DNA of 64,000 nt from positions 310,001 to 374,000 of the forward strand of contig RPFO01000264.1 in assembly GCA_009746045.1 (NCBI GenBank), written 5' to 3'. The translations under genes and the position numbers were made by a program. The notes beneath the pieces are model-generated. The model had not been told where the DNA came from and did no database searches. It worked only from the letters and a program-made list of their open reading frames with translations. The stretch's first letter is position 1. Each line of letters opens with the position of its first letter. Shown here piece after piece: positions 1 to 64,000 of the stretch. The DNA is from Mesostigma viride (lineage: Eukaryota; Streptophyta; Mesostigmatophyceae; Mesostigmatales; Mesostigmataceae).

Positions 1-2380
1 GAGGGTGCGGAGGGCAGTAGCTGTGATGTCGATGGGCGTAGCTGCCCTACATCCGCACCCCCGTCCTCCACACCCATATCAGTACAAGGGAGTAGCTGCA
101 ATGTGCCAAGAAAACAGGGGCCTACCCCCCCCCCGCCCCCCCCCCCATCCTCTGTGAAGCTGCTCGCATTGCGGGGAGCGCACAACGAGTGGTGAACCGC
201 CCCCTCCACGCTACTATCGCCCGCCACCCCCCCGCCATGACCCCGGTGCTGCCACCCGGCACTCACGGCGTCGCCATGACGGAACCCGACACCACTGGAA
301 GCCAGACTAGTCCCAAGCCCCTCTGGCGCCGCACTGGTACCGAGTGCCTCCCTGCCCTCGGGCAACGCGGCATGGCTGGCATCTGACACGCCGGGCCGGG
401 CAGACACGTGACAGGAGAGGGTATTAGGGGTACAAGAACCCGCGGCTGAGGACGCACGGTTGAGGGCTGTGGCCGCACGCTTGCGGGGCGTAGGCCCCAG
501 CGTGCACGCCCCAGGGTCCCACCGGTGCGGCTCCACCCCCCCACCACCCGCTCACTCCCGCGGGAGGGGCGCTGGCCGTTGCGAGATGCCAGCATCACCA
601 TGGCCGGCTGAGTGCTCCCGACGTCACTGGCGCGCCTGGCCAGCTGGCTGCAGGCATTTTCCACGATGCACCCAGCCCTGGGCACGGCAGCGTACCAGCA
701 CGAGGCGCTTGGCAGGGGGGGGAGGGAAGCGACGGCGGGGAAGGAGGCGCGCTCTGGTGACAGGTGGCAGGCGACAGGTGGCAGCAGCGCAGAGCAGGGA
801 GAGTCGGGGGGGGGGAGGTGACCCATTAGTTTTAATTTTAAGTCCACTAACTATTAAATTCAAAATAATTTGACAAGGGAGACAAGGCGTGCACTCTCGG
901 CTAGCCTGACATATCTCCATGCCTGGACCCTCATGCTACAGGGCAGCGCACGAGGAAGGCGGCAGACAGTAATAGCAGGCATAGCAGCTGCTAAACAACC
1001 ACATTTCCAACAAGCACAAACCTGCTGACATGCCCAAAATAAACTACCCTCCGAGCTAAGAATATGGACTGTCCACGCCTACCAAAATTGCCGGCTTTCC
1101 TACCACCTTGTGTAGAGCAAACAGCACCTCGATGGACAAGCGGGCGAAGGGGGAACGACGTGCGGCACGCAGTCACACCCGGTACTTCAGCACTGCCCCT
1201 GACCATGTTTCCAACCGCGGACCCCCGCTGAGAGCCGCACGCCCTACGCTGCTTCCCTAGTAGAACCTTTTACATTACTATCGAGGATAAGGTGCGCTGG
1301 CAGATACATCCCAGCAGGCTCGCTACCCACAAGGCCACGGCCTGCCGACAAACAACATCGCACAACACAAATTTGGCGGCTGCAGGCCTTTGAGACTGTC
1401 TGCTTTTTCGCAGGAAGAGGCAAGGACCAAAATAGCAACACTTGAAACAGCCTCGGCAAAGAGGCCAGTTTGGGGGGGGGGGGCTGGGCGCAGGCGGCGG
1501 AGGGATGTGTCGGATAGGGAAGAACAACGAAAGCTAGCCAGCATCAGCGTGGCACAAACCTGCAGCATAGCAAGCCGAGTTTTCACAGCACGGGCTTAAC
1601 CACGGTTCATGTCGGCGCGAAATTGAGCTACAGTGGCGGTTGACGTAAGTGGCAGGAGAAGGAATCCCCGCGGCAGATGCCTGTCGGGTGGATGCAACCC
1701 TGTTTCCATTTGCAGTCAATACCTCGGCTGGGCGTCCGGACGACGGCACGAGACAACGCATTTCTGTCAGGCCAATAATCATTTGGTCATCCTACAAAAT
1801 TGGCACATGGAATACCGGAGTGGTCGAGGTCCTGTCACAAACCTGGCCCGACAAGCCACATCCGGCGAGCGGTCTCGCGGGGCGATGGCCGCAGGTACTG
1901 CCTTTCCGCTGCAAGTGATGGCGCACACGACAGTCAGTACAAACATTTACATTGACACGCCGCGTCCAAACTCACCAGTAAATCAGGGTTGAATGCAACC
2001 TCACCAGGTTACCCATGTCCAGTTCATCTGAATTTCAAGGGTGCCATCATATCTCATATGCCTCACCAAAACCTACCTCTGCATACCCCAGAAATGCGTC
2101 CTTTCCGTATACGGTTCCAATTTACGCCTCTTCGCCGTTAGGGCTGATAAGGGTAGCAAGACGTTGAGTTGAGTTTCCCGAAATTTTTTCCGGGTAAATG
2201 GGTATTATTTATTAACCAATAGGAATATCGGTAGGTTAAGAGGTACCACGTATCGACCAGCTGGTTACCCACTGAGGGTAGTGTGATAGGTGAAAGGTTT
2301 AGAAAGGAGTTTCCCGAAATCAACTCGACAGCAAGATGACGTGCGAACTGCGAAGAGCTTGTTCTGGTGATTACCTAATA
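1..2380. other. No supported gene; GC-rich then AT-rich sequence
   Basis: I read both strands and found no domain, convincing splice pattern or codon structure. The first ~800 bases are very GC-rich, with C runs near 125-146; the open frames on both strands there are what GC-rich DNA gives by chance. From about 820 the composition becomes mixed. The last few hundred bases (from ~2150) are AT-richer and resemble the sequence around the RPA gene. Nothing here can be assigned. Confidence 0.6.
2166..2330. repeat. Short repeat-bounded segment, possible MITE remnant
   Basis: A 12-14 bp direct repeat (GAGTTTCCCGAAAT) occurs at 2171 and again at 2307. The outer flanks GAGTTGA (left) and TCAACTC (right) are inverted copies of each other. 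The enclosed ~150 bp has no ORF. This could be a small non-autonomous element or chance; the terminal match is too short to decide. Confidence 0.25.
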
Positions 2381-2385
2381 ATTAC

Positions 2386-2420
2386 AAGCTTAAGGGGGGG
2401 GGATGCTTCGCATCCCCCCC
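2386..2420. repeat. AAGCTTAA plus G-run hairpin, candidate Helitron terminus
   Basis: AAGCTTAA is followed by a G run and GATGC-TTC-GCATC with a C run. This makes a perfect 11-bp stem (2396-2406 with 2410-2420) and a 3-nt loop. A G/C-rich hairpin close to an end is the usual 3' mark of Helitrons; read on the minus strand the hairpin precedes CTTAAGCTT. The canonical CTRR end is not visible, so this is a candidate only. A second copy of the motif, without the second hairpin arm, is at 4485. Confidence 0.45.
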
Positions 2421-2897
2421 AAAAGAAGCCGTAAAGAAGCCGTAGTCGACGGAGTTTCGATGCGTTGAACTGGGAAAATTGATTGAGAGCTTCTGGGAGT
2501 TTTTGCTTTGTGATTGCGATACGGAAGATTTCGGTCGAGATTGCGCTCAGTTTGGTTTTTCAAGTAACCGTAAATCGATAGAAGCAAAAGAAGTCAAGGA
2601 TGAGTTGACAACTTGTAGATACGGAATCTTCTGAATAAATGAGAGAAAGAAATGTCGTCAAGGCCGGGTGCATCTGTATGGAGCGTGTGTTGCGGTGAGT
2701 GGGGATAGCTGATGCATCGCTGAGTAGTGGCGGTGTTGTTTTCCTGTGTTTCTCAGTCGTTGCGGCTTCGGAGTCTGTGTTTCTTGAGCCTTCGAGTTGT
2801 GTATCAGTTTGAGACGATCGTTTTGTCCTGTACTGGATTTTATTTCGCGGACCAGTGCTAGAGTTCAAGAACGATTTTCTCTCTTTGCGCATGGTCG

Positions 2898-4234
2898 ATG
2901 ATCGGTAAGCAACATAATTTTTATCTCTCGCAATTCAGATTTCTTTTTATTATCATCATGAGCTTTTCGCATTTTGAGCTTCGTGGAACATTCATGGGTG
3001 GTGGCAAGACGTATGTTCGCAGGGGGGAGAGTAGTAGCCGAAATGAAGAATATTTCGGTCTTTTGGTTGTTGATGCAAACACGGATGTGAAAATTTGCGG
3101 GTCAAACTGGGCAATGGATAGCGAGATTCAAGAAATGCTTTCTGGCAAGTCATATTCGATCAGTGGTAATTATTTCCGTCAAGAAGACAATAAGTATTTT
3201 TCCAGGTAAGCTTTTAATGGTTTTAGTCGTCTTGGCACTTAGTTATTGATTTGCTGAAGTCGCTTATTGGTGAAGAAGACGTCTTATTGTGTTAGCCGTC
3301 TCTTTTGCTGTGCTTTCATTTTTACTTTGGATGCATATATTGCAATCTCGTTTCTTTTACAGGACGGTGTATTACCCTCGTGTGATCAAGCCGATTGAGC
3401 ATATTGAGGATTCCTAACGTCGTTCTTCATTTGCGGGACAATCTGCGAGGTCTTGGCGATGGTGATTGTGTTGATCTGCTGGGCTACCTCGTCAGCATCC
3501 AGAAGGACATGAAGCTCAGGGATCGACCTATTCATTTCAGTTTGATTGACTTGGATATTGGTGAGGGATCGCCTTTGCGGTTGTCTGTGTGGGAAGAGGT
3601 CGATCGTGAACTTCTGGCACGCCAAGACGAGATTGTGCTACTTGGACTGAAGAATGTCCACGTGGAATGTCGTGATGGCAGGCCGCCCAGGTTCCAGATC
3701 GAAAGGGATACTCTCATCTTTATCGATCCTGTCGAGTACCGAGGTAGGGTGCCAAAGCCTATGGGTAGTTTGGGCACAATGAGTCAGTGGGTTTCTGATC
3801 AAGCGGATGATCTGCCGGTGAAGGCTTTGGGAGATTTCAAGAAAGCTGCAGTTCCTGATGTCGCCATCGTCGCTGTGAAGTTGTTGGGCCTCCGGAAGAA
3901 TTGCGTGTTGTACATGGCGTGCACGGGTTGTGGGAAGAAGTCGTGCACGTGCATCCAGTCTCCTGGAACTACCAACCCGCGTTTTCATGGGCTGGCGGAT
4001 GTTGCGGAAGGTGATGAGTCGATGGAGCTCAGTTTCTTTGACCATACTTCAGCGATTCTTGGCAAGACTGTCGAAGAAGTGGCTATTTTACAACGTGACG
4101 ATCCGGCGGAGTTTGAGAAACTGATTGACAGTTGTGGGGGTCATCGGTCTTCGCTCATGAAGCTTACCTTGAGGAAGTCTTCTGAAGATATGCGTCGTGG
4201 GATTAAGGTGCTCGAGCTATCTTTTGTGAATTGA
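2898..4234 (+). CDS. RPA70-like single-stranded DNA-binding protein (Helitron-associated type)
   Basis: Likely a large-subunit replication protein A homologue of the kind carried by plant and algal Helitrons. Two exons are needed: 2898-3205 and about 3391-4234 (~383 aa). The donor is CAG|GTAAGC at 3206. The strongest acceptor (TTTCTTTTACAG, 3362) leads to a stop at 3412, whereas AAG at 3390 keeps the frame, so the second or a regulated acceptor is inferred. Visible domains are an OB fold ending in RLSVWEE, a zinc-ribbon-like CTGCGKKSCTC near 3919-3955, and the C-terminal OB fold with ELSFFDHTSAILGKT, matching RPA1 DNA-binding domains B and C. The start could also be Met at 2958 (MSFSHFELRG). 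It lies convergent to the RepHel remnant. The repeated AAGCTTAAGGGG motif brackets it. Confidence 0.72.
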
Positions 4235-5029
4235 GTTGTCTTTGTTTACACCACGAGTTGACGCTTTGTTAGTTGCGACTTGTGTGTCGACATTCCAACT
4301 TGGCGATGATTTGCTTCCTAGAACTTATTACTTTTGTGTATAAATTGGTGTGTTCATCTGGGTTTTGATTTCAATGAGACAATCCTCCTTGATGTGAGAA
4401 AACTTTATATTGCAACTTCTCAGTAGATAAGAATGAGCATTATTTAATTTATTCATTTTAGAAACATAGATCTATTACAGCTTTAAGCTTAAGGGGGGGG
4501 GGATGCTTTGCCGACCGTAACTCTAGTAGTCGAGATTGATTCGTTCGCTGACAGGCGGCAACCTGATTTGAGTCAACTGAGGCTTATGAAGAGGGCTGAA
4601 GAAAGGACATAACGACACGCTGTGGCTGAAACACCGTAGTAGGACGGTCCGCTCTTACTAGTTCCCACCCACCCGGAGGGCGGAGGCCATTCGCCGCCTT
4701 AGTGAGACGCCCCAGCAGTGAGGCGAGGTCGTCCAGGCATAGTTGTCTCGGTTCATAGTTGATTTGTAATCTAAGTTAGCTAGTATGTGGGTAAGTACGC
4801 GTTAGCTAGTTAGTCAATTAATTAATTAGTTTGCATGTAAGCTAAAATCATGTATGTCCAATGTTGGTACTAATCTGGGCATCCGATAGAAGGATAGATT
4901 TATTACAACTTGAATTCACAGGTGAGACATGTTGGGCATCCGATCATACAGCTCCGCCAAGTCGCATCGCATCATGCTGAACAGAAGCATGCAGAGCCAC
5001 AGGATCGGCTTTGCTAGATGTTATAGCTT
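4235..5029. other. Non-coding interval between RPA gene and RepHel remnant
   Basis: No ORF with recognisable content. It contains the second AAGCTTAAGGGG copy at 4485 and AT-rich stretches (4760-4920). On the minus strand this is the sequence downstream of the RepHel stop, so it is expected to hold the Helitron 3' region. No clear CTRR end was found. Confidence 0.5.
4485..4508. repeat. Second copy of AAGCTTAA-G-run-GATGCTT motif
   Basis: AAGCTTAA followed by ten G and ATGCTT repeats the motif at 2386 in the same orientation, 2.1 kb away. ATTACA precedes both. Here the return arm of the hairpin is absent. The pair brackets the RPA-like gene, as would be expected for adjacent or nested Helitron ends of one family. 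Confidence 0.45.
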
Positions 5030-5851
5030 TCACAGGTGTGAGATGTCTGGTATGCGCACCGCGAATTCTTGCCTTTCCTGCTCGATTGTGTCTGCGCGCA
5101 AGTCAATGCGGTTAGGACGATGCGACTCGTCCCACTGTTGCAGCAGGCTCGCCGTCGCGGGCAGCTGTTCTAACAGGGCTTCCTGCACCCCTGCGTCGAC
5201 GTAGCCGTAAGGGAATGCGCGAGTCGCCGGCTGTTGTCGGCGTCTTAGGATGTCGGCGACGTCGATGCCCGCCTGTTCGAATGTGTCGCGATATCGTGTG
5301 ACAATTCGGTCCCAATTGTGTGGCGTATGGAACATGGGCACGTGCGCGGCGTTCGCGACGTGCTGCAACATCGCCACGAACACTTCTGAATGCGTTTGTG
5401 CTGGTGGAGGTAGGACGCGATTACGCTCGTGATCATCTCGCATGGGTCGACGGCCGACGCCAATGTGGCGCCGGCAGAGCATGCAATGCACGTCGTCTAT
5501 TCTGCATGTCGTGGCCCATCGGCGCAGGCACGCGAGGTGGACGTTCTTCCAATGATCGCAATCCCGCCACATAAAGCTGCCACACGCCAGTACCTCCCTG
5601 CCGTCATCGTCGTCGACGGGGGTGAGACAGATGACGCAGTTCGTTTCTTCGTCGGGGCGCGTCGTGTCGTGGTTGGGTGCCGTCGCGTCGGTTGACGTAG
5701 CTGGTGCCGGCGGTACGGTCTCGCCGGCTGTTGCGATCGTGGGTGGCGGTCCGTCGGGCTCGTCGACCGGAGTACGTGGGAGTAGAAGCTCCTGGAACAC
5801 GATGTTCTGCGTGCGCACGCGGCCGTCGGGCTCGATCTGAGACGGGTCCAC
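5030..5851 (-). pseudogene. RepHel C-terminus with RING-like zinc domain
   Basis: This frame (273 codons) begins with VRTQNIVFQELLL, which resembles the tail of Helitron helicases just after the last helicase motif. It then carries CVICLTPVDDDD, a spaced Cys/His set (HLACLRRW, CMLCRRH) and a 140-residue tail without known domain. The C-x2-C...C-x-H/H-x2-C...C-x2-C spacing looks like a RING or variant RING finger. RING domains usually bind E2 enzymes, but the function here is inference only. It is joined to the helicase by a 1-nt frame change at ~5840. It may be a C-terminal extension of the transposase or a separate partly overlapping gene. Confidence 0.6.
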
Positions 5852-6640
5852 GAGAGCAGGAGGCCGTCACGACTGCCCAGGACTCGGCTGATGGCTACGC
5901 CGAGTTGCCCGTGGTCAAACAGCCGTCTCCGAAGGTCGACGACCACCCGGCTGAGTGATCGCGACTGCACGCCGTGCATCGTCGTGCCGCCGTAGTACAT
6001 CAACGGGAATTGGTGCCGATGGATCAAGATCGTCCCTGCGCGACCGCGACCGGCCGATTCGCCCAGGCGGAAGGGGAATGTGATGGTAGGCAGCGTGATC
6101 TGTTCCCCCTGTACGCCGTCTGCGTCGACGTGCCTGACGACGACGACGTGAGCGCCGATGCGGTCGAGGATGACCGTCTGACGACGCGCCAGACGCGCTC
6201 CGTGCAGGTTCCTTGCGATCGAGTAGACCTCCCCTTCTCGTAACGCCAGCTCGCTGTCCGGTATCGTCGGCGAGCGGAAGTGCGCCATGGTCGCCTCCGC
6301 GTCGCGGACGACGTGGTCGCGCTGCTCTTCGATGACCTGATGTCGCGCCAACGCCGTCCTGTGGATGGACGTCCTCGTCGCCTCGGTCGCTCGCGCCGCG
6401 ATGCGCGACTGCAGATTCTCGTTGAACGTCGTCGCGTCCGCGTTCACTGACGCGATGTACTGGTGCGCGCATACTTGCGCGGCGTGGGCGTTCTCGCCGT
6501 CTAGTATGTTGTCCGGGAAAACGAATTGCGCCGCGACGGCGAGCTCGCTTGTTCGCGGCAGCCATGCTGGCAACAGCACGTTTCCGTCGTTGTCGGTCGG
6601 GTGAGTGCCGTCAACGATCGTGTCGATCAAGGCTGCCAAC
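5852..6640 (-). pseudogene. RepHel, C-terminal half of PIF1-type helicase
   Basis: The second RecA-like half of the Helitron helicase. Readable pieces are LPAWLPRTSELAVAAQFVFP, the NA..F...N motif region (HQYIASVNADATTFNE), YSIARNLHGARL, ITLPTITFPFRLGES, and the final FDHGQLGVAISRVLGSRDG, which matches the PIF1/Helitron motif GQ.YVA.SRV. The usual AF..TINKSQGQ motif is replaced by MYYGGTTMHGVQSRSLSRV, so a helicase residue set is altered. The frame is continuous here but shifted relative to both neighbours. Confidence 0.75.
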
Positions 6641-7502
6641 TCCGGATCTGCGTTGCGCGGTGATTCGTGATCAGAGTGCGCACTTCGACCTGGTCGCGCC
6701 ACCACGGCAGGTGATGGATCATTGTCTGGGCTCGCTGCGACGGGTCTGTCACGCCCACCGTCACCGGGGGCGTCTGGCGAAAGTCGCCGGCCAGGATGAC
6801 GATCGGCACGCCGCCGAATGCGTGGCGCTCGCTCGCTCGCTCGCGGCAATCGGCGGCGCGTTCGGAGACGGCGTCCATGTCCCTGGCGTTTGTGCTCGCC
6901 GCCTCGTCCCAAAGGATGACGTCCAGCCTCCTCATGAACTCGCCCATGCCCGACGCGCTCTCGAACTGGCATCGGATCGGCTCCATCGACAATCGCTCGT
7001 CGCCCGCGTGCACGGCGATGTGGAATCGCGCGTGCGCCGTCGTGGCGGTGGCGTACTGCGATGCTGCGATGCCCGTGGATGCGACGACGGTCATCAGACG
7101 GTCGGGGGGCAGCAGTCTGTTGTCCACGATGAGCCTCGCGATGATCATTCGCATTAGGAAGGTCTTGCCTCGTCCGGGCCCGCCCTCTATGAAGAAGATC
7201 CGCGACGGCGGAGGCGGCTCACCGCGCTCGTCGGCGTCGCGATGCTCGGTCAGCGCGTCGACGATCTCGTCGAGGATGCGATGCTGTTCGTCGGCCAGCC
7301 TTCGTTCGTGATCTCGCAGAAAGTCCCGTGACTCGCCGCGCATGCGTTCCCTTTCCTCCATCGCCTCGCGGACGACCGTCGGCATGGTCTGATGACGACC
7401 GGACTGCAGTCGCTCTCGCCATCGCTGCGCGCGGTCGTCCCAGTCGGCAGGCCGAGCTCGGCGAAGGAGCGGCCGGACTGTCGGATGCGAATGTCGAACC
7501 AC
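6627..7502 (-). pseudogene. RepHel, N-terminal half of PIF1-type helicase (Walker A and B)
   Basis: A 291-codon frame with a clear P-loop GGPGRGKTF (near 7160-7185), the STGIAAS motif, Walker B LWDEAAS (near 6900) and GDFRQTPPV, all diagnostic of the PIF1/Helitron superfamily 1B helicase. It follows the Helitron-specific region encoded upstream on the minus strand and is followed by the second helicase half in another frame. Catalytic motifs I-III are intact. The gene as a whole is interrupted by several frame changes, so either it is decayed or the assembly carries indel errors. Confidence 0.82.
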
Positions 7503-8096
7503 GCATCAGCTCGTCTTGCCGGTCTTGTCGACCACGCTCTGCCGCGTGCGTGAAATCTGAAGTCAGTGCGTGAAGCAGCTGCTCGTCCTCGATGGCGCGC
7601 GCGATGCCCAACGCGCCGTCCTCGAGCATGATCGTCGCCATGACTCGCAGGTTTCGAGGCGTCGCGCCCATGTCGATCGCTTCGCGGATCGCGACCTCGA
7701 TCTCGTCGTCGAGCGACAGGAAACCCAGCGCGACCGCCGCCTCCTGAAAAGTCGCATACTCGAGCCCTCTCACGGTGCGCAGTTCGCGAATCGTCCTCGG
7801 CTGTCGGTGTCTCCCGGTGGCGAAGGGCGGGTTGCCGTGGCGCAGGATCAGGAGCAACGACCACATCTCGACCTCGCTCGGCCGCACCGACAGGATGCGG
7901 CTGACGATGCCGCGGACGCCGCCGCGCCGTTCTCTGCGTCGGCGCACGTACCTCCTGAAGCCGCTCGCTCCGTGAACCCGTCTGGCACGTCGGCGAGCGA
8001 CGTCGACCTTCTCACGATTCGGTACGTTTCGTGGTAGTCCCTCATGCCGAGCGCGTCGTACGGTTCGCCCGCTGGGCGGTGCAGCCATCGCTCCAT
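7503..8096 (-). pseudogene. RepHel, region between Rep-side and helicase
   Basis: Two frames are needed. The first (from 8096) gives MERWLHRPAGEPYDALGMRD and YHETYRIVRR. The second gives RRRERRGGVRGIVSRILSV, then ELRTVRGLEYATFQEAAVAL. These match the segment of Helitron helicases usually written as LTY.E....Y.W, R......RI..V.P, and LRTV.G..Y.TF.EAC.ALGLL. The match in order and spacing makes the assignment firm although no single frame spans it. Confidence 0.75.
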
Positions 8097-8127
8097 GTCT
8101 GTCGGGCCGCGGGATTCCCCGTCGCGT

Positions 8128-8566
8128 TCACCCCTGTGCCTTCGTCCCTCTCCTCGTCCCCGTCATCGTGTCCGCGTCGTGCTCGTCTTCGGCGTCGTGC
8201 TCGATCGCGCCTCGCGTCGACCAGTACTCGTCGTCGTCGACGCGCCTCGCCTCGCCCTGCTCCATCGGGACCAGGAACGACAGCCGCAAGACGGACGGCT
8301 GTATCGTGACGAGCGGGAACGTATGCCCTCCCAGGATTCGCCAGCACCCCTGCATGCTGCCGATGCGACGGCTCATCGCGAACAGGAGCCCGTGGTCGCT
8401 CGGGTTGATGCCGAGACTCATCAGGACCGTGTCGTCGATGCGCCCCGAGGGTAGCAGGTACTCGAGCAGGTACTCGTAGACGCCTATCGACCCGAGCACC
8501 TCGGCGCAGACGTGGCCGCCCCACGCTCTCAATATGACGAGCTGCGTGGGCACGAGCAGGGCGTAC
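8128..8566 (-). pseudogene. RepHel, Helitron helicase-like N-terminal segment, cut by gap
   Basis: Translation beside the gap reads YALLVPTQLVILRAWGGHV, then EVLGSIGVYEYLLEYL, then MSRRIGSMQGCWRILGG and IQPSVLRLSFLVPMEQG. This follows the Helitron pattern (VPYN..LL...NAHIN.E.C.S....KY..KY... EA.WR...F......P.V..L..H). The HUH/Rep nuclease should lie further upstream, that is beyond 8567, but the N-gap and then a retrotransposon replace it. The nuclease is therefore not in this window. Confidence 0.75.
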
Positions 8567-8607
8567 NNNNNNNNNNNNNNNNNNNNNNNNNNNNNNNNNN
8601 NNNNNNN
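8567..8607. other. Assembly gap (41 N)
   Basis: A run of N separates the Helitron remnant from chromovirus copy A. The true distance and even the adjacency of the two sides are unknown. The 5' LTR, leader and first bases of copy A and the Rep domain of the Helitron may be missing here. Confidence 0.99.
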
Positions 8608-8640
8608 TTGACTCCTCAAGAACCTACCAGGTGCGTTAAC

Positions 8641-9031
8641 ATGAGCCACGCGACGTCCTTTCCCTTCCTTCTCATTCGACTAGTAATAATAGTTTAGCGA
8701 AGTCTTACGTTGTTTTACCCCTCAATGGGCAGATTTTCTTATCTGGGCCGATGCTAGGAAGTTCGTTCAGTCACGGGCTTAACGTCTCCAAATATAAGAA
8801 GTTATGTCTTTGAAGAAGCTCAGACCTACCTCTTAAAGCATAGTGAATCAGATTTGGGACTCCATTCTCGTCCTTCTCCTCATACTCGCCCTGCAGTAGA
8901 TAGTCTTGTTTGTTACACCACCTCCATCCCTCCTTCGTCTCCCCCTAACGGCCTGCATCCTCATCTAGCTTAGATACGCCTCTCACCTTAGAGTTCGGTT
9001 CCCTATCCATTACTGTTGCTAAAAAGATTGA
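8641..9031 (+). pseudogene. HBD (viroplasmin-like) ORF, copy A, broken
   Basis: Equivalent to the intact 134-residue ORF at 44487-44891 (-). The start ATGAGCCA is kept, but there are several small deletions (for example in the KYYVVITPQW segment and a lost G in the AAAAAGGATTGA end). No continuous frame remains. It sits directly upstream of gag as in the other copies. Confidence 0.75.
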
Positions 9032-9157
9032 TGTAAATTGTTTCCTTCTTTTAGGACCACTAAAAGCTTTTTCTTTTCTTTCCTTGCCTTAAATTAGGCC
9101 TTGTCCTTTTTCCTTGATTGCGTTCAGTTAGATTCCTAATCATTTACTTAATTAAAA

Positions 9158-10863
9158 ATGGATCTAGTGGGTGGTAATATGTCGCCTATACCTACAACAT
9201 CCTACTATGAATAATAATAATAATAACAACAACATAACAACACTCGTGGTAACCGACGGGACTCACTTGAAACGGTGCACCATCTCACTCCTCAAGGTAA
9301 CCTTGCGTACCTCACCTCCTTCTCCTGTTACTGGTGGTGGTCGCCGTCGTCCCTCACTTACCCCACCTACCTTTGAACAACGTGTCAAGATTAGTGATGA
9401 ACCCTCTTTGCTGAACCAGGCCCCTGCCCCTCCTGCAACCTTGGCTCAACCCCCAGCAGGTCCTCACTAACTAACAATGTTTTAGGCCTCCTTCCCACCC
9501 TGTGCCTTCCATGCCTGCTCTTAACACGGGTCGTGCCTCTGCCCCTGTCGGTCCTTCTGGGCGCCCTAGTGCAGTTCCCTTTTACCCACCTGCTTCCTGG
9601 TCCTACCCTGAGACGGCCTATGAGGCAGCCCAGGTCCCTACCCGTGTGGCTGATTTAGAAGTTAATAGTGATTTCAGCACCATGCCTCTAGATGACAGAA
9701 ATTATGATCATTTGCCTATTCCTCTCTTCGTGAGCAATATACTGTCCCCTTCTCTATGGGCACCAGCCTGAAACGGTGGCCCCTTCTAGACCCCTACCCA
9801 AGACTTTCCTCTTCCTTCCTTCTATCCCGCTTATGTAGCAGTGGAAGATAGTGGCCCTATGGGAAAACTGACTCTTCTAACCCCCTAAGCCCCCTGCTCT
9901 TCCCCTCTTTGCTAACCTTCCCAAGCTGGATGTCAAGTCTACCCCTCAACAGTTTTTCACCTTTATTATGTTGCTTACCCAGAACACAGAGTCGTGGCAG
10001 AATCATAATAGATGGCGTCTTCTGATGCTGTATTAGTTCCTCACTATCTTACAACCTGTATTACTCCTGAGCTTGCTAACCTCATTCAGTGTGAGTCTTT
10101 GGCCTCTCATGCCTACCCTAACTCTGTAGCAGAATTGTTTAAGCGTTTAGAGAACCATTTAGTCCCTCCTGATTCAGATTGGCAGGATAGATTAGCCTTT
10201 GGTACCTTGCAGCAGGGTACTAAATCATTTAAGGAGTATATGAAGAGTTTGATGCTCAGATGTACGAATTAGGGATTTGTCGGGTGCAGAAGTACGTGCT
10301 CGCTTCCTCCAAGGCCTCAGTAGACCCTTTATTACGTGAAGTCAAGCGCCAGTTCTCTGCCTACCGTTTTACTGATCTGCCCCTCAAGCATGTGCGCCAG
10401 CATCTCTTGCGTGTAGCAGATTTCTTCACCACCCTTCTTCCTACCCGTTCCCGTATTAATAATATTATCCTTACCCCTGAGGAGGAGAACTCCTATGTAG
10501 AAGAATTAGATATCTGCGTTACTGACCTTTCAGCTCTTGATGTCTTCATATCACATGCTATCATTGTAAGGAAGTAGGTCATCTTAAACGTGAGTGCCCC
10601 AAGTTCCTTTCGGGTGCTCCCCCTCATCCCGACGCTCGCCCTCCTCGTACCCCTCAGCGTGCTCCTATTCGTCCTACTTCAGGACGCATTCCTCAGCTAC
10701 CCCTAGTAGGCTGAATGCTGTGCAGCAGGACCCCCAGGGTTCCCCTATGATAATCAGGCTCCCGCACCCTCTTCGCTCCCTCGTGACCCTCCAGCAGTGG
10801 CTTTTTCGCCAGGGTCTTCTTCGGGGTTAGTTCTATGGATTTGGGGGGGAGGGGGAACAGTAG
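9158..10863 (+). pseudogene. gag, chromovirus copy A, multiply frameshifted
   Basis: Aligns along its length to the intact gag at 42635-44362 (-): start M-D-L-V-G-G-N, Asn repeat, Pro-rich N-terminal half, capsid-like central part (FKRLENHLVPP, FGTLQQGTKSFKEYM) and a zinc-knuckle region near 10550-10620. At least six small indels break it into fragments. The G run before the terminal GAACAGTAG has seven G here against eight in copy B, so even the gag-pol overlap is altered. Confidence 0.85.
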
Positions 10864-13800
10864 GCCTGTCAGCCGGGGGTAACCTGGACAGGTCCTTAGA
10901 TAGTACCCCAGATAAAAATTTTTGCCTGCCTGTTTTATAACCTCTGTAGGAGCTGAATCTTCCCTACCACTACGTGTCCGTCCTCTTATGTTCTTGAATG
11001 GTGGCTTAACCGTCCCCTACCGTTGTAGACCCTTTCTTGCATGCTGATGAACTTTTGAATGTCTCTGTGTTGGTAGATAGCGGTGCGGCTAGCTCCTTTG
11101 TGAGCGAAGCCCTAGTTAGGCGTTTAGGACTAGTCCCTACCCCTCACACCAAACCCGTACTGTTCATTATGCTGATGGTCGCACCAGTCATTCCCCGGGT
11201 ACGGTGTCCCTTTGGTTATACAAGGACGTACTGTCAACCTGACGGCCACTATTAGGCCCTATCACTACCGCTGATGTATTACTAGGATTAGATTGGCACC
11301 AGGATAATAAGATTACTATTAATTATGATACCATGGTCATTTGGTTTCCAGATAGCTCTTACTGGGTACCGGAACGTCATTATAGATTGGAAAATTTATC
11401 CTTGGTAGATATTACTCCTCCTACACCTGTTGATCCTCCTGTAAGACCTATACCTGAAGTATTAATGTCCAATGATGAGTTGCGTTCTGAACTAAAGGAA
11501 TATGGATATTTATTATGTATGTTCCTTCAGTTAGAAGTACAGGAGATACCTATCACTAATAATAGTGTGGATATAGATATAAACACAGTGGATACAATAG
11601 GAGTGGGATTTACTGAAAATGAAATAGTAAGATACATGGCTGTGATAGATTCCTCAAAAGTTTTTGAAGAAAAGACTCCTTCTTATCCTCCTCCACGTTC
11701 TGTTTTACACCGTGTAGTTATCAAGGACGGTGCAGTTCCTACGCACTCTCCGATGTATAGAATGGGCCCTACCGAGTTAAAGGAACTAAAACAGATTTTA
11801 GTGTCACTATTAGAAGCAGGATTGATAGAGCCTAGTAACTCTCCCTACTCAGCTGGTGTCCTGTTAGTTCCTAAGCCAAATGGCAAGATTCGCCTATAGT
11901 TACTGATTATAGGAAGTTGAATGATATTACTGTGAAGTCTAAATACCCTCTACCTCGTATTGATGACATATTTAATAAGGTTAAAGGTTCCACTTGTTTC
12001 ACAGTACTGGATTGTGCGGATGGTTTTTGGCAGTTGCGGATAGCTCCTGAGGATTGCCATAAAACCGCCTTTGCTACCCCTTTTGGTCATTACCAGTTTA
12101 GAGTAGCGGCTATGGGACTCTGTAACTCGCCTGCCTCTTTTCAAATGTTAATGAATGAAGTGCTTAGACCTGTTATGGGAAATTCTCACCTTCCTCAGGT
12201 GTCCTCTGATTTAAAGGATCCTTCCTTCTCCTCTGTTTCTTTATCTGAGCATGACCGTTCTTGTGCTCAAGCTTACTTAGATGATATTCTTATTTACTCT
12301 CCTGATTTTGAAACGCACCTACGTGATTTAAAGAAAGTATTAGAAATAATGGCTGAAAATTCTTTGTGGGCGCGCCGTGCTAAAGTCGTTCGGGTAGGAG
12401 TGTCCCATTTTTAGGGCACGTTCTGTCAGATGCCGGGGTCGCTACCGACCCGGATAAAACTAAGTCAATTCAGGAATGGCCTACTCCTACCGACGTTAAA
12501 GGTGTACGTAGTTTCCTAGGAATTGCTTCTTACTATAGGCGCTTTATCCCGCGTTTCGCAACTATAGCAGCCCCTATTAATCATTTATTAAAGAAGATAT
12601 TCCCTTTGTTTGGAGTAGTGAATGTCAGTCGGCTTTTCAGTCTAAAATCCCTACTCCTTTCCCCTCCTGTACTCATCCTACCGGATACTACTAAACCCTT
12701 TGTGGTAGCTACAGATGCTAGTAAGTAGCTATAGGGGTGTCCTTCTCCAGGATCAGGGTCAGGGCTTACAGCCAATTGAGTATATCTCTAGGACAATGCT
12801 CCCTGCGGAGCGTAACTATCCCGTACACCAGCAGGAACTCTTAGCGGTGGTGTATTGTTGCCACGTGGCAGCACTTTCTTAAAGGTGCTCAATTTGATGT
12901 CTGCCTGAATGAACCCTGTGAGCTAGATCCTTATTAGGTTAGTTATCCAAACGGATCATCGTCCCCTTACCCATCTTCTCTCCCAACCCAACCTTACCCC
13001 TCGCAAGCGCGCTGGATGGAATTTTTAGCACAGTTTTCCCTTTTAAACTTCAGTATGTAAGGGTGTAGATAACATAGTACCAGATGCACTCTCTCGTCGT
13101 GCAGACTATTCCTTCTTCGAGGACCTTGATGTTCTCAATACTACTCTAGTTCCTACTACTATGGGTGTAACCCTTATGGTGAACTACCTGATGTGAATCC
13201 TATGCCTACCTCTTTCATACAGCTGTTCGCATGCCTGATCTCCTTTCTCACGTAGGACTCTCTCTCCCGTGTGAGGCCCTTCCCGTGGCCTCGGTGGGGG
13301 GGAGGGGAAAAATAAAATTTCTATACCGCTTAGCCATATAGCGACTAGGTCAGGAAAGTCTTATGAAAACGTCCCTCTAGGACCTCCCCTTCTCTTTGGC
13401 AAGGCGGTAGGAGATCTCTTTAAACCTGTTCTGGATACTTCTGTAGCGATGCCTACCTCTGATCTTGAACGTTATTAGTAGATTTACGGCCACTGAGCCG
13501 GAAGCATTAGCTGCCATTGCTGCACATCCCCAACAATTAGGCAAGCACCCTTGTAAATTTGTAGGTGGGTTTTTATATGTGCAAGATAGCAGATTCTCCC
13601 CCTCAATGGCGCCTGTATGTCCCTCCTATCTGTCGCTCCTCCTTGCTCTTTGAGTTGCATGACTTAGCTGCTCATCAGGGTGGTAAACGGGTACGGGACC
13701 TAGTAGCCCGCTCTTATTACTGGCCTTCCCTTTATAAGGATGTAGATGAGTATGTTAGAACTTGTCAATCTTGCCAGGAATGAAACCCAATAACGTAGGA

Positions 13801-14925
13801 CAGATAGCAGAACCTAGGACCTTGCCTGACCCCATCATGCCGTGGGATTCTATCATGATGGATTTTGTAGGACCTTTTAGAAAGAATGATAGGGGCAATG
13901 CCCAGATCCTTGTGTTCATAGATCGTTTTACTCGTATGTGCCATCTCGTGCCGTGTCCTTTAGAACTCACGCACGTGATTGCGCACGCCTATACCTCAAT
14001 AATGTATACAGATATCATGGATTGAGTAGGCAGTTTATTAGTGATAAGGATAATTATTTACCTCAGATTTTTGGCAGCAGTTTTTCGCTGCCATCGGTAC
14101 CAAGGTTACCTACGGTACTGCCTACCACTCCTCCTCCTCTCATTTAGTAGAGCGTCTTAATAGGGTAGTAGAAGAAGCGCTTAGGCACTATGTTAATGGC
14201 TCGGGAAGTGATTGGGAGGATTATTTATGTTTGGTAGAGTTCTCCCTCAACAATTGTCCCCAAGCTGCGCATGGATATACGCCCTTCTTCCTAGATACTG
14301 GTAGACAGCCTCTTACCCTACCTCTCTCTTAGCTAGTCCTCTACGGGACAAGGATGATGTGTCCCGAGATACTGTAGAAGGTGTACAGTCCTTACTAGAT
14401 AGAATGAAAACTGCTCATGACCACGCGATCTCAGGGTACCAAAAAGCTCAGGTCTAAGTACCTTGCTAGGTTGCGTGCCTCCTTAGATAGAGAGCACCTG
14501 AGATAGAAATAGGAGATCTAGTATTAGTAGAAGGCCCCCGTGCTGGCCGTTTTGCTCATAAGTTTGAAGCAGAACTTGAAGGTCAAACTTAGGCCCGCCT
14601 TCTTAGGACCCTTCCATGTGTTGTCTAGAGTAGGAAATTTCTTATATAAAGTCGATATCCCTACCTCTTGGCAGCACATTCTAACACCTTCCATAGAGCC
14701 ACTAAACTGTACCACCCTAGTACGTTCGCTGGTAGGAGTTAGCGCCTGCCCCTTTAGAGCATAACCCTGACACTGGGGAAGTAGAAGACGAAGTAGAAAG
14801 CATCGTGGCCCATAGAGATATCAAAAAGGGCCGCGGTACCCAGCGTCAGTATAAAGTGAAGTGGATGTATGCTCGTAGTGAAGTAGATAAGGTTGGTATA
14901 CGGAGAGTGAGCTAGATGGGTGTAG
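10864..14925 (+). pseudogene. pol, chromovirus copy A (PR-RT-RH-IN-chromodomain), frameshifted
   Basis: In order: retropepsin (VDSGAASSFV, about 11037-11290), RT with YRMGPTELKELKQIL and AYLDDILIYS (11700-12400), RNase H (FVVATDAS, ~12700), zinc-binding and core integrase (CQSCQE ~13780; MPWDSIMMDFVGPF ~13840; HLVERLN ~14140), and a chromodomain-like end (ESIVAHRDIKKGRG ~14800). Several frames are needed. Catalytic residues are all still readable. Copy N2 at 34866-38949 is the better-preserved equivalent. Confidence 0.88.
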
Positions 14926-15017
14926 TCGCCTGCTGCAGGAATATAAAACCCTGCACAAGCTCTAGTTGTAGACCTTCTCCTCTCTTATGTTATGTCTGCT
15001 GTCGACGGGTGGTTGGT

Positions 15018-15041
15018 TGTCCCCTCCCCTCCGCAGCCGTC
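15018..15041 (+). promoter_or_regulatory. Candidate 3' splice site before ORF X
   Basis: A pyrimidine-rich tract ending CCCTCCGCAG (15036) sits five bases before the ORF X start codon. The same tract and position are kept in the minus-strand copy N (about 34763-34785), although surrounding bases differ. Placement just upstream of a downstream retroelement gene suggests expression from a spliced subgenomic RNA. This is inferred from sequence alone. Confidence 0.45.
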
Positions 15042-17315
15042 ATGTCAGAGCCTACCCCTCCGGCTGAGAGCCCGCTGCCGTCCCTGCCCCTACCGGACCC
15101 TGAGCTGTACTTCGAGGCCCTTCCGGGCCGCTGGGTGTCACGGTCAGTTTTCCCGGGTGGCATCGTGCAACCGGCCCTCCAGGCCCAACATGCGAGTTTA
15201 GTCAGGGCTGCTCTCTTCACGGTCACGTGGTACGGTCCTCCCCTGATGAACCGCACCAGCTTGTTTTGCACGGGTTCGACGATGCCGGCACTGTTTGTTG
15301 GATGTGGCTCCCGCTGTCCAGCCTTGGGACAGATAGCTGCGTTCTCCAGTGCCCCCGGGTTTTTTCCTACCTTTCTACCCCTGTGGGCCGCTCCTGCCTA
15401 CGGGATGTGTTCCCCTGGCTTCCGGCCGAGGGTGATGCGGAAGTAGATGAGAACCCCTGCGACCTTCTACGGGCAGTAGTAGAGTTCATGGAGATAGCAG
15501 ACCAGACAGCGGGCGTAGGATTGGGCGACCCTACTCCTACGGACGCGCCAGTAGAGGCACAGTATACTCCTGAGTATTCGGCCTCCCCTGCGGCGTCCTC
15601 CTCTTCAGTGTCGGCGCCTTCCCCTGTCCCGTCTTCACCGAGGTCGGTCCTGTGCGCATCGGTGGAGCCTACCCCTTTGGGCTCTGGTCGTGAGCCTGAT
15701 CCTCTTTCGGCGACAGTTTCTGCGATGCAGGCGCAGATCCAGTCCCTGACGGCGGCCTTCGGGGCCTTCATGGCGGCCCAGGCGCACGCTCCAGCCACGC
15801 CAGGTGGGGTGTCTGCCGCAGCTGTGCCCCCTTCCCCTTCGGTCGCCTCGACGTCTACGGGTCCGTCTGTGCCGCGCGAGCCCTCGGCGGCTGCGGTTCC
15901 CTCTGTTGCTGCGGCTCCTACGCCTTCGGCTACCGCTGCGCCTGCTACTGACGTACCTGCGCCCGTCGCCGTCGCGTCCGAGCCGCCCACCACGTCAGCG
16001 CCGCCCTCGCGGGGTTTCTTCAGCGACCCGGGCGGTCTTCCCAGGCTTTGGGAGGGCGGTCCTCCGCAGAGGATCCCGGTGCCTGACTGGAGCTTAGACG
16101 GTAACCAGTCGTATGCCGGATTGCCTGCCCCCACGGGCCCTATTTTCAACATGTGGCCTGGTGGTGCTCCGCCCCCAGAGACCGGAGCGCCAGCTGCGGA
16201 GGCGGGTCCGTCGCGACCCCCTGCGGCATCGGGTCCGACGCGGCCCCCTGTTGTACCGGCGCCGTCTGCGTCTGTGCCGGTTCCTACCCCTTCGTCGGCC
16301 CCTCCCTTCGGCCCCGCAGTCTTTGGCTGCGGTTGTTCGGTCCAGTGGCTCTGACCCTCGCGCCACCCGCGCTGCCGATTCCCTTCGGAGTTGTCAGAGG
16401 GCGATCGGGATCGGGCCCCTTCTGTGGTGCATGCGACTCCGGAGTCGCGCGACACGCCTGTCTTGGGTACGGTATGTCTGCGCTCGCCTGCCGCCAGTGT
16501 GACCTGCCGCGCACCTCCGCCGAGCTTGCCATTTCGCCCATGTCCTACGGGTTCTCCCAGGTGTGTCGGGCGCCGCGGGACCGTGGCCTACCAGTTGAGA
16601 CTGATCGGCCTCCTTTCGATATGGTTTTTAGCTGATCCGGTGTTCCAGGTGAGATCCTGGTTCGGCGCGTCCTGTATCGCTGGGCTAGGCGCCACAATGA
16701 CTTGGACACCTACGGCGGTTCCAGTGGGCTTACCCTCCGCCTATGGGCATTATGGCCTCAGATGCCCTTACGGAGTTTCCTGCGGTGCCGGGTGCCACGT
16801 ACAGCACGGTCCTTAACCCATCCTAGAGTGGGATGCCCGTCGTCCAGCGCCCATCCGGGCCAGGGTTTGGACTCTCGGGGTCATCCTCCTCCCCAGGCTA
16901 GCGACTACCTCGAGACGTTCGGGTCGCGACAGTGTGCCCGTCGATGGCGCTCCCGTGAGATTCGGCATATCCGGTTGTGGCCGTCCAACGTGGAGCCCCT
17001 GGTAGATCTGTTTTTCCCGACGGGTATGCGCCCTCGGATCCGGTACCATCGCCTGCTCCTGCGGGCTCTCTGTTGATCGCGGTAGAGCCTTTCCTACGCC
17101 TCTTTGCCTGTGGTTCCTGGACTGGGCCCGGGGCCAGGTCGTTCTTACGCAGCATAGGTATTAGGGCCTTCCTGGGTCTTTTTCCTGACGGCGTGTGGGC
17201 CGATGTTTTCCTCACTGTAGATAGGCACGACAATGCTGAGGATGTGTCTCACTACCAGGCGTACCTGGATGTCCTGCTGGCCTCCCGTGGTACTTACCAG
17301 ACGGATGGCCATTAG
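15042..17315 (+). pseudogene. ORF X, extra gene 3' of pol, copy A, frameshifted
   Basis: An unrecognised gene after pol. Readable parts are an N-terminal segment (PDPELYFEALPGRWVSR), an acidic/helical stretch (CDLLRAVVEFMEIAD), a predicted heptad-like region (ATVSAMQAQIQSLTAAF), ~250 residues rich in Pro/Ala/Ser/Thr, and a C-terminal part with Cys-rich YGMSALACRQCDLPR and a Trp/Phe-rich end (LFFPTGMRPRIRYHRLLLRA; final TYQTDGH). At least three frame changes occur. No signal peptide or clear membrane segment is visible, so a classical envelope protein is not supported. The same gene is in copy N at 32447-34757. Confidence 0.6.
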
Positions 17316-17686
17316 ATAGAGGGCCTTAGGCCCGACCTGAGGGTGTTGTCCCTCCGGTATATAGAGTCGCCCTCACGTTCTGGCCAGTTGACTGGTCGTT
17401 CTTGGTCCTTGGTACTGATTTGTTTACTCTGTGTGTCCTGCCCAGTGCCGTTCCCCCCGGCAAGGACTTTGTTCCAGGCAGTTAGGGGAACCTACCACCA
17501 GGCTTGGTGCTGGCTAACCCTACACCTCCCGGCGTGGTGGTGGAGACCGAGTTAATACGTTGGTGCCTTGTATCTTGGATGGTCTGCCGACTGTGTTGGT
17601 GTGTGCTGGGTGCATTAGGTTTCCTACCCCTTGTTTTCCTCCCTGTGCGTAGGGAGAGGGCTCCCTACCTTTGTGGGGGGGGGAGG
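17316..17686 (+). other. Chromovirus 3' untranslated region with polypurine tract
   Basis: Non-coding between the ORF X stop and the LTR, matched in reverse by 32078-32446 of copy N. It ends in a purine-rich G run and GGAGG directly before TGTTACG, the expected primer site for plus-strand synthesis. Confidence 0.75.
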
Positions 17687-17726
17687 TGTTACGTCGCGTA
17701 ACAATTCGTTGTAGTTACGGACGTAA
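17687..17726 (+). repeat. Chromovirus LTR, first 40 bp (copy A 3' / copy B 5')
   Basis: Begins TGTTACGTCGCGTAAC right after the polypurine tract. It stops at ACGTAA, where the TIR-1 transposon is inserted, and resumes at 26183. The complete LTR elsewhere in the window is 543-547 bp and runs TGTTACG...CGTAACA. Confidence 0.9.
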
Positions 17727-17756
17727 GGGTGGTTTGTTTGGGTTAGGACAGATTTG
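17727..17756 (+). repeat. TIR-1 left terminal inverted repeat
   Basis: Thirty bases that match 26150-26179 in reverse complement without a mismatch. Just inside, ATTTAGGACAG-CCTGCAGCC recurs in direct orientation near the right end (26127-26147), so the subterminal region is repeated directly rather than inverted. Confidence 0.9.
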
Positions 17757-18225
17757 TCCATTTAGGACAGTCCTGCAGCCAAAGCGTGAAAACATTAGCT
17801 TATTGGTGCCTTACGCTGTTACGCATGCTTGCTTCTGCATGATAATTTTTTGAATGGTATTCAACTGTTTTTATGTGTATATAACTGCAGTCTTGTTTCA
17901 CGTGTATGTATGTGAATACACAAATGTTCTCAGCATTGAGTTATGCACAATGCACATCAATTAATTTATTAAAAGTAATTAGTAATCATGTAGACTGCGT
18001 CACGTGAGCATAGATTAAGTGAGACAACTATTCCTTGACGCAAGGCGGTCCAACGTCGTGTAAGTACAAGCCGTTACTAGTTGTATGAGAAATAAATCGT
18101 TGTCCTGATTAGCCAAGATGTTGCACTACCACAATACCCATGATGTTGCTCTTAATAATAATGCCATGTCCTATAATGCATGAATGGGCGGTGATCTAAG
18201 CATGTCATAAAACATCCTATTCCAG
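17757..18225. other. TIR-1 left non-coding region
   Basis: AT-rich sequence without a supported ORF between the left terminus and the minisatellite. It presumably holds transposase-binding sites, but I see no repeated subterminal motif beyond the one noted for the terminal repeat. Confidence 0.5.
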
Positions 18226-18974
18226 CGAGCAGCGGGCAGCGGGCAGCGCGCAGCGGGCAGCGGGCAGCGGGCAGCGGGCAGCGGGCAGCGGGCAGCGCGC
18301 AGCGGGCAGCGGGCAGCGGGCAGCGCGCAGCGGGCAGCGGGCAGCGGGCAGCGGGCAGCGGGCAGCGGGCTGCGGGCAGCGGGCAGCGGGCAGCGGGCAG
18401 CGGGCAGCGGGCAGCGGGCAGCGGGCAGCGGGCTGCGGGCAGCGGGCTGCGGGCAGCGGGCTGTGGGCAGCGGGCAGCGGGCAGCGGGCAGCGGGCTGCG
18501 GGCAGCGGGCAGCGGGCAGCGGGCAGCGGGCGGGCTGCGGGCAGCGGGCAGCGGGCAGCGGGCAGCGGGCAGCGGGCAGCGGGCAGCGGGCAGCGGGCAG
18601 CGGGCAGCGGGCAGCGGGCAGCGGGCAGCGGGCAGCGGGCAGCGGGCAGCGGGCAGCGGGCAGCGGGCAGCGGGCAGCGGGCAGCGGGCAGCGGGCAGCG
18701 GGCAGCGGGCAGCGGGCAGCGGGCAGCGGGCAGCGGGCTGCGGGCAGCGGGCAGCGGGCAGCGGGCAGCGGGCAGCGGGCAGCGGGCAGCGGGCAGCGGG
18801 CAGCGGGCAGCGGGCAGCGGGCAGCGGGCTGCGGGCAGCGGGCTGCGGGCAGCGGGCAGCGGGCAGCGGGCAGCGGGCAGCGGGCAGCGGGCAGCGGGCA
18901 GCGGGCAGCGGGCAGCGGGCAGCGGGCAGCGGGCAGCGGGCAGCGGGCAGCGGGCAGCGGGCAGCGGGCAGCGG
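18226..18974. repeat. 7-bp GGGCAGC minisatellite (~750 bp)
   Basis: About 105 tandem units of GGGCAGC with scattered one-base variants (GCGC, CTGC). A GGG run every seven bases separated by four bases fits the canonical G-quadruplex pattern along the whole array. All frames are open, giving apparent proteins (repeats of CPLPAAR or GSGQRAA) that are products of the repeat and not evidence of coding. Confidence 0.95.
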
Positions 18975-19069
18975 GGCAAAGTACTGCCAAAAAAAGGGAC
19001 CCTGCTTTGGGCTGGGCGGAGCCAGCGGGTTACTCTAGTAATAATTAGTCACAAGGTCCTGTTGGGACG

Positions 19070-19866
19070 CTAACGCGGTGGCGCAAATTCGTATGGCACA
19101 TACATGCGTGGCGCCTCGCGTGGCGCAGATTCACATGGCACATACATGCGCGGCGCCTCGCGTGGCGCAGATTCACATGGCACATACATGCGCGGCGCCT
19201 CGCGTGGCGCAGATTCGTATGGCACATACATGCGCGGCGCCTCGCGTGGCGCAGATTCGCATGGCACATACATGCGCGGCGCCTCGCGTGGCGCAGATTC
19301 GTATGGCACATACATGCGCGGCGCCTCGCGTGGCGCAGATTCGCATGGCACATACATGCGCGGCGCCTCGCGTGGCGCAGATTCGCATGGCACATACATG
19401 CGCGGTGCCTCGCGTGGCGCAGATTCGCATGGCACATACATGCGCGGCGCCTCGCGTGGCGCAGATTCGCATGGCACATACATGCGCGGCGCAGATTCGC
19501 ATGGCACATACATGCGCGGCGCCTCGCGTGGCGCAGATTCGTATGGCACATACATGCGCGGCGCCTCGCGTGGCGCAGATTTGCGTGGCACATACATGCG
19601 CGGCGCCTCGCGTGGCGCAGATTCGTATGGCACATACATGCGCGGCGCCTCGCGTGGCGCATAGTCTGGTGCCGGCACCGCTGCCGCTGTTGCCGCAGGG
19701 GGCGCACTGGCTGCCGGCACCGCTGCCGCCGCTGCCGCCGCTGCCGGCGCTGCCGCCGCTGCCGTGGTGGGCACACCGGCTGCCGCCACCGCTGCTTTGG
19801 TGGGTGCGGCGGCTGCCGCCCCCGCTGCCACTGCCGCCGCCGCCTCTTTATGCTTCTGCAGCAGTC

Positions 19867-19897
<31 letters not shown>

Positions 19898-21692
19898 CTG
19901 CTGCTGCAGCTTTGTCATCATGGCATTAAATTGCTGCTGTTGCTGTTGCTGTTGCTGCTTCATCATGCTGTCGAATTGCTGCAGCAGCGCTGCCATCCCC
20001 TTCGAATTTTCAGCCGGGGCGTCAGGCTGCTTGGCAGGCGCTGAGCCGTTTTCTGAGCGGCGCTGGCGCTTGACTGGTTTCGTCGCCGCAGCTTCTTTGG
20101 CAGGCTGCTTGCTCACGATGCGCTTGCCGCGCCCATGCACGTTGGTGACCTCCTGCAACGCGGGCAGCCCTGCAATTTGTGGGTCGGGCATGTCAGAGTC
20201 TTGTGTTATGCAAGCTGGCAGACGTGGCAGCGTAGCCGGGTATTTCGCCAAGAGGGCCGATCCTGGAAACTGCTCAGCGGACAAGATGAATGGCGGTGGG
20301 CCAGCACTCAATATCTGGGGCAGCAGGTCCGCCTTGTTCTTGATGGCCCAACTCATCACCGCCTGCATGTCCTCATTCCAAGCGGATGATGGGAGAACGC
20401 CCTTGTGCTCCAACCCCAGGGTAGTGGGAAACGTGGTGGCATTCTTGTCGTTGACAACGATGACCACTGCGTCGAAAAATCCGATCGCGGACGGTCGCCT
20501 GGTTGGGCTGCCTTTGAGTCGGTCGAGCAAGTTTTTAAATTTCTTGTAGCGGCTCTGCCTCACAAAATGCGCGCAGATTGACGAGCTCGCGATTGCCCCC
20601 ACTACCACCCCCACATGAGGCCATTCGGGGATTGCAAGGGCCACGATATCATCCTCGCTGTCGCTGGTGGAAGCACCGCCTGGTGTTTTGTGCATCCCCG
20701 GCCCTGCCGGTGGAGGAGAAAAAGCTAGTTCTTTTCTTGTGTCGCCGACATCGAAATGACGCGACGCCGAAGCCCGAAAGGTACCAGCTGCAGGGCCCGG
20801 GGTGTTCTCCTTCTTGGAGGCGTCGCGCTCAACCACGGGAATGTGCGCGCCGCCAACAGCATGCTTGCCAACCGTGGGGCCCATCGCAGCACGCAAAGCT
20901 GCATCACCTTGGCCGCTCTTGTCCTGATTGCCATCACCCATCGCACCCTTGCCTGCGCCGTTCTTTTCCTCCTCGCCATCACCCATCGCACCATAGCCTG
21001 CGCCGTTCTTTTCCTCCTCGCCATCACCCATCGCACCATTGCCGCCTGCGCCGTTCTTTTCCTCCTCGCCATCACCCATCGCACCATTGCCGCCTGCGCC
21101 GTTCTTTTCCTCCTCGCCATCACCCATCGCACCATTGCCGCCTGCGCCGCTCTCCTCCTCGACGCCACCACCAAGCGCAACACCGCCTGGGCCGTTCTTC
21201 TCCTCGACGCCACCACCCGTTGCATCATCATCGACATGACCCTCGTCATGCAATATTATCACCAGAACCCAGCTCACCATCGTCGACCCTTCCATCCACG
21301 ACTTTGGCTAGCTTAACGAGTTTCCGTGATGGAACCTTAACGACCTTGCCCTTGCCGCCCAGCGAATAAAGAGCACCAAGGCCGGCCAGTTGGGCGTCGA
21401 CCACCTTTTCCTTAAAATCGACAGGCGAGGCCTCCTTGCTGATGGCGGTAGGCGGCCAAGGGCCGCCACACTCCTGGCAGGTCCACTCTGTGCCATCCTC
21501 ACCCGCCGATGCATCCCTAAACATCCCGGTGCACAGCCCATGCAAGTGCTTGCCACACTGGCCTGAGCATGGATGGTTGGCTCCGCCCAGCAGCTCATTT
21601 TTGTCGACACTATCAAATCCGGTTGCATGATCAGCGCCGGGCAATTTCTTGCATCTATCGCCTGCGTAGCAGGGGCCGCTTGACCCCTGCAT
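19070..21692 (-). CDS. TIR-1 gene 1: PHD-like zinc finger / polyQ / 14-residue repeat protein (one frameshift)
   Basis: Function not recognised. The frame from 21692 encodes a Cys/His cluster (CYAGDRCKK, HPCSGQCGKHLHGLC, WTCQECGGPW) like a PHD-type zinc finger. It stops at 21246, and the next frame (from 21295) continues the acidic theme, so a 1-nt change near 21250 is the likely break. Then come 3-4 copies of EEKNGAGGNGAMGDG, a compact domain of about 190 residues (around IPEWPHVGVVVGAIASSSI and FFDAVVIVVND), a basic KRQRR motif, two long Gln tracts, Ala-rich sequence and fourteen 14-residue repeats (APREAPRMYVPYES) to the end. Zn finger plus basic region suggests a nuclear DNA- or chromatin-binding role; this is inference. 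Confidence 0.55.
19084..19665 (-). repeat. 42-bp coding minisatellite
   Basis: Fourteen near-identical units (one shortened by 12 bp) encoding APREAPRMYVP-x-ES on the minus strand. Unit length and internal deletion are multiples of three, so the frame of gene 1 is preserved throughout. The variable residue pair (YE, CE, RK) marks individual units. Confidence 0.9.
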
Positions 21693-21886
21693 TCTTCGCT
21701 TGCTACAGATTTAACCACCGGAAAATAGACAAAGATTGCACGCAACCTTCCAATAATGCCGGCTGCGATTTAACCTTCGTTTGCTGGGCGCTGCACGCTG
21801 CAATGTATCGAGTCAATTTGCGCGGGATCTGGAACTTTGAATATATGTTTAGGCAAGAGGCTGCGGCGTCATTTGGCTGCAGCTGG

Positions 21887-22612
21887 GTAACTACTTGCGT
21901 CTTGCGGCCAAGATACGCAGCCTGCCTCGAGAGGGCTGCGTATCTTTGCCGCAGCCTGCCTCACCAGCTAAAAACCTTGCGGCCAAGATACGCAGCCTGC
22001 CTCCTCGAGGATATCCTCGAGGAGGCAGGCTGCGTATCTTGGCCGCAAGGTTTTTAGCTGGTGAGGCAGGCTGCGGCAAAGATACGCAGCCTGCCTCGGC
22101 AGCTGGGGAAGTAACTACTTGCGTCTTGCGGCCAAGATACGCAGCCTGCATCACCAGCTAAAAACCTTGCGGCCAAGATACGCAGCCTGCCTCCTCGAGG
22201 ATATCCTCGAGGAGGCAGGCTGCGTATCTTGGCCGCAGCCTGCCTCACCAGCTAAAAACCTTGCGGCCAAGATACGCAGCCTGCCTCCTCGAGGATATCC
22301 TCGAGGAGGCAGGCTGCGTATCTTGGCCGCAAGGTTTTTAGCTGGTGATGCAGGCTGCGTATCTTGGCCGCAAGACGCAAGTAGTTACTTCCCCAGCTGC
22401 CGAGGCAGGCTGCGTATCTTTGCCGCAGCCTGCCTCACCAGCTAAAAACCTTGCGGCCAAGATACGCAGCCTGCCTCCTCGAGGATATCCTCGAGGAGGC
22501 AGGCTGCGTATCTTGGCCGCAAGGTTTTTAGCTGGTGAGGCAGGCTGCGGCAAAGATACGCAGCCCTCTCGAGGCAGGCTGCGTATCTTGGCCGCAAGAC
22601 GCAAGTAATTAC
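21887..22612. repeat. ~726-bp nested palindrome
   Basis: Two ~350-bp arms are inverted copies centred on 22249/22250 with a 26-bp spacer (22237-22262). Four smaller palindromes centred on CTCGAGGATATCCTCGAG lie at 22012, 22202, 22296 and 22486, exactly symmetric about the main centre. The unit GGCCAAGATACGCAGCCTGC recurs through both arms in both orientations. Rare variants (CATCACC opposite GGTGATG) are matched on both sides, so the arms are near-identical. The region lies between the two divergent genes of TIR-1. Confidence 0.93.
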
Positions 22613-23096
22613 TTCCCCAGCTGCCGAAGCAGGCTGCGTACATTTTGGCGGCAAGTTCCCCAGCTGTTCGCTGCTTAGGCAAGTTGTTGCAACGACTTCG
22701 CAACGTGACTGCCAACAGGGGCGCCTGCGTTCAAGTCTTCAGTGCGTGCCCTGGCGGCACATCATTATTACGTAAATAGCCGTGAAGCTTTCGGTACCTT
22801 AGTAGCAGTTTATAGTTGGATTTATGGCAGACAAGGCTGACAGGATATTATTTTGTGGTTTAACAAGTGACGCCGAAATGAATAGGCACGGAGCCGAAAA
22901 ATAGCCGACGTAGTTGATTTGGAGACGAGTTGTTAGCATTGATGACAAAAATGGGATTAGGTTTACACAGGACAGTAATAGGCGCTGAGCTGCTTACTCT
23001 TATGAGGTCCGGCATCCATTCAGCGCCGGGGGAGTCCTGCTTTTGGTTTAGGTTGAAACTTTTATAAATGTTAGAGATAAAGGCTAGGATAGCAAA
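22613..23096 (+). other. Upstream region of TIR-1 gene 2
   Basis: No supported ORF. It follows the palindrome and leads to the ATG at 23097. Together with 21693-21886 it forms the shared intergenic region of the two divergent genes, so promoters are expected here, but no TATA or other element is certain. Confidence 0.45.
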
Positions 23097-25394
23097 ATGG
23101 CCGAACATGTCGAGTGGGACGGAGGTATTGTCTCCGACTCGGACGACGATGACGATTTTGCGTACCATGACGGAGACCCGATGCACCCATCTGCAGACGC
23201 GCCATCTCGGCCGAAGCGTCCTGGCAAGCAGACGGGAAGCGAGCTTAAAAAGAAGAAGGTGGCTGCCGTTAATGCTGATTGGCACAACGACCGCAGCTGC
23301 AAGTGCAACAACCACTGCCTCACGACGTACGACAGTCTTCTCGCGAACCCGGACGTGTGGACAGCCGTGCGCGAGGACTTTTACAGTCTCTCAGACAAGG
23401 CACGCACTCAACGACTTAACAGCATCATCCGCTCTGTAGGTGTGGGCAACATTCGGGTGAAGCCCTCAGAGGTGGGTGGGCACTGCACCATCACGATCAC
23501 GGGTCAAGTGCATGTGGACGTCAAGCTCGGCGACGGGCCTCGCCGTCAAACCGTCACCCTCAGTGCGTGCGCAACTGCGATGCGCAAACTCCTTGGCATT
23601 GACTCTTCAGGCTGGAACAAGGTGGTAAAGTGCATCGCTCATTCGACTCAGTTTTTCGATGCCCGTGATGACGTCGGCCAATACCAGCTGCTGCGTGCGC
23701 GTGCGGATGCTGAGCGACGTGAGCGGGTCAAGGGGCGCTCCGATGCCACGGAGTATGCAGCAAGGTGGATCAGCAACCTAGTGAGGGATCTAGGTGACTG
23801 TGACCCTGCGCGGCCCGACGTGGCTGCACCTGCCAACTTGCCTACGCCCGCGCCTGCGGCCACCGGCGCGGCTGCACCTGCCAACTCGCTTGCGCCTGCG
23901 CGCGCGGCAGCACCTGCCAACTCGCCTGCGCCTGCGCGCGCGGCCACCGGCGTGGCTGCACCTGCCAACTCGCCTACGCCCGCGCCTGCGGCCACCGGCG
24001 CGGCTGCACCTGCCAACTCGCTTGCGCCTGCGCGCGCGGCAGCACCTGCCAACTCGCCTGCGCCTGCGCGCGCGGCCACCTGGGCGGCTGCACCTGCCAA
24101 CTCGCTTGCGCCTGCGCGCGCGGCAGCACCTGCCAAACTCGCCTGCGCCTGCGCGCGCGGCCACCGGCGTGGCTGCACCTGCCAACTCGCCTACGCCCAC
24201 GCCTGCGGCCACCGGCGCGGCTGCACCTGCCAACTTGCCTACGCCCGCGCCTGCGGCCACCGGCGCGGCTGCACCTGCCAACTCGCTTGCGCCTGCGCGC
24301 GCGGCAGCACCTGCCAACTCGCCTGCGCCTGCGCGCGCGGCCACCTGGGCGGCTGCACCTGCCAACTCGCTTGCGCCTGCGCGTGCGGCAGCACCTGCCA
24401 AACTCGCCTGCGCCTGCGCGCGCGGCCACCGGCGTGGCTGCACCTGCCAACTCGCCTACGCCCGCGCCTGCGGCCACCGGCGCGGCTGCACCTGCCAACT
24501 TGCCTACGCCCGCGCCTGCGGCCACCGGCGCGGCTGCACCTGCCAACTCGCTTGCGCCTGCGCGCGCGGCGGCACCTGCCAACTCGCCTGCGCCTGCGCG
24601 CGCGGCCACCGGCGTGGCTGCACCTGCCAACTTGCCTACGCCCGCGCCTGCGGCCACCGGCGCGGCTGCACCTGCCAACTCGCTTGCGCCTGCGCGCGCG
24701 GCAGCACCTGCCAACTCGCCTGCGCCTGCGCGCGCGGCCACCGGCGTGGCTGCACCTGCCAACTCGCCTACGCCCGCGCCTGCGGCCACCGGCGTGGCTG
24801 CACCTGCCAACTTGCCTACGCCCGCGCCTGCGGCCACCGGCGCGGCTGCACCTGCCAACTCGCTTGCGCCTGCGCGCGCGGCAGCACCTGCCAACTCGCC
24901 TGCGCCTGCGCGCGCGGCCACCGGCGTGGCTGCACCGGCCAACTCGCCTACGCCCGCGCCTGCGGCCACCGGCGCGGCTGCACCTGCCAACTCGCTTGCG
25001 CCTGCGCGCGCGGCCACCTGCGCGGCTGCACCTGCCAACTCGCTTGCGCCTGCGCGCGCGGCAGCACCTGCCAAACTCGCCTGCGCCTGCGCGCGCGGCC
25101 ACCGGCGTGGCTGCACCTGCCAACTCGCCTACGCCCGCGCCTGCGGCCACCGGCGCGGCTGCACCTGCCAACTCGCTTGCGCCTGCGCGCGCGGCAGCAC
25201 CTGCCAACTCGCCTGCGCCTGCGCGCGCGGCCACCTGCGCGGCTGCACCTCCCGACTCGCCTGCGCCTGCGCGCGCGGCAGCCGGCGCGGCTGAAGAAGA
25301 TATGTTGTCTGATTCCCGTCGTCGCCGGGCACACCGTTACATAGTGTGTCCGGACAGTGATAGCGATGGAGCCCCGGAGGCTGTGGAAACATGA
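23097..25394 (+). CDS. TIR-1 gene 2: Cys-motif protein with Ala/Pro repeat domain
   Basis: The ORF opens with an acidic N-terminus (DSDDDDDFAYHDGD), a basic KKKK stretch, then CKCNNHCLTTYDSL, VREDFYSLSDKARTQRLNSI and TLSACATAMRKLLGIDSSGW. This C-x-C-x3-C plus later VC..A...LLGI layout resembles the N-terminal part of some eukaryotic transposase-type proteins; I give that low weight. From residue ~240 it is Ala/Pro repeats to nearly the end, closing with basic SRRRRAHRY and an acidic tail. No DDE catalytic part is visible. Three single-base differences inside the repeats shift the frame and together restore it, so the middle is read in other frames. It diverges from gene 1. Confidence 0.55.
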   Translation: MAEHVEWDGGIVSDSDDDDDFAYHDGDPMHPSADAPSRPKRPGKQTGSELKKKKVAAVNADWHNDRSCKCNNHCLTTYDSLLANPDVWTAVREDFYSLSDKARTQRLNSIIRSVGVGNIRVKPSEVGGHCTITITGQVHVDVKLGDGPRRQTVTLSACATAMRKLLGIDSSGWNKVVKCIAHSTQFFDARDDVGQYQLLRARADAERRERVKGRSDATEYAARWISNLVRDLGDCDPARPDVAAPANLPTPAPAATGAAAPANSLAPARAAAPANSPAPARAATGVAAPANSPTPAPAATGAAAPANSLAPARAAAPANSPAPARAATWAAAPANSLAPARAAAPAKLACACARGHRRGCTCQLAYAHACGHRRGCTCQLAYARACGHRRGCTCQLACACARGSTCQLACACARGHLGGCTCQLACACACGSTCQTRLRLRARPPAWLHLPTRLRPRLRPPARLHLPTCLRPRLRPPARLHLPTRLRLRARRHLPTRLRLRARPPAWLHLPTCLRPRLRPPARLHLPTRLRLRARQHLPTRLRLRARPPAWLHLPTRLRPRLRPPAWLHLPTCLRPRLRPPARLHLPTRLRLRARQHLPTRLRLRARPPAWLHRPTRLRPRLRPPARLHLPTRLRLRARPPARLHLPTRLRLRARQHLPNSPAPARAATGVAAPANSPTPAPAATGAAAPANSLAPARAAAPANSPAPARAATCAAAPPDSPAPARAAAGAAEEDMLSDSRRRRAHRYIVCPDSDSDGAPEAVET
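23820..25290 (+). repeat. 39-48 bp repeats in ~132-bp higher-order units
   Basis: Tandem units of the form GCACCTGCCAACTCGCCTGC alternate in a three-part pattern of roughly 44 codons (APANSPTPAPAATG, APANSLAPARA, APANSPAPARAATG). GC content is very high, and both strands are open in several frames. Extra A bases (GCCAAACTC for GCCAACTC) at ~24136, ~24401 and ~25074 are the frame-shifting variants. Confidence 0.9.
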
Positions 25395-26149
25395 AGTCGC
25401 GGTTGCTACCATTGTTGCTACCAATGATTGCTATGTGTGCACCATGGCTGCCAACATTGCTGCTTCCTTTGCTGCTTCTCCGCTGATATGCCGTGCTTTT
25501 GATTCACTCTCTGCCATGCATGCCAGTATAGTGCTGCCACCATTGTCATGATGTAACTTGTCAACACCAATGCATGTTCTGATTCTGATGTGATTGATTA
25601 TATTCCTGGCCTGCATGAGTCTGTTGAGGTTGTTTGTCGCTGCTGCGGCTGCTATGACCATTACTAGTGTGCTCATGTGAGTTTTTTGCCATGTCCATTT
25701 GCGCAGTCACGGAGCATTTCAAGGTTTGCCCGAGATTTACGAGACCCAAGTGTCAGTCATTTTCCGCGAAGCCGCGATATAATCCCTGACAGAAACTGGC
25801 AAAAACCACATGGAACATATGCAGAATCCTCCTTGATAATGTCTCATGTAGTAGATACATTCCAGCCTTTGCAATTACAATCACGTCACTAAATTTTAAA
25901 GTATGCAAAATTACAAGCTGTGAGTGCAATTGTCTCTACTCATCATAAGATACCAGCTTGACAATCATGAATGCCCATTTGGTTACAGCATATAAGGCAA
26001 CTTGTCATTATATAACACAATTATTGACTTGAAACTCCTCGACCAATGCAAAAATTTGCCCAAACCTTCTATCAAACTATTTTGGGAAGTCCACAGCATC
26101 CAAAAAACACATTTTTCAAATTTTCATTTAGGACAGACCTGCAGCCTCC
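25395..26149. other. TIR-1 right non-coding region
   Basis: Sequence after gene 2 to the right terminus, AT-rich from ~25850. Small ORFs without recognisable content. The subterminal ATTTAGGACAGACCTGCAGCC repeat is at 26127. Confidence 0.5.
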
Positions 26150-26179
26150 CAAATCTGTCCTAACCCAAACAAACCACCC
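26150..26179 (-). repeat. TIR-1 right terminal inverted repeat
   Basis: Perfect reverse complement of 17727-17756, followed directly by the TAA duplication and the rest of the interrupted LTR. Confidence 0.9.
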
Positions 26180-26182
26180 TAA

Positions 26183-26721
26183 ATTAGGTCTTTTGCCTCG
26201 GTTGTCCCTAGGTTTACGTGTAGCTCCTACCGGGACACTATTGTCCTCGTAACAGTACTGTGGTACATTGGGTGCCTTTGGGCGCCGCGCCGCGTACTTT
26301 ACTAGTGGTCCTTATCCTGTGGTAGAATGTATCCTTTGGTAGAATGTAGTGGACCAGCGTGCATCTGTATCTGTGCCGGTGCATCTGTAGGCGAGGGCCA
26401 TGTCGGCCCGAGCGTGTTGGACCGTTGGTGACCATTTATGCACGTTCTACCCCTCGTGTGTGCACTCGGCGTGTGTTAAATGAATTAACACATATAGGCT
26501 TGGGTCACGGCAGTGTAGTGTGTTTCCTTCCTCTATTCCTGGAGTAAACGGGTTGTGTAAATGGCTTATGGCGTATTATAGCAACACTTACGTTAATGCA
26601 TTGAGATCTGGATCGTCTCGTTCGTCTTTCGCTAGGGGTTTAACTAGAGGTGGCTTGACTAGTTTAGGTAGCATCAGGCCAGGTAGAGGTAGAGGTAGTG
26701 GTAGATACCCGAGGCGTAACA
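26183..26721 (+). repeat. Chromovirus LTR, remainder (copy A 3' / copy B 5')
   Basis: Continues from 17726 after the TIR-1 insertion (its duplicated TAA is 26180-26182) and ends CGAGGCGTAACA. Total LTR length is ~579 bp, longer than the 543-547 bp of copy N because of small internal duplications (a GGTAGAATGTA repeat near 26320-26350). It is followed at once by internal leader sequence, so this single LTR lies between two internal regions. Confidence 0.88.
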
Positions 26722-26911
26722 GCCTGCTTCGTATTTAGACGACCCATCGCCGGACGCAGAATTCTTGAAACCGGATACTTACGACCACCTGGCGCTGGAA
26801 ACTTCGTCCCTGCGTGCGTCGTCAATCTGGTTCGGTTTCAGACACCCGAGATAAGTCGCCTTCTCCTCGTTCTCCTTATTTGACTACTCAAGACCTACCA
26901 GGTGCGTTAAC

Positions 26912-29093
26912 ATGAGCCAGCGACGTCCTTTTCCTGCTCCTTCTCATTCGACTAGCAATAATAGTTTAGCGAAATATTACGTAGTTATTACCCCTCAATG
27001 GGCATCTATTTTCTTATCGTGGGCCGATGCTAGGAAGTTCGTTCAGTCGCGTACTTATAATGTCTCCAAATATAAGAAGTTTATGTCCTTTGAAGAAGCT
27101 CAGACCTACCTCTTAAAGCATAGTGAATCAGATTTGGGTCTCCATTCTCGTCCTTCTCCTCATGCTCGTCCTGCTGTAGATAGTCTTGTTTTCGTCACAC
27201 CACCTCCATCTCCTCCTTCGTCTCCCCCTAAACGGGCTGTATCCTCATCTAGCTTAGATACGCCTCTCACCTTAGTGTCCATCTTCCCAGTAAAAGTCCT
27301 AAATTTAGGACCAAGTGGAATTAAAAAATATATATGCAAACATTAAAATTTGACCCTGGCATTCGTGCCCATGACAGATAACACACTTTTTTAGTTTCTA
27401 TCAAAAACCTGGGGTCAAATAATTACATTTAGTGCATGAATGGGCCCTGCCACCTGCCAGACCTCAAAGCGCGAATTTGGCCAAAATGTGGGTTTTAGGA
27501 CCATTAGGACCAATTATTGTCAACGCATGACCATGCTATCCACACGGTCCCTTGAGCATCTTACAAGCGCTAGGGGACCCTACGAGGCCTTGGGATGGCG
27601 GGGCAGCGTATAACAAGGCCATACCCTGCTGTGGCTGCCTCTATATATACGCGTGATTAACGGTGTCACAGATGGTGCAGGTAATGCAATATAGGGTTGC
27701 ATGGTTGCTGAGGTTGCCCGGCTTGAACATGGCCCACCCCTTGCGGTAAACTTTCTCTAAGCATATGCCAAACCTTCTTTGACATCACGGACATGCTGGC
27801 CACCACCCAGCGATGAAAAAACATTGCATTTGCATTGCAACTAACACATGAATGCAGCCAAATCAAGTTACAAAACAACGTTGTGCTAACATGCAACGCT
27901 TTGTGAGCGAATTCAGGGTGCATGTAACACGTAAACCATACTGTATATACTGTCTGAGAACATCCTGAACGACTGCAGGCCATAGGACCATGGTTTATAA
28001 CTAACACATGAGTAAAACTGCTCTTACGCATGTGTGTTTTAGCTGCAGCGGACGACGAAGATAGAGACGTAAAAAATTGTATGACGTAAACCAACTATGT
28101 GTGACAGTTATGTGCACAGAGAGCGTCCCCTCTTTTTAGGCATAGCTGGCTGACTCAAAACACCACGACAGCGTTGCCAGTTACACTCATGATCTAGGAC
28201 AACCCGGCACTTACCTGCTACTTACGTCGCCTCATTCCAGATGGTTGCAAAAAAGTCGCTGAAATCCGCAGCGAGGTCAGCTTTCCGAGAGCTGAGCGCA
28301 CCAAAGCTGGCCAACCGGTTCGACAATGATATAAACCACGCTTGTGCTGCGTTCTAGGTCCAAGAAATACCGAAAGTGAAGACCTATAAGGTGCGCTCGC
28401 TGCCCAGCCTGAACGTCCCTAAAACATGGTCGACAATGGAAATCGGGCAAGAATATCACGGCCCAGGCGCTCCCATGTCAAATACTCCGTTTCTAAACTC
28501 CAGACTATAATCAAAATCGTCCACAAAAATTTCCTGGCTTGATTCGCACCACCATTGCTAATACACTAACATGTTTGTGCCAAAATCGACCCTCCGCGAG
28601 CAGGCGATCTGCGACCCATTTGTGTTGTGCCGCTGTGATACAGCGCTACACATAAAAACTTGCGCAGAAAATATTCACAGCCTTTAAGCATAACTAACAA
28701 CCTTTCGTTTTTGCTACTGGGCGCCCGAAATGATAAACGCACGTGAAAACGCCGGCCACGATTGTCAGGTCGCCATATCCACCTCACTTCATTCCCGCAC
28801 CCACTTTTTCGCTCCAAAATCGGTTATATTTTTGGTCGAGGTACCTACTTTCCCGCCATTATACCCGGTACCCGGGTACGGAATCCGGGTACCATGTGCC
28901 GGTACCACGGGTCGGGTACATCATGCCGGGTACGGTCCACATGGGGTACGGTCCATATAGTGACCCCCCCCCCCGGTACCTCGGTTAAAGTGACCACTAG
29001 GACGATTTAGGACAAAGTCCTAAATTTAGGACCGTGGGATGATTAACATTAGAGTTCGGTTCCCTATCCATTACTGTTGCTAAAAAGGATTGA
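26912..29093 (+). pseudogene. HBD (viroplasmin-like) ORF, copy B, split by TIR-2
   Basis: Coding parts 26912-27274 and 29052-29093 add up to exactly 405 bp, the length of the intact gene at 44487-44891. Without the insertion the frame would be uninterrupted (MSQRRPFPAPSHSTSNN ... SITVAKKD). The fold is recognised from KYYVVITPQWASIFLSW...KKFMSFEEAQ, as in the RNase H1 N-terminal hybrid-binding / caulimovirus viroplasmin domain. It was inactivated by transposon insertion and otherwise looks undamaged. Confidence 0.8.
27275..29048. mobile_element. TIR-2: 1.77-kb non-autonomous element, TSD TTA
   Basis: Its boundaries come from the interrupted HBD gene: CACC-TTA | GTGTCCATC ... GATTAACA | TTA-GAGTTC. 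Ends are imperfect inverted repeats that share the palindrome GTCCTAAATTTAGGAC a short way inside each end. No long ORF. Near 28860-28990 it carries several GGTACC/CGGGTAC motifs. It is probably a deletion derivative or MITE-like relative of a TWA-targeting transposon. Confidence 0.65.
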
Positions 29094-29217
29094 TTTAAAT
29101 TGTTTTTCTTTGTGTAGGACATTAAAAGCTTTTCTTTTCTTTCCTTGCCTTAAATTAGGCCTTGTCCTTTTTCCTTGTTGCTTTCAGTCAGATTCCTATT
29201 CCTTTACTCAATTAAAG

Positions 29218-31086
29218 ATGGATCCAGTGGGTGGAGATATGTCGCCTATACCTACCAACGCTACTACTATGAATAATAATAATAATAATAATAATAACAA
29301 CAATAACAACACTCGTGGTCAACGACGGGACTCACTTGAAACGGTGCACCATCTCACTCCTCAAGGTAATCTGCGTACCTCACCTCCTTCTCCTGTTACT
29401 GGTGGTCGCCGTCGTCCCTCACTTACCCCACCTACCTTTGAACAACATGTCAGATTTAGTGATGAACCATCTTTTGCTGTGAACCAGGCCCCTGCCCCTC
29501 CTGCAACCTTGGCTCAACCCTCCAGCAGGTCCTCACTAACTAACAATGTTTCTAGGCCTCCTTCCCACCCTGTGCCTCCCATGCCTGCTTTTAACACGGG
29601 TCGTACCTCTGCCCCTGTCGGCCCTTCTGGGCGCCCTAGTGCAGTTCCCTTTTACCCACCTGCTTCCTGGTCCTACCCTGATACGGCCTATGAGGCTGCT
29701 CAGGTCCCTACCCGTGTGGCTGATTTAGAAGTTAATAGTGATTTCAGCACCATGCCTCTAGATGACAGAAATTATGATCATTTTGCCTAGTCCTCTCTTC
29801 GTGAGCAATATACTGTACCCTCAGTCTCCTATGGGCACCAGCCTGAAACGGTGGCCCCTTCTAGACCCCTACCCAAAACCTTTCCTCTTCCTTCCTTCTA
29901 TCCCGCTTATATGTTATAATAATATAATTACTTACAGCAGAGTGAAATCACTCAAACCAAAGCAAACGCCCAGCTATAAACCTCTATACAGAGCCATGTC
30001 AAATCTCTATACTACGATAAGACCAATGGAAACTCCTAACCCGCTTATATGTAGCAGTGGAAGATAGTGGCCCTATGGGAAAAACTGACTCTTCTAATCC
30101 CCCTAAGCCTCCTGCTCTTCCCCTCTTTGCTAACCTTCCCAAGCTGGATGTCAAGTCTACCCCTCAACAGTTTTTCACTTTTATCATGTTGCTTACCCAG
30201 AACACAGAGTCGTGGCAGAATCATAATAGATGGCGTCTCTCTGATGCTGTATTAGTCCCTCACTATCTTACTACCTGCATTACTCCTGAGCTTGCTAACC
30301 TCATCCAGTGTGAGTCTTTGGCCTCTCATGCCTACCCTAACTCTGTAGCAGAATTGTTTAAGCGTTTAGAGAACCATTTAGTCCCTCCTGATGCAGATTG
30401 GCAGGATAGATTAGCCTTTGGTACCTTGCAGCAGGGTACTAAATCATTTAAGGAGTATATGAAAGAGTTTGATGCCCAGATGGTACGAATTAGGGATTTG
30501 TCGGGCGCAGAAGTACGTGCTCGCTTCCTACAGGGCCTCAGTAGACCCTTATTGCGTGAAGTCAAGCGCCAGTTCTCTGCCTACCGTTTTACTGACCTGC
30601 CCCTCAAGCATGTGCGCCAGCATCTCTTACGAGTAGCAGATTTCTTCACCAGCTCTTCCTACCCGTTCCCGTATTAATAATATTAGTCTTACCCCTGAGG
30701 AGGAGAACTCCTATGTAGAAGAATTAGACATTTGTGTTACTGACCTCTCAGCTCTGGATGTCTCTCATATCACATGCTATCATTGTAAGGAAGTAGGTCA
30801 TCTTAAACGTGAGTGCCCCAAGTTCCTTTCGGGTGCTCCCCCTCATCCCGACGCTCGCCCTCCTCGTACCCCTCAGCGTGCTCCTACTCGTCCCACTTCA
30901 GGACGCATTCCCTCAGCTACCCCTAGTAGGCTGAATGCTGTGCAGACAGGACCCCCAGGGTTCCCCTATGATAATCAGGCTCCCGCACCCTCTTCGATCC
31001 CTCGTGACCCTCCAGCAGTGGCTTTTTCGCCAGGGTCTTCTTCGGGGTTAGTTCCTATGGATTTGGGGGGGGAGGGGGAACAGTAG
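29218..31086 (+). pseudogene. gag, chromovirus copy B (insertion and frameshifts)
   Basis: Start ATG-GATCCAGTGGGTGG (MDPVGGDMSP), Asn repeat, Pro-rich region, capsid-like core and zinc knuckle (CYHCKEVGHLKREC near 30778), ending GEGEQ-stop. Interrupted near 29787 (in-frame TAG), by the insertion at 29915-30039, and at ~30650 by an indel. The end with eight G before AGGGGGAACAGTAG keeps the arrangement needed for -1 frameshifting into pol. Confidence 0.85.
29902..30052. repeat. ~138-bp insertion in gag with 13-bp duplication
   Basis: CCCGCTTATATGT occurs at 29902-29914 and again at 30040-30052 around a 125-bp A/T-rich insert absent from other copies. Length and duplication fit a retroposed SINE-like fragment, but no Pol III boxes or poly(A) are evident. 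Confidence 0.55.
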
Positions 31087-31090
31087 GCCT
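31064..31090 (+). promoter_or_regulatory. Candidate -1 ribosomal frameshift site, gag to pol
   Basis: Gag frame reads TTG-GGG-GGG-GAG-GGG-GAA-CAG-TAG. Shifting back one base opens the frame (GGA-ACA-GTA-GGC) that continues into protease. The run of eight G supplies an X-XXY-YYZ type slippery heptamer. The same arrangement is in copy N1 (near 42650). Copies A and N2 have seven G, which would disturb it. A stimulatory structure was not searched. Confidence 0.5.
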
Positions 31091-31530
31091 GTCAGCCGGG
31101 GGTAACCTGGACAGGTCCTTAGATAGTACCCCAGATAATAATTTTTGCTTGCCTGTTTTTATAACCTCTGTAGGAGCTGAATCATCCCTACCACTACGTG
31201 TGCGTCCTCTTATGTTCTTGAATGGTGGTTTAACCGTTCCTCATACTGTTGTAGACCCCTTCTTGCATGCTGATGAACTCTTGAATGTCTCTGTGTTAGT
31301 GGATAGCGGTGCGGCTAGCTCCTTTGTGAGCGAGGCCCTAGTTAGGCGTTTAGGACTAGTCCCTATCCCTCACACAAAAACGGTCACTGTCCATTATGCT
31401 GACGGTCGCACCAGTCATTCCCCGGGTACGATGTCCCTTCCCCTGGTCATACAAGGACGTACGGTCAACCTGACGGCCACTATAGGCCCTATCACTACAG
31501 CTGATGTATTACTAGGATTAGATTGGCACC
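31087..31530 (+). pseudogene. pol start (retropepsin), copy B, split by provirus N
   Basis: In the -1 frame after gag: linker, LPVFITSVGAESSLPLRVRP, catalytic LLNVSVLVDSGAASSFVSEA, and ADVLLGLDWH at the break. The second half is at 53817. The retropepsin motifs DSGA and LLGLDW are both intact. The open frame seen past 31530 is read-through into the inserted LTR. Confidence 0.85.
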
Positions 31531-32077
31531 TGTTACGCCTCGGGTTTCTACCGCTACCTCTACCTCTACCTGGCCTGATGCTACCTAAACTAGTCAGGCC
31601 GCCTCTAGTTAAACCCCTAGCGAAAGACGAACGAGACGATCCAGATCTCAGTGCATTAACGTAAGTATTACTATAATACGCCATAAGCCATTTACACAAC
31701 CCGTTTACTCCAGGAATAGTCTGAGGAAGGAAACACAACTACACTGCCGTGACCCAAGCCTATATGTGTTAATTCATTTAACACACGCCGAGTGCACACA
31801 CGAGGGGTAGAACGTGCATAAATGGTCACCAACGGTCCAACACGCTCGGGCCGACCTGGCCCTCGCCTACAGATGCACGCTGGTCCACTACATTCTACCA
31901 AAGGATCAGGACCACTAATAAAGTACGCGGCGCGGCGCCCAAAGGCACCCAATGTACCACAGTACTGTTACGAGGACAATAGTGTCCCAGTAGGAACTAC
32001 ACGTAAACCTAGGGACAACCGAGGCAAAAGACCTAATTTACGTCCGTAACTACAACGAATTGTTACGCGACGTAACA
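31531..32077 (-). repeat. 3' LTR of provirus N (547 bp)
   Basis: On the minus strand TGTTACGTCGCG...CGAGGCGTAACA. Near-identical to 53274-53816; the visible difference is a 4-base insertion near 31720. High identity of the pair indicates recent insertion. Confidence 0.95.
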
Positions 32078-32090
32078 CCTCCCCCCCCAC
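32078..32090 (-). promoter_or_regulatory. Polypurine tract of provirus N
   Basis: GTGGGGGGGGAGG on the minus strand, directly before the 3' LTR; the plus-strand primer position. The copy A equivalent ends at 17686. Confidence 0.8.
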
Positions 32091-32446
32091 AAAGGTAGGG
32101 AGCCCTCTCCCTACGCACAGGGAGGAAACAAAGGGGTAGGAAACCTAATGCACCCAGCACACACCAACACAATCGGCAGGCCATCCAAGATACAAAGCAC
32201 CAATAGTTCACACGGTCTCCACCACCACGCCGGGAGGTGTAGGGTTAGCCAGCACCAAGCCTGGTGGTAGGTTCCCCTAACTGCCTGGAACAAAGTCCTT
32301 GCCGGGGGGAACGGCACTGGGCAGGACACACAGAGTAAACAAATCAGCACCAAGGACCAAGAACGACCAGTCAACTGGCCAGAACGTGAGGGCGACTCTA
32401 TATACCGGAGGGACAACACCCTCAGGTCGGGCCTAAGGCCCTCTAT
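32091..32446 (-). other. 3' untranslated region of provirus N
   Basis: Non-coding between ORF X stop and polypurine tract, co-linear with 17316-17670 of copy A. Confidence 0.7.
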
Positions 32447-34757
32447 CTAATGGCCATCCGTCTGGTAAGTGCCACGGGAGGCCAGCAGGACATCCAGGTA
32501 CGCCTGGTAGTGAGCCACATCCTCAGCATTGTCGTGCCTATCTACAGTGAGGAAAACATCGGCCCACACGCCGTCAGGAAAAAGACCCAGGAAGGCCCAG
32601 TAATACCTATGCTGCGTAAGAACGACCTGGCCCCGGGCCCAGTCCAGGAAACCACAGGCAAAGAGGCGTAGGAAAGGCTCTACCGCGATCAGGCAGAGAG
32701 CCCGCAGGAGCAGGCGATGGTACCGGATCCGAGGGCGCATACCCGTCGGGAAAAACAGATCTACCAGGGGCTCCACGTTGGACGGCCACAACCGGATGTG
32801 CCGAATCTCACGGAGCGCCACCGACGGGCACACTGTCGCGACCCGAACGTCTCGAGGTAGTCGCTAGCCCGGGGAGGAGGATGCCACGGAGTCCAGACCC
32901 TGGCCCGGGATGGGCGCTGGACGACGGGCATCCCACTCTAGGATGGGCTGAAGGACCGTGCTGTACGTGGCACCCGGCACCGCAGGAAACTCTACCGTAA
33001 GGGCATCTGAGGCCATAATGCCCAGAGGCGGAGGGTAAGCCCACTGGAACCCGCCGTAGGTGTCCAAGTCATTGTGGCGCCTAGCCCAGCGATACAGGAC
33101 GCGCCGAACCAGGATCTCACCCTGGAACACCGGATCAGCTAAAATAACCATATCGAAAGGAGGCCGATCAGTCTCAACTGGTAGGCCACGGTCCCGCGGC
33201 GCCCGACACACCTGGGAGAACCCGTAGGACATGGGCGAAATGGCAAGCTCGGCGGAGGCGCGCGGCAGGTCACACTGGCGGCAGGCGAGCGCAGACATAC
33301 CGTACCCAAAGACAGGCGTGTCGCGCGACTCCGGAGTCGCATGCACCACAGAAGGGGCCCGATCCCGATCGCCCTCTGACAACTCCCGAAGGGAATCAGC
33401 AGCGCGGGTGGCGCGAGGATCAGAGCCACTGGACCGAACAACCGCAGCCAAAGACCGCGGGGCCGAAGGGACAGGGGCCGAAGAAGGGGTAGGAACCGGC
33501 ACAGACGCAGACGGCGCCGGTACAACAGGGGGCCGCGTCGGACCCGATGCCGCAGGGGGTCGCGACGGCCCGCCTCCGCAGCTGGCGCGCCGGTCTCTGG
33601 GGCGGAGCACCACCAGGCCACATGTTGAAAACAGGGCCCGTGGGGACAGGCAATCCGGCATACGACTGGTTACCGTCTAAGCTCCAGTCAGGCACCGGAT
33701 CCTCTGCGGAGGACCGCCCTCCCAAAGCCTGGGAAGACCGCCCGGGTCGCTGAAGAAACCCCGCGAGGGCGGCGCTGACGCGGTGGGCGGCCCGGACGCG
33801 ACGGCGACGGGCGCGGCCGCTGGGACGGAGGACTCGCGCCGAGGCGCAGGTAAGTCAGTAGCAGGCGCAGGGTAGCCGAAGGCGTAGGAGCCGCAGCAAC
33901 AGAGGAAACCGCAGCCACCGAGGGCTCGCGCGGCACAGACGGACCCGTAGACGTCGAGGCGACCGAAGGGGAAGGGGGCACAGATACAGCAGACACCCCA
34001 CCTGGCGTGGCTGGAGCGTGCGCCTGGGCCGCCATGAAGGCCCCGAAGGCCGCCGTCAGGGACTGGATCTGCGCCTGCATCGCAGAAACTGTCGCCGAAA
34101 GAGGATCAGGCTCACGACCAGAGCCCAAAGGGGTAGGCTCCACCGATGCGCGCCGGACCGACCTGGTGAAGACGGGACAGGGGAAGGAGCCGACACTGAA
34201 GAGGAGGACGCCGCAGGGGAGGCCGAATACTCAGGAGTGTACTGTGCCTCGACTGGCGCGTCCGTAGGAGTAGGGTCGCCCAATCCTACGCCCGCTGTCT
34301 GGTCTGCGATCTCCATGAACTCTACTGCCCGTAGAAGGTCGCAGGGGTTCTCATCTACTTCTGCATCACCCTCGCCCGGAAGCCAGGGGAACACATCCCG
34401 TAGGCAGGAGCGGCCCACAGGGGTAGAAAGGTAGGAAAACACCCGGGGGCACTGAAGAACCGCAGCTATCTGTCCCAAGGCTGGACAGCGGGAGCCACAT
34501 CCTACAGACAATGCCCGGCATCGTCGAACCCATGCAAAACAAGCTGGTGCGGTTCATCAGGGGAGGGCCGTACCACGTGACCCCAAAGAGAGCAGCCCTG
34601 ACTAAACCGCATGTTGGGCCTGGAGGGCGGCTGCACGATGCCACCCGGAACTGGACCGTGACACCCAGCGGCCCGGAAGGGCCTCGAAGTAGAGCTCAGG
34701 GTCCGGTGGCGGAGGGGAAGGTGGCCGGCTCTCCGACGGAGGGGTAGGATCAGCCAT
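32447..34757 (-). pseudogene. ORF X, extra gene 3' of pol, copy N, frameshifted
   Basis: Starts MADPTPPSESRPPS at 34757, just after the conserved CCCCTCCGCAG tract, and ends TYQTDGH-stop. The central-C-terminal part is open for 265 codons (33661-32864). It contains YGMSALACRQCDLPR, PMSYGFSQVCRAPRDRG, RWARRHNDLDTYGGFQWAY and LTVEFPAVPGATYSTVLQP. The last ~125 residues (REIRHIRLWPSNVEPLVDLF...) are in another frame. Compared with copy A, breaks fall at different places, so an ancestral gene of roughly 750 codons is implied. No match to gag, envelope or known retroelement accessory domains is evident to me; a Cys-x2-Cys pair and a coiled-coil-like stretch are the only motifs. Confidence 0.6.
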
Positions 34758-34865
34758 GATGGCTGCGGAGGGGAGGGGACAACCAACCACCCCGACAGCA
34801 GAATACATAAGGAGGGAAGGTTGCCAACTAGAGCTGTGTAGGGTTTTTATTCCTGCAGCAGGCGA

Positions 34866-37800
34866 CTACAACCATCTACTCACTCTCCGTGTACCATACT
34901 TATCTACCTCACTACGAGCATACATCCACTTCACTTTATACTGACGCTGGGTACCGCGGCCCTTTTTGATATCTCTATGGGCCACGATGCTCTCTACTTC
35001 GTCTTCTACTTCCCCAGTGTCAGGGTTATGCTCTAAAGGGGCAGGCGCTAGCTCTCTACCAGCGAACGTGCTAGGGTGGTACAGTTTCAGCTGGCTTCTA
35101 TGGAAGGTGTTAGAATGTGTCTGCCAAGAGGTAGGGATATCGACTTTATATAAGAAATTTCCTACTCTAGACAACACACGGAAGGGTCCTAAGAAGGCGG
35201 GCCTAAGTTTGACCTTAAGTTCTGCTTCAAACTTATGAGCAAAACGGCCAACACGGGGGCCTTCTACTAATACTAGATCTCCTATTCTATCTCAGGTGCT
35301 CTTCTATCTAAGGAGGCACGCAACCTAGCAAGGTACTTAGACTGAGCTTTTTGGTACCCTGAGATCGCGTGGTCATGAGCAGTTTTCATTCTATCTAGCA
35401 AGGACTGTACACCTTCTACAGTATCCGGGACACATCATCCTTGTCCCGTAGAGGACTAGCTAAGAGAGAGGTAGGGGTAAGAGGCTGTCTACCAGTATCT
35501 AGGAAGAAGGGCGTATATCCATGCGCAGCCTGGGGGCAATTGTTGAGGGAGAACTCTACCAAACATAAATAATCCTCCCAATCACTTCCCGAGCCATTAA
35601 CATAGTGCCTAAGCGCTTCTTCCACTACCCTATTAAGACGCTCTACTAAATGAGAGGAGGAGGAGTGGTAGGCAGTACCGTAGGTAACCTTGGTACCGAT
35701 GGCAGCGAAAAACTGCTGCCAAAAATCTGAGGTAAATAACTTATCTTTATCACTAATAAACTGCCTACTCAAACCATGATATCTGTATACATTATTAAGG
35801 TATAGGCGTGCGCAATCACGTGCTGTGAGTTCTAAAGGACACGGCACGAGATGGCACATACGAGTAAAACGATCTATGAACACAAGGATCTGGGCATTGC
35901 CCCTATCATTCTTTCTAAAAGGTCCTACAAAATCCATCATGATAGAATCCCACGGCATGATGGGATCAGGCAAGGTCCTAGGTTCTGCTATCTGTCCTAC
36001 GTTATTGGGTTTCATCTCCTGGCAAGATTGACAAGTTCTAACATACTCATCTACATCCTTAAAAGGGAAGGCCAGTAATAAGAGCGGGCTACTAGGTCCC
36101 GTACCCGTTTACCACCCTGATGAGCAGCTAAGTCATGCAACTCAAAGAGCAAGGAGGAGCGACAGATAGGAGGGACATACAGGCGCCATTGAGGGGGAGA
36201 ATCTGCTATCTGCACATATAAAAACCCACCTACAAATTTACAAGGGTGCTTGCCTAATTGTTGGGGATGTGCAGCAATGGCAGCTAATGCTTCCGGCTCA
36301 GTGGCCGTAAATCTACTAATAAGGCGTTCAAGATCAGAGGTAGGCATCGCTACAGAGGTATCCAGAACAGGTTTAAAGAGATCTCCTACCGCCTTGCCAA
36401 AGAGAAGGGGAGGTCCTAGAGGGACTATGTTTTCATAAGACTTTCCTGACCTAGTCGCTATATGGCTAAGCGGTATAGAAATTTTATTTTTCCCCTCCCC
36501 CCCCACCGAGGCCACGGGAAGGGCCTCACACGGGAGAGAGAGTCCTACGTGAGAAAGGAGATCAGGCATGCGAACAGCTGTATGAAAGAGGTAGGCATAG
36601 GATTCATCATCAGGTAGTTCACCATAAGGGGTTACACCCATAGTAGTAGGAACTAGAGTAGTATTGAGAACATCAAGGTCCTCGAAAAAGGAGTAATCTG
36701 CACGACGAGAGAGTGCATCTGGTACTATGTTATCTACACCCTTAACATACTGAAGTTTAAAAGGGGAAAACTGTGCTAAAAATTCCATCCAGCGCGCTTG
36801 CCGAGGGGTAAGGTTGGGTTGGGAGAGAAGATGGGTAAGGGGACGGTGATCCGTTTGGATAACTAATCTATAAGGATCTAGCTCACAGGGTTCATTCAGG
36901 CAGACATCAAATTGAGCACCTTTAAGAAAGTGCTGCCACGCGTGGCAACAATACACCACCGCTAAGAGTTCCTGCTGGTGTACGGGATAGTTACGCTCCG
37001 CAGGGAGCATTGTCCTAGAGATATACTCAATTGGCTGTAAGCCCTGACCCTGATCCTGGAGAAGGACGCCCCCTATAGCTACCTTACTAGCATCTGTAGC
37101 TACCACAAAGGGTTTAGTAGTATCCGGTAGGATGAGTACAGGAGGGGAAAGGAGTAGGGATTTTAGACACTGAAAAGCCGACTGACATTCACTACTCCAA
37201 ACAAAGGGGATATCCTTCTTTAATAAATGATTAATAGGGGCTGCTATAGTTGCGAAACGCGGGATAAAACGCCTATAGTAAGAAGCAATTCCTAAAACTA
37301 CGTACACCTTTAACGTCGGTAGGGTAGGCCATTCCTGAATTGACTTAGTTTTATCCGGGTCGGTAGCGACCCCGGCATCTGACAGAACGTGCCCTAAAAA
37401 TGGGACACTCCTACCCGAACGAACTTTAGCACGGCGCGCCCACAAAGAATTTTCAGCCATTATTTCTAATACTTTCTTTAAATCACGTAGGTGCGTTTCA
37501 AAATCAGGAGAGTAAATAAGAATATCATCTAAGTAAGCTTGAGCACAAGAACGGTCATGCTCAGATAAAGAAACAGAGGAGAAGGAAGGATCCTTTAAAT
37601 CAGAGGACACCTGAGGAAGGTGAGAATTTCCCATAACAGGTCTAAGCACTTCATTCATTAACATTTGAAAAGAGGCAGGCGAGTTACAGAGTCCCATAGC
37701 CGCTACTCTAAACTGGTAATGACCAAAAGGGGTAGCAAAGGCGGTTTTATGGCAATCCTCAGGAGCTATCCGCAACTGCCAAAAACCATCCGCACAATCC

Positions 37801-38949
37801 AGTACTGTGAAACAAGTGGAACCTTTAACCTTATTAAATATATCATCAATACGAGGTAGAGGGTATTTAGACTTCACAGTAATATCATTCAACTTCCTAT
37901 AATCAGTAACTAGGCGAAACTTGCCATTTGGCTTAGGAACTAACAGGACACCAGCTGAGTAGGGAGAGTTACTAGGCTCTATCAATCCTGCTTCTAATAG
38001 TGACACTAAAATCTGTTTTAGTTCCTTTAACTCGGTAGGGCCCATTCTATACATCGGAGAGTGCGTAGGAACTGCACCGTCCTTGATAACTACACGGTGT
38101 AAAACAGAACGAGGAGGAGGATAAGAAGGAGTCTTTTCTTCAAAAACTTTTGAGGAATCTATCACAGCCATGTATCTTACTATTTCATTTTCAGTAAATC
38201 CCACTCCTATTGTATCCACTGTGTTTATATCTATATCCACACTATTATTAGTGATAGGTATCTCCTGTACTTCTAACTGAAGGAACATACATAATAAATA
38301 TCCATATTCCTTTATTCAGAACGCAACTCATCATTGGACATTAATACTTCAGGTATAGGTCTTACAGGAGGATCAACAGGTGTAGGAGGAGTAATATCTA
38401 CCAAGGATAAATTTTCCAATCTATAATGACGTTCCGGTACCCAGTAAGAGCTATCTGGAAACCAAATGACCATGGTATCATAATTAATAGTAATCTTATT
38501 ATCCTGGTGCCAATCTAATCCTAGTAATACATCAGCGGTAGTGATAGGGCCTATAGTGGCCGTCAGGTTGACAGTACGTCCTTGTATGACCAGGGGAAGG
38601 GACACCGTACCCGGGGAATGACTGGTGCGACCATCAGCATAATGAACAGTGACAGGTTTGGTGTGAGGGGTAGGGACTAGTCCTAAACGCCTAACTAGGG
38701 CCTCGCTCACAAAGGAGCTAGCCGCACCGCTATCTACCAACACAGAGACATTCAAGAGTTCATCAGCATGCAAGAAAGGGTCTACAACAGTATGGGGAAC
38801 GGTTAAACCACCATTCAAGAACATAAGAGGACGCACACGTAGTGGTAGGGAAGATTCAGCTCCTACAGAGGTTATAAAAACAGGCAGGCAAAAATTTTTA
38901 TCTGGGGTACTATCTAAGGACCTGTCCAGGTTACCCCCGGCTGACAGGC
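34866..38949 (-). pseudogene. pol, chromovirus copy N2 (PR-RT-RH-IN-chromodomain), nearly intact
   Basis: Retropepsin (LVDSGAASSFVSEA; LLGLDWH) at 38312-38836. The 745-codon frame 36051-38288 has RT (VTDYRKLNDITVKSKYPLPR, AYLDDILIYSPDFE), RNase H (VVATDASKVAIGGVLLQ, YPVHQQELLAVVY) and the integrase zinc finger start. Core integrase is at 35416-36015 (MPWDSIMMDFVGPFRKND, DKDKLF, SSHLVERLN). The chromodomain-like end is at 34866-35177 (DEVESIVAHRDIKKGRG, YKVKWMYARSE). Only short frame breaks (for example a 2-nt loss at ~36060) separate the frames. The terminal chromodomain places it among chromoviruses and suggests chromatin-targeted integration. Confidence 0.9.
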
Positions 38950-40667
38950 CTACTGTTCCCCCTCCCCCCCAAATCCATAGGAACTAACCCCGAAGAAGAC
39001 CCTGGCGAAAAAGCCACTGCTGGAGGGTCACGAGGGAGCGAAGAGGGTGCGGGAGCCTGATTATCATAGGGGAACCCTGGGGGTCCTGTCTGCACAGCAT
39101 TCAGCCTACTAGGGGTAGCTGAGGGAATGCGTCCTGAAGTGGGACGAATAGGAGCACGCTGAGGGGTACGAGGAGGGCGAGCGTCGGGATGAGGGGGAGC
39201 ACCCGAAAGGAACTTGGGGCACTCACGTTTAAGATGACCTACTTCCTTACAATGATAGCATGTGATATGAGAGACATCAAGAGCTGAAGATCAGCAACGC
39301 AGATATCTAATTCTTCTACATAGGAGTTCTCCTCCTCAGGGGTAAGGATAATATTATTAATACGGGAACGGGTAGGGAGAGAAGGAGTGGTGAAGAAATC
39401 TGCTACTCGCAAGAGATGCTGGCGCACATGCTTGAGGGGCAGATCAGTAAAACGGTAGGCAGAGAACTGGCGCTTGACTTCACGTAATAAGGTCTACTGA
39501 GGCCTTGGAGGAAGCGAGCACGTACTTCTGCACCCGACAAATCCCTAATTCGTACCATCTGAGCATCAAACTCTTTCATATACTCCTTAAATGATTTAGT
39601 ACCCTGCTGCAAGGTACCAAAGGCTAATCTATCCTGCCAATCTGAATCAGGAGGGACTAAATGGTTCTCTAAACGCTTAAACAATTCTGCTACAGAGTTA
39701 GGGTAGGCATGAGAGGCCAAAGACTCACACTGAATGAGGTTAGCAAGCTCAGGAGTAATGCAGGTTGTAAGATAGTGAGGAACTATACAGCATCAGAGAG
39801 ACGCCATCTATTATGATTCTGCCACGACTCTGTGTTCTGGGTAAGCAACATAATAAAGGTGAAAAACTGTTGAGGGGTAGACTTGACATCCAGCTTGGGA
39901 AGGTTAGCAAAGAGGGGAAGAGCAGGGGGCTTAGGGGGATTAGAAGAGTCAGTTTTTCCCATAGGGCCACTATCTTCCACTGCTACATAAGCGGGATAGA
40001 AGGAAGGAAGAGGAAAGTTTGGGTAGGGGTCTAGAAGGGGCCACCGTTTCAGGCTGGTGCCCATAGAGAAGGGGACAGTATATTGCTCACGAAGAGAGGA
40101 GTAGGCAAAATGATCATAATTTCTATCATCTAGGGGCATGGTGCTGAAATCACTATTAACTTCTAAATCAGCCACACGGGTAGGGACCTGGGCTGCCTCA
40201 TAGGCCGTCTCAGGGTAGGACCAGGAAGCAGGTGGGTAAAAGGGAACTGCACTAGGGCGCCCAGAAGGGCCGACAGGGGCAGAGGTACGACCCGTGTTAA
40301 AAGCAGGCATGGAAGGCACAGGGTGGGAAGGAGGCCTAGAACATTGTTAGTTAGTGAGGACCTGCTGGGGGTTGAGCCAAGGTTGCAGGAGGGGCAGGGG
40401 CCTGGTTCAAGGTAAGGAAGGGTCATCACTAAATCTGACATACGTTGTTCATAGGTAGGGGGGTAAGTGAGGGACGACGGCGACCACCAGTAACAGGAGA
40501 AGGAGGTGAGGTACGAAGATTACCTTGAGGAGTGAGATGGTGCACCGTTTCAAGTGAGTCCCGTCGGTTACCACGATTGTTGTTATGTTGTTAGTATTAT
40601 TATTATTATTATTCATAGTAGGAGTGTTGGTAGGTATAGGCGACATATTACCACCCACTGGATCCAT
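38950..40667 (-). pseudogene. gag, chromovirus copy N2, frameshifted
   Basis: Same protein as gag-N1, in pieces. MDPVGGNMSP start at 40667, proline-rich middle, capsid-like FGTLQQGTKSFKEYMKEF, zinc knuckle near 39240 and GEGEQ end. Small indels lie around 39290, 39490, 39785, 40340 and 40400. It is the second gag within the same provirus. Confidence 0.85.
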
Positions 40668-40785
40668 TTTAATTAAGTAAATGATTAGGAATCTAACTGA
40701 AAGCAACAAGGAAAAGGACAAGGCCTAATTTAAGGCAAGGAAAGAAAAGAAAAGCTTTTAATGTCCAAAAGAAAAACAATTTAAA

Positions 40786-41188
40786 TCAATCCTTTTTAGC
40801 AACAGTAATGGATAGGGAACCGAACTCTAAGGTGAGAGGCGTATCTAAGCTAGATGAGGATGCAGCCCGTTTAGGGGGAGACGAAGGAGGAGATGGAGGT
40901 GGTGTGACAAAAACAAGACTATCTACAGCAGGACGAGCATGAGGAGAAGGACGAGAATGGAGACCCAAATCTGATTCACTATGCTTTAAGAGGTAGGTCT
41001 GAGCTTCTTCAAAGGACATAAACTTCTTATATTTGGAGACATTATAAGCACGCGACTGAAGAACTTCCTAAAATCGGCCCACGATAAGAAAATAGATGCC
41101 CATTGAGGGTAATAACAACGTAATATTTCGCTAAACTATTATTACTAGTCGAATGAGAAGGAGCAGGAAAAGGACGTCGCTGGCTCAT
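40786..41188 (-). pseudogene. HBD (viroplasmin-like) ORF, copy N2, frameshifted
   Basis: ATG at 41188 (MSQRR...) and end VAKKD-stop at 40786. A small indel near 41060-41075 breaks the frame. Second HBD gene within provirus N. Confidence 0.8.
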
Positions 41189-41239
41189 GTTAACGCACCT
41201 GGTAGGTCTTGAGTAGTCAAATAAGGAGAACGAGGAGAA

Positions 41240-41290
41240 GGCGACTTATCTCGGGTGTCTGAAACAGAAGAAGAAGGATCCTTTACAGAG
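41240..41290 (-). other. Junction: RT sequence fused to leader of second internal unit
   Basis: Reading the minus strand, RT sequence (GTGTCCTCTGTAAAGGATCC) passes into leader sequence (TTTCAGACACCCGAGATAAG) within a few bases. CTGTTTC/GGTTTC is shared by both partners, a microhomology. The RT frame runs through into leader, giving an artificial tail (DTRDKSPSPRSPYL). Confidence 0.8.
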
Positions 41291-42634
41291 GACACGCAGG
41301 GATGAGAATTCCCCATAACAGGTCTAAGCACTTCATTCATTAACATTTGAAAAGAGGCAGGAGAGTTACAGAGTCCCATAGCCGCTACTCTAAACTGGTA
41401 ATGACCAAAAGGGGTAGCAAAGGCGGTTTTATGGCAATCCTCAGGAGCTATCCGTAACTGCCAAAAACCATCCGCACAATCCAGTACTGTGAAACACGTA
41501 GAACCTTTAACCTTATTAAATATATCATCAATACGAGGTAGAGGGTATTTAGACTTCACAGTAATATCATTCAACTTCCTATAATCAGTAACTAGGCGAA
41601 ACTTGCCATTTGGCTTAGGAACTAACAGGACACCAGCTGAGTAGGGAGAGTTACTAGGCTCTATCAATCCTGCTTCTAATAGTGACACTAAAATCTGTTT
41701 TAGTTCCTTTAACTCGGTAGGGCCCATTCTATACATCGGAGAGTGCGTAGGAACTGCACCGTCCTTGATAACTACACGGTGTAAAACAGAACGAGGAGGA
41801 GGATAAGAAGGAGTCTTTTCTTCAAAAACTTTTGAGGAATCTATCACAGCCATGTATCTTGCTATTTCATTTTCAGTAAATCCCACTCCTATTGTATCCA
41901 CTGTGTTTACATCTATATCCACACTATTATTAGGGATAGGTATCTCCTGTACTTCTAACTGAAGGAACATACATAATAGGTATATCCATGTTCCTTTAGT
42001 TCAGATCGCAATTCATCATTGGACATTAATACTTCAGGTATAGGTCTTACAGGAGGATCAACAGGTGTAGGAGGAGTAATATCTACCAAGGATAAATTTT
42101 CTAATCTATAATGACGTTCCGGTACCCAGTAAGCGCTATCTGGAAACCAAATGACCATGGTATCATAATTAATAGTAATCTTATTATCCTGGTGCCAATC
42201 TAATCCTAGTAATACATCAGCGGTAGTGATAGGGCCTATAGTGGCCGTCAGGTTGACAGTACGTCCTTGTATGACCAGGGGAAGGGACACCGTACCCGGG
42301 GAATGACTGGTGCGACCATCAGCATAATGAACAGTGACAGGTTTGGTGTGAGGGGTAGGGACTAGTCCTAAACGCCTAACTAGGGCCTCGCTCACAAAGG
42401 AGCTAGCCGCCCCGCTATCTACCAACACAGAAACATTCAAGAGTTCATCAGCATGCAAGAAAGGGTCTACAACGGTATGGGGAACGGTTAAGCCACCATT
42501 CAAAAACATAAGAGGACGGACACGTAGTGGTAGGGATGATTCAGCTCCTACAGAGGTTATAAAAACAGGCAGGCAAAAATTTTTATCTGGGGTACTATCT
42601 AAGGACCTGTCCAGGTTACCCCCGGCTGACAGGC
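41263..42634 (-). pseudogene. pol, copy N1, truncated after mid-RT
   Basis: Retropepsin frame 41955-42509 (VDSGAASSFVSEALVRRL, LLGLDWHQDNK) is followed, after a 2-nt insertion near 41980, by RT from MFLQLEVQEIPI to ASFQMLMNEVLRPVMGNSH. The YLDD catalytic box is missing because the junction near 41260 removes everything downstream. It cannot make an active polymerase. Confidence 0.88.
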
Positions 42635-44362
42635 CTACTGTTCCCCCTCCCCCCCCAAATCCATAGGAACTAACCCCGAAGCAGACCCTGGCGAAAAAGC
42701 CACTGCTGGAGGGTCACGAGGGATCGAAGAGGGTGCGGGAGCCTGATTATCATAGGGGAACCCTGGGGGTCCTGTCTGCACAGCATTCAGCCTACTAGGG
42801 GTAGCTGAGGGAATGCGTCCTGAAGTGGGACGAATAGGAGCACGCTGAGGGGTACGAGGAGGGCGAGCGTCGGGATGAGGGGGAGCACCCGAAAGGAACT
42901 TGGGGCACTCACGTTTAAGATGACCTACTTCCTTACAATGATAGCATGTGATATGAGAGACATCAAGAGCTGAACGATCAGCAACGCAGATATCTAATTC
43001 TTCTACATAGGAGTTCTCCTCCTCAGGGGTAAGGATAATATTATTAATACGGGAACGGGTAGGGAGAGAAGGAGTGGTGAAGAAATCTGCTACCCGTAAG
43101 AGATGCTGGCGCACATGCTTGAGGGGCAGATCAGTAAAACGGTAGGCAGAGAACTGGCGCTTGACTTCACGTAATAAGGGTCTACTGAGGCCTTGGAGGA
43201 AGCGAGCACGTACTTCTGCACCCGACAAATCCCTAATTCGTACCATCTGGGCATCAAACTCTTTCATATACTCCTTAAATGATTTAGTACCCTGCTGCAA
43301 GGTACCAAAGGCTAATCTATCCTGCCAATCTGCATCAGGAGGGACTAAATGGTTCTCTAAACGCTTAAACAATTCTGCTACAGAGTTAGGGTAGGCATGA
43401 AAGGCCAAGGACTCACACTGGATGAGGTTAGCAAGCTCAGGAGTAATGCAGGTAGTAAGATAGTGAGGGACTAGTACAGCATCAGAGAGACGCCATCTAT
43501 TATGATTCTGCCACGACTCTGTGTTCTGGGTAAGCAACATAATAAAAGTGAAAAACTGTTGAGGGGTAGACTTGACATCCAGCTTGGGAAGGTTAGCAAA
43601 GAGGGGAAGAGCAGGAGGCTTAGGGGGATTAGAAGAGTCAGTTTTTCCCATAGGGCCACTATCTTCCACTGCTACATAAGCGGGATAGAAGGAAGGAAGA
43701 GGAAAGGTTTTGGGTAGGGGTCTAGAAGGGGCCACTGTTTCAGGCTGGTGCCCATAGGAGAAGGGGACAGTATATTGCTCACGAAGAGAGGAGTAGGCAA
43801 AATGATCATAATTTCTATCATCTAGGGGCATGGTGCTGAAATCACTATTAACTTCTAAATCAGCCACACGGGTAGGGACCTGAGCAGCCTCATAGGCCGT
43901 ATCAGGGTAGGACCAGGAAGCAGGTGGGTAAAAGGGAACTGCACTAGGGCGCCCAGAAGGGCCGACAGAGGCAGAGGTACGACCCGTGTTGAAAGCAGGC
44001 ATGGAAGGCACAGGGTGGGAAGGAGGCCTAGAAGCATTGTTAGTTAGTGAGGACCTGCTGGAGGGTTGAGCCAAGGTTGCAGGAGGGGCAGGGGCCTGGT
44101 TCACAGCAAAAGATGGTTCATCACTAAATCTGACATGTTGTTCAAAGGTAGGTGGGGTAAGTGAGGGACGACGGCGACCACCAGTAACAGGAGAAGGAGG
44201 TGAGGTACGCAGATTACCTTGAGGAGTGAGATGGTGCACCGTTTCAAGTGAGTCCCGTCGTTGACCACGAGTGTTGTTATTGTTGTTAGTATTATTATTA
44301 TTATTATTCATAGCAGTAGCGTTGGTAGGTATAGGCGACATATCTCCACCCACTGGATCCAT
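42635..44362 (-). CDS. gag: gag polyprotein, chromovirus copy N1, intact
   Basis: The best gag in the window: 575 codons without interruption from MDPVGGDMSP to MDLGGEGEQ. N-terminal Asn repeat and Pro/Ser-rich ~200 residues, then a capsid-like helical part (FFTFIMLLTQNTESWQNHN, LIQCESLAFHAYPNSVAELF, FGTLQQGTKSFKEYMKEFDA, ARFLQGLSRPLLREVKRQF), then one CCHC knuckle CYHCKEVGHLKREC, then a Pro-rich tail. It forms the particle and binds genomic RNA. I place the start at 44362 because this Met is conserved in all copies; the frame is open further upstream. The eight-G run before the stop is the proposed -1 frameshift site. Confidence 0.9.
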   Translation of the reverse strand: MDPVGGDMSPIPTNATAMNNNNNNTNNNNNTRGQRRDSLETVHHLTPQGNLRTSPPSPVTGGRRRPSLTPPTFEQHVRFSDEPSFAVNQAPAPPATLAQPSSRSSLTNNASRPPSHPVPSMPAFNTGRTSASVGPSGRPSAVPFYPPASWSYPDTAYEAAQVPTRVADLEVNSDFSTMPLDDRNYDHFAYSSLREQYTVPFSYGHQPETVAPSRPLPKTFPLPSFYPAYVAVEDSGPMGKTDSSNPPKPPALPLFANLPKLDVKSTPQQFFTFIMLLTQNTESWQNHNRWRLSDAVLVPHYLTTCITPELANLIQCESLAFHAYPNSVAELFKRLENHLVPPDADWQDRLAFGTLQQGTKSFKEYMKEFDAQMVRIRDLSGAEVRARFLQGLSRPLLREVKRQFSAYRFTDLPLKHVRQHLLRVADFFTTPSLPTRSRINNIILTPEEENSYVEELDICVADRSALDVSHITCYHCKEVGHLKRECPKFLSGAPPHPDARPPRTPQRAPIRPTSGRIPSATPSRLNAVQTGPPGFPYDNQAPAPSSIPRDPPAVAFSPGSASGLVPMDLGGEGEQ

Positions 44363-44486
44363 CTTTAATTGAGTAAAGGAATAGGAATCTGACTGAAAGC
44401 AACAAGGAAAAAGGACAAGGCCTAATTTAAGGCAAGGAAAGAAAAGAAAAGCTTTTAATGTCCTACACAAAGAAAAACAATTTAAA

Positions 44487-44891
44487 TCAATCCTTTTTAG
44501 CAACAGTAATGGATAGGGAACCGAACTCTAAGGTGAGAGGCGTATCTAAGCTAGATGAGGATACAGCCCGTTTAGGGGGAGACGAAGGAGGAGATGGAGG
44601 TGGTGTGACGAAAACAAGACTATCTACAGCAGGACGAGCATGAGGAGAAGGACGAGAATGGAGACCCAAATCTGATTCACTATGATTTAAGAGGTAGGTC
44701 TGAGCTTCTTCAAAGGACATAAACTTCTTATATTTGGAGACATTATAAGCACGCGACTGAACGAACTTCCTAGCATCGGCCCACGATAAGAAAATAGATG
44801 CCCATTGAGGAGTAATAACTACGTAATATTTCGCTAAACTATTATTACTAGTCGAATGAGAAGGAGCAGGAAAAGGACGTCGCTGGCTCAT
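44487..44891 (-). CDS. HBD: standalone viroplasmin/RNase H1-type hybrid-binding protein, copy N1
   Basis: Intact 134-residue ORF upstream of gag. Residues ~20-70 (LAKYYVVITPQWASIFLSW, ADARKFVQS, KYKKFMSFEEAQTYLLNHSE) match the N-terminal domain of RNase H1, also found in caulimovirus inclusion-body protein (Cauli_VI family), which binds RNA/DNA hybrids or dsRNA. The remainder is Pro/Ser-rich with LTLEFGSLSITVAKKD at the end. The same ORF stands in the same place in copies A, B, N2 and C. A role in reverse transcription intermediates or translation is inference from the family. Confidence 0.8.
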   Translation of the reverse strand: MSQRRPFPAPSHSTSNNSLAKYYVVITPQWASIFLSWADARKFVQSRAYNVSKYKKFMSFEEAQTYLLNHSESDLGLHSRPSPHARPAVDSLVFVTPPPSPPSSPPKRAVSSSSLDTPLTLEFGSLSITVAKKD

Positions 44892-45266
44892 GTTAACGCA
44901 CCTGGTAGGTCTTGAGGAGTCAAATAAGGAGAACGAGGAGAAGGCGACTTATCTCGGGTGTCTGAAACCGAACCAGATTGACGACGCACGCAGTGACGAA
45001 GTTTCCAGCGCCAGGTGGTCGTAAGTATCCGGTTTCAAGAATTCTGCGTCTGGCGATGGGTCGTCTAAATACAACGCAGGCAAGAATGCAGAAAAAGTGT
45101 AATCTACGAGACGCTAGTCGTCTCTCTAACGTAGAACCAAAACCATCACCTATCTACGACAGTAGGCAACATGTCTCAGGAAAACAAGACGAGGGAAAGG
45201 AGCTATCTATAAAAGGATTTTCCGCTTCGAGCAGGTCTATCTTCTAGGCGAGGCGTGTCCCGAATC

Positions 45267-45882
45267 AGTTAACGTAAAGGATTTACGTTAGATGGATAGA
45301 GATTGTTACGCTCTTTCCAACGGCACCTTGAACGCCTCATTTGGTTAAGGAACGTAAAAGTTATGACGTTTCCTAGGCTGTGCCGACAGTACCCGGCGCG
45401 CCACTGTGGGCGCGTACGGACACAGGATGTACAAGTGTCACTTTGATAGTCCGCAGGACGTTGACAGGACTTGTACAGGACTTGATGGTCAATTGATAGG
45501 TAGGCGCACTGTAGCGCGCCAGGACCTATGAGACAATTGATGCTGACTAGTGTACGGATAGGTCCACAGGACTAGCCGTATGGACAATTGATAGATCTGC
45601 GCGCCAAAGGCGTGCCAGAGTCTGTGTAATCAATTGATTGACAGTTCAGCTGTGACAGTGCAGCTGAATACTTGGACGCGTCCCTAGCAAGCTATATGAG
45701 TGACTTGGTCGCACTGGGACGCTAGCTCTTGCGTGCACGCTCTCTTGGCATAACGACCCTGTCGTCTGTGCTACGTGCAGTCTCGGACTTGACGTGACTT
45801 ACGTCTGTGTTTGCTCATTATAATAAAGGCAACTTTCCTGCAAGAGCCATGGATTCCCTCGGTGGTAAACTCTCATTCAACT
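45267..45882 (+). repeat. Cop1 5' LTR
   Basis: 616 bp, AGTTAACGTAAAGGATTTAC... to CATTCAACT. Contains many short CAATTGAT/TCAATTG repeats (45490-45640) and a TATAATAAAGGC stretch at 45817. Near-identical to the 3' copy. Confidence 0.95.
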
Positions 45883-45909
45883 CGTATTACAATCTTCGTA
45901 CCAAGAAAA

Positions 45910-46695
45910 ATGCCGGACTCGATGGAGTTCCGCATTCCGAGGGATTCTGAAATTTTGGGCAGTCCAGCGGACATCGCCGAATCTCCGGCTGGTCCTTCGA
46001 CGACTCCTGTTCGTGAAGATCGTCCGGTTCTTAATCCGGCGTGGCAGCGTGTTGTTGACCAGGCGGTAGCGTCCAGTGCGGAGCTACGCGCTCAGCAGCA
46101 GGCACTGCTGCAAAACCTACGACTGCCGCCCCCGCCTCCGCAACCTTCGATTGTTTCGGGGTTTCGCGATTACCTTGATTCCATTCGAGCTTTGCTCGCG
46201 GACTTCGAGGTCCATACCCGGGCGGGGTTGCAAGCGCCCAGCGCGGTTGCCGAGGTCTCTGAGGAGATCGACAACGCGGTTTCATCGCTTACAGGTTACC
46301 AGCGCAATCTCGCTAACTGGCTGTCGGTTCGTTCGGGCGTCATTCCGACGATTACGACCAACCTGTTTCAAGACCTTGCGATTCTGCAGTTGCTGTCGCG
46401 AGGCTTCCGGACGCGTGAGCGGCAATTGCTGCTCAATCTTGTCGCGTTCTTGTCTGCATTGCGAGAGTGGGCGCCGGACGGGTGGGATTTTCTAACGATT
46501 CTTACCAACCCGCTCCGCATCGTCACCCGCCGCCGTCGTCGCCGCATTGATCCGGTGACGGGACGTCGGTTGGACCCCATCGTCATCGAAACTCCGGTGA
46601 CGATTGAGGTTGGGCAAGGCCAGGAGGCGCCTGCGCCTGTCGCCAACGATCCAATTTACGACTACGACTACTGCGATTTTCGTGGTCTCGACTGA
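45910..46695 (+). CDS. Cop1 ORF K1, unknown protein before gag
   Basis: 261 residues, starting MPDSMEFRIPRDSE just after the LTR. Predominantly helical-looking, with a Pro tract (LRLPPPPPQPS), heptad-like stretches (VVDQAVASSAELRAQQQALL; ELYER-free), a Leu-rich centre (LFQDLAILQLLSRGF) and a basic RRRRRR stretch followed by an acidic/Tyr end (YDYDYCDFRGLD). GC content and codon use are higher than in the following gag-pol, so it may have been acquired separately. No domain recognised; it does not look like a nucleocapsid or nuclease. Uninterrupted, which argues for recent function. Confidence 0.65.
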   Translation: MPDSMEFRIPRDSEILGSPADIAESPAGPSTTPVREDRPVLNPAWQRVVDQAVASSAELRAQQQALLQNLRLPPPPPQPSIVSGFRDYLDSIRALLADFEVHTRAGLQAPSAVAEVSEEIDNAVSSLTGYQRNLANWLSVRSGVIPTITTNLFQDLAILQLLSRGFRTRERQLLLNLVAFLSALREWAPDGWDFLTILTNPLRIVTRRRRRRIDPVTGRRLDPIVIETPVTIEVGQGQEAPAPVANDPIYDYDYCDFRGLD

Positions 46696-46817
46696 ATTCG
46701 GCATGGTGGCGCGGTCGGCACCGGGGCAGGCGGCTTTTTGACAGATTGTACATATCTACCTGTCTTTTGTTTTCCAGCTGCTTAGCTCAGGGCCATACAC
46801 AGCTAGTGTAGTTTACC

Positions 46818-47931
46818 ATGGCTGAGGGACGCCGTAGCAAGGGCCTAGCCAGTGGGAATAATAATGGGGGTGCTGGTAGCGGGACCGCTCACGTAGATGA
46901 CGTGGGGGTCACCGGAGAAATCACTAATATCCCTTTGAATAATAATACTACACATGCTGTTTCTGGATATGATCTCACCACCCAGGGTCTGCTTATTGTT
47001 AATCAGCTGCAACCTGTCACTTCAGACTCAAAGCCAAAGCAGGCAGAGGAGTTTGTGGAAGGACTAGAGGGGTTTCCAAGTTTGTACGGTGGTACAAACT
47101 ATTATCAGATCTGGATAGGCAGCCAGACTTTTGGCAAGTGCACAGATCAGATTAAAGACCTCACTAGAGAGTGCAAGAAGGCCAACAAGGCCTGGGCAGT
47201 CTACGTGGCAGAGCTGAGGGAGCTGCTAGAGGATCAGAGGAAGAAAGTGGGGATCCATTGGCAGGATAAATACCAGGGGTGGGAGGTGAAGGGAGACCTG
47301 ATCCAGAACTTCCTTAACTATTGTAAATGGTTGAGGAGGGCAGGGCTCACGGCTTCAATGTCGCTGACAGCATAGCCCTGACAAACTGGCTCAAGGTTTC
47401 TGGGCTGGACAAGGCAACACGTGGCTCTTTAAAGGTCATGTGTGCCCCACACTCTACCCTCAAGGCCTACAAGGTCATAATCAAACAAGCACTCGAGGCA
47501 GAGGAGCTGTTTGAGGGTGGAATGCCAGCTGTGAAGGCTACCCACGCAGGTGGGCGTGCCCAGGGGGGCTCCAAGACGTCTGAGGCTGACAGAAGCCAAG
47601 GAGGACGGGGGCAACCACAACAAGCGGAAGGCCAACCATTCACCCGACCCTGACGGGCAATCACATGCCAAGTCGGTGTTCAGGAGGGTGGGTGGTAAGC
47701 CCAGGCAGGGTAACGCGCCTGACAACGGGGGAGGGCCAGGGCAAGTCAAAGATCCAGTGCTACCTGTGCAAGGGGTGGGGGCACATCAAGAAGGAGTGTC
47801 CCAGCTTCAAGAAGACCCAGGGCCAGGGCAGCAACAAGAAAAAACAACAACAAGAACAACAACAAGTCCCAGGCAGGCCAGCCTTCAAAGGGCAGTCAGC
47901 AAGAAGACAACAAGGAGCAGTGACTGTCTGA
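46818..47931 (+). pseudogene. gag, Cop1, with frame breaks
   Basis: Starts MAEGRRSKGLASGNNN at 46818. Capsid-like helical part (EEFVEGLEGFPSLYGG, LTRECKKANKAWAVYVAELR) continues in a second frame from ~47330 (VADSIALTNWLKVSGLDKAT, KAYKVIIKQALEAEELF) and a third with the zinc knuckle CYLCKGWGHIKKEC near 47760, then Lys/Gln-rich sequence to the stop at 47931. Two indels (near 47330 and 47640) break it. The layout matches copia gag: capsid then one CCHC knuckle. Confidence 0.75.
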
Positions 47932-48064
47932 GGCAACCCCTACACACCTTAATTCACCCAAGGGGGAGGCCAGGTGCTCCAATGCAGATTTTATATCTGG
48001 GCAACAAGAGGGTGATCTCCAGGTTCATGGTGGCCCCAGGTCACCTGGAGAGGTACAGGTTCCT

Positions 48065-50848
48065 ATGAAGACGTCCTTGACAGCTGGTGCAGCTGTAAGA
48101 ATGTCTGACCCCATGCATCCTTGTGCTGGGCACGAGGGTGGACCTCTCATTTTGAGAGAAACCAATGTACAACCACAGAGGGGTGTGAAGGCCTCTGGTG
48201 GTATGCATGTGGTCCCTGCTGGCGGTCCAGGTGTTGGGCATGAGCAGGGTGACTCAGACTCTGAGTCAGAACAGGATGGAAGACAGCATGGTGATGCTGG
48301 ACAACCTGACAGCACAGTCCTGACTGTGCCAGGGACTGCTTCCTCTGTGTACCAGGAGTTGGGTGCCCGAATCCACAACATGTTTGGGCATGCCACTTCT
48401 CTGTCAAACAACTTTGCCTTCCGTATGGGCAGGGCACCCCTTCTTAAGGCGTGTCAGCAAGCTGCCTCACGGTGTAAGTGCCAGTTGTCCTCCAACAAGC
48501 CCAGGAAATCACATGCCAAAGCTATACCTCAGAGCATTGGTGATCTGCAGTGTGATATCCAACACATCAGGGGCATGCAACTGTTGGTGTGCGTGGACAG
48601 GTACACAAAATACAAGGTGCTGGAGCATTTACCTTCTATGAAGAACAGGTACTTGCTGGCTGCCCTGCAGAATGTAAGAGCCAAGTTTCCTACCACAAGG
48701 ATCCAGGTGGACATGCAGTTTCAGCATCTCAAGGGTGATCCCACCCTTCCTGAGTTGCTGGTTACACCTAGGGAGGCTCATGGGCAGCAGGGTGCTATAG
48801 AGAGGGCAATCCAGGAGGTCAAGAAATTGATTATCTCTGAAGACTGGGTACCCTTATCTGCACCTGCACTTGTCAGGAGTGCATGGCTGAGGAACGTGGA
48901 GCAGCAGCTGAACAGCAGGGTTAACTTCTACTATGATGGAGTTGCTGTCAGCCCAATGGGTCTATATCATGGCCTGTGCCCACCACATGTGCTGGAGGGC
49001 TGGAAACATGCTGCACATGTCACCTTTGCCAAGCTGAGGGAGAAGGACCGGGGTTGGAAGATGCTGGAGCCACAAGTGGGTCAGAAGGTCCTAGCTTGGA
49101 AGGAACCTAGCCTTTATGGCAAACGTGGTAGCTGGAGTCCTGGGGTGGTTACCCAGGTTGATGAAGCTAGCCACGCATGCTTGGTCAGCATGGAGGACGA
49201 ACCAAAGCATGTGCACCGGCTGAGTTGGTCATATGTCAAGCCTAACCTGATGAATGAGGGCAGTCAGGCACAAGGCTCACAGGACCTGCAGGATTTTCAG
49301 GTCCCAAGTGACATCACTGATGCAACGACCACATCTGTTGCAGGGGAATCTGTCAGCCCTGGCCAGGTTGCAGAGGTACCTGTTGAACAGGCTGCAAGGT
49401 CAACAGCTGGGGAGTCAACTGTCAAGCCCAAGGCTCTAACCAAGCCCAGGGGGACAAGTTTGGCTGGATTAATTGGGGCTCTGCAAAGGGCCAAGAAGCA
49501 GCCCAAGGTAGCCAAGCTCAGGTGGCATGGCAATCTGGGGCTGGACACTGCCTTAGAGGTAGACACTAATTCTCAGGTTTCCATCATTGGGACCAGAGCT
49601 GCAGCAGGGTACAGCATGACTGAACCCAGCTATCAGTTTGTGTCTGACTTCAGTGGCGGGGTACACGTGAAGGTACTGGGTGAGGTATCCATTCCTATCC
49701 TTGGACAGGACACTGCTTTTTGTGTCTTGGAGGGCTATCAGGGACCTGCTCTTCTGGGGCAGAATTTCCTATGCCAGGATGGGGTAGTGATCACGTCCTC
49801 TCTCCTGACTAAGGAAGGGGCTGGTCAGGTCCCACTGATTAATTTCAGGACCACTCACCTATCACGTGCAGTAACCAGGACGGTTAAGCGTGTGCAAGTG
49901 TGCCAGGGGCAGGAGCCCTTGGTTGATGACCTCATATTGCCAGCTGCTAGTCATCCAAGCAGTTTGGGCATTGGTCCTCACTCACTTGCTGGACACAGCC
50001 CTATAAACTACCAAGGCCTGGTGAAGCTCATGTCCTCTCCCATTATGTGTCCCCAGGTCACACTGGGTCTGATTAAATCTGGGGAGGACTGGATCTCCAA
50101 GAAATGCGTGGAACCTGTCAATGACCTGCCTCCTGCACGACGTCTACTCAAGCTCAAGTTTGTCATCAAGATGAAGGAGGTGGACGGGGTCAAGGTACCA
50201 CACGTCAGGCCAGTACTGAATGAGTTCAAGGGTACTGGTGAGTGCACCGCTGAGGAGTTGTATACCCCTGGCATGCTGCATGACACTTGGAGGCTGCTGC
50301 TGTGTGTATTTCTAGGCCTTCTCAACAAGGGCTTGGACTATGGCTCAGTGGTGGTAGACTTCAAGAGGGCATTTCTGGAGGGGGATGCAGATGTGGCACA
50401 GGAAAAGTGGGAGGGCAAGACGCCTTTCTATGTCAGGGTGCCTGCTGTATGGAAAAGGGACATTCACACTGAGTTCCTTAAAATCCTCAAGGGCCTGGAG
50501 GGCCTGAGGTCAAGTCCAATAATCTGGAGGGAGACTCTCAACCGTTTCCTGAAGGAGCATTGCAACTTGAAGGTTTCTCCTGTAGACCCCTGTCTGTTTC
50601 TGGGGCAATGGGAAGGCCTACCAGTGTATGCTTCGCTGCACGGGGATGACCTACATCTGATAGCTCCCACGTCGTGGCTTAAGGAGCTGATCTCCATCAT
50701 TAAGTCCAAGTTTCCTCTGGGTAGGGAGCAATGGCAGGTGGAGAATGAGCCTCTCCTGTTTGTGGGCATGGAGGCCACACTGGTGAAGAAGGGGGGAGTG
50801 GCGTATGCTGCTGGTGGGGGGCAACGATTATCAAGAGACCCTCATTAG
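48065..50848 (+). CDS. pol: pol, Cop1: integrase, retropepsin-like segment, reverse transcriptase
   Basis: 927-codon frame. Integrase: zinc-type IHNMFGHAT...CQQAASRCKCQL, then core DLQCDIQH / RIQVDMQFQ / GAIERAIQEV carrying the D-D-E residues (48541-48810). At 49530-49800 comes GLDTALEVDTNSQVSIIG with later PALLGQNFL, a retropepsin-like pattern placed after integrase, not before it; DTN replaces the usual DSG/DTG. RT follows with SVVVDFKRAFLEGD (~50350) and YASLHGDDLHLI (~50640), where GDD stands in the usual VDD box. The frame ends in a G run at ~50820; RNase H continues one frame over. N-terminal ~90 residues are unassigned. Confidence 0.8.
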   Translation: MKTSLTAGAAVRMSDPMHPCAGHEGGPLILRETNVQPQRGVKASGGMHVVPAGGPGVGHEQGDSDSESEQDGRQHGDAGQPDSTVLTVPGTASSVYQELGARIHNMFGHATSLSNNFAFRMGRAPLLKACQQAASRCKCQLSSNKPRKSHAKAIPQSIGDLQCDIQHIRGMQLLVCVDRYTKYKVLEHLPSMKNRYLLAALQNVRAKFPTTRIQVDMQFQHLKGDPTLPELLVTPREAHGQQGAIERAIQEVKKLIISEDWVPLSAPALVRSAWLRNVEQQLNSRVNFYYDGVAVSPMGLYHGLCPPHVLEGWKHAAHVTFAKLREKDRGWKMLEPQVGQKVLAWKEPSLYGKRGSWSPGVVTQVDEASHACLVSMEDEPKHVHRLSWSYVKPNLMNEGSQAQGSQDLQDFQVPSDITDATTTSVAGESVSPGQVAEVPVEQAARSTAGESTVKPKALTKPRGTSLAGLIGALQRAKKQPKVAKLRWHGNLGLDTALEVDTNSQVSIIGTRAAAGYSMTEPSYQFVSDFSGGVHVKVLGEVSIPILGQDTAFCVLEGYQGPALLGQNFLCQDGVVITSSLLTKEGAGQVPLINFRTTHLSRAVTRTVKRVQVCQGQEPLVDDLILPAASHPSSLGIGPHSLAGHSPINYQGLVKLMSSPIMCPQVTLGLIKSGEDWISKKCVEPVNDLPPARRLLKLKFVIKMKEVDGVKVPHVRPVLNEFKGTGECTAEELYTPGMLHDTWRLLLCVFLGLLNKGLDYGSVVVDFKRAFLEGDADVAQEKWEGKTPFYVRVPAVWKRDIHTEFLKILKGLEGLRSSPIIWRETLNRFLKEHCNLKVSPVDPCLFLGQWEGLPVYASLHGDDLHLIAPTSWLKELISIIKSKFPLGREQWQVENEPLLFVGMEATLVKKGGVAYAAGGGQRLSRDPH

Positions 50849-51548
50849 CAAGCTTCCTCCAGTCATCACACAGGCACTGTGTCCCATGGTGAGGGGCATG
50901 GTTGCTTGGGTGGCAGGCATTTCCAGGCCAGACCTTATGGTCATAGCCAGGTTGCCTGATGACATGCTGACAGAGCTAGGGTCTGCCAAGGTGGCTGATC
51001 AGGTCAGGGCTTCGTCTGGCATTCTGTTGTCTGCAGTGGATTTATCACAACCCATTTGCATGGAGCTGTATGTGGATAGCTCAATGGACAGCAGGCAGGT
51101 CTCCAAGGTCAGGGGCAGGGCTGCAGGGCTCTTTGTGCTCAGACAGGAAGGCCTGGGGAGTTTGGTGAGCTGGTTCAGTCGCCTGCACAAACGGGTGGCT
51201 GTCAGTAGTGATGTGGCAGAATGCAGGGCTATTTGTGAAGGCATTCACACAAGCCTTTATCTGAAGGAGTTGCTTCATCAGATGACTTCTAACACTCCTT
51301 GGCCACTTCAGGTTACCACTCTTCTAAAAACAGACTCCATGGGGATGGTGCAGTTTGTGCACAGGCAGATGGCCAGAAGTAGGGACTTGGATTATCTCCT
51401 TCTTAAGGAATTGTCCTCCTTGGCCAATATTGAGCATATCCCTGGGGTTGACAATCCTGCTGATGCTTTGACCAAGCTAGTGCAGAAGGCAGCAGTGCAA
51501 TACAAGGTTCTTCAGTCTCTGATGGACCCATCTCAGCAAGCTGTCTAA
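50805..51548 (+). CDS. Cop1 RNase H (copia type), frame-shifted continuation of pol
   Basis: Continues RT thumb/connection (VRGMVAWVAGISRPDLMVIA) into RNase H: CMELYVDSSMDS (first Asp), SSDVAECRAICEGIHTSLY (Glu), LLKTDSMGMVQFVH (second Asp) and IEHIPGVDNPADALTKL (last Asp), all four catalytic acids present. It overlaps the RT frame by ~44 bases around GGTGGGGGGCAACG, so either one G is lost/gained or the join uses frameshifting. The end at 51548 is the normal copia pol end. Confidence 0.8.
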   Translation: MLLVGGNDYQETLISKLPPVITQALCPMVRGMVAWVAGISRPDLMVIARLPDDMLTELGSAKVADQVRASSGILLSAVDLSQPICMELYVDSSMDSRQVSKVRGRAAGLFVLRQEGLGSLVSWFSRLHKRVAVSSDVAECRAICEGIHTSLYLKELLHQMTSNTPWPLQVTTLLKTDSMGMVQFVHRQMARSRDLDYLLLKELSSLANIEHIPGVDNPADALTKLVQKAAVQYKVLQSLMDPSQQAV

Positions 51549-52498
51549 GCTGGTGCCTGGTTATAGGGCATTGGAGAGCAGATTGTGTGGTAGTGTCAGC
51601 ATTGTGACTGGCATAATACCTGTATTTTAGTCTGTACTAAGGCTCATGGACCATGGTACACTCACTCTGATTTTAATCAGGATACAGCCAGGTTTTGGCT
51701 GGGGTTCATGCTGTTGACTACACAAGGTTGACAGGTCCATTACAGACCATGTATTCTATTTTAAAAGAAATGTATATTTGTACATACTTCTCACAATGGT
51801 CTGGGAACCTTTATTCTGGGGTTTATAGGGCGGGGTTCGATTCCCTGGTATTATGTTTCTACAAGCTGGCCTGTTCAGGTGTTTGCCTGTTCAGACTTCC
51901 CTAGTTCCCCAGGGCAGGATTTAATTGTTGCCTATGTGTTTCATTTTGTCATTTGTTTGCTGTGGCAATTTATCATCTGACAAGTAGACGGGCGCCATAA
52001 GACGGGCGCCAATACTAACCTGTTGAGAGTATGACGGGGAAACTATTGTAATACGTCTTACTTTGTCAAGTGGTATTTCAATTGTCATGGATTTATTGTG
52101 CTTATATTAGATATGTACTGGGTTTTATGGGATTAGTATCTGGGATTAATGTAACTCACCGCCAGAAGGTCATTGTACTGGAGGCTCTACCGAGGTGATG
52201 GGATTAATTCCTGGAGAAGACCTCATAGAATTAACCTGTATGTATTTAATTTTGTGTGTTTCTAATATCTGGTGGTACTCTGTAATGCCACTTCCATAGG
52301 TTTTTATCCATTTCTCATGAAATGGTTTTCCCTGTGGCAGATCTGTTTCTTTTCCAGTTCCTTAAAAGAAAGGGCTGGGGGAATGGCAATGGCCATTAAA
52401 GACATCTGTTCAAGCTTCAAGCTGGAGTGAAGGACATTTCAAGCTACTTCAAGGGTCCCTGGCAGGGGATGTGATCCCTAAAGAAAAGAAGGGATTGG
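51549..52498 (+). other. Cop1 3' untranslated region with polypurine tract
   Basis: About 950 bp without a supported gene. Contains a doubled GACGGGCGCCA motif near 51985-52010 and a T-arm-like GGTTCGATTCC at 51835 that lacks the rest of a tRNA. Ends AAAGAAAAGAAGGGATTGG, the purine-rich primer tract, directly before the 3' LTR. Confidence 0.65.
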
Positions 52499-53114
52499 AG
52501 TTAACGTAAAGGATTTACGTTAGATGGATAGAGATTGTTACGCTCTTTCCAACGGCACCTTGAACGCCTCATTTGGTTAAGGAACGTAAAAGTTATGACG
52601 TTTCCTAGGCTGTGCCGACAGTACCCGGCGCGCCACTGTGGGCGCGTACGGACACAGGATGTACAAGTGTCACTTTGATAGTCCGCAGGACGTTGACAGG
52701 ACTTGTACAGGACTTGATGGTCAATTGATAGGTAGGCGCACTGTAGCGCGCCAGGACCTATGAGACAATTGATGCTGACTAGTGTACGGATAGGTCCACA
52801 GGACTAGCCGTATGGACAATTGATAGATCTGCGCGCCAAAGGCGTGCCAGAGTCTGTGTAATCAATTGATTGACAGTTCAGCTGTGACAGTGCAGCTGAA
52901 TACTTGGACGCGTCCCTAGCAAGCTATATGAGTGACTTGTTAGCTCTAGGACGCTAGCTCTTGCGTGCACGCTCTCTTGGCATAACGACCCTGTCGTCTG
53001 TGCTACGTGCAGTCTCGGACCTGACGTGACTTACGTCTGTGTTTGCTCATTATAATAAAGGCAACTTTCCTGCAAGAGCCATGGATTCCTTCGGTGGTAA
53101 ACTCTCATTCAACT
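52499..53114 (+). repeat. Cop1 3' LTR
   Basis: 616 bp, same ends as 45267-45882. Visible differences are clustered at 52938-52949 (TTAGCTCTAGG against TCGCACTGGG) plus two single changes. Confidence 0.95.
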
Positions 53115-53127
53115 GAATCGGGCAGCA

Positions 53128-53691
53128 CTACCCCCCCAGCTTGCAGGCGACCCGCCCATTACCTGTCAAGTAGGTGTCGTCTTCATTTTCCCGGACGCGG
53201 AAGGGTTGATTCAATGACGTATGTTGCAGGGGATCGTCGTCTCGCTCTCTACCTAAAATCCCTCCGAGTCCATTGTTACGCCTCGGGTTTCTACCGCTAC
53301 CTCTACCTCTACCTGGCCTGATGCTACCTAAACTAGTCAGGCCGCCTCTAGTTAAACCCCTAGCGAAAGACGAACGAGACGATCCAGATCTCAGTGCATT
53401 AACGTAAGTATTACTATAATACGCCATAAGCCATTTACACAACCCGTTTACTCCAGGAATAGAGGAAGGAAACACAACTACACTGCCGTGACCCAAGCCT
53501 ATATGTGTTAATTCATTTAACACACGCCGAGTGCACACACGAGGGGTAGAACGTGCATAAATGGTCACCAACGGTCCAACACGCTCGGGCCGACCTGGCC
53601 CTCGCCTACAGATGCACGCTGGTCCACTACATTCTACCAAAGGATCAGGACCACTAATAAAGTACGCGGCGCGGCGCCCAAAGGCACCCAA
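53128..53691 (-). CDS. Leader ORF crossing 5' LTR and primer site, provirus N
   Basis: A 187-codon frame starts inside the LTR, runs through the LTR end (SIRPGRGRGSGRNPRRN, an RG-rich stretch) and the tRNA primer site, and stops in the leader (DDTYLTGNGRVACKLGG). Copy C has the same frame and stop (58889-59113), with a 3-base indel between them. Whether it is translated is unknown; most base differences between N and C change the amino acid, so constraint is not shown. Its first Met and LTR start of transcription are uncertain, so the real product may be shorter. Confidence 0.4.
   Translation of the reverse strand: MGAFGRRAAYFISGPDPLVECSGPACICRRGPGRPERVGPLVTIYARSTPRVCTRRVLNELTHIGLGHGSVVVFPSSIPGVNGLCKWLMAYYSNTYVNALRSGSSRSSFARGLTRGGLTSLGSIRPGRGRGSGRNPRRNNGLGGILGRERDDDPLQHTSLNQPFRVRENEDDTYLTGNGRVACKLGG
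53261..53272 (-). promoter_or_regulatory. Candidate tRNA primer-binding site, provirus N
   Basis: TGGACTCGGAGG on the minus strand, one base after the LTR end CGTAACA. It begins with TGG, complementary to the CCA end of a tRNA. Copy C has TGGTTCCGGAGG in the same place. The tRNA species is not identified. Confidence 0.6.
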
Positions 53692-53816
53692 TGTACCACA
53701 GTACTGTTACGAGGACAATAGTGTCCCAGTAGGAACTACACGTAAACCTAGGGACAACCGAGGCAAAAGACCTAATTTACGTCCGTAACTACAACGAATT
53801 GTTACGCGACGTAACA
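53274..53816 (-). repeat. 5' LTR of provirus N (543 bp)
   Basis: TGTTACG...CGTAACA on the minus strand; ends abut the GCACC duplication at 53817. Near-identical to 31531-32077. Confidence 0.95.
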
Positions 53817-54176
53817 GCACCAGGATAATAAGATTACTATTAATTATGCTACTATGGTCATTTGGTTTCCAGATAGCTCTTACTGGGTACCAGAACGTCA
53901 TTATAGATTAGAAAATTTATCCTTGGTAGATATTACTCCTCCTACACCTGTTGATCCTCGTGTGAGACCTATACCTGAAGTATTAATGTCCAATGACGAA
54001 TTGCGATCTGAACTAAAGGAACACGGATACCTATTATGTATGTTCCTTCAGTTAGAAGTACAAGAGATACCTATCCATAATAATAGTGTGGATATAGATG
54101 TAAACACAGTGGATACAATAGGAGTGGGATTTACTGAAAATGAAATAGTAAGATACATGGCTGTGATAGATTCCCG
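53817..54176 (+). mobile_element. Chromovirus copy B, resumed pol fragment
   Basis: Continues the interrupted pol with GCACCAGGATAATAAG: end of retropepsin, linker (YWVPERHYRLENLSLVDITP) and the first part of RT (VDTIGVGFTENEIVRYMAVI). In one open frame, showing PR and RT are normally fused without a stop. Breaks off at ATAGATTCC where other copies read on; everything 3' of this in copy B is missing. Confidence 0.9.
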
Positions 54177-54434
54177 GAGCTGAGCTGAGCTGAGCTGAGC
54201 TGAGCTGAGCTGAGCTGAGCTGAGCTGAGCTGAGCTGAGCTGAGCTGAGCTGAGCTGAGCTGAGCTGAGCTGAGCTGAGCTGAGCTGAGCTGAGCTGAGC
54301 TGAGCTGAGCTGAGCTGAGCTGAGCTGAGCTGAGCTGAGCTGAGCTGAGCTGAGCTGAGCTGAGCTGAGCTGAGCTGAGCTGAGGTGAGCTGAGCTGAGC
54401 TGAGCTGAGCTGAGGTGAGGTGAGCTGAGCTGAG
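54177..54434. repeat. (GAGCT)n pentanucleotide array, ~258 bp
   Basis: About 51 units of GAGCT with only a few GAGGT variants, lying exactly between the broken end of copy B pol and the first base of the copy C LTR. Frames encoded (repeats of AQLSS) are meaningless products of the repeat. Confidence 0.97.
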
Positions 54435-54781
54435 TGTTGCGTCGCGTAACTTTTGTTGTTGTTACGGACGTAAATTAGGTCCTTCGTTGCCTCAGCCATT
54501 CCGGAACAGTTCGCTGGCTTTCCTAGGCTTACGTGTAGTTAGGACCTTTTTGCCGGTCGGTACCGGGCCTTGTGACGTGGCAATTGTACAGTATGGTGGT
54601 TCGGTGCAGTCGTGCCGCGCTGCGTACTTTAGTAGTGGTCCTTTTATCCTGCGTGTGAACCTTGTGGACGTGCGTTGGTCCTGTAGGCGAGGGTCGATGT
54701 CGGCCCGAGCATACACGCCTGTCGGCGATCATTTATGCAGCAGTTGTCCTTCGTGAATGGCACCCGGCGTGTGTTAATGAT
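54435..54781 (+). repeat. Copy C LTR, first part
   Basis: TGTTGCGTCGCGTAAC..., recognisably the chromovirus LTR but with many differences. Ends at the duplicated GTGTTAATGAT (54771-54781). Confidence 0.85.
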
Positions 54782-54806
54782 TAATTAATTAATTAATTAA
54801 TTAATA

Positions 54807-55175
54807 AGCACGTGACTGCGTCACGTGGGTGCCAATACAGAGTAAAGGAACCTTCAACCCTATATACACAGTGAGAAGGAGGGAGGGCGCCCTAGCTTCT
54901 CTCACTGCCACAGGTGGGCAGGCCACAGAGCGCTCTCTCCACGGCATGATGCCGGGGCGCAACACTGTGGGTGCAATACAACCAGTGCAATACCATAGGT
55001 AGGCTGACGCATAGCTTATGCTACAAATGTGAGGTGGGCTCAAGACGTCGGCTAATTAAGGCGCAAGCTGATGGCCACAAGGTGCCAGAGCTAATTGAAG
55101 GTACTATAACGCTGTGCGCTAATATCGTTTCAAGTGCTGTAATGCCTAAGCTATCCCATCATCGATTGCCCCCAT
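54807..55175 (-). other. LINE-like element 3' region
   Basis: Between the ORF1-like stop and the tandem tail. No recognisable domain; the expected second ORF (endonuclease/RT) is absent. Confidence 0.5.
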
Positions 55176-55919
55176 CTATACAACTAGCTGGAGTGCTCTA
55201 TCCCGGGGAAGCCCGGGGGGCTTCCACAGTTTCTTGTTGACATAGAGGTCCCCGCCCCGCCAGTACACTTGGGGCTTCTCGGGGTTGGTCTTGTGGCGGA
55301 TGTAGTCGGGCCACTGATCGCGGCGTTGCTGCTGCTGGGCTGGCGTCAGGTCGTCGTCAAGCGACCAGGAGGTGTCCACCAGCTTCTTGCGGCGAGAGAG
55401 GAACCGAACTCGGGCTGTGATGTCGCTGAAGGTGAGGACCACTGGAGGGGGCCCAGCCTTGGCCCGTGGATGGGGCAGGCGGTAGGCGCCCTGCAGTATC
55501 GCACCTGGCAGGTGCATGCGCGCCAAGAGCTGTTTCTTCAGCTCGTCGAGAAGAGAGTCTGGGGTCTCCTCCGGCAGCATGTCGAAGCGCCTGAGGATGA
55601 CCCGGCAGCGGCGACGGTCGCGGTCAGCGGCCTCGCGGCGCGTGTCTTCCAGCTCCTGGAGCTTGGTGGTGATGGCGGTCGTGGTAGAGGATGCCTGGCT
55701 CTTGAGCAGGTCCGCCCAGGAGGCGCGAGTCGAGGGTTCATCGCTAGCCCTACCAGCAGGTTGGGAGGCGATGGTGGCCGTTCGCTCGGCGATCTCGGGG
55801 ACCTGCGTGGCCAGGGCGTCTACCTTGGCAGCAACTGCCTCAAGTTTCACGGTGCCTTGGCCGACTCGGCCTTCCACCTGGTTAAGGGGACGTGGCGCGC
55901 CGAATATTTTCCGCGCCAA
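55176..55919 (-). CDS. LINE ORF1-like RNA-binding protein segment
   Basis: 247 codons. Coiled-coil-like N-terminal half (VKLEAVAAKVDALATQVPEI, TTKLQELEDTRREAADRDRR) and a C-terminal half with the L1 ORF1p layout: RCRVILRRFDMLPEETPDSL, LPGAILQGAYRLPHP, PPPVVLTFSDITARVRFLSR, WSLDDDLTPAQQQQRRDQWP. This is the usual single-stranded RNA-binding (RRM-plus-CTD) part of L1-type ORF1, so a nucleic-acid chaperone role is likely. Its true N-terminus may lie in another exon or in the upstream ORF at 57736-58545. Confidence 0.6.
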   Translation of the reverse strand: MARKIFGAPRPLNQVEGRVGQGTVKLEAVAAKVDALATQVPEIAERTATIASQPAGRASDEPSTRASWADLLKSQASSTTTAITTKLQELEDTRREAADRDRRRCRVILRRFDMLPEETPDSLLDELKKQLLARMHLPGAILQGAYRLPHPRAKAGPPPVVLTFSDITARVRFLSRRKKLVDTSWSLDDDLTPAQQQQRRDQWPDYIRHKTNPEKPQVYWRGGDLYVNKKLWKPPGLPRDRALQLVV

Positions 55920-57735
55920 AAAATTCGCGGTACCGTCCGTACGGTGTATAATGTGTGCCCGGACCGCTCAACCCTCGCGGAAGTGGCCATGGCGGCATGC
56001 CTTTATGCAATATTAATCGATATGGCACGTAAACAGCTAGAAAAAATGCTTGAATTTCGCAGAAGATTAGTTGATGACCTCATTGCGTGGCGGAAAGATT
56101 ACGGTTTGCAATATCGCTAATTTCTCGAACGGCTACGGGCGCGGGGGTCCAGGATATAATTTCTCTTGCGGATCATGAAATTTAATGCAGGTTTACGGCA
56201 GCTATTGTGAGGCAACGTAGGCTCTAAAGAGCGATTATGAAGCTAACTTAATGGTGTTGTCGAGTTTGTGCCGAAGCTTCCCGGTTTCTTTTACATTTCC
56301 GGCATTCAAGGTAAGAACCTACGCAGGCCTGCGCATGTCGCCTTCGACGTATTCACGGAAGGCGCACCTTCCTTGTTCGCCTGATCAATGGATGATGTCT
56401 TTTATTGTTCGAGCTTGCGTGCCAGTTTATGCATGAAACATTTCCACGCAGGCAGGTGCATTAACGTCGGCCTTTCGCCTTTTTTTCGGGCAGTTTCCCT
56501 GCAGGAAGCGCTCCATTTCTTTCGGTTGCATCGTCAGATTCCTAGCTATTTCGTACAATTTCGTGTAGTTTGTGGCTGGCATGCTAAATGCGCCGAGGTC
56601 AAGTTGTTGGTAATGTGTTGACATTTGTTTTCCATAATCCTTTGGACGTGACCTTGCTCAGACGCTTTGTTATGTGCCGGATCTGACACGCCTGTTTTAG
56701 AACGACATCCGGCATGTGCCTAGAGGCTAACAAGCTGGCATCAGCTTCTTAGCAAATTGCCCTATTGGAAAGGAAGGTGAGAGTGGTTCTTTTGCTGGCC
56801 ATACTGCATGAGTGGCATTGCATTAGATAGGTGTTTCCATTGCTTTCCTTGAGCTATAACCATTAAGACTTCCCTGCTATGTGTGCAGCAAGGCAAGCTG
56901 GATAGGATGTGAATGCTTGGCATACAACATGTATGATTTGCTGCCAAGTTTGCAGGCTGCAGTTGCCTCTATTGCTTGGGCAGTCTTTCTAAGGTTTTTA
57001 CACGTATACTTGCTGAGTTCTTGGCATAAATTTACATGGTAACCTTGGGCTGAGCTTAGTGTATGCTCTCTTGGTGCGTGTATGCCTAGCGATGGTGTTG
57101 CTATGCGCACGCTGGCAAGGCTGGCCATGCTGAGGGCAGGGGAGGGCAGATGAGGTGCCTAGCCTTTTCTTATGTTGTGTGATCGAGTTGGGCATGTTTT
57201 TTGGCTTCTTGGATGGAAAACATGATGCCTAGGTGGCCTTATACACAGAAAAACCTCATTTAGCGTATGTTCAGGTTTTAGCACGCCAAACGCAATAACT
57301 TGAGCTAGACTTGTCGGAATGACCTGGGACTTGGACCACTGCTGTCCCCCTGTTAGCCGGATTTTCGCTACATTTTGTTGCCTAATCTGAAGTGTTTATG
57401 ACATGTTTATTCCCAATGTCCGGTAAAAAAAGGGTACTTTTGCGGGGAAATTAATAACTGTTCAAGGTTTTGTCGTTTTCATGATGTAAATAGCTCAGCA
57501 AGCTACAAACTCAGGGAACTATAGACGCTACATTTTTTTTGCCAACAAATGAGTGCATGGGCTGGGGCATACATAGCCCTAATTAGCGTCTTTTTCTATT
57601 TATAGCGCTATATTGGCGTATATGTGGGGGTAGTACCCCCAACAAGTGCATGGACAACTCACTAGAGATGTTATTTAGTGCCCCCAATCATAATTTAGCA
57701 TGGTGCAACTGAAATTCAAGTGATATTAGCATGGG
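55920..57735 (-). other. Non-coding interval inside the LINE-like element
   Basis: 1.8 kb, AT-rich, without supported ORF. Could be an intron joining the two ORFs, a further nested insertion, or filler captured by the element. I could not find a splice pair that keeps both frames. Confidence 0.4.
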
Positions 57736-58545
57736 TCAAGTTTTAAGGTTTTTGGGGTGCCACCTCCCCTTAAGGCGGGTGGTCACAGTGGCTGTGGCCT
57801 CGGAAACTTTGGTGGCAATGTGCTCTTGCGTAGCAGTAAACTGAGGCTGGAGCTTAAGGGCGACTCTGGCTTCAATGTTGTTGACCTTGGCCGAGAGAGT
57901 GTTGAGTGGGCCGTCAGGCGCGTTCAGGGCGGCGAGCTGCTCAGCCATCGGCGCCAGCTGCTCCGCCACTGCAGCTCGGATGGAGTCCGTGCTGGGGGAG
58001 GTGCTGCTCTGCGGGGATGCTGCAGCTGCTGTGGCTGCCCGTCTGCGCTCATGCAGGAGGCTCCTGAGGCCAGCGTAGCCAATCTGGGTGATGTCGTGGG
58101 CGTCGCAGCGCAGGTAGCTGCACATGATGACTGCCTTCAAGTACGCCTCCGGTTCTTGAAGCAGCCATTCCCAGGTGGGCTTGGTGACCTTGTCGCCAGG
58201 GGTAGGCAGGAAAAGTTCGTCATGGCGGGCCAGGAACTTGATAACATCGTCACATTGTTCTTTCGTGAGCGTAAAGATTTCCAAGATGCAAAAATCCCGC
58301 TGGCCGGCGCCGAAGCGGCGGACGTCCCATTTGGTATGGGAAGTGCGGGTTTTCTTGGGAATGGGCGACGAATTTGGCGTAGAGCACTGCGTCGAGGGAG
58401 GCAGACCGGGGGGGAGAGCTTCGATCAGCGCAAAAAGGTTGGCGTCCGCAGGAGTTGATGTCGCACGTGCTGCTGTCGACGGGAATGCCGACGACAGCTC
58501 AAACTGAAAATGTTTGTCAAGGCTGCGTTTTGGTGGCATTTGCAA
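57736..58545 (-). CDS. Unknown protein, possible first exon or partner of LINE ORF1
   Basis: 269 codons beginning MQMPPKRSLDKHFQFELSSA. Central part (HTKWDVRRFGAGQRDFCILE, CDDVIKFLARHDELFLP, WLLQEPEAYLKAVIMC) looks like a folded helical domain. The C-terminal part is coiled-coil-like (AEQLAPMAEQLAALNAPDG, LSAKVNNIEARVALKLQ). The coiled coil followed downstream by another coiled coil and an ORF1 RNA-binding domain suggests one protein split by an intron, but this is inference. No family recognised. Confidence 0.5.
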   Translation of the reverse strand: MQMPPKRSLDKHFQFELSSAFPSTAARATSTPADANLFALIEALPPGLPPSTQCSTPNSSPIPKKTRTSHTKWDVRRFGAGQRDFCILEIFTLTKEQCDDVIKFLARHDELFLPTPGDKVTKPTWEWLLQEPEAYLKAVIMCSYLRCDAHDITQIGYAGLRSLLHERRRAATAAAASPQSSTSPSTDSIRAAVAEQLAPMAEQLAALNAPDGPLNTLSAKVNNIEARVALKLQPQFTATQEHIATKVSEATATVTTRLKGRWHPKNLKT

Positions 58546-58729
58546 AATACTGCGTTACAGCCGTAACCGATTATACTAGCAGATGCGTCTTGAAAAGACG
58601 CATCTGATGCAAGTAGCCTAACTGAATTTGGGGCTCAGACGCAAAAAAGTTCTGAGCTCCGCCGTCAGCCATGTCCGCTCGTGGCTGTCATTTCTAATGG
58701 TAAAGCTCATAGATGGAGGTGTTAATGAT

Positions 58730-58964
58730 GAATTAGCATATATTAGCTAGGGTCATGGCAGTGCAGTATTGTTTCCTTCGTAGTACCCTGGTTTCATTCG
58801 GTATATGGCGTATTATAATGGAATGCATTGAGAAGCAGAGTCGTCGCGTCCTAGGTCTTATAGCCAATATAGCTCCTCACTCCTAGGTATGTGCATCCTC
58901 ACTAGTTTAGGTAGCGTTAGGCCGGGTAGAGGTAGAGGTGGCGGTAGAGGTTTAGGACGTAACA
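58730..58964 (+). repeat. Copy C LTR, second part
   Basis: Resumes after the duplication GTGTTAATGAT (58719-58729) and ends TTTAGGACGTAACA. Primer site TGGTTCCGGAGG follows at 58966. Confidence 0.85.
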
Positions 58965-59113
58965 ATGGTTCCGGAGGAACTTTCGTAGGTAGAGAGCGAG
59001 ACGACGATCCCCTGCCACATACGCCTTTGCATCAACCCTTCCGCGTCCAGGGAAACGAAGACGACACCTACTTGACAGGTAATGGGCGGGTCGCCTTCAA
59101 GCTGGGGGGGTAG
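58889..59113 (+). CDS. Leader ORF crossing LTR end and primer site, copy C
   Basis: 74 codons: SVRPGRGRGGGRGLGRNNGS from the LTR, then the leader part ending DDTYLTGNGRVAFKLGG-stop, homologous and co-terminal with the leader ORF of provirus N. Upstream LTR frames are not open as far as in N. Confidence 0.4.
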   Translation: MCILTSLGSVRPGRGRGGGRGLGRNNGSGGTFVGRERDDDPLPHTPLHQPFRVQGNEDDTYLTGNGRVAFKLGG

Positions 59114-59481
59114 TGCTGCCCGATTCGGGACACGCTCTGCCTAGACGTTGGACCTGCTCGAAGCGGAAAAATCCTTTTATAGATAGCTCCTTTCTCTCGC
59201 TTTGTTTTCCTGAGAATGGTTGCTTACTGTCGTAGATAGAGGATGGTTTCGGTCCGGCGATAGTGAGACGATTAGCGTCTTGGTAGGCTCCACCTTTTCC
59301 TTCGTGCTGCTGAACATTAGACGGCCGCACCCGCAGAATTCACTGGGTCGCTGATTTTAGGACTACGAGCGCTGGACCATTGCCGCCCTCGTACTTTCGG
59401 TGATCCAGATAACCCAGCTAAGTCGCCTCCTACTCCTCGTTCTCCTATCGTGACGTCTCATGACCAACCAGGTGCGTTACC
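59114..59481 (+). other. Copy C leader
   Basis: Non-coding leader between leader ORF and HBD; co-linear with 44895-45261 (minus) of provirus N. Confidence 0.6.
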
Positions 59482-59878
59482 ATGAGCCAGCGGCGTTCTT
59501 TTACTGCTCCTTCCCATTCTTCTAGCGATAATAGCCTAGCTAAATCTTACGTAGTGATTACGCCTCAATGGTCCGCCATTTTCCTTTCTTGGTCCGATGC
59601 TAGGAAAATAGTTCATGCAGAACCGAGTATATAACGTAGTTAGGTACAAGAAATTCATGACCTTTGAAGAAGCTCAGCAGTGCCTTATAGACCATAGCGA
59701 ATCAGATTTAGGCCTACACGTACGCCCTATTCCTCATGGTCGTCCTCCCGTGGAATCCCTAGTTTTTGCTACCCCTCCTTCTTCTCCCCCTCGACGTGTT
59801 GCATCCTCTTCTAGTGCAGATACCCCTCTCACCGTAGAGTTTGGTTCCCTATCCATCACTGTGGTTAACAAGGATTGA
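59482..59878 (+). pseudogene. HBD (viroplasmin-like) ORF, copy C, one frameshift
   Basis: MSQRRSFTAPSHSSSDNSLA, SYVVITPQWSAIFLSWSDAR, then an extra base near 59610 moves the frame; it resumes NVVRYKKFMTFEEAQQCLID and ends FGSLSITVVNKD. The diverged sequence keeps the core residues of the domain, indicating it was a selected gene before copy C died. Confidence 0.78.
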
Positions 59879-60002
59879 TTCTATTTGTTTTCTTTGCTTA
59901 AGAAATTCAAGGTTTTTCCCTTTTGCCTTCCTTGCTTCAATTTAGGTTCCTATCCTTTTCTCAAGGCAACTTTCATTGCTTTTTCTTTTTAACTAATGAC
60001 AC

Positions 60003-60026
60003 ATGGATCCAGTGGGTGGAGATATA
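60003..60026 (+). pseudogene. gag start, copy C, truncated
   Basis: ATGGATCCAGTGGGTGGAGA (MDPVGGDI) is the conserved gag start; homology ends about 24 bases in. Confidence 0.7.
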
Positions 60027-60743
60027 GTTGAGAATGAGAATGATGTTTGCAAGAATGCGGCACTAGGTGCCTGGGTTTATTATCAATTTATATGTTTACA
60101 AGTCATGTGTGCAACCCCAAGATTGCGATAGGCCTTATCGACATTGCACCAATCACATTTCATGTGCATTAGCGATTTCCAAGAGGCACACTGAACTAGC
60201 GTTACGCCAGCGTTGCACAATGCTTCTAGATGCTTCTAGAACCATTTACAAATATCCATTAGCAGGGAATATTGCCGTATTTTTCTGCCCGCTGAAGGGG
60301 TGTTTTATCTCAACAATCCTTGGCACGACTTCAACAGCCTGACCGACAGTCAGTGCTCGACAGTCAGCGTGACCACTAATTATAATGCATCAACTTGGCT
60401 ATACTGCCACCATGGTCATGCACACAAGCTGTGTGCAGCAATTGTGAGTATTGTTTCACAGATTTACATTCCATTATGCATGCACCAGTTTATACACGCA
60501 TTTCGGTCATGCAACAGATTGCAACTCCAGCCCTTTCTTTTTTCATGTGGCAATAGGACTGCGTACTCAAATCTGTAAGAACTACGGCCGCGCAGGCCTT
60601 GCCATCATGAACGCACCTTAGGCCCCACATGGTTTTGGAGGGTAATCCCCAGCCAAACAAATTACACCAGAGCATCGCTACCGGGAAAACCTACCAAGGT
60701 GAAACCCGAGTCAAGGGGCCATTCACACTCCACGACATCTCAA
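60027..60743. other. Unassigned sequence between copy C and a copia fragment
   Basis: No ORF of note. It could be the 3' LTR or flank of the older copia whose RNase H end lies at 60744, since it follows that stop on the minus strand, but no matching LTR is in the window to prove it. A palindromic TTCTAGAA occurs near 60233. Confidence 0.4.
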
Positions 60744-60977
60744 CTAGTGCCGTGGCTGACCCAGCGACATATTGTTCATTTGGTGCCTAAGAAGAGTATA
60801 CTGTGCCTTGGCGGAGATATAGAGCTTGGTAAGAGCATCCGAGCAATTCTGGTCGCCTGCCACGTGCTCGGTATGGAGCGCATCAGAAAATGCCTTCACC
60901 CGGAGGAAGTCAAGGTCTCTCGTGCGAGCGTAGGGGTTCTCAATGAAGTCCACCAGCGCTTGGCTGTCGGTGCGCAT
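60744..60977 (-). pseudogene. Copia RNase H C-terminal fragment
   Basis: RTDSQALVDFIENPYARTRD, LDFLRVKAFSDALHTEHVAG, DQNCSDALTKL: the last third of a copia RNase H, including the DS.AL and NC.DALTK motifs. Cut at 60977 by the Cop2 LTR. The upstream part is not in the window. Confidence 0.75.
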
Positions 60978-61725
60978 TGTTGGAAAGGTAGAGGAAACTA
61001 ATGGGTTTTACACAATGCCTTGTGCTTGGCCTTGTTACCCTTGCACCTTGCAGGTGATGAAAGACTGAGCTTGAAGACAATGGAAGAGAGACCAGAAAAA
61101 GAGTTTTATTTCTTAGGCTGAGAGGTTAGGAAAAGAGGTACCTGGCCTTAGGAGCCAGTTTCTTTTTATACCTTTTTAGCTAGGAAGGATGACATCAGAT
61201 GCTGATGTCATCATAGAAGCTTGTAGAAACATCTAAGCATATTCCCAGCATATTCTCAGTATATTCCAGGAATATTCCTGGCATATTCCTAGAACATTCC
61301 AAGGTCATTCTAGAAAGGTTCTAATGAGCTGGCATGACAGTTGATTGCCAAATGTCCTAAAGTGACACATGGTTTCTTCTTGGAATGACAAGTGTAATCC
61401 AATGAGTCTATCCACTTGTCAGTCAATGGAATGCAACACTTGTCACTATGAGCTTCCAACACATGTCAGCTCATGGAATGGACACTTGTCTACCAAAGAA
61501 GTACACCACTTGTCAAGCATGGAAGTGATGCTACTAGACCAACTCAGGTACAAGAGATCTATGGCCAAATATAGGACTATGGCACATGAACATTGATCAG
61601 CTCATTGAGAGCAATTCATCTAACTTATCAAATCTATCAAATTCTCAGCCCTTGTGAAGTAAAACAAAGAAGAAGAAAGTCAGGCTGGAATATAGTGCGG
61701 GCAGGTGGGTATATGATCCCCAACA
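60978..61725 (-). repeat. Cop2 3' LTR (748 bp)
   Basis: On the minus strand it starts TGTTGGGGATCATATACCC after the purine tract and ends CTTTCCAACA, so ends are TGTTGG...CCAACA. Internal arrays: repeated CATATTCC-type units (61240-61300), a TTCTAGAA palindrome (61308) and spaced ACACTTGTC motifs (61400-61520). The 5' partner lies outside the window, so the target duplication cannot be checked. Confidence 0.82.
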
Positions 61726-61737
61726 CCCCCCTTAGCC
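61726..61737 (-). promoter_or_regulatory. Cop2 polypurine tract
   Basis: GGCTAAGGGGGG on the minus strand, directly before the 3' LTR and shortly after the pol stop codon. Confidence 0.7.
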
Positions 61738-61753
61738 AGCTGAACACAAAAGA

Positions 61754-64000
61754 CTAAGTTGACATGAGTTTGCCACGCAGGGCAGTGAACCTGGCACGTG
61801 AAAGTGCCTTCGTCAGAAGATCAGCAAGCATGTCCTCCCCAGGACAATGCTTCATGGCGATGAGTCCCCCCTCCACCTTCTCCCGGATGAAATGGAAACG
61901 CACGTCAATGTGCTTCGTGCGCTTGGGATGAACAGGGTCACGAGCGAGTGCCACGGCGCCTGTGTTGTCGCAGAAGACAGGCGTGGGCCCCTGAACTGGA
62001 TGCCCCAGCTCCCCCAACATGTGCCTCAGTGGAAGCACTAGCTGGGTTACGCTGCTAGCAGCAATGTACTCCGCCTCGCAGGAAGACAGGGCGGTAACGT
62101 GCTGCTTGCGGCTGCACCACTCGACTGCGGCCCCCCTGAACATCACTACATTGCCAGAGACAGATCTGCGTGTCTCAGGGCAGTTCCCCCAATCGGCATC
62201 CGTCCACCCCTCCAGCCCCCCTTGGCCACCATAGCGCAGTCCCAAGTCCTTGGTGTGGACAAGGTAGCGCACCACTCGCTTGGCCAGCTCCAAGTCGCCC
62301 TCCGTGGGTGCCTGCATGCATTGGGCCAGCTGGTTGACAGCAAAAGCAATGTCTGGGCGCGTCCATGTCGCGGCGTACATGAGAGCACCAACAATCTGCT
62401 GAAAGAGTTGATGGTTTGGGGCATCACACATTCCCCCCTCGCGACGGGGACTACCAGGCACTATAGGGGTGTGCACAGGGTGAGGGGTAGAAAGCCCAAA
62501 ACGGGCAGCAATAGCTTCAATGTAGGGCCGTTGGTGCATGGTAAGGGAACGAGACGCAGGGTCGATAGTAAGGGAAACACCGAGGAAAAGAGAGGGATTG
62601 TCCGACTCAGTGATTTGAAAAGTATTAGCCAAACGGCGAGACCAGGATGCCAGCCAGGAAGGGGAAGGATGAGCAGCAAGAATGTCATCGACGTGCACGA
62701 ACACGAAACCACGAGACGAAGGGTAGTAATACAGGCACGCATCAATTTGGCTTTGGATGGCGCCGTCAGAAAGAAGGTGTGCACGGAACGTTTTATGCCA
62801 ATTGCGTGGCGCTTGCTTGATGCCATACAAGCTGCGGTGCAGCTTCCACACAAGCACATCGCCATTGGCATCCCGCTCTTCAAAGCCAGTAGGGGGACGC
62901 ACAAAGACATCCTCCTGTAGGGGAGCATAGAGAAAAGCGGTTCGGACATCGAGCTGCTTGACAGTAAAGCCAGACGTGACAGCTAAAGCAAGAGCAAGTC
63001 GCACGGTGGACGCACGAACAGTGGGGGAAAAGACTTCATTAAAGTCGATACCTTCACGTTGGGCAAAACCTTTCACGACAAACCTGGCCTTGTGACGGCC
63101 GTCGGACTTGACAGCAAATACCCACCGGGAAGGGAGGACCTTGGCACCGGCGGGCAAAGTACGCGGGCTCACAAGCGAGTATACTGCATGATCACGAATG
63201 CTATTAATTTCGCTCAACATCGCAGCCCGCCACTCTGGACTGTTGTTAGCCTCAGTAAAGGAGACGGGAAGGGAAACGTCACTGCCAGTAAAATGCACTG
63301 TGTCAAAAAGATCACGAACTGACTGGTAATGCGGAAAAAAACGAGCCCATTTAGGCGACACCGTGACAGGGGGAGCATAGGTAGTAATCTCCATCGCGAG
63401 GGGTTCACGGGTGCTACCGCAAAACATCAGCTCATCAGCAGTTGCCATGGCGACATTACCAGCTGGGTTACGTCGCAGCGCAGAGATTGTACTTTGCAGT
63501 CGAGCAGCACTTGAAGTGGCAGTGACCGGTGGACCAGCAGACAGCTCCCGTGCGTCACTTGGGGAGACGTCGTCAGTAGTTAGGACGGGCTGTGAAAAGT
63601 TTGGAGCACCGTCGAGCGCCTCCGGAACTGGTCTAGGACTTGGGACGTTGACTGCATCAGGACTTGGTGCGTCCGCTCCCTCGTGGCGAAGCTCCTCAGG
63701 AATATCCCTTCTGGTGGCGTCCAGAAACCTCGCCTGAGACCGGGTGACCGGTCCGCTAGGTTCGGCCAGAGAATTTGGCTGAACTTCTGCTACAGCCGGA
63801 AGATCAGTTGGTGAAGTTTCCTCCAGTGCGGCAGAACTTTCCAGAAGCGGCGCAGGAGTTGGCATGGCCCCATTGCGCCAGGCCTCATTGAAGGTGACAT
63901 GCAGGCGGCGAATGACATCCTTGGATTCTGGACGGTAAATGAGGTACGCCGGCGATTCCAGATCATAGCCGACGAAGATTCCAGGCAGAGCCTTGGCCTC
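61754..64000 (-). CDS. pol: Cop2 pol: integrase tail, reverse transcriptase, RNase H (Ty1/copia), 5' end outside window
   Basis: Open without a break from the window edge for ~748 codons. Begins inside the integrase C-terminal region (GIFVGYDLESPAYLIYRP, RRLHVTFNEAW), then a Pro/Ser-rich linker. RT follows: LPSRWVFAVKSDGRHKARFV, VKQLDVRTAFLYAPLQEDVF, SLYGIKQAPRNWHKTF and catalytic FVFVHVDDILAA (near 62690). RNase H: GWTDADWGNCPETRRSVSG, ALSSCEAEYIAAS, VFCDNTGAVALARDP, HIDVRFHFIREKV, DMLADLLTKAL. All RT and RNase H catalytic acids are present. It looks like a recently active canonical copia, unlike Cop1. Confidence 0.93.
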   Translation of the reverse strand, partial: EAKALPGIFVGYDLESPAYLIYRPESKDVIRRLHVTFNEAWRNGAMPTPAPLLESSAALEETSPTDLPAVAEVQPNSLAEPSGPVTRSQARFLDATRRDIPEELRHEGADAPSPDAVNVPSPRPVPEALDGAPNFSQPVLTTDDVSPSDARELSAGPPVTATSSAARLQSTISALRRNPAGNVAMATADELMFCGSTREPLAMEITTYAPPVTVSPKWARFFPHYQSVRDLFDTVHFTGSDVSLPVSFTEANNSPEWRAAMLSEINSIRDHAVYSLVSPRTLPAGAKVLPSRWVFAVKSDGRHKARFVVKGFAQREGIDFNEVFSPTVRASTVRLALALAVTSGFTVKQLDVRTAFLYAPLQEDVFVRPPTGFEERDANGDVLVWKLHRSLYGIKQAPRNWHKTFRAHLLSDGAIQSQIDACLYYYPSSRGFVFVHVDDILAAHPSPSWLASWSRRLANTFQITESDNPSLFLGVSLTIDPASRSLTMHQRPYIEAIAARFGLSTPHPVHTPIVPGSPRREGGMCDAPNHQLFQQIVGALMYAATWTRPDIAFAVNQLAQCMQAPTEGDLELAKRVVRYLVHTKDLGLRYGGQGGLEGWTDADWGNCPETRRSVSGNVVMFRGAAVEWCSRKQHVTALSSCEAEYIAASSVTQLVLPLRHMLGELGHPVQGPTPVFCDNTGAVALARDPVHPKRTKHIDVRFHFIREKVEGGLIAMKHCPGEDMLADLLTKALSRARFTALRGKLMST

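Follow-up and report, generated by a model that had tools for sequence, protein, structure and literature searches.

An open reading frame downstream of pol, ORF X, carried by a high-copy Ty3/gypsy chromovirus of, apparently, Mesostigma viride, is almost certainly a real gene under selection: several copies keep frames of 762-774 codons and dN/dS values lie well below 1, which is more than chance would leave. The reading that we favor, at a probability of roughly 0.45, is that X is a functional accessory protein translated from a spliced mRNA, intracellular and non-envelope, most likely nuclear, and acting on the unspliced RNA of its own element. Two copies of this element, A on the forward strand and N on the reverse strand, lie in the window (the whole 64,000-nucleotide stretch of DNA that was analyzed).

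Both window copies had been regarded as full-length in the first-pass annotation, and for A this does not hold; its N-like part spans 8608-17726 only, with no adjoining 5' LTR, and closes with a purine-rich stretch and the first ~40 nt of the 3' LTR (17675..17726, recognized from the sequence and from A/N similarity). Copy N has an LTR at each end (3' LTR at 31531..32077 and 5' LTR at 53274..53816, reverse strand, 99.3% identical to each other), plus a nested insertion and a 3.7-kb tandem duplication. The pol of N (36051..38288, reverse strand) contains reverse transcriptase, RNase H and the start of integrase (Pfam RVT_1, 1.9e-28; RT_RNaseH_2, 9.3e-34; Integrase_H2C2, 4.9e-6), while its gag (42635..44503, reverse strand; Retrotrans_gag, 4e-7; zf-CCHC, 1.5e-6) lies inside the duplicated part, the two units of which occupy 37570-44972 and are 97% identical. 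The nested insertion sits in the leader of N (45267-53114), is bounded by 616-bp terminal repeats of 99% identity and holds an open frame with a weak, below cut-off match to RVT_2 (copia-type). Elsewhere in the window are an ORF of 765 codons at 23097-25394, mostly internal repeats and without a Pfam match, and a near-perfect long inverted repeat with a short spacer at 21879-22624.

The hallmarks of a chromovirus are divided between copies, with the reverse transcriptase, RNase H and integrase parts seen in N and the C-terminal chromodomain in copy L035, the pol end of which matches Pfam Chromo (E 1.1e-8) and SH3_Tf2-1 (5.7e-15); this match confirms that X lies downstream of the chromodomain, as had been proposed. 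In A, the pol stop codon that follows the chromodomain (14963..14965, forward strand) is 76 nt ahead of the X ATG, and the same 76-nt gap recurs in 12 of the 13 copies for which it was obtained (N gave no row). LTRs flank N, and X, in sense orientation and longer than 250 codons, lies between pol and the 3' LTR. An upstream ATG would extend the frame to 816 codons, and is the start used by the database gene model P0007; this extension overlaps the pol chromodomain in another frame, and is also disfavored by the join in copy L078 (described below), which sits just before the inner ATG. The larger frame is probably not the true form of X. In L015, the upstream extension contains one lysine, and in L070 different DNA abuts the conserved tract upstream of X (before position 346), replacing the pol end.

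The gene of about 750 codons first described after the chromodomain keeps its position, its sense orientation and its coordinates (ATG at 15042 in A and 34757 in N, stop codons ending at 17315 and 32447), and loses its openness: X is frame-broken both in A (15042..17315, forward strand) and in N (32447..34757, reverse strand), where repeated frame jumps leave longest stop-free runs of 416 and 270 codons, respectively, and it is in other copies that the open counterparts are found. Compared with its nearest other copy, A differs by 18 substitutions, 17 deletions and 1 insertion, and N by 48 substitutions, 11 deletions and 1 insertion. The same comparison, drawing on 47 copies with bounded ends, gave 1-16 substitutions and 0-3 indels for 12 of 14 other copies, the remaining two being L021 (5 substitutions, 11 indels) and L022 (18 and 6). 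Decay and leftover long-read errors are both compatible with the small-deletion excess in A and N; taken with the PacBio basis of the M. viride genome assembly (PMC6947507), this excess suggests that the frame breaks may in part be assembly errors.

Examined copy by copy, the frame proves to be open elsewhere in the genome. The first set comprised 40 copies (A, N and 38 further genomic copies with flanks, all located via X itself), of which 11 have a frame of more than 780 codons from their own first ATG (789-816 codons); the seven of these 11 that were measured from the ATG of the first-pass annotation encode 762-774 residues. A protein search of the 440-Mb assembly matched all 150 scored candidates (the best 150 of 7120), and ten long-frame copies were chosen from it, seven of which are open from the ATG through to the usual stop position (L052 has a different end, L047 and L053 a different start). 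All 150 scored candidates likewise matched in a second protein search (of 3662 candidates), and one of the eight copies chosen from it, L073, is open throughout; these 18 diverged copies were selected for long frames and are biased toward open ones. Eight entries in the Mesostigma protein set (P0001-P0008) are fragments of this retrotransposon gene entered as gene models.

Selection on X was gauged by pairwise dN/dS (NG86) among nine representative copies. The mean is 0.195 over the whole frame (pairs 0.163-0.28), 0.170 for the N-terminal region (0.104-0.679), 0.296 for the center (0.226-0.515) and 0.065 for the C-terminal region (0.037-0.169), regional means of 0.065-0.30, far from the values near 1 that the first-pass annotation had named as refuting. 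Four of the nine set against four diverged copies gave 0.200 overall, 0.114 N-terminal, 0.295 center and 0.107 C-terminal. Comparison values are lower still, at 0.034 for a gag stretch (two pairs) and 0.014 for an integrase-chromodomain stretch (one pair). X is clearly under purifying selection, which is laxer than that on gag and pol, its C-terminal third included. That X merely rides along as a passenger, or was captured from the host and is useless to the element, is an idea that draws on the failure to find relatives, and is scarcely credible against dN/dS values well below 1 among copies and the presence of X in diverged subfamilies.

Open copies encode 762-778 residues, in which the composition originally described (a Pro/Ala/Ser-rich center, a C-x2-C pair reading CRQC, an aromatic-rich end) can be read directly. 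A conserved N-terminal region with several cysteines is followed by a long Pro/Ala/Ser-rich linker, within which a helix-like segment and one well-preserved block stand out, and then by a C-terminal region of ~300 residues that is under strong constraint and bears Arg-rich patches (in L015, around residues 649 and 679). Lysine is almost lacking: the count is zero in 18 of 21 copies and 1, 2 and 2 in the other three, with 53-61 arginines, where base composition by codon position would predict about 6 lysines; the lysine-poor copies include L009, L015, L051 and L073. The gag of N has 18 lysines, and a pol stretch 36.

Protein, Pfam, PHROGs, NCBIfam and PDB searches did not link X to any known family of accessory or envelope proteins. 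Pfam, PHROGs and NCBIfam returned nothing for X; two pieces of X found no match in the PDB, and an X profile drew two PDB rows (E 0.23 and 0.85) that we regard as chance matches. A set of 5.8 billion proteins was searched three times by a method that requires shared five-residue words (the second search scored the best 7994 word-sharing candidates); the matches numbered 6, 2 and 2, all of them Mesostigma gene models. Searches of plasmids at the DNA level and of phages turned up no relatives, and none of 54 pattern matches in viral contigs was confirmed. Two AlphaFold2 models have mean pLDDT values of 28 and 31, and neither a nuclear-import nor an RNA-binding domain was recognized in the protein. 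The initial suggestion of an accessory protein of algal chromoviruses is best divided: X having been found only in Mesostigma, the generality goes beyond the evidence, while its sequence supports the narrower statement that X is, in all likelihood, a non-envelope accessory protein.

Several of these features could also suit a cytoplasmic particle or assembly protein, either a second structural protein or a helper of Gag. The C-terminal region is long and conserved, the linker has a helix-like segment, and Pro-rich linkers such as that of X are common in Gag-type proteins. Against this, neither BLASTP nor profile comparison revealed any similarity of X to the gag of its element (the profile had 10 closely alike rows, which makes the test weak), a result on which the gag-duplicate version of the idea is set aside; in its general form we regard a particle role as unlikely, if still a serious contender.

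The pyrimidine tract ending in CAG that had been reported a few bases before the ATG is present in both window copies, five bases 5' of the ATG, and with its candidate acceptor occupies 15010..15036 in A (forward strand, AG at 15035-15036) and 34763..34789 in N (reverse strand, AG at 34764-34763). Of 50 copies, 49 have the hexamer GCAGCC ahead of the X ATG; the exception, L047, has other DNA at this place. Conservation of the tract exceeds that of the early part of the gap: L050 and L051 differ at 14 of 48 early-gap positions versus 1 of 31 in the tract (Fisher p 0.0035), and L015 and N at 22 of 54 versus 1 of 31 (p 9.5e-5). Two of four further pairs agree (p 0.0065 and 0.023), the contrast being weak in L050/L073 (p 0.067) and absent in L015/L075 (p 0.68); the pairs are non-independent and represent about three lineages. 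Variation within the tract occurs in L073, L075 and L055.

A donor-like site, ACCAG/GTGCGT (slash at the putative cut), is found in the leader of A (8626..8636, forward strand, GT at 8631-8632) and, by motif match, in that of N (44896..44906, reverse strand). Leaders were scanned with a simple weight table (maximum about 8.7) in two joined sequences, C998 (L061 plus L066) and C580 (L063 plus L065 reversed). At a threshold of 5 no site passed; at a lower threshold CAG/GTGCGT scores 4.9 in both, which makes it no more than a fair donor, and a second candidate within gag, AAG/GTAATT, scores 4.9 in C998 and 3.2 in C580. The CAG/GTGCGT motif is present at seven distinct places, comprising every examined stretch with that part of the leader, and is absent from four stretches lacking it (the 5' stretches L057, L059, L060, L062, L067 and L069, which have no leader, and L068, which has the gag start only, were left out).

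Two small ORFs accompany this region. ORF b lies in the leader ahead of gag (44490..44891 in N, reverse strand), its ATG beginning 8 nt past the donor GT, and encodes a Cauli_VI / RNase H1 N-terminal-like domain (28.5 bits against a cut-off of 21 for Pfam Cauli_VI, E 1.8e-6), the two E-values obtained for the domain being 1.8e-6 and 8.1e-8. ORF b also occurs at 26912 (forward), 41188 (reverse) and 59482 (forward) and in C998 and C580, with a dN/dS of 0.30 (one pair). ORF a, RGG-rich and 99-100 codons long, starts within the LTR and extends into the leader (from 1842 of L061 into L066; at 573 in C580); its dN/dS is 0.40 (one pair).

Splicing from the donor-like site to the candidate acceptor would create the junction ACCAG/CCRTCATG, which was predicted before the whole genome was searched for it with up to one mismatch. 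Five matches were returned (reversed-pattern controls gave 0 and 2), of which one is exact and is the sole match within the element, in copy L078; the DNA around the remaining four has no similarity to the element. A second junction pattern recovered the L078 place and one unrelated place, with controls of 0 and 0. The order in L078 is the LTR minus its first bases, the leader up to the donor, and then X from the acceptor onward, with gag and pol absent in between. Its X portion is shortened, contains one stop and gives way to inverted pieces; those at 3148-3426 derive from X and the leader and are perhaps a product of reverse transcription or rearrangement.

The simplest account of L078 would be a spliced RNA copied back into the genome. 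A deletion arising by chance at a 3-nt repeat could leave the same join, which would then say nothing about splicing: donor and acceptor both terminate in CAG, such that deletion there yields an identical product, and L078 is a single case across two pattern searches. We consider this quite improbable, given that the breakpoints were forecast before the search and both fall exactly at the two conserved sites. Tract conservation, the conserved donor-like site and the one genomic copy with the predicted junction together lend weight to the early suggestion of a splice acceptor, and X is probably translated from a spliced mRNA, as judged at the level of sequence.

If X is expressed without splicing, ribosomes would have to reinitiate after pol, or X would be translated from a polycistronic RNA aided by ORF b. 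The constant 76-nt gap (12 of 13 copies) would suit the former and the Cauli_VI domain of ORF b the latter, this domain being common to caulimovirus transactivators; since neither route explains the conserved pyrimidine tract and CAG, nor the L078 junction, we hold this to be as improbable as the deletion.

Under the spliced-message reading, full-length RNA would serve for the leader ORFs, gag and pol, and spliced RNA for X: the leader donor ACCAG/GTGCGT, just before ORF b, would be joined to the acceptor CCGCAG/CC five bases 5' of the X ATG, and ORF b, gag and pol would be lost with the intron. Where only some of an element's RNA is spliced, the remainder has still to be exported in unspliced form, and X may act in the nucleus on this unspliced RNA, in its export or regulation. 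Such a nuclear role is proposed because of an analogy with CERV of the Cer1 element, rather than homology, and a function specifically in RNA export or regulation stays tentative, at less than even odds. The near-lack of lysine may further let X evade host ubiquitin marking, and a protein of ~770 residues that has 58 arginines but lacks lysine makes a direct, testable ubiquitin prediction. Broadest of all, X may represent a lineage-specific class of green-plant LTR-retrotransposon regulators, lysine-free, Rev- or CERV-like and made from a spliced mRNA, which would export or protect unspliced RNA and evade ubiquitin-based destruction alongside a leader ORF that bears an RNA-binding domain of the caulimovirus type; we regard this wider proposal as speculative and, as a whole, unlikely.

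The position downstream of pol is that of env in retroviruses, and this place, together with the putative spliced message, is what an envelope-like entry protein would share with them. The first-pass annotation judged that X does not look like an envelope, and we concur: by hydropathy no signal peptide is evident, the best 19-residue window starting within the first 60 residues reaching 0.84-0.94 in three copies (hydropathy alone), those three copies hold one N-glycosylation sequon, and sequence searches returned no envelope match. The accompanying remark that there is no obvious membrane segment is correct for the N-terminus, which lacks a signal-like stretch, and needs amending for the interior, where a single hydrophobic stretch at ~687-710 reaches 1.9 on the Kyte-Doolittle scale; this stretch, the one feature of the protein that might favor entry, holds E, P and R. 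With both a signal-like start and envelope matches absent, we rank an envelope function as very improbable.

Our preferred reading, of X as a spliced-mRNA accessory protein, can be set beside several known systems, each taken here as described in the available portions of its source. Among the open-licence papers listed in our literature searches, none deals with ORF X. Additional ORFs occur in most LTR-retrotransposon lineages according to a 2025 review (PMC12786077), which lowers the novelty of X. SIRE, Athila and other plant LTR retrotransposons are known to carry sense extra ORFs after pol (eORF-3'F / aORF-3S; PMC6317226, PMC7264820); X resembles these ORFs in place, strand and length (>250 codons), and they too are mostly without known domains. 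They differ in belonging to SIRE and to non-chromovirus OTA elements and in being highly divergent, and one large survey of plant LTR retrotransposons doubts that such highly divergent extra ORFs are functional (PMC6317226), whereas the element carrying X is a chromovirus and X is well conserved among its copies in the host. The available portions of PMC7264820 and PMC6317226 yielded no chromovirus extra ORF of the size of X. What X adds is that purifying selection maintains such an ORF, here in a high-copy element of a streptophyte alga that branched early, and that a concrete mechanism of expression is proposed for it, which can be checked on RNA reads.

SM1-Galahad of Selaginella is, like the present element, a chromodomain element with extra ORFs downstream of pol, yet its two ORFs after Gag-Pol are each ~310 bp and one of them contains the chromodomain, whereas X is ~2.3 kb and follows the chromodomain (PMC3350952). 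The ORF3 types of bdelloid LTR retrotransposons likewise place non-envelope genes at the env position; these encode enzyme domains (GDSL esterase, DEDDy exonuclease), whereas no domain was found in X (PMC5408684). Spliced RNAs are described for barley Bagy2 (PMC7264820) and for Ogre and EVADE (PMC12786077), so that splicing, as proposed for X, has precedent among green-plant LTR retrotransposons; the spliced product of Bagy2 is termed env-like, whereas X lacks envelope features.

A possible functional parallel is CERV, encoded by the Gypsy/Ty3-related element Cer1 of C. elegans (PMC10309623). A novel protein, CERV has a Cys-rich loop and is predicted to have a zipper, is required for the export of unspliced Cer1 RNA and, much as is proposed for X, is the product of a spliced mRNA from a region once proposed to encode an envelope (PMC10309623). 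The likeness is one of description only; CERV shares part of Gag and is assembled from five exons, whereas X would be a single ORF after one putative intron. If X does turn out to act in RNA export or regulation, factors of this kind would have originated separately in green plants and in animals.
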